DNA from: Flectonema sp. DT1601
Taxonomy: Eukaryota; Euglenozoa; Diplonemea; Diplonemida; Diplonemidae
Length of the DNA stretch: 64,000 bases
Reading direction: 5' to 3'
Assembly: GCA_964019425.1 (NCBI GenBank)
Contig: OZ025848.1
Location: forward strand, 62,001 to 126,000
Positions 1 to 64,000 of this stretch are shown one piece after another (position 1 is the first letter of the stretch; the number at the start of each line of letters is the position of its first letter). A program made the translations under genes and the position numbers. Below the pieces are notes generated by a model. It did not search any database. It saw only the letters and a program-made list of their open reading frames with translations, and was not told where the DNA came from.

Positions 1-84
1 TTTTACATAAAAATATAGGAAACACGGCAAGTCTTTGTACATTTTCTTCTACTTGGCAAACACAAGTCCACGGACAATAAAAAA

Positions 85-196
85 ACCCCAAAGGAAGAAA
101 ATTCTTCCTAAGAGGTTAGCTAAATATTCCAAGCAAGCTCGGATGTTGAGACTGTACCAATAAAGTACAGAAACTGTAGCTTTAGAATCGTTGGTT
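85..196 (-). ncRNA. Spliced leader (SL) RNA gene, first complete copy
   Basis: Donor of the mini-exon trans-spliced onto mRNAs. The exon is 196 to 158 (39 nt), begins AACCAACG and ends ACAGTTTCTGTACTTTATTG. The last part is almost the same as the conserved 3' end of kinetoplastid SLs, and the whole closely resembles the diplonemid SL as I recall it. The intron starts GTACAG at 157. Three stem-loops can be drawn: CTGTAC with GTACAG spanning the splice donor; CCGAG with CTTGG; and GGAAG with CTTCC just before the end. A U-rich AATATTTAG between stems II and III is the best Sm-site candidate. A T7 run at 79-85, right after GGGG, is the likely terminator, giving an RNA of about 112 nt. The exact 3' end is inferred. 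Confidence 0.93.
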
Positions 197-520
197 AACC
201 TTAAAAAGTAGTTACCCCAGGTAATTAGAAATTGTGTGGCTTTTAGAACTACCAACCAGTACTAACAGAAATGCTTGCTTGCGGGTAGGGAAGTAAAGGG
301 GAAGAATTTGCAGCAAATTTTATTTATTTTGAAGGGTGGGGCTGGGGCTCGGTCTTAGCTTTAACGTTAACATGGGAGCGGCGAAAATTACGTCTTTCGG
401 GGAGAAAAGCCAAAAAAAAAAAAATAAATTAAAAATTTTTACATAAAAATATAGGAAACACGGCAAGTCTTTGTACATTTTCTTCTACTTGGCAAACACA
501 AGTCCACGGACAATAAAAAA

Positions 521-632
521 ACCCCAAAGGAAGAAAATTCTTCCTAAGAGGTTAGCTAAATATTCCAAGCAAGCTCGGATGTTGAGACTGTACCAATAAA
601 GTACAGAAACTGTAGCTTTAGAATCGTTGGTT
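521..632 (-). ncRNA. SL RNA gene, unit 2
   Basis: Identical SL exon (632 to 594), GT donor and T-run. Intact. Confidence 0.92.
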
Positions 633-956
633 AACCTTAAAAAGTAGTTACCCCAGGTAATTAGAAATTGTGTGGCTTTTAGAACTACCAACCAGTACTA
701 ACAGAAATGCTTGCTTGCGGGTAGGGAAGTAAAGGGGAAGAATTTGCAGCAAATTTTATTTATTTTGAAGGGTGGGGCTGGGGCTCGGTCTTAGCTTTAA
801 CGTTAACATGGGAGCGGCGAAAATTACGTCTTTCGGGGAGAAAAGCCAAAAAAAAAAAAATAAATTAAAAATTTTTACATAAAAATATAGGAAACACGGC
901 AAGTCTTTGTACATTTTCTTCTACTTGGCAAACACAAGTCCACGGACAATAAAAAA

Positions 957-1068
957 ACCCCAAAGGAAGAAAATTCTTCCTAAGAGGTTAGCTAAATATT
1001 CCAAGCAAGCTCGGATGTTGAGACTGTACCAATAAAGTACAGAAACTGTAGCTTTAGAATCGTTGGTT
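957..1068 (-). ncRNA. SL RNA gene, unit 3
   Basis: Identical SL exon (1068 to 1030), donor and T-run. Intact. It is the last intact copy before retroelement copy 1. Confidence 0.92.
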
Positions 1069-1478
1069 AACCTTAAAAAGTAGTTACCCCAGGTAATTAG
1101 AAATTGTGTGGCTTTTAGAACTACCAACCAGTACTAACAGAAATGCTTGCTTGCGGGTAGGGAAGTAAAGGGGAAGAATTTGCAGCAAATTTTATTTATT
1201 TTGAAGGGTGGGGCTGGGGCTCGGTCTTAGCTTTAACGTTAACATGGGAGCGGCGAAAATTACGTCTTTCGGGGAGAAAAGCCAAAAAAAAAAAAATAAA
1301 TTAAAAATTTTTACATAAAAATATAGGAAACACGGCAAGTCTTTGTACATTTTCTTCTACTTGGCAAACACAAGTCCACGGACAATAAAAAGACCCCAAA
1401 GGAAGAAAATTCTTCCTAAGAGGTTAGCTAAATATTCCAAGCAAGCTCGGATGTTGAGACTGTACCAATAAAGTACAG

Positions 1479-1653
1479 TAATTGCGCTTGCCTTCCATAT
1501 CATGCACCTGACGAATGAAATGTATAGATGAAACTAATTAAACTAATAAAACAAACTAATGGATCAAACTAGCAAACACAGAGAAGCTGTCTAAGACAGT
1601 TTATTGCGTTGGGGTAGTGGCTGGTGCCCGTTTCGATTCGGCGTGACACCGGC
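1479..1653. repeat. Split repeat A1 of retroelement copy 1
   Basis: 175 bp, identical to 2043-2217. It begins TAATTGCGC at the element edge. On the coding strand it is the 3' terminal repeat. Confidence 0.9.
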
Positions 1654-1672
1654 CGGAGGGATGGAGGGTGGG

Positions 1673-2042
1673 TTTTTCTTTTACTTTTAGTGGTGAGATG
1701 TGACAAAGTGGCAAATAACTGCAAAAGTAAAAGAATAAATTTATTAGAATCCAAATTATTTAAACTATAACAAAAAGACAACTTAGCACCAAAACTCCAT
1801 GATTTTTTACTGCTAACTGAATTAGCAGCCGAACGCCTAGATTTCAAAACCAGATTGCCTACTAAAAGGAGTCCCTTCCCATCCTATTATACCTTATCTA
1901 TCTTTCCTAAACCTGCTTATGCGCAGAAATCCAGCATCTTTTCCTTGGGCAAAAACCTTTCTTACTTTTCTAGTAAGAAAGTTTTCTGCCTAAATTCTGG
2001 TGCATTTTGGATGGCTGCGCAATTACTGAAATAAATTTGCAA
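1673..2042. repeat. Split repeat B1 of retroelement copy 1
   Basis: 370 bp, matching 6245-6614. It is followed without any gap by A2, so the B-A join at 2042/2043 reproduces the junction expected when the two outer ends of the element are joined in a circle. Confidence 0.9.
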
Positions 2043-2051
2043 TAATTGCGC
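2017..2051. promoter_or_regulatory. Candidate tyrosine-recombinase site at the B1-A2 junction
   Basis: Nine-base inverted arms GCGCAATTA (2017-2025) and TAATTGCGC (2043-2051) flank 17 nt. The joint at 2042/2043 falls exactly at the edge of the right arm. The same 35 bp recurs at 8025-8059 and 14901-14935. The two arms also sit at the two outer ends of each element, so circularisation would regenerate the site. Its function as a crossover site is inferred from the layout. Confidence 0.55.
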
Positions 2052-2217
2052 TTGCCTTCCATATCATGCACCTGACGAATGAAATGTATAGATGAAACTA
2101 ATTAAACTAATAAAACAAACTAATGGATCAAACTAGCAAACACAGAGAAGCTGTCTAAGACAGTTTATTGCGTTGGGGTAGTGGCTGGTGCCCGTTTCGA
2201 TTCGGCGTGACACCGGC
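2043..2217. repeat. Split repeat A2 of retroelement copy 1
   Basis: Second 175-bp A repeat. The RT/RNase H ORF terminates inside it at 2155. Confidence 0.9.
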
Positions 2218-5196
2218 TCCGCCACCCCGTCGCGAGTTGAAGAAGCCCCCGAGCGCAAGTTCGACCTTCGCCCTCGTCTCCGAGGTGATAGGCTCCCTCG
2301 AGGGGATGTCTGCGGGGTTATACTTTGTGCTCACCCATTGAAGTGTGAAAGAACATTTTAAACGAAGTAATTTTTCTATTGAAACTAAAATAAATGAATT
2401 AAGAGAGTGTGAGCGAGCACACATCTTCTTTCTGAACGATCCGCAGACCGTGGTGTTATCGACCCAGATGGACAAATGGTCCGCTCTAGTAATAGCGCTC
2501 AAAGTCTTCCCTAAGGCATCTGCCTCGAGAATGTTAATATGGCGTTCTTCGCCTAAAGGCCATTGGCCACCTAAGATTTCCATCTCTGCAGAGTCCCAAA
2601 CAATCACACCTCCCCAGCCCTTGAGCGAGGCATCGATAAAGACCTCTGCAGTTTTACCGACCTTCTCATCTGGTAAAATAGTACGTCCCTTCTGGACTTG
2701 GTGCATCCACGCGCGCAGCTCAGCTTTCACTGAGTTTGGTAAAGAAATCTTTTCCGAAACAAGAATTGCTCCTCGATTGAGCTTATTAGTAAGTCTTCGC
2801 AGAAACTTCATTGCAAACCAGAACCTACCAGGAGGGACTCCTGATATGGCACTAGCATGCAAAAGCCTGCCCGAAAGAGATTCTGCTGCTGCTGCAGTTA
2901 TGCAGTTCAAATTGCAAGCTTTTATTCTTTTAGTAATCTTTTCACCTAAAGAAACTTCCCTAGTAGGATGTGAGAAAAATGCACCTAAAAATTCGTATTC
3001 AGTGCCTAAATTAACAGTATCTTGTACCTTCCAGGTTGCGTTGCAAAGCCTGGCAAACTCGTCCATTCTATTCGTGGCCTCTCGGACCCTTTCTTTATCC
3101 CCATAAATCCTTATATTATCTATCCACCAATCAATTTTCACTTGCTTTTCTGCAGATTCTGGCCTAACAAACAAGGGGTCGCCAGAAACTACTGCAGTAA
3201 TCGTATTCATAATTTCGGGCGCACAAACGTGCCCCATCGGTAATCTGGTTAGCGCGAACCAGTCCCCCGAGGCATCCTCGAAGGTAAAAAGAGGTCTCGA
3301 AGCCTCTGGAATAAGTATCTGATAAAAACCTGTTTTAAAGTCTCTTAAAGAAGCTACTTCTGAGTGCACTGCACCTAAGTACTTCGAGATATGTTGTAAA
3401 GGTACAAACGGTTCATATCCAGTCTCGTAAATCTTCTCGTTCTCTTCCTTAGTCCACAAGATAAAGCGCTGCCTATCTCCTGTCTCCCTTTCCTCGAAAG
3501 CTGTGAAAGGCACGTTCCTGGACTTAGAAAGTTCCTTCTTAAAAGGTACTGCAATTTTACACCTTACTAACTCCTTAGAGTGAAGACAGGAAAGCTTTGT
3601 TTTTTGAAAAGAATTTTGGGTTTTTTTATCTTTCAGGTGGGGAGTGGTGGAATGGTTGGAGGGAGAACGGGATGAGTGTCTCGAAGGGTCGTTAGGGAGC
3701 GCCGGTTCGAGTCTGGGAGGGGGATTCTTCTCTCTATTTTTACCTAAACTTTTCAGATTTCCTGCATTTTTAAATGTCAAGTCCCAAGTCTCGTTGAAAC
3801 GCTCTAGGACGCTCGGAAGCATCCGGTCTTTGATTATTTGAATATCCATCGGCTGTACGATCGCTGCGTGTAATGGGGCCGACTTCTCGTAGCTCGTACT
3901 CGGTATCCTTGTTGACTTAGCCCTGTGTGTGAACTGAGCCCCCATTTTTCTTATCAGTTTTATAGGAACTTCGTCACTAAGGATGTCTTCAGGGCCCGAG
4001 CGGTGGCGATTGCGTTCCCTCCGTATCTTATTGTTGTACTTGAGATCGCCGACGTCGTCGAGTGCTTTGCAAGGCGGCTTATCAGCTCTTCCTTCAGGTC
4101 GCATCCGCTCGCGAGGAGCTCTAGTAAGGTGCTTATTGCGCCTCTTTTTATCGAGTGGGCTGTATAGGTTTTCATAATACTGTCTTCCTTCCACTCCTTT
4201 ACTAGTCGTGATGTGTCCCACGGATGTAAGGTTTCGAATTCTTCTATTTCCGTCAGTCCATCCGCTATTTCCTCCACGAGATCCCCGACCAACACGGCCC
4301 ATCTGCTCGGGTAGAACGGATTGCCTCTGCGGCCCTTTGGTGTGGTTGCCCAATCTATTATTATTTCTTCCTTTGAAATTAGTATAAACTGCTCCCTTGC
4401 TAGTCCTGCTGTCTCTCCCCATCGTGCGGCTGCCTTCCAGCTGATGAGCATCGCGACTCTCGTCCTCGTACATTGTTTCATCGCCCATCCTACTAAGTGC
4501 TCCCTCTTCATGGGGATTGCTTGCTGAGTTGGAATGTTCCCTCCTGCTGCTCTGATTGCTGCTGCTAAGGTTAAAAGTGGCTTGCTGTCCATTCCCATCT
4601 TCCCCATCAGGGCTGACAGGTGCTTTGAATATGTAAGAAGCGCCGATTCCGCTGCTCCCGTTGCCATCACGAAGAGAACAGCTGTGTCCCCATTGACTTG
4701 TAGGTTCTGGCTGCCTGCCCAATTTATCAGTCTCTTCCAGAGCTGCTTCCTGCTGGAAGTGGTCTCCTTTGCCCACATCTTCTCCATTGTCTCTCCAAGT
4801 CTTTCTGTTGCTTGGAGCACTCCCACAGAGTCTTCCTTCTGATTTCTGCTCAGGGCAGAGGGCTCCACTATGTCTAGAAGGACATTTTGGATCACCCCTG
4901 AAGAGTCCCCTCTGGGTTCTTCCTCCACTTTTTCTACTAAGTCTGTCTTTTCCAGATTTTTGAGATTCTTTGAATTTTCCCTGACTAGACTTAGAGATGA
5001 GATACTTTTTGAAATTGCCATCCCAGGCTTTCCCGGGGTATACCTGCGCATTAGACCAATTACTTTGAGATTTCTCTGAATTTTCAGTGTTCCTCTTTCT
5101 ATTTCTACCTGCTTCTTTACCTTCAATATTTGTAGCAAGTTTCCCGAGGCTCTTGCTCTCCTCACTGGCAGTGTAGGGCTGGACGTCGCCAGTCAT
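2155..5196 (-). CDS. Retroelement copy 1: reverse transcriptase/RNase H ORF
   Basis: Open frame of 1013 codons whose first ~410 codons overlap the tyrosine-recombinase ORF in another frame. That part probably reflects the frame of the recombinase gene rather than a domain of its own. The downstream ~600 codons carry the RT, with FYQILIPE and LPMG-type motifs near residues 620-655 and the palm segment near 689. They also carry an RNase H with FIDASLKGWGG near 850, an EAD segment and WVDNTT further on. Extensive overlap of recombinase and RT ORFs is known in DIRS-type elements. The ORF begins at an ATG overlapping the gag stop (ATGA). The product would copy the element RNA. Confidence 0.88.
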   Translation of the reverse strand: MTGDVQPYTASEESKSLGKLATNIEGKEAGRNRKRNTENSEKSQSNWSNAQVYPGKAWDGNFKKYLISKSSQGKFKESQKSGKDRLSRKSGGRTQRGLFRGDPKCPSRHSGALCPEQKSEGRLCGSAPSNRKTWRDNGEDVGKGDHFQQEAALEETDKLGRQPEPTSQWGHSCSLRDGNGSSGIGASYIFKAPVSPDGEDGNGQQATFNLSSSNQSSRREHSNSASNPHEEGALSRMGDETMYEDESRDAHQLEGSRTMGRDSRTSKGAVYTNFKGRNNNRLGNHTKGPQRQSVLPEQMGRVGRGSRGGNSGWTDGNRRIRNLTSVGHITTSKGVEGRQYYENLYSPLDKKRRNKHLTRAPRERMRPEGRADKPPCKALDDVGDLKYNNKIRRERNRHRSGPEDILSDEVPIKLIRKMGAQFTHRAKSTRIPSTSYEKSAPLHAAIVQPMDIQIIKDRMLPSVLERFNETWDLTFKNAGNLKSLGKNREKNPPPRLEPALPNDPSRHSSRSPSNHSTTPHLKDKKTQNSFQKTKLSCLHSKELVRCKIAVPFKKELSKSRNVPFTAFEERETGDRQRFILWTKEENEKIYETGYEPFVPLQHISKYLGAVHSEVASLRDFKTGFYQILIPEASRPLFTFEDASGDWFALTRLPMGHVCAPEIMNTITAVVSGDPLFVRPESAEKQVKIDWWIDNIRIYGDKERVREATNRMDEFARLCNATWKVQDTVNLGTEYEFLGAFFSHPTREVSLGEKITKRIKACNLNCITAAAAESLSGRLLHASAISGVPPGRFWFAMKFLRRLTNKLNRGAILVSEKISLPNSVKAELRAWMHQVQKGRTILPDEKVGKTAEVFIDASLKGWGGVIVWDSAEMEILGGQWPLGEERHINILEADALGKTLSAITRADHLSIWVDNTTVCGSFRKKMCARSHSLNSFILVSIEKLLRLKCSFTLQWVSTKYNPADIPSREPITSETRAKVELALGGFFNSRRGGGAGVTPNRNGHQPLPQRNKLS
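3960..5165 (-). CDS. Retroelement copy 1: tyrosine recombinase (YR)
   Basis: About 400 codons. It shows the tyrosine recombinase signature in order: Arg in AARWGE (about residue 248), H-x-x-R in HSIKRGA (about 337-341) and the nucleophile Tyr in TTIRYGG (about 381). The position between gag and RT/RH is that of VIPER and TATE, whereas DIRS, Ngaro and PAT place it after RT/RH. It should join the circular DNA intermediate to the SL exon. The start codon is unclear: the long frame opens at a GTG. Confidence 0.87.
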   Translation of the reverse strand: MRRARASGNLLQILKVKKQVEIERGTLKIQRNLKVIGLMRRYTPGKPGMAISKSISSLSLVRENSKNLKNLEKTDLVEKVEEEPRGDSSGVIQNVLLDIVEPSALSRNQKEDSVGVLQATERLGETMEKMWAKETTSSRKQLWKRLINWAGSQNLQVNGDTAVLFVMATGAAESALLTYSKHLSALMGKMGMDSKPLLTLAAAIRAAGGNIPTQQAIPMKREHLVGWAMKQCTRTRVAMLISWKAAARWGETAGLAREQFILISKEEIIIDWATTPKGRRGNPFYPSRWAVLVGDLVEEIADGLTEIEEFETLHPWDTSRLVKEWKEDSIMKTYTAHSIKRGAISTLLELLASGCDLKEELISRLAKHSTTSAISSTTIRYGGNAIATARALKTSLVTKFL

Positions 5197-6245
5197 TGTC
5201 CCCCAGCCCTTCCGTTTCCCTGTCCTCGCTGGAACGTCCTACGGAATGGAACATATCCTCCTTTTCTTCCTTTTGTACTTGCACTGCTTGTAAGGTTTCT
5301 GGTAATTGCTTTCTTCTTTGCCATAAGTACTGCATTAGCCTTCTGTAATGGATCATTAGCCTCTGTTTTAAGCTGATTGATTAGATCCGACCTCTTTGTC
5401 CCATTCATGCAATACATATTCTGAATCTTCAAATCTCTCAACAAGTTATTTCCTAATGAGACTGCATTCTCGTTCTTGTCCCATCCTGGGATGAATTCCA
5501 TAGCTAATATGAATCTTTCTAAGTTATTGTAATAATTCTCTAGCAACTCAACCCCTGGTCCAGGGGGAACTCTTCCTACGAATTTTGATTCCAGTTTAAT
5601 CAGCAAGATCTCTGTCAGCCGTTGTTCCATGATTGGAATCCAGTCTAAAACACTATTCGTGTCTAATACAGCAGACTGCATCTGTGAATCTTCTTCTCCA
5701 CCTTGATGAGTACCTTGCTGAGGCGCTGCAGGAAGCACTGGTGGTGGTACAGGCTGTGGCCCCTGATGTGGTGTATTTTGAAAATGCTGCTGGAGCTGTT
5801 GCTGTAATTGTTGCTGAAGCTGCTGCTGAAACTGCAGTTGAGACTGTTGAAACTGCTGGAACTGATCTTTAATTCCAATTACTTCTTGTTTGAGGATGTT
5901 TGTCTCATGCGAACGCACCTCGCTCTCTTGTCGAACTGCAGCATCCCGCTTCTGACTTTCTTCCCTCGTGCGTGCTATCACGGCAGCTGCGATTCCTGGT
6001 TCGATTTCACTCACATTAGGAGCTTCTAATACATCTATTTTGATACATCCTGTTTGTCCCAGTTCCCTAACAGTTTTACTCATAGCTTGGTTATAAATTC
6101 CACCCTTGCCTGCTCTGTCAATCTTCACTATTCCTTCTAATGGTAAATCATTAACGAAGAAGGCCCTAACTTTGTGGCCCATTGTGCTTGCTAGAAATCC
6201 TTCAATCTCATCATCATTCATGCACTTAATAGTTGCAGTAGTCAT
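5193..6245 (-). CDS. Retroelement copy 1: gag-like protein
   Basis: 350 aa from the ATG at 6245, which lies exactly at the inner edge of repeat B2; the frame is also open upstream within the repeat but without an ATG. A globular N-terminal part (begins MTTATIKCMNDDEIEGF) is followed by a charged coiled-coil-like stretch and a glutamine-rich run (about residues 135-165). A second globular part and a basic Gly/Arg/Gln-rich tail (FRRTFQRGQGNGRAGG) follow, the tail being suited to RNA binding. I see no zinc knuckle. The gag assignment rests on position and composition. Confidence 0.75.
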   Translation of the reverse strand: MTTATIKCMNDDEIEGFLASTMGHKVRAFFVNDLPLEGIVKIDRAGKGGIYNQAMSKTVRELGQTGCIKIDVLEAPNVSEIEPGIAAAVIARTREESQKRDAAVRQESEVRSHETNILKQEVIGIKDQFQQFQQSQLQFQQQLQQQLQQQLQQHFQNTPHQGPQPVPPPVLPAAPQQGTHQGGEEDSQMQSAVLDTNSVLDWIPIMEQRLTEILLIKLESKFVGRVPPGPGVELLENYYNNLERFILAMEFIPGWDKNENAVSLGNNLLRDLKIQNMYCMNGTKRSDLINQLKTEANDPLQKANAVLMAKKKAITRNLTSSASTKGRKGGYVPFRRTFQRGQGNGRAGGQ

Positions 6246-6614
6246 TTTTCTTTTACTTTTAGTGGTGAGATGTGACAAAGTGGCAAATAACTGCAAAAGT
6301 AAAAGAATAAATTTATTAGAATCCAAATTATTTAAACTATAACAAAAAGACAACTTAGCACCAAAACTCCATGATTTTTTACTGCTAACTGAATTAGCAG
6401 CCGAACGCCTAGATTTCAAAACCAGATTGCCTACTAAAAGGAGTCCCTTCCCATCCTATTATACCTTATCTATCTTTCCTAAACCTGCTTATGCGCAGAA
6501 ATCCAGCATCTTTTCCTTGGGCAAAAACCTTTCTTACTTTTCTAGTAAGAAAGTTTTCTGCCTAAATTCTGGTGCATTTTGGATGGCTGCGCAATTACTG
6601 AAATAAATTTGCAA
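6245..6614. repeat. Split repeat B2 of retroelement copy 1
   Basis: 370 bp, the 5' terminal repeat on the coding strand. Its outer edge abuts SL exon nt 26. It contains GCGCAATTA at 6589-6597, 17 nt from the element edge. Confidence 0.9.
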
Positions 6615-7486
6615 AAACTGTAGCTTTAGAATCGTTGGTTAACCTTAAAAAGTAGTTACCCCAGGTAATTAGAAATTGTGTGGCTTTTAGAACTACCAAC
6701 CAGTACTAACAGAAATGCTTGCTTGCGGGTAGGGAAGTAAAGGGGAAGAATTTGCAGCAAATTTTATTTATTTTGAAGGGTGGGGCTGGGGCTCGGTCTT
6801 AGCTTTAACGTTAACATGGGAGCGGCGAAAATTACGTCTTTCGGGGAGAAAAGCCAAAAAAAAAAAAATAAATTAAAAATTTTTACATAAAAATATAGGA
6901 AACACGGCAAGTCTTTGTACATTTTCTTCTACTTGGCAAACACAAGTCCACGGACAATAAAAAAACCCCAAAGGAAGAAAATTCTTCCTAAGAGGTTAGC
7001 TAAATATTCCAAGCAAGCTCGGATGTTGAGACTGTACCAATAAAGTACAGAAACTGTAGCTTTAGAATCGTTGGTTAACCTTAAAAAGTAGTTACCCCAG
7101 GTAATTAGAAATTGTGTGGCTTTTAGAACTACCAACCAGTACTAACAGAAATGCTTGCTTGCGGGTAGGGAAGTAAAGGGGAAGAATTTGCAGCAAATTT
7201 TATTTATTTTGAAGGGTGGGGCTGGGGCTCGGTCTTAGCTTTAACGTTAACATGGGAGCGGCGAAAATTACGTCTTTCGGGGAGAAAAGCCAAAAAAAAA
7301 AAAATAAATTAAAAATTTTTACATAAAAATATAGGAAACACGGCAAGTCTTTGTACATTTTCTTCTACTTGGCAAACACAAGTCCACGGACAATAAAAAA
7401 ACCCCAAAGGAAGAAAATTCTTCCTAAGAGGTTAGCTAAATATTCCAAGCAAGCTCGGATGTTGAGACTGTACCAATAAAGTACAG
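6615..7486 (-). repeat. SL RNA gene tandem array, segment 2
   Basis: Remainder of the split unit (6615-6880), one full unit (6881-7316) and the first part of the unit split by copy 2 (7317-7486). Confidence 0.94.
6965..7076 (-). ncRNA. SL RNA gene between retroelement copies 1 and 2
   Basis: Intact SL gene, exon 7076 to 7038, identical to the first copy. It is the only intact SL gene between these two insertions. Confidence 0.92.
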
Positions 7487-8162
7487 TAATTGCGCTTGCC
7501 TTCCATATCATGCACCTGACGAATGAAATGTATAGATGAAACTAATTAAACTAATAAAACAAACTAATGGATCAAACTAGCAAACACAGAGAAGCTGTCT
7601 AAGACAGTTTATTGCGTTGGGGTAGTGGCTGGTGCCCGTTTCGATTCGGCGTGACACCGGCCGGAGGGATGGAGGGTGGGTTTTTCTTTTACTTTTAGTG
7701 GTGAGATGTGACAAAGTGGCAAATAACTGCAAAAGTAAAAGAATAAATTTATTAGAATCCAAATTATTTAAACTATAACAAAAAGACAAATTAGCACCAA
7801 AACTCCATGATTTTTTACTGCTAACTGAATTAGCAGCCGAACACCTAGATTTCAAAACAAGATTGCCTACTAAAAGGAGTCCTTTCTCATCCTATTATAC
7901 CTTATCTATCTTTCCTAAACCTGCTTATGCGCAGAAATCCAGCATCTTTTCCTTGGGCAAAAACCTTTCTTACTTTTCTAGTAAGAAAGTTTTCTGCCTA
8001 AATTCTGGTGCATTTTGGATGGCTGCGCAATTACTGAAATAAATTTGCAATAATTGCGCTTGCCTTCCATATCATGCACCTGACGAATGAAATGTATAGA
8101 TGAAACTAATTAAACTAATAAAACAAACTAATGGATCAAACTAGCAAACACAGAGAAGCTGT

Positions 8163-11100
8163 CTAAGACAGTTTATTGCGTTGGGGTAGTGGCTGGTGCC
8201 CGTTTCGATTCGGCGTGACACCGGCTCCGCCACCCCGTCGCGAGTTGAAGAAGCCCCCGAGCGCAAGTTCGACCTTCGCCCTCGTTTCCGAGGTGATAGG
8301 CTCCCTCGAGGGGATGTCTGCGGGGTTATACTTTGTGCTCACCCATTGAAGTGTGAAAGAACATTTTAAACGAAGTAATTTTTCTATTGAAACTAAAATA
8401 AATGAATTAAGAGAGTGTGAGCGAGCACACATCTTCTTTCTGAACGATCCGCAGACCGTGGTGTTATCGACCCAGATGGACAAATGGTCCGCTCTAGTAA
8501 TAGCGCTCAAAGTCTTCCCTAAGGCATCTGCCTCGAGAATGTTAATATGGCGTTCTTCGCCTAAAGGCCATTGGCCACCTAAGATTTCCATCTCTGCAGA
8601 GTCCCAAACAATCACACCTCCCCAGCCCTTGAGCGAGGCATCGATAAAGACCTCCGCAGTTTTACCGACCTTCTCATCTGGTAAAATAGTACGTCCCTTC
8701 TGGACTTGGTGCATCCACGCGCGCAGCTCAGCTTTCACTGAGTTTGGTAAAGAAGTCTTTTCTGAAACAAGAATTGCTCCTCGATTGAGCTTATTAGTAA
8801 GTCTTCGCAGAAACTTCATTGCAAACCAGAACCTACCAGGAGGGACCCCCGATATGGCACTAGCATGCAAAAGCCTGCCCGAAAGAGATTCTGCTGCTGC
8901 TGCAGTTATGCAGTTCAAATTGCAAGCTTTTATTCTTTTAGTAATCTTTTCACCTAAAGAAACTTCCCTAGTAGGATGTGAGAAAAATGCACCTAAAAAT
9001 TCGTATTCAGTGCCTAAATTAACAGTATCTTGTACCTTCCAGGTTGCGTTGCAAAGCCTGGCAAACTCGTCCATTCTATTCGTGGCCTCTCGGACCCTTT
9101 CTTTATCCCCATAAATCCTTATATTATCTATCCACCAATCAATTTTCACTTGCTTTTCTGCAAATTCTGGCCTAACAAACAAGGGGTCGCCAGAAACTAC
9201 TGCAGTAATCGTATTCATAATTTCGGGCGCACAAACGTGCCCCATCGGTAATCTGGTTAGCGCGAACCAGTCCCCCGAGGCATCCTCGAAGGTAAAAAGA
9301 GGTCTCGAAGCCTCTGGAATAAGTATCTGATAAAAACCTGTTTTAAAGTCTCTTAAAGAAGCTACTTCTGAGTGCACTGCACCTAAGTACTTCGAGATAT
9401 GTTGTAAAGGTACAAACGGTTCATATCCAGTCTCGTAAATCTTCTCGTTCTCTTCCTTAGTCCACAAGATAAAGCGCTGCCTATCTCCTGTCTCCCTTTC
9501 CTCGAAAACTGTGAAAGGCACGTTCCTGGACTTAGAAAGTTCCTTCTTAAAAGGTACTGCAATTTTACACCTTACTAACTCCTTAGAGTGAAGACAGGAA
9601 AGCTTTGTCTTTTGAAAAGAATTTTGGGTTTTTTTATCTTTCAGGTGGGGAGTGGTGGAATGGTTGGCGGGAGAACGGGATGAGTGTCTCGAAGGGTCGT
9701 TAGGGAGCGCCGGTTCGAGTCTGGGAGGGGGATTCTTCTCTCTATTTTTACCTAAACTTTTCAGGTTTCCTGCATTTTTAAATGTCAAGTCCCAAGTCTC
9801 GTTGAAACGCTCTAGGACGCTCGGAAGCATCCGGTCTTTGATTATTTGAATATCCATCGGCTGTACGATCGCTGCGTGTAATGGGGCCGACTTCTCGTAG
9901 CTCGTACTCGGTATCCTTGTTGACTTAGCCCTGTGTGTGAACTGAGCCCCCATTTTTCTTATCAGTTTTATAGGAACTTCGTCACTAAGGATGTCTTCAG
10001 GGCCCGAGCGGTGGCGATTGCGTTCCCTCCGTATCTTATTGTTGTATTTGAGATCGCCGACGTCGTCGAGTGCTTTGCAAGGCGGCTTATCAGCTCTTCC
10101 TTCAGGTCGCATCCGCTCGCGAGGAGCTCTAGTAAGGTGCTTATTGCGCCTCTTTTTATCGAGTGGGCTGTATAGGTTTTCATAATACTGTCTTCCTTCC
10201 ACTCTTTTACTAGTCGTGATGTGTCCCACGGATGTAAGGTTTCGAATTCTTCTATTTCCGTCAGTCCATCCGCTATTTCCTCCACGAAATCCCCGACCAA
10301 CACGGCCCATCTGCTCGGGTAGAACGGATTGCCTCTGCGGCCCTTTGGTGTGGTTGCCCAATCTATTATTATTTCTTCCTTTGAAATTAGTATAAACTGC
10401 TCCCTTGCTAGTCCTGCTGTCTCTCCCCATCGTGCGGCTGCCTTCCAGCTGATGAGCATCGCGACTCTCGTCCTCGTACATTGTTTCATCGCCCATCCTA
10501 CTAAGTGCTCCCTCTTCATGGGGATTGCTTGCTGAGTTGGAATGTTCCCTCCTGCTGCTCTGATTGCTGCTGCTAAGGTTAAAAGTGGCTTGCTGTCCAT
10601 TCCCATCTTCCCCATCAGGGCTGACAGGTGCTTTGAATATGTAAGAAGCGCCGATTCCGCTGCTCCCGTTGCCATCACGAAGAGAACAGCTGTGTCCCCA
10701 TTGACTTGTAGGTTCTGGCTGCCTGCCCAATTTATCAGTCTCTTCCAGAGCTGCTTCCTGCTGGAAGTGGTCTCCTTTGTCCACATCTTCTCCATTGTCT
10801 CTCCAAGTCTTTCTGTTGCTTGGAGCACTCCCACAGAGTCTTCCTTCTGATTTCTGCTCAGGGCAGAGGGCTCCACTATGTCTAGAAGGACATTTTGGAT
10901 CACCCCTGAAGAGTCCCTTCTGGGTTCTTCCTCCACTTTTTCTACTAAGTCTGTCTTTTCCAGATTTTTGAGATTCTTTGAATTTTCCCTGACTGGACTT
11001 AGAGATGAGATACTTTTTGAAATTGCCATCCCAGGCTTTCCCGGGGTATACCTGCGCATTAGACCGATTACTTTGAGATTTCTCTGAATTTTCAGTGTTC

Positions 11101-11204
11101 CTCTTTCTATTTCTACCTGCTTCTTTACCTTCAATATTTGTAGCAAGTTTCCCGAGGCTCTTGCTCTCCTCACTGGCAGTGTAGGGCTGGACGTCGCCAG
11201 TCAT
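8163..11204 (-). CDS. Retroelement copy 2: reverse transcriptase/RNase H ORF
   Basis: Same 1013-codon frame as in copy 1, with a handful of amino-acid differences. RT and RNase H motifs are at the same positions. Confidence 0.87.
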   Translation of the reverse strand: MTGDVQPYTASEESKSLGKLATNIEGKEAGRNRKRNTENSEKSQSNRSNAQVYPGKAWDGNFKKYLISKSSQGKFKESQKSGKDRLSRKSGGRTQKGLFRGDPKCPSRHSGALCPEQKSEGRLCGSAPSNRKTWRDNGEDVDKGDHFQQEAALEETDKLGRQPEPTSQWGHSCSLRDGNGSSGIGASYIFKAPVSPDGEDGNGQQATFNLSSSNQSSRREHSNSASNPHEEGALSRMGDETMYEDESRDAHQLEGSRTMGRDSRTSKGAVYTNFKGRNNNRLGNHTKGPQRQSVLPEQMGRVGRGFRGGNSGWTDGNRRIRNLTSVGHITTSKRVEGRQYYENLYSPLDKKRRNKHLTRAPRERMRPEGRADKPPCKALDDVGDLKYNNKIRRERNRHRSGPEDILSDEVPIKLIRKMGAQFTHRAKSTRIPSTSYEKSAPLHAAIVQPMDIQIIKDRMLPSVLERFNETWDLTFKNAGNLKSLGKNREKNPPPRLEPALPNDPSRHSSRSPANHSTTPHLKDKKTQNSFQKTKLSCLHSKELVRCKIAVPFKKELSKSRNVPFTVFEERETGDRQRFILWTKEENEKIYETGYEPFVPLQHISKYLGAVHSEVASLRDFKTGFYQILIPEASRPLFTFEDASGDWFALTRLPMGHVCAPEIMNTITAVVSGDPLFVRPEFAEKQVKIDWWIDNIRIYGDKERVREATNRMDEFARLCNATWKVQDTVNLGTEYEFLGAFFSHPTREVSLGEKITKRIKACNLNCITAAAAESLSGRLLHASAISGVPPGRFWFAMKFLRRLTNKLNRGAILVSEKTSLPNSVKAELRAWMHQVQKGRTILPDEKVGKTAEVFIDASLKGWGGVIVWDSAEMEILGGQWPLGEERHINILEADALGKTLSAITRADHLSIWVDNTTVCGSFRKKMCARSHSLNSFILVSIEKLLRLKCSFTLQWVSTKYNPADIPSREPITSETRAKVELALGGFFNSRRGGGAGVTPNRNGHQPLPQRNKLS
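9968..11173 (-). CDS. Retroelement copy 2: tyrosine recombinase (YR)
   Basis: Open frame of the same length as in copy 1. The AARWGE, HSIKRGA and TTIRYGG signatures are all present. Confidence 0.86.
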   Translation of the reverse strand: MRRARASGNLLQILKVKKQVEIERGTLKIQRNLKVIGLMRRYTPGKPGMAISKSISSLSPVRENSKNLKNLEKTDLVEKVEEEPRRDSSGVIQNVLLDIVEPSALSRNQKEDSVGVLQATERLGETMEKMWTKETTSSRKQLWKRLINWAGSQNLQVNGDTAVLFVMATGAAESALLTYSKHLSALMGKMGMDSKPLLTLAAAIRAAGGNIPTQQAIPMKREHLVGWAMKQCTRTRVAMLISWKAAARWGETAGLAREQFILISKEEIIIDWATTPKGRRGNPFYPSRWAVLVGDFVEEIADGLTEIEEFETLHPWDTSRLVKEWKEDSIMKTYTAHSIKRGAISTLLELLASGCDLKEELISRLAKHSTTSAISNTTIRYGGNAIATARALKTSLVTKFL

Positions 11205-12249
11205 TGTCCCCCAGCCCTTCCGTTTCCCTGTCCTCGCTGGAACGTCCTACGGAATGGAACATATCCTCCTTTTCTTCCTTTTGTACTTGCACTGCTTGTA
11301 AGGTTTCTGGTAATTGCTTTCTTCTTTGCCATAAGTACTGCATTAGCCTTCTGTAATGGATCATTAGCCTCTGTTTTAAGCTGATTGATTAGATCCGACC
11401 TCTTTGTCCCATTCATGCAATACATATTCTGAATCTTCAAATCTCTCAACAAGTTATTTCCTAATGAGACTGCATTCTCGTTCTTGTCCCATCCTGGGAT
11501 GAATTCCATAGCTAATATGAATCTTTCTAAGTTATTGTAATAATTCTCTAGCAACTCAACCCCTGGTCCAGGGGGAACTCTTCCTACAAATTTTGATTCC
11601 AGCTTAATCAGCAAGATCTCAGTCAGCCGTTGTTCCATGATTGGAATCCAGTCTAAAACACTATTCGTGTCTAATACAGCAGACTGCATCTGTGAATCTT
11701 CTTCTCCACCTTGCTGAGTACCTTGCTGAGGCGCTGCAGGAAGCACTGGTGGTGGTACAGGCTGTGGCCCCTGCGAGGTCTGCTGATGTGGTGTATTTTG
11801 AAAATGCTGCTGGAGCTGTTGCTGTAATTGTTGCTGAAGCTGCTGCTGAAATGAAACTGCTGGAACTGATCTTTAATTCCAATTACTTCTTGTTTGAGGA
11901 TGTTTGTCTCATGCGAACGCACCTCGCTCTCTTGTCGAACTGCAGCATCCCGCTTCTGACTTTCTTCCCTCGTGCGTGCTATCACGGCAGCTGCGATTCC
12001 TGGTTCGATTTCACTCACATTAGGAGCTTCTAATACATCTATTTTGATACATCCTGTTTGTCCCAGTTCCCTAACAGTTTTACTCATAGCTTGGTTATAA
12101 ATTCCACCCTTGCCTGCTCTGTCAATCTTCACTATTCCTTCTAATGGTAAATCATTAACGAAGAAGGCCCTAACTTTGTGGCCCATTGTGCTTGCTAGAA
12201 ATCCTTCAATCTCATCATCATTCATGCACTTAATAGTTGCAGTAGTCAT
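11201..12249 (-). pseudogene. Retroelement copy 2: gag region, broken
   Basis: Corresponds to the gag ORF of copies 1 and 3, starting at the inner edge of B2. The reading frame is not continuous here (about one break). The rest of the region is closely similar to the other copies. Confidence 0.8.
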
Positions 12250-12968
12250 TTTTCTTTTACTTTTAGTGGTGAGATGTGACAAAGTGGCAAATAACTGCAA
12301 AAGTAAAAGAATAAATTTATTAGAATCCAAATTATTTAAACTATAACAAAAAGACAAATTAGCACCAAAACTCCATGATTTTTTACTGCTAACTGAATTA
12401 GCAGCCGAACACCTAGATTTCAAAACAAGATTGCCTACTAAAAGGAGTCCTTTCTCATCCTATTATACCTTATCTATCTTTCCTAAACCTGCTTATGCGC
12501 AGAAATCCAGCATCTTTTCCTTGGGCAAAAACCTTTCTTACTTTTCTAGTAAGAAAGTTTTCTGCCTAAATTCTGGTGCATTTTGGATGGCTGCGCAATT
12601 ACTGAAATAAATTTGCAAAAACTGTAGCTTTAGAATCGTTGGTTAACCTTAAAAAGTAGTTACCCCAGGTAATTAGAAATTGTGTGGCTTTTAGAACTAC
12701 CAACCAGTACTAACAGAAATGCTTGCTTGCGGGTAGGGAAGTAAAGGGGAAGAATTTGCAGCAAATTTTATTTATTTTGAAGGGTGGGGCTGGGGCTCGG
12801 TCTTAGCTTTAACGTTAACATGGGAGCGGCGAAAATTACGTCTTTCGGGGAGAAAAGCCAAAAAAAAAAAAATAAATTAAAAATTTTTACATAAAAATAT
12901 AGGAAACACGGCAAGTCTTTGTACATTTTCTTCTACTTGGCAAACACAAGTCCACGGACAATAAAAAA

Positions 12969-13080
12969 ACCCCAAAGGAAGAAAATTCTTCCTAAGAGGT
13001 TAGCTAAATATTCCAAGCAAGCTCGGATGTTGAGACTGTACCAATAAAGTACAGAAACTGTAGCTTTAGAATCGTTGGTT
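12969..13080 (-). ncRNA. SL RNA gene, segment 3 unit 1
   Basis: Intact SL exon (13080 to 13042), donor and T-run. Confidence 0.92.
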
Positions 13081-13404
13081 AACCTTAAAAAGTAGTTACC
13101 CCAGGTAATTAGAAATTGTGTGGCTTTTAGAACTACCAACCAGTACTAACAGAAATGCTTGCTTGCGGGTAGGGAAGTAAAGGGGAAGAATTTGCAGCAA
13201 ATTTTATTTATTTTGAAGGGTGGGGCTGGGGCTCGGTCTTAGCTTTAACGTTAACATGGGAGCGGCGAAAATTACGTCTTTCGGGGAGAAAAGCCAAAAA
13301 AAAAAAAATAAATTAAAAATTTTTACATAAAAATATAGGAAACACGGCAAGTCTTTGTACATTTTCTTCTACTTGGCAAACACAAGTCCACGGACAATAA
13401 AAAA

Positions 13405-13516
13405 ACCCCAAAGGAAGAAAATTCTTCCTAAGAGGTTAGCTAAATATTCCAAGCAAGCTCGGATGTTGAGACTGTACCAATAAAGTACAGAAACTGTAGC
13501 TTTAGAATCGTTGGTT
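13405..13516 (-). ncRNA. SL RNA gene, segment 3 unit 2
   Basis: Intact SL exon (13516 to 13478), donor and T-run. Confidence 0.92.
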
Positions 13517-13840
13517 AACCTTAAAAAGTAGTTACCCCAGGTAATTAGAAATTGTGTGGCTTTTAGAACTACCAACCAGTACTAACAGAAATGCTTGCTT
13601 GCGGGTAGGGAAGTAAAGGGGAAGAATTTGCAGCAAATTTTATTTATTTTGAAGGGTGGGGCTGGGGCTCGGTCTTAGCTTTAACGTTAACATGGGAGCG
13701 GCGAAAATTACGTCTTTCGGGGAGAAAAGCCAAAAAAAAAAAAATAAATTAAAAATTTTTACATAAAAATATAGGAAACACGGCAAGTCTTTGTACATTT
13801 TCTTCTACTTGGCAAACACAAGTCCACGGACAATAAAAAA

Positions 13841-13952
13841 ACCCCAAAGGAAGAAAATTCTTCCTAAGAGGTTAGCTAAATATTCCAAGCAAGCTCGGAT
13901 GTTGAGACTGTACCAATAAAGTACAGAAACTGTAGCTTTAGAATCGTTGGTT
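13841..13952 (-). ncRNA. SL RNA gene, segment 3 unit 3
   Basis: Intact SL exon (13952 to 13914), donor and T-run. Confidence 0.92.
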
Positions 13953-15038
13953 AACCTTAAAAAGTAGTTACCCCAGGTAATTAGAAATTGTGTGGCTTTT
14001 AGAACTACCAACCAGTACTAACAGAAATGCTTGCTTGCGGGTAGGGAAGTAAAGGGGAAGAATTTGCAGCAAATTTTATTTATTTTGAAGGGTGGGGCTG
14101 GGGCTCGGTCTTAGCTTTAACGTTAACATGGGAGCGGCGAAAATTACGTCTTTCGGGGAGAAAAGCCAAAAAAAAAAAAATAAATTAAAAATTTTTACAT
14201 AAAAATATAGGAAACACAGCAAGTCTTTGTACATTTTCTTCTACTTGGCAAACACAAGTCCACGGACAATAAAAAAACCCCAAAGGAAGAAAATTCTTCC
14301 TAAGAGGTTAGCTAAATATTCCAAGCAAGCTCGGATGTTGAGACTGTACCAATAAAGTACAGTAATTGCGCTTGCCTTCCATATCATGCACCTGACGAAT
14401 GAAATGTATAGATGAAACTAATTAAACTAATAAAACAAACTAATGGATCAAACTAGCAAACACAGAGAAGCTGTCTAAGAAAGTTTATTGCGTTGGGGTA
14501 GTGGCTGGTGCCCGTTTCGATTCGGCGTGACACCGGCCGGAGGGATGGAGGGTGGGTTTTTCTTTTACTTTTAGTGGTGAGATGTGACAAAGTGGCAAAT
14601 AACTGCAAAAGTAAAAGAATAAATTTATTAGAATCCAAATTATTTAAACTATAACAAAAAGACAACTTAGCACCAAAACTCCATGATTTTTTACTGCTAA
14701 CTGAATTAGCAGCCGAACGCCTAGATTTCAAAACCAGATTGCCTACTAAAAGGAGTCCCTTCCCATCCTATTATACCTTATCTATCTTTCCTAAACCTGC
14801 TTATGCGCAGAAATCCAGCATCTTTTCCTTGGGCAAAAACCTTTCTTACTTTTCTAGTAAGAAAGTTTTCTGCCTAAATTCTGGTGCATTTTGGATGGCT
14901 GCGCAATTACTGAAATAAATTTGCAATAATTGCGCTTGCCTTCCATATCATGCACCTGACGAATGAAATGTATAGATGAAACTAATTAAACTAATAAAAC
15001 AAACTAATGGATCAAACTAGCAAACACAGAGAAGCTGT

Positions 15039-18000
15039 CTAAGACAGTTTATTGCGTTGGGGTAGTGGCTGGTGCCCGTTTCGATTCGGCGTGACACCGG
15101 CTCCGCCACCCCGTCGCGAGTTGAAGAAGCCCCCGAGCGCAAGTTCGACCTTCGCCCTCGTCTCCGAGGTGATAGGCTCCCTCGAGGGGATGTCTGCGGG
15201 GTTATACTTTGTGCTCACCCATTGAAGTGTGAAAGAACATTTTAAACGAAGTAATTTTTCTATTGAAACTAAAATAAATGAATTAAGAGAGTGTGAGCGA
15301 GCACACATCTTCTTTCTGAACGATCCGCAGACCGTGGTGTTATCGACCCAGATGGACAAATGGTCCGCTCTAGTAATAGCGCTCAAAGTCTTCCCTAAGG
15401 CATCTGCCTCGAGAATGTTAATATGGCGTTCTTCGCCTAAAGGCCATTGGCCACCTAAGATTTCCATCTCTGCAGAGTCCCAAACAATCACACCTCCCCA
15501 GCCCTTGAGCGAGGCATCGATAAAGACCTCTGCAGTTTTACCGACCTTCTCATCTGGTAAAATAGTACGTCCCTTCTGGACTTGGTGCATCCACGCGCGC
15601 AGCTCAGCTTTCACTGAGTTTGGTAAAGAAATCTTTTCCGAAACAAGAATTGCTCCTCGATTGAGCTTATTAGTAAGTCTTCGCAGAAACTTCATTGCAA
15701 ACCAGAACCTACCAGGAGGGACTCCTGATATGGCACTAGCATGCAAAAGCCTGCCCGAAAGAGATTCTGCTGCTGCTGCAGTTATGCAGTTCAAATTGCA
15801 AGCTTTTATTCTTTTAGTAATCTTTTCACCTAAAGAAACTTCCCTAGTAGGATGTGAGAAAAATGCACCTAAAAATTCGTATTCAGTGCCTAAATTAACA
15901 GTATCTTGTACCTTCCAGGTTGCGTTGCAAAGCCTGGCAAACTCGTCCATTCTATTCGTGGCCTCTCGGACCCTTTCTTTATCCCCATAAATCCTTATAT
16001 TATCTATCCACCAATCAATTTTCACTTGCTTTTCTGCAGATTCTGGCCTAACAAACAAGGGGTCGCCAGAAACTACTGCAGTAATCGTATTCATAATTTC
16101 GGGCGCACAAACGTGCCCCATCGGTAATCTGGTTAGCGCGAACCAGTCCCCCGAGGCATCCTCGAAGGTAAAAAGAGGTCTCGAAGCCTCTGGAATAAGT
16201 ATCTGATAAAAACCTGTTTTAAAGTCTCTTAAAGAAGCTACTTCTGAGTGCACTGCACCTAAGTACTTCGAGATATGTTGTAAAGGTACAAACGGTTCAT
16301 ATCCAGTCTCGTAAATCTTCTCGTTCTCTTCCTTAGTCCACAAGATAAAGCGCTGCCTATCTCCTGTCTCCCTTTCCTCGAAAACTGTGAAAGGCACGTT
16401 CCTGGACTTAGAAAGTTCCTTCTTAAAAGGTACTGCAATTTTACACCTTACTAACTCCTTAGAGTGAAGACAGGAAAGCTTTGTTTTTTGAAAAGAATTT
16501 TGGGTTTTTTTATCTTTCAGGTGGGGAGTGGTGGAATGGTTGGAGGGAGAACGGGATGAGTGTCTCGAAGGGTCGTTAGGGAGCGCCGGTTCGAGTCTGG
16601 GAGGGGGATTCTTCTCTCTATTTTTACCTAAACTTTTCAGATTTCTTGCATTTTTAAATGTCAAGTCCCAAGTCTCGTTGAAACGCTCTAGGACGCTCGG
16701 AAGCATCCGGTCTTTGATTATTTGAATATCCATCGGCTGTACGATCGCTGCGTGTAATGGGGCCGACTTCTCGTAGCTCGTACTCGGTATCCTTGTTGAC
16801 TTAGCCCTGTGTGTGAACTGAGCCCCCATTTTTCTTATCAGTTTTATAGGAACTTCGTCACTAAGGATGTCTTCAGGGCCCGAGCGGTGGCGATTGCGTT
16901 CCCTCCGTATCTTATTGTTGTACTTGAGATCGCCGACGTCGTCGAGTGCTTTGCAAGGCGGCTTATCAGCTCTTCCTTCAGGTCGCATCCGCTCGCGAGG
17001 AGCTCTAGTAAGGTGCTTATTGCGCCTCTTTTTATCGAGTGGGCTGTATAGGTTTTCATAATACTGTCTTCCTTCCACTCCTTTACTAGTCGTGATGTGT
17101 CCCACGGATGTAAGGTTTCGAATTCTTCTATTTCCGTCAGTCCATCCGCTATTTCCTCCACGAGATCCCCGACCAACACGGCCCATCTGCTCGGGTAGAA
17201 CGGATTGCCTCTGCGGCCCTTTGGTGTGGTTGCCCAATCTATTATTATTTCTTCCTTTGAAATTAGTATAAACTGCTCCCTTGCTAGTCCTGCTGTCTCT
17301 CCCCATCGTGCGGCTGCCTTCCAGCTGATGAGCATCGCGACTCTCGTCCTCGTACATTGTTTCATCGCCCATCCTACTAAGTGCTCCCTCTTCATGGGGA
17401 TTGCTTGCTGAGTTGGAATGTTCCCTCCTGCTGCTCTGATTGCTGCTGCTAAGGTTAAAAGTGGCTTGCTGTCCATTCCCATCTTCCCCATCAGGGCTGA
17501 CAGGTGCTTTGAATATGTAAGAAGCGCCGATTCCGCTGCTCCCGTTGCCATCACGAAGAGAACAGCTGTGTCCCCATTGACTTGTAGGTTCTGGCTGCCT
17601 GCCCAATTTATCAGTCTCTTCCAGAGCTGCTTCCTGCTGGAAGTGGTCTCCTTTGCCCACATCTTCTCCATTGTCTCTCCAAGTCTTTCTGTTGCTTGGA
17701 GCACTCCCACAGAGTCTTCCTTCTGATTTCTGCTCAGGGCAGAGGGCTCCACTATGTCTAGAAGGACATTTTGGATCACCCCTGAAGAGTCCCTTCTGGG
17801 TTCTTCCTCCACTTTTTCTACTAAGTCTGTCTTTTCCAGATTTTTGAGATTCTTTGAATTTTCCCTGACTAGACTTAGAGATGAGATACTTTTTGAAATT
17901 GCCATCCCAGGCTTTCCCGGGGTATACCTGCGCATTAGACCAATTACTTTGAGATTTCTCTGAATTTTCAGTGTTCCTCTTTCTATTTCTACCTGCTTCT

Positions 18001-18080
18001 TTACCTTCAATATTTGTAGCAAGTTTCCCGAGGCTCTTGCTCTCCTCACTGGCAGTGTAGGGCTGGACGTCGCCAGTCAT
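15039..18080 (-). CDS. Retroelement copy 3: reverse transcriptase/RNase H ORF
   Basis: 1013-codon frame nearly identical to copy 1, with the same RT and RNase H motifs. It ends inside repeat A2. Confidence 0.87.
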   Translation of the reverse strand: MTGDVQPYTASEESKSLGKLATNIEGKEAGRNRKRNTENSEKSQSNWSNAQVYPGKAWDGNFKKYLISKSSQGKFKESQKSGKDRLSRKSGGRTQKGLFRGDPKCPSRHSGALCPEQKSEGRLCGSAPSNRKTWRDNGEDVGKGDHFQQEAALEETDKLGRQPEPTSQWGHSCSLRDGNGSSGIGASYIFKAPVSPDGEDGNGQQATFNLSSSNQSSRREHSNSASNPHEEGALSRMGDETMYEDESRDAHQLEGSRTMGRDSRTSKGAVYTNFKGRNNNRLGNHTKGPQRQSVLPEQMGRVGRGSRGGNSGWTDGNRRIRNLTSVGHITTSKGVEGRQYYENLYSPLDKKRRNKHLTRAPRERMRPEGRADKPPCKALDDVGDLKYNNKIRRERNRHRSGPEDILSDEVPIKLIRKMGAQFTHRAKSTRIPSTSYEKSAPLHAAIVQPMDIQIIKDRMLPSVLERFNETWDLTFKNARNLKSLGKNREKNPPPRLEPALPNDPSRHSSRSPSNHSTTPHLKDKKTQNSFQKTKLSCLHSKELVRCKIAVPFKKELSKSRNVPFTVFEERETGDRQRFILWTKEENEKIYETGYEPFVPLQHISKYLGAVHSEVASLRDFKTGFYQILIPEASRPLFTFEDASGDWFALTRLPMGHVCAPEIMNTITAVVSGDPLFVRPESAEKQVKIDWWIDNIRIYGDKERVREATNRMDEFARLCNATWKVQDTVNLGTEYEFLGAFFSHPTREVSLGEKITKRIKACNLNCITAAAAESLSGRLLHASAISGVPPGRFWFAMKFLRRLTNKLNRGAILVSEKISLPNSVKAELRAWMHQVQKGRTILPDEKVGKTAEVFIDASLKGWGGVIVWDSAEMEILGGQWPLGEERHINILEADALGKTLSAITRADHLSIWVDNTTVCGSFRKKMCARSHSLNSFILVSIEKLLRLKCSFTLQWVSTKYNPADIPSREPITSETRAKVELALGGFFNSRRGGGAGVTPNRNGHQPLPQRNKLS
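16844..18049 (-). CDS. Retroelement copy 3: tyrosine recombinase (YR)
   Basis: Open frame nearly identical to copy 1, with all three recombinase signatures. Confidence 0.87.
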   Translation of the reverse strand: MRRARASGNLLQILKVKKQVEIERGTLKIQRNLKVIGLMRRYTPGKPGMAISKSISSLSLVRENSKNLKNLEKTDLVEKVEEEPRRDSSGVIQNVLLDIVEPSALSRNQKEDSVGVLQATERLGETMEKMWAKETTSSRKQLWKRLINWAGSQNLQVNGDTAVLFVMATGAAESALLTYSKHLSALMGKMGMDSKPLLTLAAAIRAAGGNIPTQQAIPMKREHLVGWAMKQCTRTRVAMLISWKAAARWGETAGLAREQFILISKEEIIIDWATTPKGRRGNPFYPSRWAVLVGDLVEEIADGLTEIEEFETLHPWDTSRLVKEWKEDSIMKTYTAHSIKRGAISTLLELLASGCDLKEELISRLAKHSTTSAISSTTIRYGGNAIATARALKTSLVTKFL

Positions 18081-19129
18081 TGTCCCCCAGCCCTTCCGTT
18101 TCCCTGTCCTCGCTGGAACGTCCTACGGAATGGAACATATCCTCCTTTTCTTCCTTTTGTACTTGCACTGCTTGTAAGGTTTCTGGTAATTGCTTTCTTC
18201 TTTGCCATAAGTACTGCATTAGCCTTCTGTAATGGATCATTAGCCTCTGTTTTAAGCTGATTGATTAGATCCGACCTCTTTGTCCCATTCATGCAATACA
18301 TATTCTGAATCTTCAAATCTCTCAACAAGTTATTTCCTAATGAGACTGCATTCTCGTTCTTGTCCCATCCTGGGATGAATTCCATAGCTAATATGAATCT
18401 TTCTAAGTTATTGTAATAATTCTCTAGCAACTCAACCCCTGGTCCAGGGGGAACTCTTCCTACGAATTTTGATTCCAGTTTAATCAGCAAGATCTCTGTC
18501 AGCCGTTGTTCCATGATTGGAATCCAGTCTAAAACACTATTCGTGTCTAATACAGCAGACTGCATCTGTGAATCTTCTTCTCCACCTTGATGAGTACCTT
18601 GCTGAGGCGCTGCAGGAAGCACTGGTGGTGGTACAGGCTGTGGCCCCTGATGTGGTGTATTTTGAAAATGCTGCTGGAGCTGTTGCTGTAATTGTTGCTG
18701 AAGCTGCTGCTGAAACTGCAGTTGAGACTGTTGAAACTGCTGGAACTGATCTTTAATTCCAATTACTTCTTGTTTGAGGATGTTTGTCTCATGCGAACGC
18801 ACCTCGCTCTCTTGTCGAACTGCAGCATCCCGCTTCTGACTTTCTTCCCTCGTGCGTGCTATCACGGCAGCTGCGATTCCTGGTTCGATTTCACTCACAT
18901 TAGGAGCTTCTAATACATCTATTTTGATACATCCTGTTTGTCCCAGTTCCCTAACAGTTTTACTCATAGCTTGGTTATAAATTCCACCCTTGCCTGCTCT
19001 GTCAATCTTCACTATTCCTTCTAATGGTAAATCATTAACGAAGAAGGCCCTAACTTTGTGGCCCATTGTGCTTGCTAGAAATCCTTCAATCTCATCATCA
19101 TTCATGCACTTAATAGTTGCAGTAGTCAT
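18077..19129 (-). CDS. Retroelement copy 3: gag-like protein
   Basis: 350 aa from the ATG at the inner edge of repeat B2. Same Q-rich middle and Gly/Arg-rich tail as copy 1. Confidence 0.75.
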   Translation of the reverse strand: MTTATIKCMNDDEIEGFLASTMGHKVRAFFVNDLPLEGIVKIDRAGKGGIYNQAMSKTVRELGQTGCIKIDVLEAPNVSEIEPGIAAAVIARTREESQKRDAAVRQESEVRSHETNILKQEVIGIKDQFQQFQQSQLQFQQQLQQQLQQQLQQHFQNTPHQGPQPVPPPVLPAAPQQGTHQGGEEDSQMQSAVLDTNSVLDWIPIMEQRLTEILLIKLESKFVGRVPPGPGVELLENYYNNLERFILAMEFIPGWDKNENAVSLGNNLLRDLKIQNMYCMNGTKRSDLINQLKTEANDPLQKANAVLMAKKKAITRNLTSSASTKGRKGGYVPFRRTFQRGQGNGRAGGQ

Positions 19130-19498
19130 TTTTCTTTTACTTTTAGTGGTGAGATGTGACAAAGTGGCAAATAACTGCAAAAGTAAAAGAATAAATTTAT
19201 TAGAATCCAAATTATTTAAACTATAACAAAAAGACAACTTAGCACCAAAACTCCATGATTTTTTACTGCTAACTGAATTAGCAGCCGAACGCCTAGATTT
19301 CAAAACCAGATTGCCTACTAAAAGGAGTCCCTTCCCATCCTATTATACCTTATCTATCTTTCCTAAACCTGCTTATGCGCAGAAATCCAGCATCTTTTCC
19401 TTGGGCAAAAACCTTTCTTACTTTTCTAGTAAGAAAGTTTTCTGCCTAAATTCTGGTGCATTTTGGATGGCTGCGCAATTACTGAAATAAATTTGCAA

Positions 19499-22400
19499 AA
19501 ACTGTAGCTTTAGAATCGTTGGTTAACCTTAAAAAGTAGTTACCCCAGGTAATTAGAAATTGTGTGGCTTTTAGAACTACCAACCAGTACTAACAGAAAT
19601 GCTTGCTTGCGGGTAGGGAAGTAAAGGGGAAGAATTTGCAGCAAATTTTATTTATTTTGAAGGGTGGGGCTGGGGCTCGGTCTTAGCTTTAACGTTAACA
19701 TGGGAGCGGCGAAAATTACGTCTTTCGGGGAGAAAAGCCAAAAAAAAAAAAATAAATTAAAAATTTTTACATAAAAATATAGGAAACACGGCAAGTCTTT
19801 GTACATTTTCTTCTACTTGGCAAACACAAGTCCACGGACAATAAAAAAACCCCAAAGGAAGAAAATTCTTCCTAAGAGGTTAGCTAAATATTCCAAGCAA
19901 GCTCGGATGTTGAGACTGTACCAATAAAGTACAGAAACTGTAGCTTTAGAATCGTTGGTTAACCTTAAAAAGTAGTTACCCCAGGTAATTAGAAATTGTG
20001 TGGCTTTTAGAACTACCAACCAGTACTAACAGAAATGCTTGCTTGCGGGTAGGGAAGTAAAGGGGAAGAATTTGCAGCAAATTTTATTTATTTTGAAGGG
20101 TGGGGCTGGGGCTCGGTCTTAGCTTTAACGTTAACATGGGAGCGGCGAAAATTACGTCTTTCGGGGAGAAAAGCCAAAAAAAAAAAAATAAATTAAAAAT
20201 TTTTACATAAAAATATAGGAAACACGGCAAGTCTTTGTACATTTTCTTCTACTTGGCAAACACAAGTCCACGGACAATAAAAAAACCCCAAAGGAAGAAA
20301 ATTCTTCCTAAGAGGTTAGCTAAATATTCCAAGCAAGCTCGGATGTTGAGACTGTACCAATAAAGTACAGAAACTGTAGCTTTAGAATCGTTGGTTAACC
20401 TTAAAAAGTAGTTACCCCAGGTAATTAGAAATTGTGTGGCTTTTAGAACTACCAACCAGTACTAACAGAAATGCTTGCTTGCGGGTAGGGAAGTAAAGGG
20501 GAAGAATTTGCAGCAAATTTTATTTATTTTGAAGGGTGGGGCTGGGGCTCGGTCTTAGCTTTAACGTTAACATGGGAGCGGCGAAAATTACGTCTTTCGG
20601 GGAGAAAAGCCAAAAAAAAAAAAATAAATTAAAAATTTTTACATAAAAATATAGGAAACACGGCAAGTCTTTGTACATTTTCTTCTACTTGGCAAACACA
20701 AGTCCACGGACAATAAAAAAACCCCAAAGGAAGAAAATTCTTCCTAAGAGGTTAGCTAAATATTCCAAGCAAGCTCGGATGTTGAGACTGTACCAATAAA
20801 GTACAGAAACTGTAGCTTTAGAATCGTTGGTTAACCTTAAAAAGTAGTTACCCCAGGTAATTAGAAATTGTGTGGCTTTTAGAACTACCAACCAGTACTA
20901 ACAGAAATGCTTGCTTGCGGGTAGGGAAGTAAAGGGGAAGAATTTGCAGCAAATTTTATTTATTTTGAAGGGTGGGGCTGGGGCTCGGTCTTAGCTTTAA
21001 CGTTAACATGGGAGCGGCAAAAATTACGTCTTTCGGGGAGAAAAGCCAAAAAAAAAAAAATAAATTAAAAATTTTTACATAAAAATATAGGAAACACGGC
21101 AAGTCTTTGTACATTTTCTTCTACTTGGCAAACACAAGTCCACGGACAATAAAAAAACCCCAAAGGAAGAAAATTCTTCCTAAGAGGTTAGCTAAATATT
21201 CCAAGCAAGCTCGGATGTTGAGACTGTACCAATAAAGTACAGAAACTGTAGCTTTAGAATCGTTGGTTAACCTTAAAAAGTAGTTACCCCAGGTAATTAG
21301 AAATTGTGTGGCTTTTAGAACTACCAACCAGTACTAACAGAAATGCTTGCTTGCGGGTAGGGAAGTAAAGGGGAAGAATTTGCAGCAAATTTTATTTATT
21401 TTGAAGGGTGGGGCTGGGGCTCGGTCTTAGCTTTAACGTTAACATGGGAGCGGCGAAAATTACGTCTTTCGGGGAGAAAAGCCAAAAAAAAAAAAATAAA
21501 TTAAAAATTTTTACATAAAAATATAGGAAACACGGCAAGTCTTTGTACATTTTCTTCTACTTGGCAAACACAAGTCCACGGACAATAAAAAAACCCCAAA
21601 GGAAGAAAATTCTTCCTAAGAGGTTAGCTAAATATTCCAAGCAAGCTCGGATGTTGAGACTGTACCAATAAAGTACAGAAACTGTAGCTTTAGAATCGTT
21701 GGTTAACCTTAAAAAGTAGTTACCCCAGGTAATTAGAAATTGTGTGGCTTTTAGAACTACCAACCAGTACTAACAGAAATGCTTGCTTGCGGGTAGGGAA
21801 GTAAAGGGGAAGAATTTGCAGCAAATTTTATTTATTTTGAAGGGTGGGGCTGGGGCTCGGTCTTAGCTTTAACGTTAACATGGGAGCGGCGAAAATTACG
21901 TCTTTCGGGGAGAAAAGCCAAAAAAAAAAAAATAAATTAAAAATTTTTACATAAAAATATAGGAAACACGGCAAGTCTTTGTACATTTTCTTCTACTTGG
22001 CAAACACAAGTCCACGGACAATAAAAAAACCCCAAAGGAAGAAAATTCTTCCTAAGAGGTTAGCTAAATATTCCAAGCAAGCTCGGATGTTGAGACTGTA
22101 CCAATAAAGTACAGAAACTGTAGCTTTAGAATCGTTGGTTAACCTTAAAAAGTAGTTACCCCAGGTAATTAGAAATTGTGTGGCTTTTAGAACTACCAAC
22201 CAGTACTAACAGAAATGCTTGCTTGCGGGTAGGGAAGTAAAGGGGAAGAATTTGCAGCAAATTTTATTTATTTTGAAGGGTGGGGCTGGGGCTCGGTCTT
22301 AGCTTTAACGTTAACATGGGAGCGGCGAAAATTACGTCTTTCGGGGAGAAAAGCCAAAAAAAAAAAAATAAATTAAAAATTTTTACATAAAAATATAGGA

Positions 22401-25400
22401 AACACGGCAAGTCTTTGTACATTTTCTTCTACTTGGCAAACACAAGTCCACGGACAATAAAAAAACCCCAAAGGAAGAAAATTCTTCCTAAGAGGTTAGC
22501 TAAATATTCCAAGCAAGCTCGGATGTTGAGACTGTACCAATAAAGTACAGAAACTGTAGCTTTAGAATCGTTGGTTAACCTTAAAAAGTAGTTACCCCAG
22601 GTAATTAGAAATTGTGTGGCTTTTAGAACTACCAACCAGTACTAACAGAAATGCTTGCTTGCGGGTAGGGAAGTAAAGGGGAAGAATTTGCAGCAAATTT
22701 TATTTATTTTGAAGGGTGGGGCTGGGGCTCGGTCTTAGCTTTAACGTTAACATGGGAGCGGCGAAAATTACGTCTTTCGGGGAGAAAAGCCAAAAAAAAA
22801 AAAATAAATTAAAAATTTTTACATAAAAATATAGGAAACACGGCAAGTCTTTGTACATTTTCTTCTACTTGGCAAACACAAGTCCACGGACAATAAAAAA
22901 ACCCCAAAGGAAGAAAATTCTTCCTAAGAGGTTAGCTAAATATTCCAAGCAAGCTCGGATGTTGAGACTGTACCAATAAAGTACAGAAACTGTAGCTTTA
23001 GAATCGTTGGTTAACCTTAAAAAGTAGTTACCCCAGGTAATTAGAAATTGTGTGGCTTTTAGAACTACCAACCAGTACTAACAGAAATGCTTGCTTGCGG
23101 GTAGGGAAGTAAAGGGGAAGAATTTGCAGCAAATTTTATTTATTTTGAAGGGTGGGGCTGGGGCTCGGTCTTAGCTTTAACGTTAACATGGGAGCGGCGA
23201 AAATTACGTCTTTCGGGGAGAAAAGCCAAAAAAAAAAAAATAAATTAAAAATTTTTACATAAAAATATAGGAAACACGGCAAGTCTTTGTACATTTTCTT
23301 CTACTTGGCAAACACAAGTCCACGGACAATAAAAAAACCCCAAAGGAAGAAAATTCTTCCTAAGAGGTTAGCTAAATATTCCAAGCAAGCTCGGATGTTG
23401 AGACTGTACCAATAAAGTACAGAAACTGTAGCTTTAGAATCGTTGGTTAACCTTAAAAAGTAGTTACCCCAGGTAATTAGAAATTGTGTGGCTTTTAGAA
23501 CTACCAACCAGTACTAACAGAAATGCTTGCTTGCGGGTAGGGAAGTAAAGGGGAAGAATTTGCAGCAAATTTTATTTATTTTGAAGGGTGGGGCTGGGGC
23601 TCGGTCTTAGCTTTAACGTTAACATGGGAGCGGCGAAAATTACGTCTTTCGGGGAGAAAAGCCAAAAAAAAAAAAATAAATTAAAAATTTTTACATAAAA
23701 ATATAGGAAACACGGCAAGTCTTTGTACATTTTCTTCTACTTGGCAAACACAAGTCCACGGACAATAAAAAAACCCCAAAGGAAGAAAATTCTTCCTAAG
23801 AGGTTAGCTAAATATTCCAAGCAAGCTCGGATGTTGAGACTGTACCAATAAAGTACAGAAACTGTAGCTTTAGAATCGTTGGTTAACCTTAAAAAGTAGT
23901 TACCCCAGGTAATTAGAAATTGTGTGGCTTTTAGAACTACCAACCAGTACTAACAGAAATGCTTGCTTGCGGGTAGGGAAGTAAAGGGGAAGAATTTGCA
24001 GCAAATTTTATTTATTTTGAAGGGTGGGGCTGGGGCTCGGTCTTAGCTTTAACGTTAACATGGGAGCGGCGAAAATTACGTCTTTCGGGGAGAAAAGCCA
24101 AAAAAAAAAAAATAAATTAAAAATTTTTACATAAAAATATAGGAAACACGGCAAGTCTTTGTACATTTTCTTCTACTTGGCAAACACAAGTCCACGGACA
24201 ATAAAAAAACCCCAAAGGAAGAAAATTCTTCCTAAGAGGTTAGCTAAATATTCCAAGCAAGCTCGGATGTTGAGACTGTACCAATAAAGTACAGAAACTG
24301 TAGCTTTAGAATCGTTGGTTAACCTTAAAAAGTAGTTACCCCAGGTAATTAGAAATTGTGTGGCTTTTAGAACTACCAACCAGTACTAACAGAAATGCTT
24401 GCTTGCGGGTAGGGAAGTAAAGGGGAAGAATTTGCAGCAAATTTTATTTATTTTGAAGGGTGGGGCTGGGGCTCGGTCTTAGCTTTAACGTTAACATGGG
24501 AGCGGCGAAAATTACGTCTTTCGGGGAGAAAAGCCAAAAAAAAAAAAATAAATTAAAAATTTTTACATAAAAATATAGGAAACACGGCAAGTCTTTGTAC
24601 ATTTTCTTCTACTTGGCAAACACAAGTCCACGGACAATAAAAAAACCCCAAAGGAAGAAAATTCTTCCTAAGAGGTTAGCTAAATATTCCAAGCAAGCTC
24701 GGATGTTGAGACTGTACCAATAAAGTACAGAAACTGTAGCTTTAGAATCGTTGGTTAACCTTAAAAAGTAGTTACCCCAGGTAATTAGAAATTGTGTGGC
24801 TTTTAGAACTACCAACCAGTACTAACAGAAATGCTTGCTTGCGGGTAGGGAAGTAAAGGGGAAGAATTTGCAGCAAATTTTATTTATTTTGAAGGGTGGG
24901 GCTGGGGCTCGGTCTTAGCTTTAACGTTAACATGGGAGCGGCGAAAATTACGTCTTTCGGGGAGAAAAGCCAAAAAAAAAAAAATAAATTAAAAATTTTT
25001 ACATAAAAATATAGGAAACACGGCAAGTCTTTGTACATTTTCTTCTACTTGGCAAACACAAGTCCACGGACAATAAAAAAACCCCAAAGGAAGAAAATTC
25101 TTCCTAAGAGGTTAGCTAAATATTCCAAGCAAGCTCGGATGTTGAGACTGTACCAATAAAGTACAGAAACTGTAGCTTTAGAATCGTTGGTTAACCTTAA
25201 AAAGTAGTTACCCCAGGTAATTAGAAATTGTGTGGCTTTTAGAACTACCAACCAGTACTAACAGAAATGCTTGCTTGCGGGTAGGGAAGTAAAGGGGAAG
25301 AATTTGCAGCAAATTTTATTTATTTTGAAGGGTGGGGCTGGGGCTCGGTCTTAGCTTTAACGTTAACATGGGAGCGGCAAAAATTACGTCTTTCGGGGAG

Positions 25401-28400
25401 AAAAGCCAAAAAAAAAAAAATAAATTAAAAATTTTTACATAAAAATATAGGAAACACGGCAAGTCTTTGTACATTTTCTTCTACTTGGCAAACACAAGTC
25501 CACGGACAATAAAAAAACCCCAAAGGAAGAAAATTCTTCCTAAGAGGTTAGCTAAATATTCCAAGCAAGCTCGGATGTTGAGACTGTACCAATAAAGTAC
25601 AGAAACTGTAGCTTTAGAATCGTTGGTTAACCTTAAAAAGTAGTTACCCCAGGTAATTAGAAATTGTGTGGCTTTTAGAACTACCAACCAGTACTAACAG
25701 AAATGCTTGCTTGCGGGTAGGGAAGTAAAGGGGAAGAATTTGCAGCAAATTTTATTTATTTTGAAGGGTGGGGCTGGGGCTCGGTCTTAGCTTTAACGTT
25801 AACATGGGAGCGGCGAAAATTACGTCTTTCGGGGAGAAAAGCCAAAAAAAAAAAAATAAATTAAAAATTTTTACATAAAAATATAGGAAACACGGCAAGT
25901 CTTTGTACATTTTCTTCTACTTGGCAAACACAAGTCCACGGACAATAAAAAAACCCCAAAGGAAGAAAATTCTTCCTAAGAGGTTAGCTAAATATTCCAA
26001 GCAAGCTCGGATGTTGAGACTGTACCAATAAAGTACAGAAACTGTAGCTTTAGAATCGTTGGTTAACCTTAAAAAGTAGTTACCCCAGGTAATTAGAAAT
26101 TGTGTGGCTTTTAGAACTACCAACCAGTACTAACAGAAATGCTTGCTTGCGGGTAGGGAAGTAAAGGGGAAGAATTTGCAGCAAATTTTATTTATTTTGA
26201 AGGGTGGGGCTGGGGCTCGGTCTTAGCTTTAACGTTAACATGGGAGCGGCGAAAATTACGTCTTTCGGGGAGAAAAGCCAAAAAAAAAAAAATAAATTAA
26301 AAATTTTTACATAAAAATATAGGAAACACGGCAAGTCTTTGTACATTTTCTTCTACTTGGCAAACACAAGTCCACGGACAATAAAAAAACCCCAAAGGAA
26401 GAAAATTCTTCCTAAGAGGTTAGCTAAATATTCCAAGCAAGCTCGGATGTTGAGACTGTACCAATAAAGTACAGAAACTGTAGCTTTAGAATCGTTGGTT
26501 AACCTTAAAAAGTAGTTACCCCAGGTAATTAGAAATTGTGTGGCTTTTAGAACTACCAACCAGTACTAACAGAAATGCTTGCTTGCGGGTAGGGAAGTAA
26601 AGGGGAAGAATTTGCAGCAAATTTTATTTATTTTGAAGGGTGGGGCTGGGGCTCGGTCTTAGCTTTAACGTTAACATGGGAGCGGCGAAAATTACGTCTT
26701 TCGGGGAGAAAAGCCAAAAAAAAAAAAATAAATTAAGAATTTTTACATAAAAATATAGGAAACACGGCAAGTCTTTGTACATTTTCTTCTACTTGGCAAA
26801 CACAAGTCCACGGACAATAAAAAAACCCCAAAGGAAGAAAATTCTTCCTAAGAGGTTAGCTAAATATTCCAAGCAAGCTCGGATGTTGAGACTGTACCAA
26901 TAAAGTACAGAAACTGTAGCTTTAGAATCGTTGGTTAACCTTAAAAAGTAGTTACCCCAGGTAATTAGAAATTGTGTGGCTTTTAGAACTACCAACCAGT
27001 ACTAACAGAAATGCTTGCTTGCGGGTAGGGAAGTAAAGGGGAAGAATTTGCAGCAAATTTTATTTATTTTGAAGGGTGGGGCTGGGGCTCGGTCTTAGCT
27101 TTAACGTTAACATGGGAGCGGCGAAAATTACGTCTTTCGGGGAGAAAAGCCAAAAAAAAAAAAATAAATTAAGAATTTTTACATAAAAATATAGGAAACA
27201 CGGCAAGTCTTTGTACATTTTCTTCTACTTGGCAAACACAAGTCCACGGACAATAAAAAAACCCCAAAGGAAGAAAATTCTTCCTAAGAGGTTAGCTAAA
27301 TATTCCAAGCAAGCTCGGATGTTGAGACTGTACCAATAAAGTACAGAAACTGTAGCTTTAGAATCGTTGGTTAACCTTAAAAAGTAGTTACCCCAGGTAA
27401 TTAGAAATTGTGTGGCTTTTAGAACTACCAACCAGTACTAACAGAAATGCTTGCTTGCGGGTAGGGAAGTAAAGGGGAAGAATTTGCAGCAAATTTTATT
27501 TATTTTGAAGGGTGGGGCTGGGGCTCGGTCTTAGCTTTAACGTTAACATGGGAGCGGCGAAAATTACGTCTTTCGGGGAGAAAAGCCAAAAAAAAAAAAA
27601 TAAATTAAAAATTTTTACATAAAAATATAGGAAACACGGCAAGTCTTTGTACATTTTCTTCTACTTGGCAAACACAAGTCCACGGACAATAAAAAAACCC
27701 CAAAGGAAGAAAATTCTTCCTAAGAGGTTAGCTAAATATTCCAAGCAAGCTCGGATGTTGAGACTGTACCAATAAAGTACAGAAACTGTAGCTTTAGAAT
27801 CGTTGGTTAACCTTAAAAAGTAGTTACCCCAGGTAATTAGAAATTGTGTGGCTTTTAGAACTACCAACCAGTACTAACAGAAATGCTTGCTTGCGGGTAG
27901 GGAAGTAAAGGGGAAGAATTTGCAGCAAATTTTATTTATTTTGAAGGGTGGGGCTGGGGCTCGGTCTTAGCTTTAACGTTAACATGGGAGCGGCGAAAAT
28001 TACGTCTTTCGGGGAGAAAAGCCAAAAAAAAAAAAATAAATTAAAAATTTTTACATAAAAATATAGGAAACACGGCAAGTCTTTGTACATTTTCTTCTAC
28101 TTGGCAAACACAAGTCCACGGACAATAAAAAAACCCCAAAGGAAGAAAATTCTTCCTAAGAGGTTAGCTAAATATTCCAAGCAAGCTCGGATGTTGAGAC
28201 TGTACCAATAAAGTACAGAAACTGTAGCTTTAGAATCGTTGGTTAACCTTAAAAAGTAGTTACCCCAGGTAATTAGAAATTGTGTGGCTTTTAGAACTAC
28301 CAACCAGTACTAACAGAAATGCTTGCTTGCGGGTAGGGAAGTAAAGGGGAAGAATTTGCAGCAAATTTTATTTATTTTGAAGGGTGGGGCTGGGGCTCGG

Positions 28401-31400
28401 TCTTAGCTTTAACGTTAACATGGGAGCGGCGAAAATTACGTCTTTCGGGGAGAAAAGCCAAAAAAAAAAAAATAAATTAAAAATTTTTACATAAAAATAT
28501 AGGAAACACGGCAAGTCTTTGTACATTTTCTTCTACTTGGCAAACACAAGTCCACGGACAATAAAAAAACCCCAAAGGAAGAAAATTCTTCCTAAGAGGT
28601 TAGCTAAATATTCCAAGCAAGCTCGGATGTTGAGACTGTACCAATAAAGTACAGAAACTGTAGCTTTAGAATCGTTGGTTAACCTTAAAAAGTAGTTACC
28701 CCAGGTAATTAGAAATTGTGTGGCTTTTAGAACTACCAACCAGTACTAACAGAAATGCTTGCTTGCGGGTAGGGAAGTAAAGGGGAAGAATTTGCAGCAA
28801 ATTTTATTTATTTTGAAGGGTGGGGCTGGGGCTCGGTCTTAGCTTTAACGTTAACATGGGAGCGGCGAAAATTACGTCTTTCGGGGAGAAAAGCCAAAAA
28901 AAAAAAAATAAATTAAAAATTTTTACATAAAAATATAGGAAACACGGCAAGTCTTTGTACATTTTCTTCTACTTGGCAAACACAAGTCCACGGACAATAA
29001 AAAAACCCCAAAGGAAGAAAATTCTTCCTAAGAGGTTAGCTAAATATTCCAAGCAAGCTCGGATGTTGAGACTGTACCAATAAAGTACAGAAACTGTAGC
29101 TTTAGAATCGTTGGTTAACCTTAAAAAGTAGTTACCCCAGGTAATTAGAAATTGTGTGGCTTTTAGAACTACCAACCAGTACTAACAGAAATGCTTGCTT
29201 GCGGGTAGGGAAGTAAAGGGGAAGAATTTGCAGCAAATTTTATTTATTTTGAAGGGTGGGGCTGGGGCTCGGTCTTAGCTTTAACGTTAACATGGGAGCG
29301 GCGAAAATTACGTCTTTCGGGGAGAAAAGCCAAAAAAAAAAAAATAAATTAAGAATTTTTACATAAAAATATAGGAAACACGGCAAGTCTTTGTACATTT
29401 TCTTCTACTTGGCAAACACAAGTCCACGGACAATAAAAAAACCCCAAAGGAAGAAAATTCTTCCTAAGAGGTTAGCTAAATATTCCAAGCAAGCTCGGAT
29501 GTTGAGACTGTACCAATAAAGTACAGAAACTGTAGCTTTAGAATCGTTGGTTAACCTTAAAAAGTAGTTACCCCAGGTAATTAGAAATTGTGTGGCTTTT
29601 AGAACTACCAACCAGTACTAACAGAAATGCTTGCTTGCGGGTAGGGAAGTAAAGGGGAAGAATTTGCAGCAAATTTTATTTATTTTGAAGGGTGGGGCTG
29701 GGGCTCGGTCTTAGCTTTAACGTTAACATGGGAGCGGCGAAAATTACGTCTTTCGGGGAGAAAAGCCAAAAAAAAAAAAATAAATTAAAAATTTTTACAT
29801 AAAAATATAGGAAACACGGCAAGTCTTTGTACATTTTCTTCTACTTGGCAAACACAAGTCCACGGACAATAAAAAAACCCCAAAGGAAGAAAATTCTTCC
29901 TAAGAGGTTAGCTAAATATTCCAAGCAAGCTCGGATGTTGAGACTGTACCAATAAAGTACAGAAACTGTAGCTTTAGAATCGTTGGTTAACCTTAAAAAG
30001 TAGTTACCCCAGGTAATTAGAAATTGTGTGGCTTTTAGAACTACCAACCAGTACTAACAGAAATGCTTGCTTGCGGGTAGGGAAGTAAAGGGGAAGAATT
30101 TGCAGCAAATTTTATTTATTTTGAAGGGTGGGGCTGGGGCTCGGTCTTAGCTTTAACGTTAACATGGGAGCGGCGAAAATTACGTCTTTCGGGGAGAAAA
30201 GCCAAAAAAAAAAAAATAAATTAAGAATTTTTACATAAAAATATAGGAAACACGGCAAGTCTTTGTACATTTTCTTCTACTTGGCAAACACAAGTCCACG
30301 GACAATAAAAAAACCCCAAAGGAAGAAAATTCTTCCTAAGAGGTTAGCTAAATATTCCAAGCAAGCTCGGATGTTGAGACTGTACCAATAAAGTACAGAA
30401 ACTGTAGCTTTAGAATCGTTGGTTAACCTTAAAAAGTAGTTACCCCAGGTAATTAGAAATTGTGTGGCTTTTAGAACTACCAACCAGTACTAACAGAAAT
30501 GCTTGCTTGCGGGTAGGGAAGTAAAGGGGAAGAATTTGCAGCAAATTTTATTTATTTTGAAGGGTGGGGCTGGGGCTCGGTCTTAGCTTTAACGTTAACA
30601 TGGGAGCGGCGAAAATTACGTCTTTCGGGGAGAAAAGCCAAAAAAAAAAAAATAAATTAAAAATTTTTACATAAAAATATAGGAAACACGGCAAGTCTTT
30701 GTACATTTTCTTCTACTTGGCAAACACAAGTCCACGGACAATAAAAAAACCCCAAAGGAAGAAAATTCTTCCTAAGAGGTTAGCTAAATATTCCAAGCAA
30801 GCTCGGATGTTGAGACTGTACCAATAAAGTACAGAAACTGTAGCTTTAGAATCGTTGGTTAACCTTAAAAAGTAGTTACCCCAGGTAATTAGAAATTGTG
30901 TGGCTTTTAGAACTACCAACCAGTACTAACAGAAATGCTTGCTTGCGGGTAGGGAAGTAAAGGGGAAGAATTTGCAGCAAATTTTATTTATTTTGAAGGG
31001 TGGGGCTGGGGCTCGGTCTTAGCTTTAACGTTAACATGGGAGCGGCGAAAATTACGTCTTTCGGGGAGAAAAGCCAAAAAAAAAAAAATAAATTAAAAAT
31101 TTTTACATAAAAATATAGGAAACACGGCAAGTCTTTGTACATTTTCTTCTACTTGGCAAACACAAGTCCACGGACAATAAAAAAACCCCAAAGGAAGAAA
31201 ATTCTTCCTAAGAGGTTAGCTAAATATTCCAAGCAAGCTCGGATGTTGAGACTGTACCAATAAAGTACAGAAACTGTAGCTTTAGAATCGTTGGTTAACC
31301 TTAAAAAGTAGTTACCCCAGGTAATTAGAAATTGTGTGGCTTTTAGAACTACCAACCAGTACTAACAGAAATGCTTGCTTGCGGGTAGGGAAGTAAAGGG

Positions 31401-34400
31401 GAAGAATTTGCAGCAAATTTTATTTATTTTGAAGGGTGGGGCTGGGGCTCGGTCTTAGCTTTAACGTTAACATGGGAGCGGCGAAAATTACGTCTTTCGG
31501 GGAGAAAAGCCAAAAAAAAAAAAATAAATTAAAAATTTTTACATAAAAATATAGGAAACACGGCAAGTCTTTGTACATTTTCTTCTACTTGGCAAACACA
31601 AGTCCACGGACAATAAAAAAACCCCAAAGGAAGAAAATTCTTCCTAAGAGGTTAGCTAAATATTCCAAGCAAGCTCGGATGTTGAGACTGTACCAATAAA
31701 GTACAGAAACTGTAGCTTTAGAATCGTTGGTTAACCTTAAAAAGTAGTTACCCCAGGTAATTAGAAATTGTGTGGCTTTTAGAACTACCAACCAGTACTA
31801 ACAGAAATGCTTGCTTGCGGGTAGGGAAGTAAAGGGGAAGAATTTGCAGCAAATTTTATTTATTTTGAAGGGTGGGGCTGGGGCTCGGTCTTAGCTTTAA
31901 CGTTAACATGGGAGCGGCGAAAATTACGTCTTTCGGGGAGAAAAGCCAAAAAAAAAAAAATAAATTAAAAATTTTTACATAAAAATATAGGAAACACGGC
32001 AAGTCTTTGTACATTTTCTTCTACTTGGCAAACACAAGTCCACGGACAATAAAAAAACCCCAAAGGAAGAAAATTCTTCCTAAGAGGTTAGCTAAATATT
32101 CCAAGCAAGCTCGGATGTTGAGACTGTACCAATAAAGTACAGAAACTGTAGCTTTAGAATCGTTGGTTAACCTTAAAAAGTAGTTACCCCAGGTAATTAG
32201 AAATTGTGTGGCTTTTAGAACTACCAACCAGTACTAACAGAAATGCTTGCTTGCGGGTAGGGAAGTAAAGGGGAAGAATTTGCAGCAAATTTTATTTATT
32301 TTGAAGGGTGGGGCTGGGGCTCGGTCTTAGCTTTAACGTTAACATGGGAGCGGCGAAAATTACGTCTTTCGGGGAGAAAAGCCAAAAAAAAAAAAATAAA
32401 TTAAGAATTTTTACATAAAAATATAGGAAACACGGCAAGTCTTTGTACATTTTCTTCTACTTGGCAAACACAAGTCCACGGACAATAAAAAAACCCCAAA
32501 GGAAGAAAATTCTTCCTAAGAGGTTAGCTAAATATTCCAAGCAAGCTCGGATGTTGAGACTGTACCAATAAAGTACAGAAACTGTAGCTTTAGAATCGTT
32601 GGTTAACCTTAAAAAGTAGTTACCCCAGGTAATTAGAAATTGTGTGGCTTTTAGAACTACCAACCAGTACTAACAGAAATGCTTGCTTGCGGGTAGGGAA
32701 GTAAAGGGGAAGAATTTGCAGCAAATTTTATTTATTTTGAAGGGTGGGGCTGGGGCTCGGTCTTAGCTTTAACGTTAACATGGGAGCGGCGAAAATTACG
32801 TCTTTCGGGGAGAAAAGCCAAAAAAAAAAAAATAAATTAAAAATTTTTACATAAAAATATAGGAAACACGGCAAGTCTTTGTACATTTTCTTCTACTTGG
32901 CAAACACAAGTCCACGGACAATAAAAAAACCCCAAAGGAAGAAAATTCTTCCTAAGAGGTTAGCTAAATATTCCAAGCAAGCTCGGATGTTGAGACTGTA
33001 CCAATAAAGTACAGAAACTGTAGCTTTAGAATCGTTGGTTAACCTTAAAAAGTAGTTACCCCAGGTAATTAGAAATTGTGTGGCTTTTAGAACTACCAAC
33101 CAGTACTAACAGAAATGCTTGCTTGCGGGTAGGGAAGTAAAGGGGAAGAATTTGCAGCAAATTTTATTTATTTTGAAGGGTGGGGCTGGGGCTCGGTCTT
33201 AGCTTTAACGTTAACATGGGAGCGGCGAAAATTACGTCTTTCGGGGAGAAAAGCCAAAAAAAAAAAAATAAATTAAAAATTTTTACATAAAAATATAGGA
33301 AACACGGCAAGTCTTTGTACATTTTCTTCTACTTGGCAAACACAAGTCCACGGACAATAAAAAAACCCCAAAGGAAGAAAATTCTTCCTAAGAGGTTAGC
33401 TAAATATTCCAAGCAAGCTCGGATGTTGAGACTGTACCAATAAAGTACAGAAACTGTAGCTTTAGAATCGTTGGTTAACCTTAAAAAGTAGTTACCCCAG
33501 GTAATTAGAAATTGTGTGGCTTTTAGAACTACCAACCAGTACTAACAGAAATGCTTGCTTGCGGGTAGGGAAGTAAAGGGGAAGAATTTGCAGCAAATTT
33601 TATTTATTTTGAAGGGTGGGGCTGGGGCTCGGTCTTAGCTTTAACGTTAACATGGGAGCGGCGAAAATTACGTCTTTCGGGGAGAAAAGCCAAAAAAAAA
33701 AAAATAAATTAAAAATTTTTACATAAAAATATAGGAAACACGGCAAGTCTTTGTACATTTTCTTCTACTTGGCAAACACAAGTCCACGGACAATAAAAAA
33801 ACCCCAAAGGAAGAAAATTCTTCCTAAGAGGTTAGCTAAATATTCCAAGCAAGCTCGGATGTTGAGACTGTACCAATAAAGTACAGAAACTGTAGCTTTA
33901 GAATCGTTGGTTAACCTTAAAAAGTAGTTACCCCAGGTAATTAGAAATTGTGTGGCTTTTAGAACTACCAACCAGTACTAACAGAAATGCTTGCTTGCGG
34001 GTAGGGAAGTAAAGGGGAAGAATTTGCAGCAAATTTTATTTATTTTGAAGGGTGGGGCTGGGGCTCGGTCTTAGCTTTAACGTTAACATGGGAGCGGCGA
34101 AAATTACGTCTTTCGGGGAGAAAAGCCAAAAAAAAAAAAATAAATTAAAAATTTTTACATAAAAATATAGGAAACACGGCAAGTCTTTGTACATTTTCTT
34201 CTACTTGGCAAACACAAGTCCACGGACAATAAAAAAACCCCAAAGGAAGAAAATTCTTCCTAAGAGGTTAGCTAAATATTCCAAGCAAGCTCGGATGTTG
34301 AGACTGTACCAATAAAGTACAGAAACTGTAGCTTTAGAATCGTTGGTTAACCTTAAAAAGTAGTTACCCCAGGTAATTAGAAATTGTGTGGCTTTTAGAA

Positions 34401-35427
34401 CTACCAACCAGTACTAACAGAAATGCTTGCTTGCGGGTAGGGAAGTAAAGGGGAAGAATTTGCAGCAAATTTTATTTATTTTGAAGGGTGGGGCTGGGGC
34501 TCGGTCTTAGCTTTAACGTTAACATGGGAGCGGCGAAAATTACGTCTTTCGGGGAGAAAAGCCAAAAAAAAAAAAATAAATTAAAAATTTTTACATAAAA
34601 ATATAGGAAACACGGCAAGTCTTTGTACATTTTCTTCTACTTGGCAAACACAAGTCCACGGACAATAAAAAAACCCCAAAGGAAGAAAATTCTTCCTAAG
34701 AGGTTAGCTAAATATTCCAAGCAAGCTCGGATGTTGAGACTGTACCAATAAAGTACAGAAACTGTAGCTTTAGAATCGTTGGTTAACCTTAAAAAGTAGT
34801 TACCCCAGGTAATTAGAAATTGTGTGGCTTTTAGAACTACCAACCAGTACTAACAGAAATGCTTGCTTGCGGGTAGGGAAGTAAAGGGGAAGAATTTGCA
34901 GCAAATTTTATTTATTTTGAAGGGTGGGGCTGGGGCTCGGTCTTAGCTTTAACGTTAACATGGGAGCGGCGAAAATTACGTCTTTCGGGGAGAAAAGCCA
35001 AAAAAAAAAAAATAAATTAAAAATTTTTACATAAAAATATAGGAAACACGGCAAGTCTTTGTACATTTTCTTCTACTTGGCAAACACAAGTCCACGGACA
35101 ATAAAAAAACCCCAAAGGAAGAAAATTCTTCCTAAGAGGTTAGCTAAATATTCCAAGCAAGCTCGGATGTTGAGACTGTACCAATAAAGTACAGAAACTG
35201 TAGCTTTAGAATCGTTGGTTAACCTTAAAAAGTAGTTACCCCAGGTAATTAGAAATTGTGTGGCTTTTAGAACTAACCAACCAGTACTAACAGAAATGCT
35301 TGCTTGCGGGTAGGGAAGTAAAGGGGAAGAATTTGCAGCAAATTTTATTTATTTTGAAGGGTGGGGCTGGGGCTCGGTCTTAGCTTTAACGTTAACATGG
35401 GAGCGGCGAAAATTACGTCTTTCGGGG
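19499..35427 (-). repeat. SL RNA gene tandem array, segment 4 and array end
   Basis: Remainder of the split unit, then 36 uninterrupted 436-bp units starting at 19765 + 436k (k = 0 to 35, last at 35025). Periodicity is exact until the last unit, which has one extra base near 35275. Similarity stops at about 35427, within the spacer. Only sparse variants are visible: an A-to-G at 26737, 27173, 29353, 30225 and 32405, and a G-to-A at 21019 and 25379. This indicates strong homogenisation. Confidence 0.95.
19849..35220 (-). ncRNA. Cluster of 36 intact SL RNA genes
   Basis: One SL RNA gene per unit, at 19849-19960, 20285-20396 and so on every 436 bp to 35109-35220. The SL exon is the upper 39 nt of each. 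I saw no change in any exon, splice donor or T-run of this block; all variants noted lie in the spacer. Confidence 0.92.
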
Positions 35428-36162
35428 CCTCCGCCCCCGAAATGCGAAATTTTCGGAAGTGGTAATGCTTCCCCCCCCCACACATTAATGCCGCTGCGCA
35501 GCAACCCCAAGCCCTTCGGTGACACAGCGCAAACAAGGCTTCCAAAAGTCGGTAAAAGAAAGTAATAAAAACAGAAATTAGAGGAACGCAAAGAATAAAT
35601 TTTATCCTTTTTCACTGTAACTAATTCAATTTACTCTATTAATATATTCTTACTTATTTAGTGGAATTGTAACGTATTATAATAGACCATAATAGACAAT
35701 TTGGAGAAATATTCAAAAAAAGAAAAGCTTTTGTGCAAGCAAAGTGGTATCTCTTGTACAGGTTTGCATCAAAAACGAATAATCCAGAACCCTTAACCTG
35801 GCAAAGGTAGACAAGGTCAAATATAATCACACCCACTTCAACTTCTTCATTTGTTCAACAGTTTCTTTATGCATTTTTTCCTCACTTTTATTGTCTTAAC
35901 AAGTTTTCATGGGGACAAGAAGTGACAACCAAAAGTTTAGAACACAAATTTCTATGAAACTATTTATGTCCCATAATCCAAAATAGTTTGCCACAACTAG
36001 TACATAATCATAAATAATGATAACGAGTTAATTAAGCCACAATTATCTTGCTGACAAACAATGAGTTGTAAAAAAAGGAAAAACTAATTCCACAAAAAAG
36101 TTTCTGAAATGTCCAATCTCAACATGAAAGTTCCTAAAACGGACAGCTGTTTTTTTTTTTTT
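35428..36162. other. Non-coding edge of the SL array
   Basis: Array similarity ends abruptly at a GC-rich stretch (35428-35545: a C8 run and the palindrome GCTGCGCAGC). AT-rich DNA with a T16 tract near 36150 follows. The short open frames here lack an ATG and resemble nothing. No gene seen. Confidence 0.5.
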
Positions 36163-36438
36163 TTAGCTTACTGCTATGTGCATTTCAGGTTTGCCCAAAG
36201 TCATGGGATTTTTTTCCCACATGGCAAGGCCAGACGAGATGAGTGAAATACACTGAACCTGCTTGTGGCCTGGGGCTAGGCCTGGCTGTGCCTGGATCGG
36301 CATAGCTTGGTATAGGGATTGCGAATTTTGGTAGAGACACTTGTCCAAACTTGTCAGCTCATACAACCATGAGAGTTCAGAGTGTAGAGGTGCATCACAA
36401 GCGTCAGAGAGGAGTCCACAAGAGAAATCCAGCATCAT
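36163..36438 (-). CDS. Possible small protein, 91 aa
   Basis: ATG-initiated frame (MMLDFSCGLLSDACDAPL...), four bases after a pyrimidine-rich CTTCTAAAG that could be a trans-splice acceptor. The stop codon is followed at once by an A-rich tract. Orientation and spacing fit the gene cluster, but I recognise no domain and the composition is unremarkable. It may be chance. Confidence 0.3.
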   Translation of the reverse strand: MMLDFSCGLLSDACDAPLHSELSWLYELTSLDKCLYQNSQSLYQAMPIQAQPGLAPGHKQVQCISLISSGLAMWEKNPMTLGKPEMHIAVS

Positions 36439-36687
36439 GAATCTTTAGAAGAGTGATACAGCTCGGTATGTTCATTGTACATTTTAGATAGCAGCAATCA
36501 TATTTATTTTTCCTGATCAAAAAAATAACATTAAGAACCGAGAAAACACACCAATTTTGATTATTTCGATTAATGTCTGATGGGCAAGGGAAGTCGACAT
36601 AGCGTGCATTCTGTTTCAAAACTACTTCGCTCAGGGTTTTTTTCGAGCGAGTAACGTGCAGCCAACTAATTAAGTTAATGAACTCAA

Positions 36688-37155
36688 TTACGATAATAAC
36701 ACTTTCAAGTACTCTAACGACGGCTCATAAACGGGAGACTTGTCACTCTCTCTGGGCCCTGCAATGTTCAGTTCAGCAATGTTGTTGTCACATATCCATT
36801 TCCTGGTTTCTTGCAGAGATGTTTTCGAAGGTGGCACTGAAACATCAACCACATGACATGGCTTGTTATGTTTCTTTGCAAATTTAGAAGTTAGTTCTGT
36901 GCCGCCTCTGGGAATAACTTTTTGCCACACAAGGAGCAATGTGCCATCTGTGTCTCTTACATTCCATTCCGTCCGTACCTGATATCCTCTGGCTTTAGTC
37001 TCTTTCAGTGGATACTTCAAATCAATTGGACCATCTTCCGCACGGCGACCTTGTGGACACCATCCTTCAATGGCTATCCCCAAGAACAGCCCTGCGTCCA
37101 GTCCGGCTCTATCAGCACCTGTCTGGCCACCACTGACAAGTTTCCTAAGCGACAT
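36688..37155 (-). CDS. Putative molybdenum carrier / SLOG-fold protein
   Basis: 155 aa. The N-terminus LRKLVSGGQTGADRAGLDAG is the glycine-rich nucleotide-binding motif of the putative molybdenum carrier family (SLOG superfamily, Rossmann-like). It is followed by GWCPQGRRAEDG and RTEWNVRDTDGTLLLV, both characteristic blocks, and GGTELT. Family members bind a small ligand or nucleotide; the substrate is unknown. The length is close to the family norm, so the gene seems complete. The start ATG is 8 nt after TTTTCAACAG (AG at 37164-37166), a good trans-splice acceptor. About 130 nt separate it from the acetyltransferase stop upstream. Molybdenum binding is only a family label. Confidence 0.8.
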   Translation of the reverse strand: MSLRKLVSGGQTGADRAGLDAGLFLGIAIEGWCPQGRRAEDGPIDLKYPLKETKARGYQVRTEWNVRDTDGTLLLVWQKVIPRGGTELTSKFAKKHNKPCHVVDVSVPPSKTSLQETRKWICDNNIAELNIAGPRESDKSPVYEPSLEYLKVLLS

Positions 37156-37285
37156 AGATGCTTCTGTTGAAAATGATTGAAAGAGAGTGGATTGTCCACA
37201 CGTTGAACTGCTAATGTAAAAAGCTTAGCATGCAAGATCGCTCCTGAATAGCAAAGGATAGGGAAACAAACAATTGCAAAAACAG

Positions 37286-37873
37286 TTACCAAAGTGGTCT
37301 GTTCAGTATGACCTCTTCATCAGTGTCGAGGATATCGTCTGCAAAAGTTCCACTCCCTCGAATACAGAGAACGTCATCAAAAGAATTGGCACTATCAGAT
37401 TCAGCATATTTGAAACGCCTGACGGCACCTTCAAAGATTTCGAATCCGCACTTCTGATAGAACGCGCTGTCTGAGGATGAGCAACACCCGACTGCGGCTA
37501 TCCCTTGTGATTTTGAATGTCCAGCAAGTTTCGCTGCAATTAAACGGTTGATTCCCTTGTTGTGGGCTTTTTTCTTAACAGCAATGTCAGTAACTACCTG
37601 AAGATCATATCCCTTCTTTTTATGGTTGATGGTCACAGGTCGTAACCTTCCCGCTCCCAGTATCTCGTGATTTTCAGTTGAGTCGTCGCAAACGATGCAA
37701 AATGTGTCTTGTTCATAGTCTTCTGGTTTAACTAACATTTCCGATGCCCCTCCCTCATTTGGATCCGGATAAGTTGCGCACCACAATTCAGTAAGTTCGT
37801 CTTTCACACCTTGTGTTCCATCGCGGACATCTGCTCCTGGAATGATCATCACATCGAGTGATGAATTAATCAT
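37286..37873 (-). CDS. GNAT-family N-acetyltransferase
   Basis: 195 aa from the ATG at 37873 (MINSSLDVMIIPGAD). The start was chosen because TTTGTCTCAG (AG at 37884-37886) lies 10 nt before it. An ATG at 37936 in frame would add 21 residues but has no good acceptor. The GNAT core is visible: ILGAGRLRP (strand 4 region), VTDIAVKKKAHNKGINRLI (acetyl-CoA binding motif A, R/K-x-x-x-x-G-x-x) and SDSAFYQKCGFEIFEGAVRRF (motif B). The acceptor substrate cannot be inferred. The gene lies about 120 nt downstream of the YqaJ-type gene on the same strand. Confidence 0.75.
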   Translation of the reverse strand: MINSSLDVMIIPGADVRDGTQGVKDELTELWCATYPDPNEGGASEMLVKPEDYEQDTFCIVCDDSTENHEILGAGRLRPVTINHKKKGYDLQVVTDIAVKKKAHNKGINRLIAAKLAGHSKSQGIAAVGCCSSSDSAFYQKCGFEIFEGAVRRFKYAESDSANSFDDVLCIRGSGTFADDILDTDEEVILNRPLW

Positions 37874-37989
37874 CTTGTAGTGTCTGAGACAAACTGAAGT
37901 CTTTAGTTGTGTAATTGAAAGTAAAATCGCCTTCATCACAGATAACAATCCGTGGTAAGAAGATATTCATTGGCGAGGCATGCTGAATG

Positions 37990-39468
37990 CTATTCATTAC
38001 AGCACTTCACTCGTTTGATATTGCGATCAGAAGACGGTGCAGCAGTTTTTTCCGACAAACGGCCAGAAAAGGGAGAACACAATCCACTCCAGCAAGACAC
38101 AAAGAACGATGCCCAGAAATGAGTTGCTTCACATTGAAAGGCTGAGGCTATAATAAGAGCTGCAGCGGTAGCAGATGATATTGTCGTGTGAATGGAAGCA
38201 AACAACTGATAGTTCTCGTACTCAGCATCCATCGGACACCCGTCTACGCGAGACGGTGGTATAAGAGGAAGAATTGTTTGCTGTACAAGATTTTCAGGAA
38301 GTTTGGGCCACGCAAATTTTGAGTCTTCCAAAAACCAACATTCTCCACAACGCCAAGAAACCGCAAACATCAGCCTTCCGAAGATCAACTCCCAGATAGC
38401 AGTCGTTTCGGGAGACCTTCGAATTCGATACAAACAATAAACTTCATCATGATATACAAAGAAATCACAATACTGTCTGCCAGTGATGTGCAACTGACCA
38501 ATTATTTGACAGTAATAAGAAGGCTTTATTCCCCGATAGCAGGCGGGGAATGCACTGGGGGAATGAAATCCGTAATACGGACACTTGATTTCAAGCAGCC
38601 CATCGTCTTCGATGACACCATCGGGGGATGCGCCGATTAATTGATTACGGGGGTTAGCTGGTATCCAAAATGACCCTGGAAAAACTTTTTTGTCGAGAAG
38701 CACTTCGTACATGATGCGGACAGGATCTTCCAAGCGATTACCGTGCTGGGTAGCCACGTTACCTTTAAAAGAAAGGGTAGAGTCATAATCAAGAGAGGTA
38801 ACCTTTTGGACCCACCCGTACAAAAAACCCTCAATACCAATAGCAAGTCCAAACTCAGACGCGGTGACACCCCTTGTGTAGCAAGTTATTTGCCTTCCGC
38901 AAGAGTACTTCTCAACCTCACGTGCCCAACTAAGTTTCTCTACCTCCACCCCAACGTTATTGACATCCCAAACCGGATACTGCAGAGCCTGCATTGTCCG
39001 AACATCTAATCCGTGTTGTCCAAGTATTGGAGGGATCTTTGTTCGTTGTAACGAACCAGTTATAACTTTAAATGTGGAAAGGTTTTCCTTGAAAGTTGGT
39101 GGAATACCTTGACACAAGTGTACAGAACCATGAAGAATGTAATTAAGTTGATTAATATTCGAAGGGAGGTATTCAGGCAGAAGGATCTTTGCAGTTTTCG
39201 GAGTTTCGAGTAATTCCCTGGGAGAAGTACAAATTGAAAAGTTTTCGCTGTCATCATCAAATCGAACTTCCACTCCACCTTCAACTTTGTGACAGCGTCC
39301 ATCCCACCTTCGAAGGAAAATATGACCTCCGTCGTCAGAGTACACATGTTTCCATCTTCCAATCTGATCTGATGGCATTTTATTTTTTACTACCAAAACA
39401 TCAGAAGGAAGCTTCAGTATCTCTGATGGAGTTGCTGCATTACACAGAGTTATAATTACTATTCTCAT
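37990..39468 (-). CDS. YqaJ-type (lambda-exonuclease-like) nuclease domain protein
   Basis: 492 aa, complete: the ATG is 5 nt after TTCTTCTTCTCAG (AG at 39474-39476). Residues about 195-345 form a YqaJ/lambda-exonuclease PD-(D/E)xK fold. Visible are E247 in NRLEDP, D283 in GASPDG, E293 and K295 in LLEIKCP, and Q321 in YYCQIIGQL, followed by the usual TGRQYCDFFVYH. All expected catalytic positions are present. The N-terminal ~190 residues are unlike the family; the C-terminus has a short hydrophobic stretch (about 430-447) and a basic tail. Eukaryotic YqaJ proteins are often of viral or transposon origin, yet this one sits among ordinary host genes as a single open frame with a clean acceptor. 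DNA end-processing is a reasonable guess. Confidence 0.8.
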   Translation of the reverse strand: MRIVIITLCNAATPSEILKLPSDVLVVKNKMPSDQIGRWKHVYSDDGGHIFLRRWDGRCHKVEGGVEVRFDDDSENFSICTSPRELLETPKTAKILLPEYLPSNINQLNYILHGSVHLCQGIPPTFKENLSTFKVITGSLQRTKIPPILGQHGLDVRTMQALQYPVWDVNNVGVEVEKLSWAREVEKYSCGRQITCYTRGVTASEFGLAIGIEGFLYGWVQKVTSLDYDSTLSFKGNVATQHGNRLEDPVRIMYEVLLDKKVFPGSFWIPANPRNQLIGASPDGVIEDDGLLEIKCPYYGFHSPSAFPACYRGIKPSYYCQIIGQLHITGRQYCDFFVYHDEVYCLYRIRRSPETTAIWELIFGRLMFAVSWRCGECWFLEDSKFAWPKLPENLVQQTILPLIPPSRVDGCPMDAEYENYQLFASIHTTISSATAAALIIASAFQCEATHFWASFFVSCWSGLCSPFSGRLSEKTAAPSSDRNIKRVKCCNE

Positions 39469-39476
39469 TGTTCCTG

Positions 39477-40247
39477 AGAAGAAGAATTAATTATTTAGCA
39501 AAAAAATGGTACTAATTAAACAAACTAAAATGCTGCAGCTGTAGTAAGAAATACTATTGCACTTTCAGCAGTGACATTCGTTATGGCAGACACTACTTTG
39601 CAATGAATTTTTTTTTTTTTTTTTTTTAATTGGGTTGCGTACTTCCCTTCTCTAGGGAGCAGGGTTTTTTTTTTTGTTTTGTTTTTTTTTTAACTATTTT
39701 TCTCTCTAGGGTTTTCTCTAACTGTAAAAATAGTTAATATCGAATGCGACAGAACGTCAGCAATTGTGAGCAGCCGGTTTTTTTTTTTTTAAATTCATTG
39801 TGTGCTTTTTCCATTTCTATTCTTTTTTGATGTTTTTTTTTCCTTCTTTTTCTTGGTTTCTCCTCCTCTTCTTTTTTTGTTTTTGTTCCCAGACTTCTCT
39901 ATACAATGTGTTCTCCTTTTTTGGCATTTTTTTTCGTTGTTTTGTTTTTTTTTGTTTTTCGTTGTTTCTTCCTTTTTTTTTTTTTTTTTTGTTTCTTCAG
40001 TTGCTGAATTAGATAAAAGAAAGCGAATTGTAATTTCTTCGCTTTTTCTAATACCACTGCGGAGGTAAATCTTGTAGCAACATCCATTAGAGGTAAGGAA
40101 TTCTTTTTTAAGAGCCTTCACAGGCCGACGGATCAAAAGCAGCACGACAGACACCCATCGACGAGGTGAAAAGAAGGGGATTTTGGGGGGTTACAAGTTT
40201 TGGTTGGATACCGAGCGGGAATAACGACTTAGTACAACTGCTCTACG
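39477..40247. other. Homopolymer-rich intergenic region
   Basis: Long T-rich tracts on the plus strand (T17 near 39610, T-rich 39780-40000). The open frames here are low-complexity Phe/Lys runs caused by the tracts. No gene seen. Confidence 0.5.
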
Positions 40248-41514
40248 TTACGCTTCTTCAGGGCCGAAGTCTTTGTCCTGTGTGTGTTTTGTACATTAAA
40301 ATCACGCTCTATTTTTTTCAATCTAAAACATCAATCAACTAACATACCGGGTTAAAAGAGTGTTCCTTTGGAAACGTACATCCATTATTCCTTATAATAG
40401 TTGATGCACAGTACTGGGCGGCACGGATGCACTGCATGAGGGACTTGTGATTGCTTAACTGTTTGGTTTTTTTTATTTATCGATACAGAAATTACGTATC
40501 AGAACCTAAACTACAAGTACAACTAACATACTCCGCTTAAGAATCCACCAACGAAAGCGTCACCAGCGCCGTTAAGATCGACAATTGAGTCAGGCGGAAG
40601 ATCTGGAGTATCATACTGAGTCACTCCAGATGGAGTTGCGACTACTGTCGGATCACTCCCGTGTGTAATTATAACTACTCTTGGTCGAGACTTATTCACC
40701 TTCGGAAGCGTCACAAGCCGGATAGCTATCTCGACATGGTCTCCGTCAATTCCCCATCCTTGAGTCTGACTGTAGGCTGCAGCATCATTCTTATTACCAA
40801 ACAAGTAGTCCACATATGGCATTATCTCAACCCAGGCTTCCTTATAAATAGAACAGAGGTATGGAGCTGATAAGTTCATTGAAAATATTTTATTATTGTC
40901 GGCGCAGTGCTTTGCAAGCTGGAGTGGAGACTGAGGGCTGCTTATAGTGTTGAAGAAGAACCCAGCAGAATAGAATATTGACGCCCGCTGGACTTCTCTC
41001 TGGACAATCTCACTGTTTAGGTGTTCTAATGTAAATCTAAGAGCCGCACCTAAGTTAGCGAGGAGCGATCTTTCTTTGCCAGCTATGAGGCATGCACATG
41101 TACCCTGTTTTGTTGTTTTTTTCTATTACCCAAAGAAAACGATAACACCACAACATTATTACATACGGTGGGAAAGTCCGACACGGTGTCAAAGAGAGGG
41201 GTAACTCCATAGTCTTTAAGTGACGCAACAAGGATTTTTCCAAATTCATCGTCTCCGAGAGTACCAGAGAAGCTGCAAGTCTGATTCTTAGTCAGCCACT
41301 GGCACACTCGAATAGCGTTCATGGTAGCGCCTCCCGGGACGTAAATAACATCGTCCCGCTGTTTAATTTCTTCGTAAACTGGTAACTGTTCCGGGAGTGC
41401 GAGAGTTGTTTGACCTGGAACTACTTTATACTTTTCTAAGAATGGGATATCGACGTGGCTTGAGATATCGAGAAGCGGGTGACCAAATCCGATGACACGG
41501 AGAGGCTCACTCAT
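40248..41514 (-). CDS. ADK: Adenosine kinase, four exons
   Basis: Phosphorylates adenosine to AMP with ATP (purine salvage, cytosol). Exons are 41514-41167, 41104-40532, 40458-40348 and 40277-40248. The introns are 62, 73 and 70 bp, all GTATGT...CAG. The joined length is 353 aa, matching the eukaryotic enzyme. PfkB-family ribokinase fold: IGFGHPLLDIS at the N-terminus, GGATMNAIRV sugar-binding block, PTGTCACLIAGKERSL across intron 1, MNLSAPYLC, MPYVDYLFGN, and the anion-hole/catalytic NGAGDAFVGGF (Asp about 298) near the end of exon 2. Exon 3 encodes the conserved C-terminal CIRAAQYCASTIIRNNGCTFP, and exon 4 adds nine residues (DKDFGPEEA). The start is the ATG at 41514; the frame upstream lacks another ATG. 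Confidence 0.93.
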
Positions 41515-42184
41515 CTTTTGCAAAGGCAGGGCCACCTGCCGCTGCCCTCTCGAAAGACGTCCCGTAGCTGCGGGTTGTGTGCTACTGAAGTGTGGGGAGG
41601 AATGTAAAAATTAAAAATAATATTTTTAATTTTAAATTATTAAATAAAACATAAAATTGGAAATATCGAATAAAACATATTTCATATTCATCAAACCTTT
41701 CTTCCTGAGAGAGAAAATATAAAAATAAAGTTCCCACCATTTTATGTTGAGAAAACTACAGCTTCCTCGTAAATTTTGTTAACCAAATAGAATTCGTAAA
41801 ATAACCAAATTTCATTTCACTTTTTTTTTTTTTTTTTTTTTTTTTTTCCCCCTATGTTAAAAGCCTACACGTGAGTAGTGTTTCTGTTACTCAAAGTAGA
41901 TGACACCGTTGAAAGCATCAAAAATTTTAGCTGTCTACTATTTTATGAAATAAAGGGTAGCAGTTCTCTGCCTGCCTCAACTAGAAAAAAAACGCTCCCT
42001 TTGCTTGAATGCATGTCGTAACTATAAGTAATCACCTTGATACTTATCTGTAGTTATTAGCAATGGAGTTTTCCTTGCAATTGTTTGACTCATCAACAAA
42101 TGACAATTTCCTTCCTTCGGAAGTTATTGAAGTGCCGGAGACTAAGTATCAGAATACCGAGGGGGACATATTATGTTCATTCGT
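41515..42184. other. Intergenic region with a long T tract
   Basis: AT-rich, with a T27-class tract near 41820-41847. No open frame of interest and no RNA gene recognised. Confidence 0.45.
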
Positions 42185-42779
42185 CTAACGAGCTTTTCTT
42201 TCCCAAGGCATACCGTATCTTAAACCTTTTCTGTTACCCTTTCTGTAACCACCACCAATGTTACCTTTACCACGAATCATAGACATACGCTCTCTATGCT
42301 TTCCAGCGTCAGAACGACGAGGAGATTTTCCCTGAATGAATCCAAGCTGAGATCTCATGACACCAGTACCGTGAATACCAACCACCGCTTCTGTTTGAAA
42401 ACGATAACGGTTAATGTACGGCTGTGATCTGTCAAAGTCAGGTCTGTAATCCGCACGAGTTCTCTGATATCCTTCTGGACAACCCTGCTGTGGAAAAGGA
42501 GTGAAATATTTCCACAACCAAGAAGTGGACATCGCAGATACATAGTTACGGGCAAGCCTGTTTTTTTTTGTGTTGAATTTTATTTTTTTTTGGGTTTTCT
42601 TTTTGTCGGGGTGATGTTTAACAACAATAAAGTAATAAAAAACAACCCCCGAGAAGTTTTTGACAGGAGATTTAACCTTCACTTCAAGAAGAAAAAAAGA
42701 AAAAAAGGCAGCCAATATAAGTGACATACGGGTTACCCCATCCTCTTATGAAGTAGAACGGCTGCCTCCTCTCGAACAT
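42185..42779 (-). CDS. Orphan basic protein, two exons, 140 aa
   Basis: Exon 1 is 42779-42730 (MFERRQPFYFIRGWGNP), exon 2 is 42557-42185, and the 172-bp intron is GTATGT...ACAG. The splice restores one frame and supplies the only good start codon. The protein is Arg/Gly/Tyr-rich, with RGWGNPLARNYVSAMSTSW, a Tyr/Arg-rich middle (RADYRPDFDRSQPYINRYRF) and a strongly basic Gly-rich tail ending MPWERKAR. There are no cysteines to speak of and no membrane segment. The size and basic N-terminus would suit a mitochondrial complex or ribosome component, but that is a guess. A TAG acceptor lies at 42792-42794, 12 nt before the ATG. Confidence 0.7.
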
Positions 42780-43624
42780 CTTGTCCTTCACCTACTTAAG
42801 GAAGTAAAACAGTGTAAAAGTCAACCCGAATATAAATTCACCAATGGCAGTCTGCTAGCGTGCATGCATTCCTGTTGTAAATAATATCAAAACTCACAAG
42901 TCACTTATTCTCTAACAACAAGTTAACCAACCAGCAGCTTATGATGCGCTCCCTCAACGCAAACACAACGCGTAAACACATTAAAGAATATAACATTTTA
43001 CAGTTCGCTTTGACAGGCGATTTCTTTTAAAAAAAAAGGGAAAACACATTGAACTGTATTACCCTACAGCTCTGGTTGGCTGTTTTGCTTTCTTTGAGCC
43101 ACGCAATCTTCCGTAAGGGGAATGTTGGTGTAGCACGGCAGACTAAAACGAGTTAAAAAAACAACACGCGAAGAAACGAGGGGTGGGTCTTAAAATGAAA
43201 AAAAAGACCTAATAAAACAAGGCTTTCACGGCAAGAAAAAAGTCATTTCCTAATTCTTGCTTGTGACACATAACAGTATCGCTCGGTCAGATACAAACCT
43301 CCTTAGAAGACAATAAACGTAACATAAATCAATAAAAGGATTCTTCATTTCCGTGAGCACTAAACTGAAATATCAACAAGTAAAGTTACCATCTTTTATG
43401 GTGTCCGTCCACAAGACATGAGACTCGTCCCACCAAACTAAATGAAGACTGCGTAAGGAAGGGTTAAGTAGAAGAAAACCAACCAAGTTGTAAGCTGATC
43501 ATTGCAGAGCAATACTAATCAGTAATATCAATCATCCGATCGTCGAAATCCCCAACTTGCCGACAACAAAGCAGCACAGATGTGACTGCTACGTCACAAG
43601 CAGAAAATTATTCAGAAAATATGA
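42780..43624. other. Intergenic region downstream of the Vps41-like gene
   Basis: 845 bp without an open frame of note on either strand. I searched it for missing C-terminal exons of the Vps41-like gene and found none. Confidence 0.45.
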
Positions 43625-45130
43625 CTAGGAATCGAGCGTTACCTTTGGAAGTGATCTGCAGCATCGATTCACTTCCAGCAGACGGAGGTCTTTCTCCGCC
43701 GTGAGGATGGCATCACGAGCTGAAGTCTCGAGGACAGAAAGACAGTGAGCTGCTTCAGGTCTGCGTTTTGTGATTGCGAGGAATTGAATATGACCCTCAG
43801 CATCTCTTGGAGAGATTGCAACAACTTCTAAAGGTGTCATCACAAAATAAGCTCTATCATCTTGATCACCATCTTCTACACAAAGTCGGTAGTGCATAGC
43901 GAATAGGTTTTCAACACCCGTGAGTACCATTCGGTAAACCATTTCTTGTTTAATTTCCCTCAGCTCTCTCCGAAGGACAATTAGTTCCGGCTGAGGTCTA
44001 CATTTGGTGGGAGGTGTTCTGTCACCATCGCGACCAACTTGAGGAACTGTCAACACAACGAGCTTTCTTGCGAACGGTGCTATTCCACAAATAATACTCT
44101 CGCCAGGGATTATTGATCTGTGGACTATTTGAGCGTATTTTGAGCTTCGTTTCTGCCGCTTACAGGCTTCCTGATCGATTGTAGGCAGTTCCAGAATGCA
44201 CAAGACGACTACCAACGGTCCCCATGCCAACAACAGCGAGTCATTAAATTCCCAACATATGGAACATCTGAAATCAGCTTCTTTTGGAGGAAGGTCGAGT
44301 GAAGGTACTGCGACTTCTGTCTCCGCTTCCGAGTCGTAAATATGAAAACCAATATCACTACCAACAGCCACGAGTGTGTCCCTCCATTTGGCTGTGTGGA
44401 TTACGCCACCTCCCTCGAAGGATGGCTGCTGGTTTACCTTCATGCATATTTTACTTTTACTTTTCTTAAAAAGCCGTTGCACTCCAGAAGGAGACGTCAG
44501 AAGGTGTAACTCACCGCTCTTTCCTCCGCTAACTAACTTCCATTGTTTTGGAGTGGAGGCGGGGTCAAGAGTGACGCAGCGGAGAGGGCTTCCAATGTTG
44601 TGCTGCTGAGACTGCGTATCACAGTAAACGAAGCAAATGGCGACAGTCCCATCGCGGGATGAGGTTGCTATGACTTCACCCGTTTCGTTAAATGACGCGT
44701 CAGTGACAGAGGCTGAGTGGACGTTGTCGAAAGAGTGGAGTGTGTTGCCAGTGTGGTCTGTCACTAGAACCATTCCCTTTTGAGTTCCAACCACCAGAAA
44801 TCGAGAGTGAACAGCAATAGCTGTCGCTGAATCTCCCGCATGATGTAATCCTGAAATACTCATCGATAGATCCCAACATCTTGATTCGTCAGTTCTTCCA
44901 AACCTTGAATGGCTATCCATTCTCTTTAAGCTTTCAGCTTTATCACATCCATACTTCATTATTCTAAGCCATCCACTCTTTTCATCTTCTACAATAACTT
45001 CTCTTCCAACGTCTTCCATGTTTAGTAACGCATACTCTGCTTCTTCTGGTCGATCTCTCTCGACAAGCCATCCTAATTGTTCTTCATCGTTCTGTGGAGT
45101 GCTGCTATTAAAGCTGCCGCCATATAACAT
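43625..45130 (-). CDS. VPS41: Vps41-like beta-propeller protein, short form
   Basis: 501 aa, ATG at 45130. The N-terminal two thirds resemble the WD40/beta-propeller of Vps41, the HOPS subunit that tethers late endosomes and vacuoles. Signs are FLVVGTQKGMVLVTDHTGN, HSASVTDASFNETGEVIATS with SRDGTVAIC, KLVSGGKSGELHLL, GVIHTAKWRDTLVAVGSDIG with FHIYD, and the post-propeller PLEVVAISPRDAEGHIQFL, which aligns with the PKDVVVAKERD...HIDWL region of animal Vps41. Known Vps41 proteins run to 850 aa or more with clathrin-repeat helices and often a RING end. Here the frame stops about 60 residues after that block. AAG/GTAACG just before the stop could be a donor, but no downstream exon is visible and the next gene starts 846 nt away. 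Confidence 0.7.
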   Translation of the reverse strand: MLYGGSFNSSTPQNDEEQLGWLVERDRPEEAEYALLNMEDVGREVIVEDEKSGWLRIMKYGCDKAESLKRMDSHSRFGRTDESRCWDLSMSISGLHHAGDSATAIAVHSRFLVVGTQKGMVLVTDHTGNTLHSFDNVHSASVTDASFNETGEVIATSSRDGTVAICFVYCDTQSQQHNIGSPLRCVTLDPASTPKQWKLVSGGKSGELHLLTSPSGVQRLFKKSKSKICMKVNQQPSFEGGGVIHTAKWRDTLVAVGSDIGFHIYDSEAETEVAVPSLDLPPKEADFRCSICWEFNDSLLLAWGPLVVVLCILELPTIDQEACKRQKRSSKYAQIVHRSIIPGESIICGIAPFARKLVVLTVPQVGRDGDRTPPTKCRPQPELIVLRRELREIKQEMVYRMVLTGVENLFAMHYRLCVEDGDQDDRAYFVMTPLEVVAISPRDAEGHIQFLAITKRRPEAAHCLSVLETSARDAILTAEKDLRLLEVNRCCRSLPKVTLDS

Positions 45131-45709
45131 AATATTTACTACTTAAGACTTGAAGAGGAAGGTGATGGTTTTTTGAAAATGTAGAAAACAAGTCTAATAA
45201 AACTTATACATAAATACTTATTTTTTATTTTTGAGTAATAAAAAGTTCCTAAAAATTGCAAAGATAAACAGAACACTTTCGAACATAACAAAAATAATGT
45301 CAGTAGAAAGCATCCAGAAATCGGGTACTACACGGTGTATCTTTTTTATATAAATTTAGATATGTTTGTTCGTAGCTACTACTTCTGTCACTATGAGGTT
45401 TATGGTTGTTCTTGAGGCGCCCTTAACTTGGAGCAAAAGATGGGTATGTTAATTTAATTATCAACCAGTACCCACCAATAGAGAAGACAAATTCAGAATT
45501 AAATCTTCTCGCTAATATTTTTATAACTCGTAGAGAGTTTTTACTAAGAAAAAAAAAAAAATAATAACTTACTGAAAAAAAAAAAGAGAGAAAAGAAGAA
45601 AAAAAAAAGAATCGGCAAACTTCACTTTTTTTTACTTTTTTTACTCAACACTTTTTGTTTTGTTTGTGCGCAACCGGACCCCTTATAAAATAGCCCATGC
45701 CTGTGTGAC
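45131..45709. other. AT-rich intergenic region
   Basis: Poly-A and poly-T tracts at 45549-45640. No gene or RNA recognised. Confidence 0.45.
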
Positions 45710-45967
45710 TTAGCACTCCATTATATGCATGTGTAGGCTGGTGTCGCAGTGCGGAAGGAGGACTTTGAGGGTGTACCTTTTTGATTGTATCTGGAAGGGA
45801 TTTTCAGCAGACGGAATATAATTCAGAATCTGATTAAGGAAGCTCGTCCTTGAACTCCGAGGTCTGTCTTTCCCACGACAAGAGTGATCAACGTTTGATT
45901 TCTCAGGTATTGTACGAATGTGATGGACGCAAAGGAGTTCGAGATCCCGAAACCGACAAGCTAACAT
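45710..45967 (-). CDS. Possible small protein, 85 aa
   Basis: ATG-initiated frame (MLACRFRDLELLCVHHIRTI...) two bases after CAACCATCACAG, a plausible trans-splice acceptor, and about 105 nt below the stop of the RING-like gene. That spacing is typical of this cluster. No domain recognised. It could be a real small gene or the 3' UTR of its neighbour. Confidence 0.35.
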   Translation of the reverse strand: MLACRFRDLELLCVHHIRTIPEKSNVDHSCRGKDRPRSSRTSFLNQILNYIPSAENPFQIQSKRYTLKVLLPHCDTSLHMHIMEC

Positions 45968-46073
45968 CCCTGTGATGGTTGGCTGAGGTTTTTGCAGACG
46001 ACCCCGAACCTTCCCCGCCGTTGACGTTCACTGCGAATGTCGGGATTTCCCGAACTTGGAAGACCGGAAAGCT

Positions 46074-46850
46074 TCAGTCTTCAGTACGATCAGCAGTGTC
46101 TGCTTTCAGCAGAGCATTTCTGAACTTCGCCTCCGTAATCTCAGCGTGCCCAACCGCGTTCAACGTGTCCTGAAACGCAGCGATCGCATCCCCCGAGAAA
46201 CCTTTCCGATCCAACCTTAACGCTTCCAGGCGCGTTACCATCAGCTGCAACGAATCTCTTACGTTGCTGCTGCGGTACGCTACAGGCAGCAACGCCTGGA
46301 TAGCCTCATTTAATACACGAGCCTCATGTGTTGAGTCCCTTGAAGCCGTGTCCCGCGCCCGTTCCAGGAACGGGCCATAACGGGTGTCAAGCTTCTGGGA
46401 CATTGCCTCCAAGGTGACAGCGTTGTCAATTGACCTTCCCCACGTCGTCACGCGGCGAATGTCTGTTTTGATCCTTTTGATTGCAGCCCAATCGGCTCCA
46501 TCAAATGATCGCTTCTCGCTGTGTACTTCTTCTTCCTGACAAACACTCTTTGTCGGAATTAGACGATCGCCTTTGCTCATCAGCCAGGCACAAATTGGAC
46601 ACACCCAATTCGATCGATGTACAAGGAATGGCGACGCATTCCTTTCTGTAAGCGTCTCAATCAGACACTGTTCAGAACAGCGGTGTCCACATCTCTTGCA
46701 CGAGAGCTCATCAACATGAGACTCGTCGCAGCTCGTGAAGATACATTCATCTTCGATAGGGTGACCCTGCACATCTGCAGGCCACTCACTCGCAGAGATT
46801 GTGTTCCACTCAACAGTGGAGGGTTCACTATGATATCTCGTAGTAGTCAT
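46074..46850 (-). CDS. RING-like zinc-finger protein
   Basis: 258 aa from the ATG at 46850 (MTTTRYHSEPSTVEW); the frame upstream has only a GTG. Residues about 36-87 carry a Cys/His cluster with spacing C36-x4-C41-x12-C54-x-H56-x-C58-x3-C62-x21-C84-x2-C87, plus an extra C51. This is close to, but not a textbook, C3HC4 RING (SCKRCGHRCSEQC then WVCPIC). The remaining ~165 residues are predicted helical and charged (AIKRIKTDIRRVTTW, NEAIQALLPVAYR). An E3-ligase role is possible. A TAG acceptor candidate is at 46893-46895. Confidence 0.65.
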   Translation of the reverse strand: MTTTRYHSEPSTVEWNTISASEWPADVQGHPIEDECIFTSCDESHVDELSCKRCGHRCSEQCLIETLTERNASPFLVHRSNWVCPICAWLMSKGDRLIPTKSVCQEEEVHSEKRSFDGADWAAIKRIKTDIRRVTTWGRSIDNAVTLEAMSQKLDTRYGPFLERARDTASRDSTHEARVLNEAIQALLPVAYRSSNVRDSLQLMVTRLEALRLDRKGFSGDAIAAFQDTLNAVGHAEITEAKFRNALLKADTADRTED

Positions 46851-47530
46851 TTTGTTAAAGGCAACAATTTTGTTCACAAACAGTACGAAATCCTAATAAT
46901 GGAATAATTGAGTTAAGTTGCGCTGCCGATTCTCTTTTTCTACCGAACAATCGGTTCAGGCATTTAAAAAAAAAAAAACTTCTGCTAAAATCGTAGAAAC
47001 GACAAGGCATTCTAAAAACGCCTTAACAGCAGGTGGGAATTTATTTGCGCAACAAAAAAAAAGGGTCGCGTCCTCGGCAAAAGTAAGCCACATATGCTGA
47101 CAAAAAGTCTGAAGCCTTGACACTTAGCTCTTCCAAACCAATGAAGGTGGAACAGGAGTGACTGCATCGAATGCTGAAACAGACAGCGTGCGAAGAAGAA
47201 GAAAATAAAAGACGTAAAGTACTCACACGGAAGAGTGATAGGTAAGAACTTACAATATTTCCAATGTGACATGCTAGGGTCAGGACAAGAAATGCGCCTG
47301 ACGTGAGTGACTACCCACAAGACACGCGGCAGGAGGCAACTTGTACTTGGCTTCCACTTTTAAAGACTACCAGTTTCCTCATTTAGAAATTCCAGCAGAC
47401 AAAGAAAAGTAAAAGAGCTGTACTATAGCATGTGTTTTCTTAAAGTTAAAAAAATCGGATAATTTCGCCTAAAAGGAGGAGTTCCAAAAAAACACATAAC
47501 TAAATAAATAAAATATGAATCATTTATATG
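46851..47530. other. Intergenic region
   Basis: Only short open frames without plausible protein composition. No gene seen. Confidence 0.4.
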
Positions 47531-47734
47531 TCAAAGGTTCCCGAAACCAACATTGTTGCGTCCCAGAGAGAGTTCACTCCGAATTTTGAGACCCCAAACA
47601 CCCAACACTGCGAGTACTGTAAGACCTACTGCAGAATAATGAAATACGTTCCAATCAGCATTCTCTTTTGCCTCAACCAATACCGACATTGCTAAGAGAG
47701 TCATGAAGCGGAGCAGCGTCTGGAATCCTGTCAT
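47531..47734 (-). CDS. Small two-helix membrane protein, 67 aa
   Basis: ATG at 47734. There are two hydrophobic segments, residues about 4-21 (FQTLLRFMTLLAMSVLVEA) and about 33-49 (SAVGLTVLAVLGVWGL), joined by a short acidic/polar loop and followed by a polar tail with KIRSELSLGRNN. The first could be a signal peptide or anchor. The size suits a small subunit of an organellar or ER membrane complex, but no family is recognised. ACAAAG six bases before the start is a weak acceptor. Confidence 0.55.
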   Translation of the reverse strand: MTGFQTLLRFMTLLAMSVLVEAKENADWNVFHYSAVGLTVLAVLGVWGLKIRSELSLGRNNVGFGNL

Positions 47735-48682
47735 TTTTTCTTTGTAAGAATTGCTTTAAAACGGGTCTGGACTGGTGCTTTTGAAAAGAGAAAACGTTGA
47801 CAAAAAATATATAAAGATAAAATGTAAAGATGCCAAACAAACTTCATCATCTACTTAGGATTCCTGTCTTAAAAAAAATAATAAATAAAATTCAAAAAAA
47901 AAAAGTGTTTTTTTTTTTTTTTTTTTTTTATTCACATATCTACACTAGAAATTTTTGTAAAGAAAAAAATAAAATAAATAAAAAATACAAATTATATTTC
48001 TCCGAAATCACCTTTTTGAGAAAACACTGATGAAGAAGTTGGGAAGGGAAAAAGAAACTCAAATCAGAGTACACTAAAAAACCAGATGACAATTTGTGAA
48101 AACTTGAACAGAAAAAATAAAGAGGCGGTGGTCGCTGTTCCTTTCCTTTGAAACAAATAACTTCGGTAAACTCTGTAAATCACCAATTGTACATAAACGA
48201 AGACAGTTTTGCGAAAAAGCACCACCTCCCAACCTTTTTTTTTTCCTGCGGCGCGGTAGTAACGAATAAAAAAAAAAGGATTCTTGTTCAGCTATCGCAC
48301 AGGCGCTGGTGGTTTGAACAATAACAGCACAGCAGCATCTACTCTAAGACCACATTGAGGTGTGTCCCCATTCAGACGCTGAAATCGGGTGGTTGTCAAA
48401 TTTATCCGTACTTTTGATCTGTTTTATATTATTTGTTGATTTTGATGTTTAATAATTGAAAAGATGAGCACATCGGACTTTCGAGAGAACGCCAGTAGCC
48501 CAATGAGAGAACCAACAAACTGTTTCCAGTGGAAGCATTATTTCGATTGTGTATTTATTTTGTGAGGCTTCTTTACATTTCCTCAGGTACATATTTTTTG
48601 ATGTTTTGATTTCTCAAAAACTTGTTCCAAAAGGGTATTCTTAAATCTCAAATCTCCCTTTTTAAGGAGTTTTTGTTGCAGT
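47735..48682. other. AT-rich intergenic region
   Basis: A T20-class tract near 47910-47929 and scattered A/T runs. No gene or RNA recognised. Confidence 0.45.
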
Positions 48683-49576
48683 TTAATTTGGCTGCCAAAA
48701 AAACTTTTGTTCTCCGGAAAAGAAAATTCGGAAATGCTCCCCCCCTTTAAAAAAGAAAAAAGAGCATTTTGTGTAACAGTGAATAATACATACCTGGAAG
48801 AGATTAACCGCTAAGAATGGATATTCAACAGCAGATTCCATTCTCCAGTGGGTTCCGAATTCACCTCCGGCCATACAGTCCCACTGATTGTGGTCTCCTG
48901 GAGCACCGTACACCATGGTCATGGTAACTGGCCATGAGAACTCACGAGTCATTTCTGGAGTACCCATTCCCTGAGATTTTCCCCAATAGTAAAATAGTCC
49001 ACCAAAACCTCCGTAGATCAGCGCCGCTCGACCTGCTGGAACACTTCCACCAGAAGCAATTCTGGCACCCACAAGTAAACTTAAGGTACCAAAAAAATGA
49101 GGAACAGGGTCAAAGTGACCCCTCCGGTTTCTTCTTCCGAAGTTTTGACAAAAAATCTCCTTCGGAATTGCATAACTCGCTGCTGCGAATCCTAATTGAA
49201 GTGTTGGTCTCAATACCCAGACCCATGATAATCGTTTCATGGCCCATGTGTGAGTACTTCTAACGTTTAAGTTTAGTCTTTTAAATGTTCCGGGAGCATC
49301 CGTTACCATCTGATCCTTGAGACAAGTATAAATTCCTATTCCACAACCTGTCGCTGCTGAAATTGCGATCATTCTACCAGGAGATTCACTGGGATCTCTT
49401 CCAGCTGCACATATAAAAGGGTACGTATCTAGCTTCCATCCGTCGATCATTGGGTCTCTTGGGCATACATACCAAGGCTTAGTCTCTCTCATGTGCGCTG
49501 ACGTGGCATATATAGGGTTGCAGTAGTCCATGGCGAGCTCCACATTCTCCCAGGTTTTTCGCCATCCGGTCAACAT
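48683..49576 (-). CDS. Multi-pass membrane protein, two exons, 263 aa
   Basis: Exon 1 is 49576-48794, exon 2 is 48691-48683 (Pro-Asn-stop), with a 102-bp GTATGT...GGCAG intron. The start ATG (MLTGWRKTWENVELAMDYC) is 16 nt after TTTCACAG (AG at 49593-49595). A soluble Cys/Trp-rich N-terminus is followed by Gly/Ala-rich hydrophobic stretches: MIAISAATGCGIGIYTC, TLQLGFAAASYAI, FFGTLSLLVGARIASGG and ALIYGGFGGLFYYWG. These are reminiscent of Tim17-like or complex I accessory helices, though I cannot place it in a family. The intron length is a multiple of three with no stop, so retention would give a longer product. Confidence 0.6.
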   Translation of the reverse strand: MLTGWRKTWENVELAMDYCNPIYATSAHMRETKPWYVCPRDPMIDGWKLDTYPFICAAGRDPSESPGRMIAISAATGCGIGIYTCLKDQMVTDAPGTFKRLNLNVRSTHTWAMKRLSWVWVLRPTLQLGFAAASYAIPKEIFCQNFGRRNRRGHFDPVPHFFGTLSLLVGARIASGGSVPAGRAALIYGGFGGLFYYWGKSQGMGTPEMTREFSWPVTMTMVYGAPGDHNQWDCMAGGEFGTHWRMESAVEYPFLAVNLFQVCIIHCYTKCSFFFFKGGEHFRIFFSGEQKFFWQPN

Positions 49577-49914
49577 TTTGTGTACTACTTCCCTGTGAAA
49601 GTTGTAATAAAATATTTTTTTAAAAACTGTTTTTTTGAATGAGGCGAGCTCCACCCAGACTTCTCCAGCCGTTGAATCTCACCCAGACTCAGGCTGTGAG
49701 GAATTAAAATGATTAATAACAACAAGAATAATTCTAATCAACGTAAACCAGTAAAGATGAAGCAATGCATCAACTCCCCTCCGAATAGGGAAGTCTGGTT
49801 AAGTAAATTAAATAACAATTGAACACACGGAATTATCATCCCGTTCCTTTGATGGAAGCTGTTCACACCAACTAGCTGGACTAATTATCGTCTTATTAGT
49901 AACTGTTGAGATTG
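49577..49914. other. Intergenic region between membrane protein and SMNDC1
   Basis: Holds the probable acceptor of the membrane-protein gene near 49593 and the 3' flank of SMNDC1. Nothing else seen. Confidence 0.4.
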
Positions 49915-50926
49915 TTACTTCTTCTTGGTGATTCCTATTTTGTCACCTTGCTCAGATGAAAATATCGATTGTCCCTTATTCACACCAGACCTAACTCCAA
50001 TCTTTCGCGACATTTTTTTGCTTCCCATAAATGATTTCCAATCGTCTCGTCCACCCTCTTGAACGATATTCATTCCCTCGATTCGAGATTTCCACTCTTC
50101 CTTTTTCTTTTGCCTCTTTTCTACAGCAGGTGGCTGGATACCAGAGTCATCCTGTTGGTTGATTTGAATTGATAGGTCGTTCATGGGGGTTGAGCTAAGA
50201 AGAAGAAAAGAGTATCCATACCACGTTACGTGCCTTTTTCATGTTTCCCTTCTTTGGATACCTGATGTGTGCGAGGGGAACCTCTTCGATATTACTGGAA
50301 TTCTTAAATAATCTGTTGTTGTGTTGGTGACGTGTTGATTTAGTTGTTTAAAGTCGATTGGAGAAAAGGAAAAAAAAAAAAAATCCCTTCCCAATGAAGA
50401 AAAAAAAAAAAAACAGAAGCAATACATACACCCAAGCAGTATTAGTGCTGGTCACAGTGTCAATCTTCGCGGGATGAAAAGATCCCATAGTCGGTAATAC
50501 GGCTTCTATATAATCTCCTTTCTTTACGTGAGAAGGAGGTCTCCACGGACGCATGTTGTCTACAGTAGCAGTCAAGGTGGTGGTTTGACCTACGGGGGTT
50601 ACTATCCAGATTTTATTTTCTTCAGAAGTAGGGAGTTCAGATATTGAACAAGTCATCCATTTATTATCTTGACAACGAACTACCACATAGGCTCCTATTG
50701 TATAACACTTTTCACGATTACTTGACTCTGATAATCTGGCTTCTACGAGCTTCTTTTCCGTCAGTGTAATTGCTTCATCAACTTGTGATTTTATTTTTAA
50801 AATTTCTTCACTTCCCGGAGAAGCTTCCAACAATCCTTTCACTTGCGTTAATTGTCCGCGATAGGTAGCGAGGGTAGCATTCAGTTCAGGTATCGTTTCC
50901 GCTGCTTTTTCAGTGAATCCACTCAT
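49915..50926 (-). CDS. SMNDC1: SMNDC1/SPF30-like Tudor splicing factor, two exons
   Basis: Spliceosome assembly factor (nuclear). Exon 1 is 50926-50430, exon 2 is 50194-49915, and the 235-bp intron runs from GTATGT to TTCTTCTTCTTAG. The joined frame is 258 aa (human SPF30 is 238). The N-terminal helices ELNATLATYRGQLTQVKGLL and EEILKIKSQVDEAITLTEK align closely with SPF30. A Tudor domain follows at about 75-130 (YTIGAYVVVRCQDNKWMTCS, IWIVTPVGQTTTLTATVDN) and then a second Tudor-like VKKGDYIEAVLP segment. Exon 2 gives the basic C-terminus with QKKKEEWKSRI and VNKGQSIFSS, matching the human KVKWQQF and KRSIFASPE region. TTTATTGCAG at 50947-50949 lies 20 nt before the ATG. Confidence 0.85.
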
Positions 50927-51128
50927 TTTTAATATTTAAATAATTACTGCAATAAAAAAAAAAAAAAAAAATCTTATTTAAAAAAAAACAAATACTCAAG
51001 CACAAAGCAGAACATCAAAAGACAGGTAAAGCAACAAAGACAATTCTGAAAAGAATGTCAAGAAAGAATGAAGCAAGGGGACTGCAGTCCGCTACCGGTT
51101 CTATTCATTACTTCCTTCTCTTGATAGA

Positions 51129-52847
51129 TTAAATACCTGAGCGAGCAGTTATCTGTTGTCGGTAGTCGAGTGGGGATCTTGCGCGTTTACGTATTGGACT
51201 TCGTTTTGATAAAATCTGTTCTTTTGGGACCTTCATGAGTACAGAAGAGTTCTTAATATTGACAGCGTACTCATTATAACGATCCCAATAAGTAACTAAT
51301 GGAGTGGATTCACGTGAAGGAAATCTTTTACGATTTCTAGAGTCTGGTCTGAAGAATGGCGGAAGAAAACACTCCTGAGGAGGTTGTTGTTCTAACACAG
51401 CTGTTCCCTGTTGAGGTGACGAATCCGACGTCTTAAAGGAAGCAGCTGCCAGAATCTTTTTGTTACTTTTCTTTAATTCAAATCCCCAGCGAGTATCAGA
51501 GAACTTCTTAGTCACGTGAGTCGTACAGCCAGGTGTCGTTGCATTGCGTAAGGGGTCCTGTCCAGTAATTCGATTCGTCGCCATGTTACTATGCAACTTA
51601 AACTGAAATCGGAGGAAAGATCGGTTTTCGCGATCCTTCCTCTCTCTCGCTACTTGAACATCATGAGACTCCTTAGCTTCGAGTAACGAAGAGAGTCGTC
51701 TGTAGCTGTCTTGTAATGGGAGACCTTTCCGATCATTTATAAACTTAGTAGTTGGTAGAAGATGTCTCCTCGCGTACTCGTTTTTCATGCGTTTCTCTTG
51801 AATAAAGCGATACCGTTGGTGGTTACTAGTTTCGTCTTCACCATGCTCGTGGAGTGCCCGTAAGGTTCTCTGCAGGGAATTTGATTTCTTTTGCTTTGAA
51901 TCTTCTCGCACACCGATGCTGCTAAAGTTGTTACCAGTGCTGCGGGCGGTCATTTTATTGAGAGCAACATTTCCGAGAGCTGCCATTATCTCGTCACCGT
52001 GTCGCTTCGACGTTAGAAAACCACTTCGAGGCCTGGCAACTAAATTTGACGGGTTCGCCTTGGAAGGTTCAAAGAGAGGAGTTCGCAAAGGAGTATCTGT
52101 GTTTCTGACATTTGGAGATCGTTGTTTGTGAAGACTTTTTAGTTGTGGTGGGGGTGACTCTGCTACATTCAGTTCACAACTGAACCCAGCTGGATATGAT
52201 CCCACAGCCACTGCCAGTACTACTAAGGCGGTGGAAGGAATATCACTTCCCACACTCCGAGCGTCGATAAACATCAGCTTCCCGTTACTATCTCTCGTTA
52301 CTTTACTCTTTCCATTAATCTTCGCCCTCGCCCTCGGTAAAACAAGAGGTGAGCTGGTCCTCTGCATTACAAACTCCTGCTGTTGCTTAATGAATGCTTC
52401 AACCCTCTTCTCGGGTGACATTGCAGTTTGCACTCGTAATTTGATTTGCGGAGTTGGGGCTGGGGACGATTCCGCCGGCGGAAGGTACACCGACGGGGAT
52501 TGAACCGGTACCTTGAGCTCCTCAAAGACTATTTGCTCTGAGACTTCAGAGGCGCTATAAACTTGTTGAAGTGAGAGCGCGCAGGGTACTCCAGTGAACA
52601 GCAACCATTTTCCTAGTAAGTGACCAACTGTCCGACTGGGAACTCCAATGCCCTGCGGGCACAACTTCGTTGCTATTCTATTACTTGGACTCGGTGGAGG
52701 TACCAACACAGGACCACTCTCTCCAACTGCTGATTCATCGTATCCAATATCCCTGTTGACGTTTCTGATCATTTGTTCCCATTCCCACGCTTCTTCGCAA
52801 CACGTCGAGACAACCGCATGATGCCATTGCTCTTCGATATTATCCAT
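51129..52847 (-). CDS. Orphan basic, disordered protein, 572 aa
   Basis: Start chosen at the ATG 52847 (MDNIEEQWHHAVV) because TTTATTTACAG (AG at 52850-52852) ends two bases before it; the open frame upstream is intron-like or 5' flank. It is rich in Ser, Pro, Lys and Arg, with a short acidic N-terminus and a long disordered middle (PPAESSPAPTPQIKLRV). A charged helical/coiled stretch lies at about 375-445 (RYRFIQEKRMKNEYARRH, VARERKDRENRSFLRF), and the tail is very basic (SKRSPIRKRARSPLDYRQQ). It might be a cytoskeletal or nuclear scaffold protein. No family recognised. The final TCAG/GTATTTAA could be a donor, so the C-terminus is not certain. Confidence 0.6.
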   Translation of the reverse strand: MDNIEEQWHHAVVSTCCEEAWEWEQMIRNVNRDIGYDESAVGESGPVLVPPPSPSNRIATKLCPQGIGVPSRTVGHLLGKWLLFTGVPCALSLQQVYSASEVSEQIVFEELKVPVQSPSVYLPPAESSPAPTPQIKLRVQTAMSPEKRVEAFIKQQQEFVMQRTSSPLVLPRARAKINGKSKVTRDSNGKLMFIDARSVGSDIPSTALVVLAVAVGSYPAGFSCELNVAESPPPQLKSLHKQRSPNVRNTDTPLRTPLFEPSKANPSNLVARPRSGFLTSKRHGDEIMAALGNVALNKMTARSTGNNFSSIGVREDSKQKKSNSLQRTLRALHEHGEDETSNHQRYRFIQEKRMKNEYARRHLLPTTKFINDRKGLPLQDSYRRLSSLLEAKESHDVQVARERKDRENRSFLRFQFKLHSNMATNRITGQDPLRNATTPGCTTHVTKKFSDTRWGFELKKSNKKILAAASFKTSDSSPQQGTAVLEQQPPQECFLPPFFRPDSRNRKRFPSRESTPLVTYWDRYNEYAVNIKNSSVLMKVPKEQILSKRSPIRKRARSPLDYRQQITARSGI

Positions 52848-53699
52848 TACTGTAAATAAAACAACTACAGAGGTAGCTATAAGAAGAAGATTCCAATAAA
52901 TTATTTTTATGTTTGTAATAGAGTTGACTCTACCATCACCTGTTGAAGAAAATGACGTTAGCTGACGGTAGGCCGGGGGATAGCATTTCGTGTGTTTTCT
53001 TTGTCTTCGTTCTTTGCTAGTTTTTTTTTTTTTTTTGCTCTTTTGTAAATGCGAGAAGAAAAGTTTCAAAGGTAAAATAAATAGAAGTCAAGAAATATAC
53101 AATTCTCTGCATTCCCCTCGGGAGGTCAGTTGTCGAATAGTGTAAACAAATGATCACCTACAAACCACCACAACCTGCAGACTGCCAACCTGTGTAGATG
53201 CTCGCAACTAAATTAGTCTTTGCGTAGTCAGGCAAGGGATTCTTCCCACCAGCTTTAAGCTTGTTTGCCTTATTTAGAAGAGTCTGTTTTTTTTTTTTTT
53301 TTTCTTCTTCTCAGTAACCAGACTTGAAGTATAAGAATACCAAACAAACACACACCGTTAGATCTTTGCATTCCTGGGGAATTTTCGCAGTCATGTTGGT
53401 GTGTTTGTGGTACCTGAAGAACAACTATATTGTTATCACTAGTGAAGTATCTCACTACTTTCGTCTGGTAACTTGAGAGGATTTGCATGTTGTTGTTCCT
53501 GTGTACTTCATGACAAGAATGATAAAACATAACAAACGTGTGAAAATTAAAAATAAATTAAAACTAAAAATCTACGAACAACAGGGTTTTTTAGGAAAAA
53601 AAAAAAAGGTTAATTTCAAAAGATTCTACAGTCGAGAAGGGGTTTTGGAAAAAGGGAAGTGGCTTCTAATCTAAGCGGGAGGGGAAAAAAAAAAGAAGG

Positions 53700-53890
53700 G
53701 AAAAAAAAAACAGAGACTCACACAACTCGTGTGTGTATACTTATATTAACTGCCAGCGATCGCTGGTTTTTTTTATAACTATTCTACCTGCAAAGGAACA
53801 AGAATCTCACGCTACAGTACCGTTCCTTTAATTTAAAACATCCGTTGGGTCTCACCAACCCGGAAGTTAACTATTATCGTAGAGACCCAC
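53700..53890. other. Hairpin-rich stretch, possible small RNA locus
   Basis: CACAC/GTGTG arms near 53720, then the perfect 14-base palindrome CCAGCGATCGCTGG (53753-53766) followed by T8. Further on, GGGTCTC (53847-53853) pairs with GAGACCC (53882-53888), enclosing AACCCGGAAGTTAAC. The latter part vaguely recalls the 5S rRNA box A region. The identity as an RNA gene is speculative. Confidence 0.2.
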
Positions 53891-54980
53891 ACAGACGCGC
53901 TGGAACTAATTATTTCTCTTCTCATATTCATCGACGGGGAGTAAATGGGAATGAGTACAGCAGAGAGAGAATGGAAATAAGAATTAATAAATAACATGAC
54001 ACGAGAGAAAGTAACGCACTATTTTTTATGCGTTTCTACAAAGATAAATTTCAGTTTTTTTTTTTTTTTTTTTTAGACGAAAAAAAGACTTTATATAGTA
54101 GTTTAGTTACCGACTTACTGTATATTTAAATATCACCCCCCCTGAACTAAAATATTTTTTGTCATATCGACCAGAAGACGTTGTCGAATCTGGTAATTGA
54201 GGGACCGCGTACTATCAGGTTGCCCTGTAGTCCGTTACAATTTATGCTTTAACAAAGTTAAAAGAAATGAAAAAATTAATTTTTTTTTCTTATCGGACTG
54301 TTTTTTTTTTTTTTCATATATCGCTCTACTTTCCCCCCATCCTGCCATTTTTAAACTTCTCAACAGGGGAAAACTCTACAAGAAAAAAAAAAAAACAGCT
54401 AAATCGAGTCTGCATGCGTGCATATTCCATACGGATCCTACTGCTATATTTATTGTTTAAAAACGCCCAACTAAATTAATCTGTTGGCGGATGATAACTT
54501 ATTTGATATAACGAGAGAGCTCTTAAAGGACAGGGGTGGCCTTGTCTTCAAACATAAGAAGAAACAAATAATTTTTTTTTTTAATTAAAAAAAAAAAAAA
54601 AAACAAACACTCGAAAGGTTAACAAAAAAGTTTCCTAATTATCATTATTTTTTTTTCCCCCCCCTCCTTTAATGAGGAATTTGCGCAATCGAATTAAGGT
54701 GGGAAAACTAATTCCAAGAAAATGCTCACAGGGAGGATAACAGTCAGTCAGTCGGCACCGTATTCTCTCATGTGACTCTCAGTAACTAGACAGGGGGGGT
54801 TTTATCCGCGTCATCAATTATTGAATGAACGCAAACTAGAAAATAAAAAAGTGATACCTGGTCTCCGTTAAGGCCTGGAAACCATCACCTTATTTATAAG
54901 TTTCGTTTCTTTTTTTTTTTTTACTGAAGTAGAAGTAGCCTCCAACAATACAATGCCCTCAGTTGCTTCACAAGAGGAAC

Positions 54981-55058
54981 ATCAAGAGGGCTCATCAAGA
55001 GGGCTCATCAAGAGGGCTCATCAAGAGGGCTCATCAAGAGGGCTCATCAAGAGGGCTC
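54981..55058. repeat. Six-copy 13-bp tandem repeat
   Basis: Perfect repeats of ATCAAGAGGGCTC. The period is not a multiple of three and the stretch is not within a credible ORF. Confidence 0.9.
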
Positions 55059-55864
55059 ATTAGTTTGCTGTCGGGAAAGCGATCAGCCGCTGGTTTTTAA
55101 TCTAAACTTGCTTTTTCTACAAGTATGAATATTATTGTTCTTTTTTTAAATTTGTATCAAAAATGAGGGGGCAAGAACTACTACCTGACGCAGTGCGTCA
55201 CAAGCATACAAGAGTTTTCATCTATGATGGATGACTACTCATAAGTTTGCTTACTTTAAGTTTTGCCTTTTTCCCTAATTGTTGTTGTTTGTCGACGAGG
55301 GAAGGGAGAGTGAGATACAGAAATGGAAATAATATAACGTGACACTTATCAAAAGAGAGATTTTTTTTTTTTCTTTTTTTTTCACAAACACAATAATCGC
55401 ACGCCGACTCTCATTCAAGACTACGTGCGATGAGCTGCGAAAACCAAAAAAAGAAGAAAAAGCTGAGGGAAACTAAGTACATAAAAACTATCCCAGCCAG
55501 GTTACCATGAGGAAGGATCTGTAAGGTATGCCGTCAGCTTGTTTTCAATATGAAATTTTTTTTTTTTTTTTTTGAAAATTTCTAAAGAAGTGGAAGAAGA
55601 AAAAAAAAGAAAAGAAAATTCTATAAATATGTAACGAGAGAAATTCTTATCATCTCACGAATAAGGAAAGCTGCTGCTGTTTATAAGAGCGCAGCAGACC
55701 TTTAGATTTTAGTTGAGATTTTTGTTAAGAAAGTTTTATTTATAGAAAGGCTTATTAAAAACCTTAACTAAATAAAACACTTTTTTTTTTTTTTTTTTTT
55801 TTTGAATCATTTTCAGTAGTTTTTTGTTATGTTATTGAAATCAGGCTTTTTTTTTTCTCTTTTA

Positions 55865-56095
55865 AACGAATCTCAATTGAAAACAGACAAGCCATAACAG
55901 CTGTACGTGGATTGCTTAGGCGAAATAATATCACTTAAAGCTGAGGTACGCTGCTACATTTTTTTTGTTTTTCTTCTTTTTTTTTGATTAAATTGGACTA
56001 CCAAAAGAAATACGGCTATGGACGGGGACAGCGTCAAAGTTATAGCTGCTGCACGTGCTTTAAATACTTCTTTTGTTGTAACCTTTTTTTTTTTT
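55865..56095 (+). mobile_element. Fossil tyrosine-recombinase retroelement fragment
   Basis: Plus-strand stretches resemble the C-terminal part of the recombinase of the SL elements: RQAITAVRGLL recalls the region after the H-x-x-R block, and VIAAARALNTSFVV recalls AIATARALKTSLVT at the very end. The copy is broken (a few breaks), short and clearly much older than the SL-array copies. It probably belongs to a related but distinct DIRS/VIPER-like family. Confidence 0.4.
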
Positions 56096-56193
56096 AAAGT
56101 TAGAAAAATTCTAATTCACATAAAATCTCGTGCCTGCTCCGAAGAACCGGCTTCGCAGTCAAGTACGATGAAGACATTTGTGAAGAACAGGAA

Positions 56194-56280
56194 GGGGGTA
56201 ACTTGATACTATGATTAAATATAAAAGCAACTTGAAAACTGGCAAAAACGAATATAGGGTTCGTCCAAACCTGGTTGCAA
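56194..56280 (+). repeat. Dispersed repeat R1, copy 1
   Basis: About 87 bp, roughly 90 percent identical by eye to 58589-58674. Both begin GGGGGTAACTTGATACTA and end AAACCTGGTTGCAA. It lies about 100 bp beyond the recombinase fossil, so it may be a terminal-repeat remnant of that family. Confidence 0.75.
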
Positions 56281-56489
56281 TGGAGGGGGGACTTGGATAA
56301 AAATCAAGGTTAACACGCGACAAATTAGACATAGGGGGGTTATATGTTCGATTTTGTAAAAAAAAAAAATACAACTAGTGTCGGATCATAAAAACAACAT
56401 AAAAGATAATCTTAGAATTAGTATTAGATACAGTGACTAAGGATCCTTTTTTTTTTTTTTCCCTCCCCCTCTTCGAATCATCGTATACT

Positions 56490-56564
56490 GTTAGCTAGCA
56501 AAATACAGAACTGATAACTACGAGGGGTTTGGGTAGCGCACCAGCAAGGACCCAATCGCGAAGG
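56490..56564 (+). repeat. Dispersed repeat R2, copy 1
   Basis: Diverged partner at 60246-60325. Shared blocks include AACTGAT, ACTACGAGG and CAGCAAGGA followed by CCAATC. Confidence 0.65.
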
Positions 56565-58530
56565 TACTCAACTTGATGGAAACAACAAGAAAAAAAAAAG
56601 AAAAAAAAAAAAAAAAATGGTATGAATATCGACCTTTCTTTTTTATTAAAAAAAGGAGATCATACAGAAACATTAAAAATAAAAAAAGAAAGCGTTAAAA
56701 AACAATATAATTCCAAAGTAGCTATGTGGTTAGTTCCTTTTTCTATTTTTTTTTTTTTTTTATTTCTTTGATCGGATATAAATTTAGTAAAGCAGAAAAG
56801 AGACGAGTTAAAACCCGTGTTGCTGCTCACGTTTCCTTTTTTTTTTTTTTGTTTTTTTTTGTTTTTGTTTCCTCTAAAAAAAATAATGATTCAAAAGCCA
56901 TGCTGCAGCACAATATGTATAAAAAAAAAACACTAAACAAACCGCAAAAAAAAAAAAATAATTTAAAAAAAAATGTAATTCTGAATGTAAGGAAGTGGCC
57001 TAAGTTCTGTTGAGAAAAGAAGAAAAAAAAAATACTCAGACGGGTGAATACGATTTGTTCTACTGGGTTAATGAAGATTTTCAGAACAGCAACCGAAACT
57101 ATTTATTGCATTGAGAAGTGACTCACCAATTAAAAGTTCGTGCTGGCGTCTAAAACCATGCAGACCTATCGTCGTTGATGATCACAAGGAGAACAAAAAG
57201 GCGGTACAACAAATCCAGTGAATAAGTCATTCAAGAAAAACTGTTGTTATAAATACTCGTCCTTTTAATCAATATATCGGAGGGGACACGAGGGAAAGGG
57301 GAGATGTATTTTTGAGTAGGGAGAAAAGAAACAAAAAAAAAAAAAAAAAAAAGAGGGATCGGGGAATTGAACCTGACAAAATCATAGGTTACTTGGCGGC
57401 CATCGCCAGCTGAATGTGTTTCCGCCGAATAGTTAATAGGTTTTCATAAATCTGAGTTACAAAACAATCTCAAGTTGTAAACAGTATAGTAGAGAACACA
57501 CCCTTGAACGTGGGGCGGCTTATTTTTCAAACAAAAAAAAAAAAATAATAACTAAAAAATATAACACAGGTGCGGGGGAAAAGACTTCAAACACATTCCC
57601 AAAGAAATTGCTGAATAATTTATGTTTTATCTGGGAAGGTTTCTCTATTTTTTTTGCATCCCTCACACCAACAGTGTCGTGAAGCAGTTTCTCAACTGAT
57701 AAATGTGTAAAGTACAGGGTGGCGTTGTATTTCTTTCTGTTTCAGTTTGTCGGTGTTAATCACCTTTCTTATGTTCTCTTTTTCAACACGGGTTCAACAC
57801 TGGGAGTCCTGACCCACTCCTACAAGACAGGATCGAAAAGTATTTAAACTAGTGGTTGACTACTGATTTCCTTTTTTGAGAATACTACTTTTTCAGAAAT
57901 CACTTTTTTGTTCAAATTTATAATTAATTTCTTTTTCTATAAAGTATGAAGTGAGAAAAAAAAAAAAAAAAAAAAAAACAGACTCACGAGGCTTAGTAAG
58001 ATTCTTGTAATGTTATTGATTGGTTTTTTTTTTTTTTAAAAAACAAAAAAAGACGTAAATCGGAAGACAATGTCAACACAAAAGTTAATCTGTTACTACC
58101 AATTACCGCTCATCATTGCTGAGGCGGGTCAGCTTTAACAGGAGATTGCAGTCAACAAAATATAATTTTTTTTTTTTTTTTTTTTTGATTTGATTTGCAA
58201 GGGGAAGAGGGCAAGACACTAGTACTAACGGGAGCATTTCCCCGCCCTGTTTATTCATTCTGCTGGTCCTACTTTTGTTTTATTTATAAGTGGACTTCCC
58301 ATAGGAACCTTCTATTAAAGTACAACCTGTCTTTACTCTTTGAGTTGACGGTTGTATTAATTAGAGAACTCTATTCGCGTACAAAGACTGAACACGAAGA
58401 GTATTGACTTGATATGGTGAGTGGTCCTTGATTAGTCATCACGCTGTTCAATTCAAAACACAAATCAAGAAAAAACGAGTGAGGTGGATTGGGCGGGTGA
58501 ACATGATTGTCCATATTTTCATGAAAACGC

Positions 58531-58562
<32 letters not shown>

Positions 58563-58588
58563 GGCATAAAATAATATTTCAAAATAGA

Positions 58589-58674
58589 GGGGGTAACTTG
58601 ATACTAATATTAAATAGGAAAGCAACTTGAAACTGGCAAAAACGAGAATAGGGTTCGGCCAAACCTGGTTGCAA
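58589..58674 (+). repeat. Dispersed repeat R1, copy 2
   Basis: Solo partner of 56194-56280 in the same orientation, directly after a T tract and with no coding remnant nearby. Confidence 0.75.
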
Positions 58675-59300
58675 TATAAGAAATCAACAGTTGGTATCGA
58701 TAAAAAAGCCCATATGTGGGGGAAAAAAAAAGATTCAGCACGTACATAGATAGCAGTTAGGATGTGTTTTCGTTCTTTTTTTTTTTTACCCAATGCCTTA
58801 AAAGAAAAGTAATCTCCAGGATGATAATAAGGACACCTCAGAGAGGTAGTTTACCATCCCCAGAGAACTTAACAACGGCAAGTGAATTTATAGTCGTTTT
58901 TCCAATTTTTTTTTAAAAGCGATACGCAGATTGATACTTATTCGGGGATGTGACGCACGCGGGCAGCAACTGCGACTTTTTTCGTAAGAGAAACGTGTGA
59001 AGTTTCTTAGTAATTGATTAAAATCACAGCCGACTGCCTAAAATACCGAAAGTGTAGACGCAATCAATCCGGAGTACTTCAACAAGTAAAAAACAGGGAA
59101 CTTTTTCTCTAATAAAGAGGGCCAACGATTATGGTAAAAGCTACACAAGGCCGTGACCGTAGTATACGATTCTCCCAACTTGGGGGGGTGGATTTGTAGG
59201 TTTTCCCTTTTTTATTTTAATTTTTTTTTATTCAAGTCTTAAATAGAATAGCGAGGGGTGAGTTTTGACTTGGCAATCACAAAAAAGAAAAATAAATGAA

Positions 59301-59303
<3 letters not shown>

Positions 59304-59355
<52 letters not shown>
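59304..59355. repeat. (AAT)n microsatellite
   Basis: About 17 uninterrupted AAT/ATA triplets. Confidence 0.9.
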
Positions 59356-59356
<1 letters not shown>

Positions 59357-60245
59357 CGCACGCAACTCACTTTTTTTTTTGTTCACAAAAATAACATAAA
59401 AATAATAAAAAGATTGTTTTATTTTGATTGCACATATCGTAAGTGAATAGAGGAGTTAAAGCTATTTTTTTTTTTTTTTTGATCAGGACTCCTTGAACAA
59501 TATAACTGTAAAGGGGGGGAAGGGTGACTAGGATCTAGAGACTTGCAGAGATGGGCAATGCAAAGAATGTAAAGTAAAGAGACCTTTGAACCTTCGCATA
59601 TTCAAAGCGACACTGAGAAAGAAGACAAGTGAGGAGCACGATGAACGTTCCCTTCTAACAAACAAGAAGTTCTCCGGGAAAAGCTCACCGGAGTTCATAT
59701 TTGACATACGAGCAGCAGCTGTATTCTACCACAACAACAACAAAAAAAAAAAAAAAACAGCGCAGTAATTTATTGAGTGAGTGAGTCAGTGAAATCTTTT
59801 GAACGTATTCGTGCAAAAAAAAGTATTCACAAAAAAAAAAAAAAAAAAAAAACAATTTTATAACACCGACCGACGAGTAATAAATAAATATAAAAAAAAA
59901 ACAGTTAAAGTGGAAAAAAAAGAAGAGGGTCACCTGACGGCGACAAAGACACAAAACAGCCATTCCAATAAAACATGTGAAAATAGCACAACTGGCTAAA
60001 GACGCAAACAGGAACTGTACTTCAAGAATACTACAGATACTTCCATCAATAAGGGAAAGTGAATTGTTTACTTCGGCGTAGTGTGACTAAAGCCAACAGA
60101 GCAACGAAGGAATAAGAGAGCCTGGGAACAGCTAACACTAAAAAGGAAATATTTGGTACAGGAAATAAGAGAGAAAGCGAAAGAGATAGACGAAGGAATG
60201 AAGATAAAATGAAAAGGAAGCAAAAGTTTTTGAACTAAACATTAT

Positions 60246-60325
60246 TTAGTTGGTAAGCAAAACACGGAACTGATGACTACGAGGAGTCTGTGTAGCCCAC
60301 ATCAGCAAGGATCCAATCACGCGAA
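60246..60325 (+). repeat. Dispersed repeat R2, copy 2
   Basis: Partner of 56490-56564, same orientation, with several small differences. Confidence 0.65.
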
Positions 60326-61468
60326 GATTGTAGTTTTATAGCTTCAGCAGTTTAAGACAATATTTAAGCCACTTCCATATAATAAAACAAAAAAACCGAC
60401 AAATCCTCCCAACAGAAACATGAGATCCGAAGTGTGCAACAAGATTTCCACAATCTGGGAACTGCAATAAAAAGCAAATGTACCAAACTAACGAAAAACA
60501 GGGAACGGATTCACCTGTTTATTGGAAAGAGACCTTCAACAAGAACAAGGCTCCCCCTAAAAGAGGGAGGGAGGTCTTGCTATTATTAAATATAAAGTGT
60601 TGGACACGAATCTCACATCTTTAGATTCAAAATGGCGAAAAGTCTTATAAAACAAACTAACAAAAATCACAACAATAATGATAAAGAGGATATTTATTTT
60701 TTTTTTTTGGATAGGGCAAAAAGAAAAAAAAAGGAGAAAAAAAAAACAGGAAAAGCTAAAACCCGAGGTTAGGGAATTTTTCTCACACCACACCATAACC
60801 AACGTATTCGACAGCGGCATCACCCAATTGGTTTTCTTCAAAAAACCAAAATGGGTTATTTATTGTATATAAAAAAATAATAAAAAAAATAAAACAGCTT
60901 GTCAACTGGATAGAGAAACTAACAAACATATAAACTAAGAAAAGGGGAGATTTCCAAAAGTTAAACTACTCTCCCCCCAAAAAAAAACAGCGAAAGGGCA
61001 AGACATCTATATCTTCCCTTTTGATTTTTCTTCATTGAAAGATGTCTTAATCAACAGTAGTAAACAAGTTCAGACAGACTACGCGATGTTATGGTCATCA
61101 GACATCAAAAAAAAAAAAAAAAAAAAAAAAAAAATTCAAATTGCTGGTTGTTTATTGATTTAACTAAGACGAATAATAATATGGAAAAAGAAGAGAAAAA
61201 AAAAAAAAAATGGCCAACTTCCATTCAAGAAACAAAAAATAAATAAAAAAAAGGAAAAAAAATACTTATGGAACTACCACAATAAAACACAATTGATAAT
61301 AATATTCTGCAAAATTGCGACCCTAAAAGGTTTCATAACAGGGGTGATGATCATGTTCACCTGACACTCAAAAGCCATTGTCGTTTAATTATGCAAAGGC
61401 GAGTGCCTGTCGTTACTAAAAAAAAAAAGAAGAAAAAAAAAAATGCTTCTATCAAATGCTGCTCACAC

Positions 61469-62968
61469 TTAAGCCATAATAGGCGGTGATCCCTGCGTGA
61501 GTTGTATTAAGGGAATTGTACCGTGCCTGTGAAGGGGAAACAGGTTTTGTAATTGACGAGTCCTCAACTCTGATTCAAGTTGTTGGAGATTACATCTAAG
61601 AAGTGCTTCGTATTCGGTTGGGTGATGATGAGTAGATAATGACATAATCGATTCATCAATTGATAACAATACCGACAGCATTGATCGTAGTCTATCAGAC
61701 TGAATAAAGCGAAGGTTCAAACTCGAAGCGAATGAAACAAACTGCTGAAGGTTTGAAACATTAATCATCCTTCTCATATCAGTGAGCTCAACAGGTAAGT
61801 CACCCAAAGCTTCTAAGATAGTAACTCCTAATAAGAAGTAATCAAGTCTTCTGTGGTTTGAATCACAAGTCTCAGATGCAGTGCTAAACAACCCAAGCTT
61901 GAATTCAGCTGTTCCAGAAACCGTCTTACCTGACGTTGCTACGATACTGTTGAGGGATACACTGCCGTGAACTAAGTTATTTTTGTGTAATGTTTGGATC
62001 TGTTCGTAGACAGAATCAGCCATTGAAATGACCATCTCTTCCGTGACACCGTTGATAGCAACGCTCTCAAAGGTGAACATACTGTCAGTGAGGATATATA
62101 ATCTCTGAAAGGATTCTCCATTCTTAATCAATCTCTCCTTCCAACAGTCTTGGTATCCAATTCCGTTATTCTGAAGAGCAAGTAGAGCTTTGACTTGACA
62201 TAAAAGACGATCTTCATTATCAGGAGTGACGGGTTCTTTAACAATAGTAATACAAGCTAACATCCCGTCAAGTTTCTTAGCTACTCTCCAAACAGTGCTG
62301 TTGGAATCAGAGTAGACAGTTGCTTGTTGTTTTGAATATTGTAAACCAATTCCAATATTTGATAAACAAGTGTTGCTGTCATCATCAGTGTCTTCTGTTG
62401 TTGGAAGCATTGGATGAGCCAAATCTTCAGATCCACGTCGACTCCTTCTACGAGATCCCGGAGTGATAGAAACAGACTCCTGACTCCATAATTTAAACGC
62501 ATCCATCCTACGAGAATGTGGTTGTTTTGGATGACTACCAAATGTACTAACAGGTGACAGTGTTGGAATAGTCATCGGTGAGGCTCTTGGATCATCAAGT
62601 CCTTGTGGAACTCCGGATGGAGAGAATGGATTAATCCTCTGTTGCTGTTCTTCAATATCGACACTCAAAACTCTTCTGTGTTTTGGTGTTCCACATTTTG
62701 AAGGTGTCTTGTATGGAGTTGTTGGACATGAAACAGACATTTGTCTCAACCCTCCCTCAAATCTTTTTCTTGGAGAACACGGAGGATTCAACAACGGAGG
62801 AGCTGTAATTTCCCCTGACGCAAACAAACTCCTCGCGAAACCCGCTCCCATCGGCATCGTTTCTTCTAATTCATCGAAATCAGACATTTGTTTTACTGGA
62901 CTCTGTGGGAACGCTGATTCCCCAACAAACACCTTGTCAACGGGAGTCGTTAAATCTAAATCCATCAT
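61469..62968 (-). CDS. Wee1-like pseudokinase
   Basis: 499 aa from the double ATG at 62968, 14 nt after CTCCTCCCTGCAG (AG at 62983-62985). A disordered Ser/Pro/Thr-rich N-terminal half (to about residue 220) has many SP/TP sites (TPYKTPSKCGTPKHRR). A kinase-fold half follows. KKLDGMLACITIVKEP and QDCWKE align with the Wee1 blocks RLDG..YAIKRSKKP and FSAWAE, and LYILTDSM with the hinge. The catalytic residues are changed: the beta-3 Lys position reads Thr, HxD is replaced in NLVHGSVSLNSIVAT, and the DFG/DLG position reads LGLF. It is therefore probably inactive and might act as a cell-cycle scaffold or decoy. One open frame, no intron. Confidence 0.7.
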   Translation of the reverse strand: MMDLDLTTPVDKVFVGESAFPQSPVKQMSDFDELEETMPMGAGFARSLFASGEITAPPLLNPPCSPRKRFEGGLRQMSVSCPTTPYKTPSKCGTPKHRRVLSVDIEEQQQRINPFSPSGVPQGLDDPRASPMTIPTLSPVSTFGSHPKQPHSRRMDAFKLWSQESVSITPGSRRRSRRGSEDLAHPMLPTTEDTDDDSNTCLSNIGIGLQYSKQQATVYSDSNSTVWRVAKKLDGMLACITIVKEPVTPDNEDRLLCQVKALLALQNNGIGYQDCWKERLIKNGESFQRLYILTDSMFTFESVAINGVTEEMVISMADSVYEQIQTLHKNNLVHGSVSLNSIVATSGKTVSGTAEFKLGLFSTASETCDSNHRRLDYFLLGVTILEALGDLPVELTDMRRMINVSNLQQFVSFASSLNLRFIQSDRLRSMLSVLLSIDESIMSLSTHHHPTEYEALLRCNLQQLESELRTRQLQNLFPLHRHGTIPLIQLTQGSPPIMA

Positions 62969-63294
62969 TTTGGTACTTAGTGCTGCAGGGAGGAGTAATA
63001 AAGTGTTCACAAACGCAGTAGTTTCTCAACAAACAGATAATGAATAGGTTCCCTAATCCAGGGGGGTTATGGCCCCACCTGCTGGAACATCAAAAGAGAA
63101 AAAAAAAAAAACGAGGTTCCCCTATCAAATGCAACTCCCTGAAAAGGAAAATCTGCAAACGCTAAAACGAGAATTGTAAATAAAGAAAATAATAATCCTG
63201 CAAGGTAAACGGCGACATAGAAGGCAATGCCTTGAGACTGACTTCCTGAAAAGGGGGGTCTCGGCACAAAGAATCTGATATAGAGAACAGCAAG
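62969..63294. other. Region between pseudokinase and the right-edge gene
   Basis: Holds the pseudokinase acceptor. It also has a minus-strand open stretch (63067-63267) encoding a strongly hydrophobic segment (VAVYLAGLLFSLFTILVLAF) after a good acceptor-like TCTCTATATCAG, but without an ATG. This could be an exon of a small membrane protein whose first exon I cannot find. Confidence 0.35.
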
Positions 63295-63993
63295 TCAATT
63301 TAATGAATTCGAAAAAGAAGAAGCCTTCCACCACAATTTGTGTCTGAAAAGATTCATTTCATTAATACTATAATTCATCATCACTTTGATATCAATACAA
63401 GTGTCAGGATACTCCAATTCAAAGTCTCTTCCTATTTGATGACAGCTAATAATGTATTCATTCCAAAGAGATTGAAATCCGGATGACAATTCGTCTAAGT
63501 CTGTTTTACTGTGTTGAGTTTGAATACTAACGAGGCAATCAGATTCTATACTTGGGATATCCATCGTCCAATGGGAGCATATCATAGAAGCCTGTGAAAT
63601 TATTTCATAGCTGAGCAGAGCAACATTTCTCTTTGATGCGTATATTTGATCTTCACAGTTGGCAGCAAATTTCCGAATCCAAAAAAAATTATTATCGGAA
63701 TCCAACAACTCTCTGAGTGTTGCCGCAGCTGAAGTAATTACAGTCAAACACTCATCTTCGAGTCTCTGACACTCAGTTGCCAGTAAAGAAATGTATGTTT
63801 TAGTTGCTACTTCACGTTGTTTGATTAAAAGGAGCTTTTCCTTCGTCGCTTCGAGTGACTTTGCCCTCCAAATACAAAATGAATTCCAACTTGCTTCAGT
63901 GATGATAGCATTTAGATTAAACATGACAGAGAAAGGTACGAGTGAGGTTTCATTCATCGTTCGGTTGTTTAGAATTCGTTGATAAGTTTGCAT
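63295..63993 (-). CDS. Orphan protein, possibly 5'-partial
   Basis: 232 aa from an ATG at 63993, only seven bases from the window edge; no stop lies upstream in frame, so the protein may begin outside. It looks helical and soluble, with charged coiled-coil-like stretches (RAKSLEATKEKLLLIKQREV, ECQRLEDECLTVITSAA) and several Trp residues. No family recognised. It lies on the same strand as the rest of the cluster. Confidence 0.5.
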   Translation of the reverse strand: MQTYQRILNNRTMNETSLVPFSVMFNLNAIITEASWNSFCIWRAKSLEATKEKLLLIKQREVATKTYISLLATECQRLEDECLTVITSAAATLRELLDSDNNFFWIRKFAANCEDQIYASKRNVALLSYEIISQASMICSHWTMDIPSIESDCLVSIQTQHSKTDLDELSSGFQSLWNEYIISCHQIGRDFELEYPDTCIDIKVMMNYSINEMNLFRHKLWWKASSFSNSLN

Positions 63994-64000
63994 GTCCGGA

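Follow-up and report, generated by a model that had tools for sequence, protein, structure and literature searches.

A probable tyrosine-recombinase retrotransposon family inserted at one exact base of the SL RNA exon in the diplonemid Flectonema sp. DT1601

Elements within an SL RNA gene array

The window analysed here is a stretch of 64,000 nucleotides (contig C69:62001-126000) from a genome of 89.5 Mb in 92 contigs. It opens with a tandem array of SL RNA genes in 436-bp units, which occupies positions 1..35230 of the minus strand (the right limit is approximate; the last intact SL site starts at 35187). The array contains 43 intact exon sites, uniform in orientation, and three split ones. 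Homogenisation is strong, with 42 of the units falling into 3 haplotypes. The exon differs from a Euglenozoa SL consensus given in PMC3795323 only at nt 12-13. An Rfam search of the window returned no match.

Each split exon is interrupted by an element on the minus strand: copy 1 at 1479..6614 (5136 bp), copy 2 at 7487..12618 (5132 bp), and copy 3 at 14363..19498 (5136 bp). All three are co-oriented with the SL genes and flanked by ...CCAATAAAGTACAG and AAACTGTAGC... On the coding (minus) strand the split exon reads AACCAACGATTCTAAAGCTACAGTTT|CTGTACTTTATTG, followed by GT, which places the cut after nt 26 of 39. Comparison of the flanks with intact sites revealed neither target duplication nor base loss at the three insertions. 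An earlier, sequence-only reading of this DNA had described three elements between exon nt 26 and 27, in one orientation and with no base duplicated or lost, and the exact coordinates and flanks confirm that description. It had further held that copy 2 is distinct and that the insertions are unequally spaced. Indeed, alignment of copy 2 with copy 1 gave 32 substitutions and 28 gap columns, compared with 4 substitutions for copy 3 against copy 1, and one intact unit separates copies 1 and 2 as against three between copies 2 and 3. The proposal that the split units carry their own variants held for the left flanking units, which differ by 1-2 substitutions, but not for the right ones, which differ by 0.

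Copy 1 is organised, in coding order, as repeat A1, a gag-like ORF, a YR ORF, an RT/RH ORF, repeats B1 and A2, a 19-bp linker, and repeat B2, all on the minus strand. A1 (370 bp; 6245..6614) forms the coding-strand 5' end and is identical to A2 (370 bp; 1673..2042). B1 (175 bp; 2043..2217) is identical to B2 (175 bp; 1479..1653), which forms the coding-strand 3' end and is joined to SL nt 27. As A2 directly follows B1, the two create a circle-like junction, AATTA|TTGCAAAT. The 370-bp repeats are identical within each window copy, and the 175-bp repeats are identical within copies 1 and 2 and one base apart in copy 3. When alignment columns were compared, the 5 positions of the 370-bp repeats at which copies 1 and 2 differ were changed alike in both repeats. 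This is the pattern that reverse transcription of one template gives.

The gag-like ORF of copy 1 (5193..6245, minus strand) encodes 350 aa and had no match in a Pfam scan. The YR ORF (3960..5165, minus strand) encodes 363 aa from its first ATG at 5051, the frame being open to 5165. The RT/RH ORF (2155..5196, minus strand) encodes 1013 aa, with its RT and RH domains at approximately 2155-3990. Copies 1 and 3 share the order gag, YR, RT/RH. Copy 2 keeps this order and retains open YR and RT/RH frames, although its gag frame is broken. Overlap between the YR and RT/RH frames reaches up to ~1.2 kb. Because the RT/RH frame aligns to its relatives (P0002, P0003, P0004, and P0063) from residue 92-130 of 1013 onward, both frames seem to be under constraint over much of this overlap.

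Assignment of the proteins was facilitated by their relatives, which include genes of Diplonema papillatum; a search for relatives of the element in viral contigs found none. The window RT matched RVT_1 at E = 0.085, below the cut-off, and 5 of 11 aligned RT members matched the same model (best 2.5e-05). RNase H models were matched by 4 of the 11. A PDB profile search with the RT/RH protein gave one row (E = 0.0049). PF00336, a model of the hepadnavirus polymerase C-terminus, was matched weakly (E = 0.045, below the cut-off), which does no more than echo the published RH grouping. For the YR, Pfam and NCBIfam searches gave no convincing match, and a PDB profile search returned chance-level rows with weak integrase rows among them. 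The window protein matched an integrase PHROG weakly (E = 0.081), but 16 of 19 aligned members matched it, the best at 2.1e-06. Four candidate catalytic columns were unchanged: R248, K277, and H337 in 19/19 members and Y381 in 18/18 rows with a residue. Where the HxxR motif calls for a second catalytic Arg, all 19 relatives carry Lys, with an Arg adjacent in 18 of them. Element architecture, the catalytic columns, and the integrase-profile matches of the relatives together indicate that this ORF probably encodes a YR.

Distribution of the family across the genome

To survey this family, here named S, we searched its terminal patterns across all 89.5 Mb with <=3 mismatches, a threshold that older, more diverged ends would escape. 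The plus-strand patterns occurred as 79 starts and 80 ends. Fifty starts lay at the SL junction and 29 at internal B1|A2 junctions; for the ends, these numbers were 51 and 29. One location, C63:725640, is an SL variant and was left out of the SL-joined rows. Off-target ends were absent, at 0 of the 159 terminal-repeat ends detected genome-wide at <=3 mismatches. Thus, every outer end found, 50 left and 51 right (101 in all), forms the nt 26/27 junction, which bears out the earlier view that the insertions reflect targeting rather than chance. That reading had also stated that many copies elsewhere with unrelated flanks would refute it. This test came out in its favour, as the ends comprised 101 of 159 at SL sites and 58 at internal junctions, with 0 elsewhere. 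The insertion is exact, repeated, duplication-free, and exclusive among the ends found, and the inserting element has ORFs that are YR-like and RT/RH-like.

A search with the RT, in which 72 of 550 candidates were scored, agreed with the census. Among its 112 rows, the 30 at >=94% identity all lay inside SL-array segments, and the remainder were either long matches (61-67%) or short pieces (50-57%). Nearest pairing of the ends gave 50 insertions, of which 19 were 5.1-5.3 kb, 21 were <600 bp, and 10 were of other length or unpaired. The short class included ten forms of 475 bp, seven of 564 bp, and four others. Intact SL sites (<=1 mismatch) numbered 724, dispersed ones included, against 50 occupied. 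With such a surplus of intact sites, the loss of the interrupted genes can be tolerated.

Near-identical repeats invite the concern that the junctions are mis-joins. The SL arrays and elements are long and nearly identical, and a number of the arrays are close to the end of a contig. However, the same exact junction is present on 10 contigs amid varied spacers, with 23 haplotypes among 27 copies, and mis-joins would not fall repeatedly on a single base with nothing lost. We therefore give an assembly artefact scarcely any weight. The joints themselves were uniform. No mixed junction bases, such as heteroduplex repair might leave, were seen among the 50 S joints, all of which read exactly AATTA|CTGTAC.

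A more serious alternative is that an element with little target specificity inserted once or a few times and was then multiplied by tandem duplication, unequal crossing-over, or ectopic gene conversion. The homogenised arrays (42 window units in 3 haplotypes) and the mere 4 substitutions between copies 1 and 3 are in keeping with this, as is the confinement of all ten 475-bp forms to C20. To separate multiplication from repeated insertion, we compared the 420-bp upstream flanks of 44 of the 50 left junctions, clustering them at 97% with gaps counted as differences. Three C71 junctions outside this set displayed the same joint on reading, and the remaining three were left out. The flanks formed 9 clusters with mutual identities of 52-87%, except for one pair at 97%. 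Seven spacer groups at <=85% identity carry the insertion, and the same spacer type recurs around it. To generate all of these by conversion, both breakpoints would have to fall within the short conserved exon region every time.

The elements were compared in the same manner. Excluding 17 of the 44 copies as short or rearranged left 27 with an unbroken 564-bp start, and these comprised the 23 haplotypes. Mapped onto the element tree, the spacer label required 15 changes, compared with a shuffled mean of 15.3, and was as low in 105 of 200 shuffles. Resolution of the tree is poor, with good support for 3 of 20 inner branches, but these branches alone force 3-4 changes in each of the four groups listed. 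Window copy 2 has at most 2 differences from copies on C33 and C85, yet at least 5 from others in its own array. Over the 564-bp haplotypes, a single difference separates window copies 1 and 3, and both are 2-3 differences away from a C22 copy; copies 1 and 3 may be duplicates of each other. Further signs of multiplication were an identical 564-bp haplotype shared by C33:93352 and C33:72396 within one spacer type, and three haplotypes that each occur exactly in two spacer types.

Given the seven spacer groups and the discord between element tree and arrays, we reject tandem duplication as the sole cause. Since insertions occupy SL arrays with different spacers and the poorly resolved tree does not track the arrays, duplication or conversion accounts for part of the copy number, and only part. 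Multiplication of a poorly specific element, which also fails to predict that no copy was found outside SL sites, is in our judgement improbable. Repeated insertion by a family specific for the SL RNA exon is very probably correct.

Related families, SL-cDNA footprints, and a proposed cycle

Three related families in the same genome, named B (L043-L045), E (L048-L049), and D (L046-L047), offered a comparison. The copies read were dispersed, save one D copy at SL. In all four families the coding 3' end is ...AATTA, and CT comes next in 7 of 8 family-copy cases (S counted once), the exception being E in L049. By inspection, the B copy in L044 sits in a tandem repeat with no base duplicated or lost relative to neighbouring units. 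The target preference of B and E, as represented by five copies, does not extend visibly to SL genes. Among the 100 places listed of 119, no B/E-type 3' end fell in an SL-array stretch, and the nearest, C37:1038459, belongs to a stretch (L036) that has no SL sites. Exact matching of AATTA followed by SL nt 27 onward gave 51 places, comprising 50 S, 1 D, and 0 B/E.

This dispersal bears on a further explanation, in which insertion is random or loosely specific and selection has purged all but the SL insertions. With hundreds of copies, SL genes could plausibly be safe to insert into. Selection might enrich insertions in SL arrays but could not confine them to a single base and orientation, and all 101 outer ends found lie at nt 26/27. 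Moreover, the related families persist dispersed in the same genome. Selective purging is thus very improbable, and site-specific insertion remains the preferred reading.

Read by eye, the circle-like B1|A2 junction has inverted arms, AATTA ... TAATT, around a spacer of 17 bp in S, B, and E and 18 bp in D. These arms are candidate YR binding sites. A crossover overlap shared between element and target was considered and rejected: S has TTG against CTG in the target (only TG in common), D has CTG in both, and B and E share little.

The D copy at SL, L046 in a C33 array, reads ...AATTA|CTGTAC and is joined at the same SL base as S. By arithmetic, random insertion into ~770 SL sites in the right orientation has a chance of ~4 in a million. 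At its 5' end, the full SL exon is fused to ATTTCGAACC. In the dispersed D copy L047, ATTTCGAACC is instead preceded by the splice acceptor ...TTATCAG. L046 and L047 share 99.96% identity across 4,855 columns. Three further RT rows with near-equal scores lie outside SL arrays, on C15, C80 (= L047), and C24.

A similar footprint occurs in family S. In the gag start region of the C85 copy, a full SL exon is joined at one acceptor, and a second acceptor bears a partial one. These scars place the inferred trans-splice acceptors of window copy 1, on the minus strand, at 6290..6291 (...TTTTGCAG|TTATTTG) and 6255..6256 (...CTAAAAG|TAAAAG). The SL-acceptor fusions indicate that mRNAs of both families are trans-spliced and have been reverse transcribed. 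Trans-splicing removes the outer A1 end. As the 19 near-full-length S insertions retain this end complete, their template must be unspliced RNA. Given that S insertions share the orientation of the SL genes they occupy, the simplest source of such a template would be an SL-promoter transcript beginning with SL nt 1-26.

A circular DNA intermediate is part of the reverse-transcription model for Ngaro/PAT-type elements. PMC6681497 refers to a reverse-transcription model for Ngaro and PAT. We propose that the S family is a VIPER/TATE-like YR retrotransposon family specific for the SL RNA exon, and regard this account as very likely; the family would act through a circle and YR recombination. An element copy would be transcribed together with its host SL RNA gene. 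The RT would copy this RNA, with B1A2 templating the joining of the ends to yield circular DNA with the junction AATTA|TTGCAAAT. The YR would then recombine the circle into another SL exon at nt 26/27, free of duplication, with strand exchange at AATTA|. In this cycle, the YR would be the agent that chooses the SL exon.

The footprints also admit an origin for the specificity. In a host that trans-splices its mRNAs, cDNA of the element includes the SL exon, and SL targeting may have arisen for that reason, with the YR site in the SL exon serving both homing into SL genes and capture of trans-spliced, 5'-incomplete cDNA. The D copy L046 would then be an instance of this capture, with the clade having a latent affinity for the SL base. 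If true, cDNA capture at the SL exon would restore the SL promoter and cap to the element. We consider this scenario rather unlikely.

Comparison with known systems

The SL exon is already known as an insertion site of SLACS, CZAR, and CRE, the CRE clade LINEs. SLACS inserts at exon nt 11/12, in contrast to nt 26/27 for S, and the CRE clade lacks split repeats and a YR. These elements use LINE machinery and create target duplications, as described in the consulted sections of PMC12278014. The S family has split repeats and lacks the target duplications; Pfam scans covered its three ORFs. Its machinery thus differs from that of SLACS, CZAR, and CRE, indicating convergent use of SL genes, as the sequence-only reading had proposed. 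That reading had also known of no YR element in SL genes, and our search of the literature, mostly open-access, found none. The Diplonema genome paper (PMC10161547) reports SLACS-like and TATE-like ORFs, with no target sites given in the portion consulted.

The closest resemblance is to VIPER and TATE, which have the order gag-like, YR, RT/RH, an overlap of YR with RT/RH, and split repeats (PMC6681497 and PMC12278014, both in excerpt). Like S, TATE has three ORFs, the last two overlapping, and repeats arranged A1 ... B1A2B2 (PMC6681497, same excerpt). In L. braziliensis the TATE repeats are 381 bp (A) and 294 bp (B), compared with 370 and 175 here (same excerpt of PMC6681497). Neither TATE nor S makes a target duplication (PMC12278014, in excerpt), and TATE, like S, reportedly keeps to one fixed position in its target. 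For TATE of kinetoplastids that position lies within telomeric hexamer repeats (PMC6681497, in excerpt), whereas S occupies the SL RNA exon (101/101 outer ends found). VIPER has the same architecture as S, and SIRE, the short form of VIPER, corresponds to its A2-B2 region, like the 564-bp solo forms here. The excerpts of PMC6681497 and PMC12278014 report no exact target for VIPER, unlike S. By ORF order, overlap, split repeats, and lack of target duplication, the S family fits a VIPER/TATE-like element, a likeness of architecture and not of a sequence tree.

Ngaro elements of Cafeteria, as presented in the sections of PMC8547959 consulted, are likewise YR retrotransposons with B1A2B2 split repeats (A1-[ORFs]-B1A2B2) and solo AB forms. 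In contrast to S, their ORF order is gag-RT/RH-YR, and their YR has His-X-X-Arg where that of S has His-X-X-Lys (same sections of PMC8547959). Types 1 and 2a prefer virophage loci (PMC8547959, as above), a regional preference compared with the single base of S.

What is new here is a VIPER/TATE-like element with a single-base target in the SL exon, a target known for LINEs. The insertion point lies in a 3' part of the SL common to the Euglenozoa consensus lines in the consulted part of PMC3795323, so the target could be widespread. SL genes, a haven of CRE-clade LINEs, have been colonised also by a different integration chemistry. To our knowledge, site choice by YR retrotransposons is little understood. 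With a one-base family beside dispersed relatives in the same genome, the determinants of specificity become mappable by comparison.

Apparent dual-frame coding and the HxxR motif of the YR clade

Approximately 1.2 kb of the first element copy (window 3960-5165, minus strand) appears to be coding in two frames, one for the putative tyrosine recombinase (YR) and the other for the RT/RH ORF in its N-terminal half. Protein alignment revealed that the RT/RH frame was conserved in relatives across much of this overlap. In an alignment of 19 YR proteins from the element and its relatives, the HxxR motif took the form HSIK-R in the clade containing the 3960-5165 ORF, and the Arg position of HxxR was held by Lys in all 19 rows.

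Genes and SL exons around and beyond the arrays

Beside the SL array, window 36688-39468 (minus strand) encodes a circularly permuted YpsA (SLOG) protein, a GNAT acetyltransferase, and a YqaJ viral-type recombinase domain protein, genes possibly of bacterial or viral origin.

Isolated SL exons were also found outside arrays, at L078 (G000:C1:559850-560000) and L079 (G000:C16:1375050-1375200). At L079, a tandem pair of SL exons, the second partial, is followed by ATG-containing sequence. These two loci, which were read among the isolated SL matches of the genome search, resemble processed retrocopies tagged with the SL.

The element has a shortened version of 475 bp, which was present in 10 copies, all on contig C20 (G000:C20:1257822-1314961). 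The SL array of this contig runs in two opposite orientations.

A repeat at the starts of array contigs

Three SL-array contigs open with a (GGGTTTGC)n repeat (C69:1-150, C33:1-150, and C22:1-150; loci L073-L075), which was absent from the ends of C63 and C20 that were read. At all three starts the inward-reading strand is G-rich, in contrast to the usual left-end telomere.
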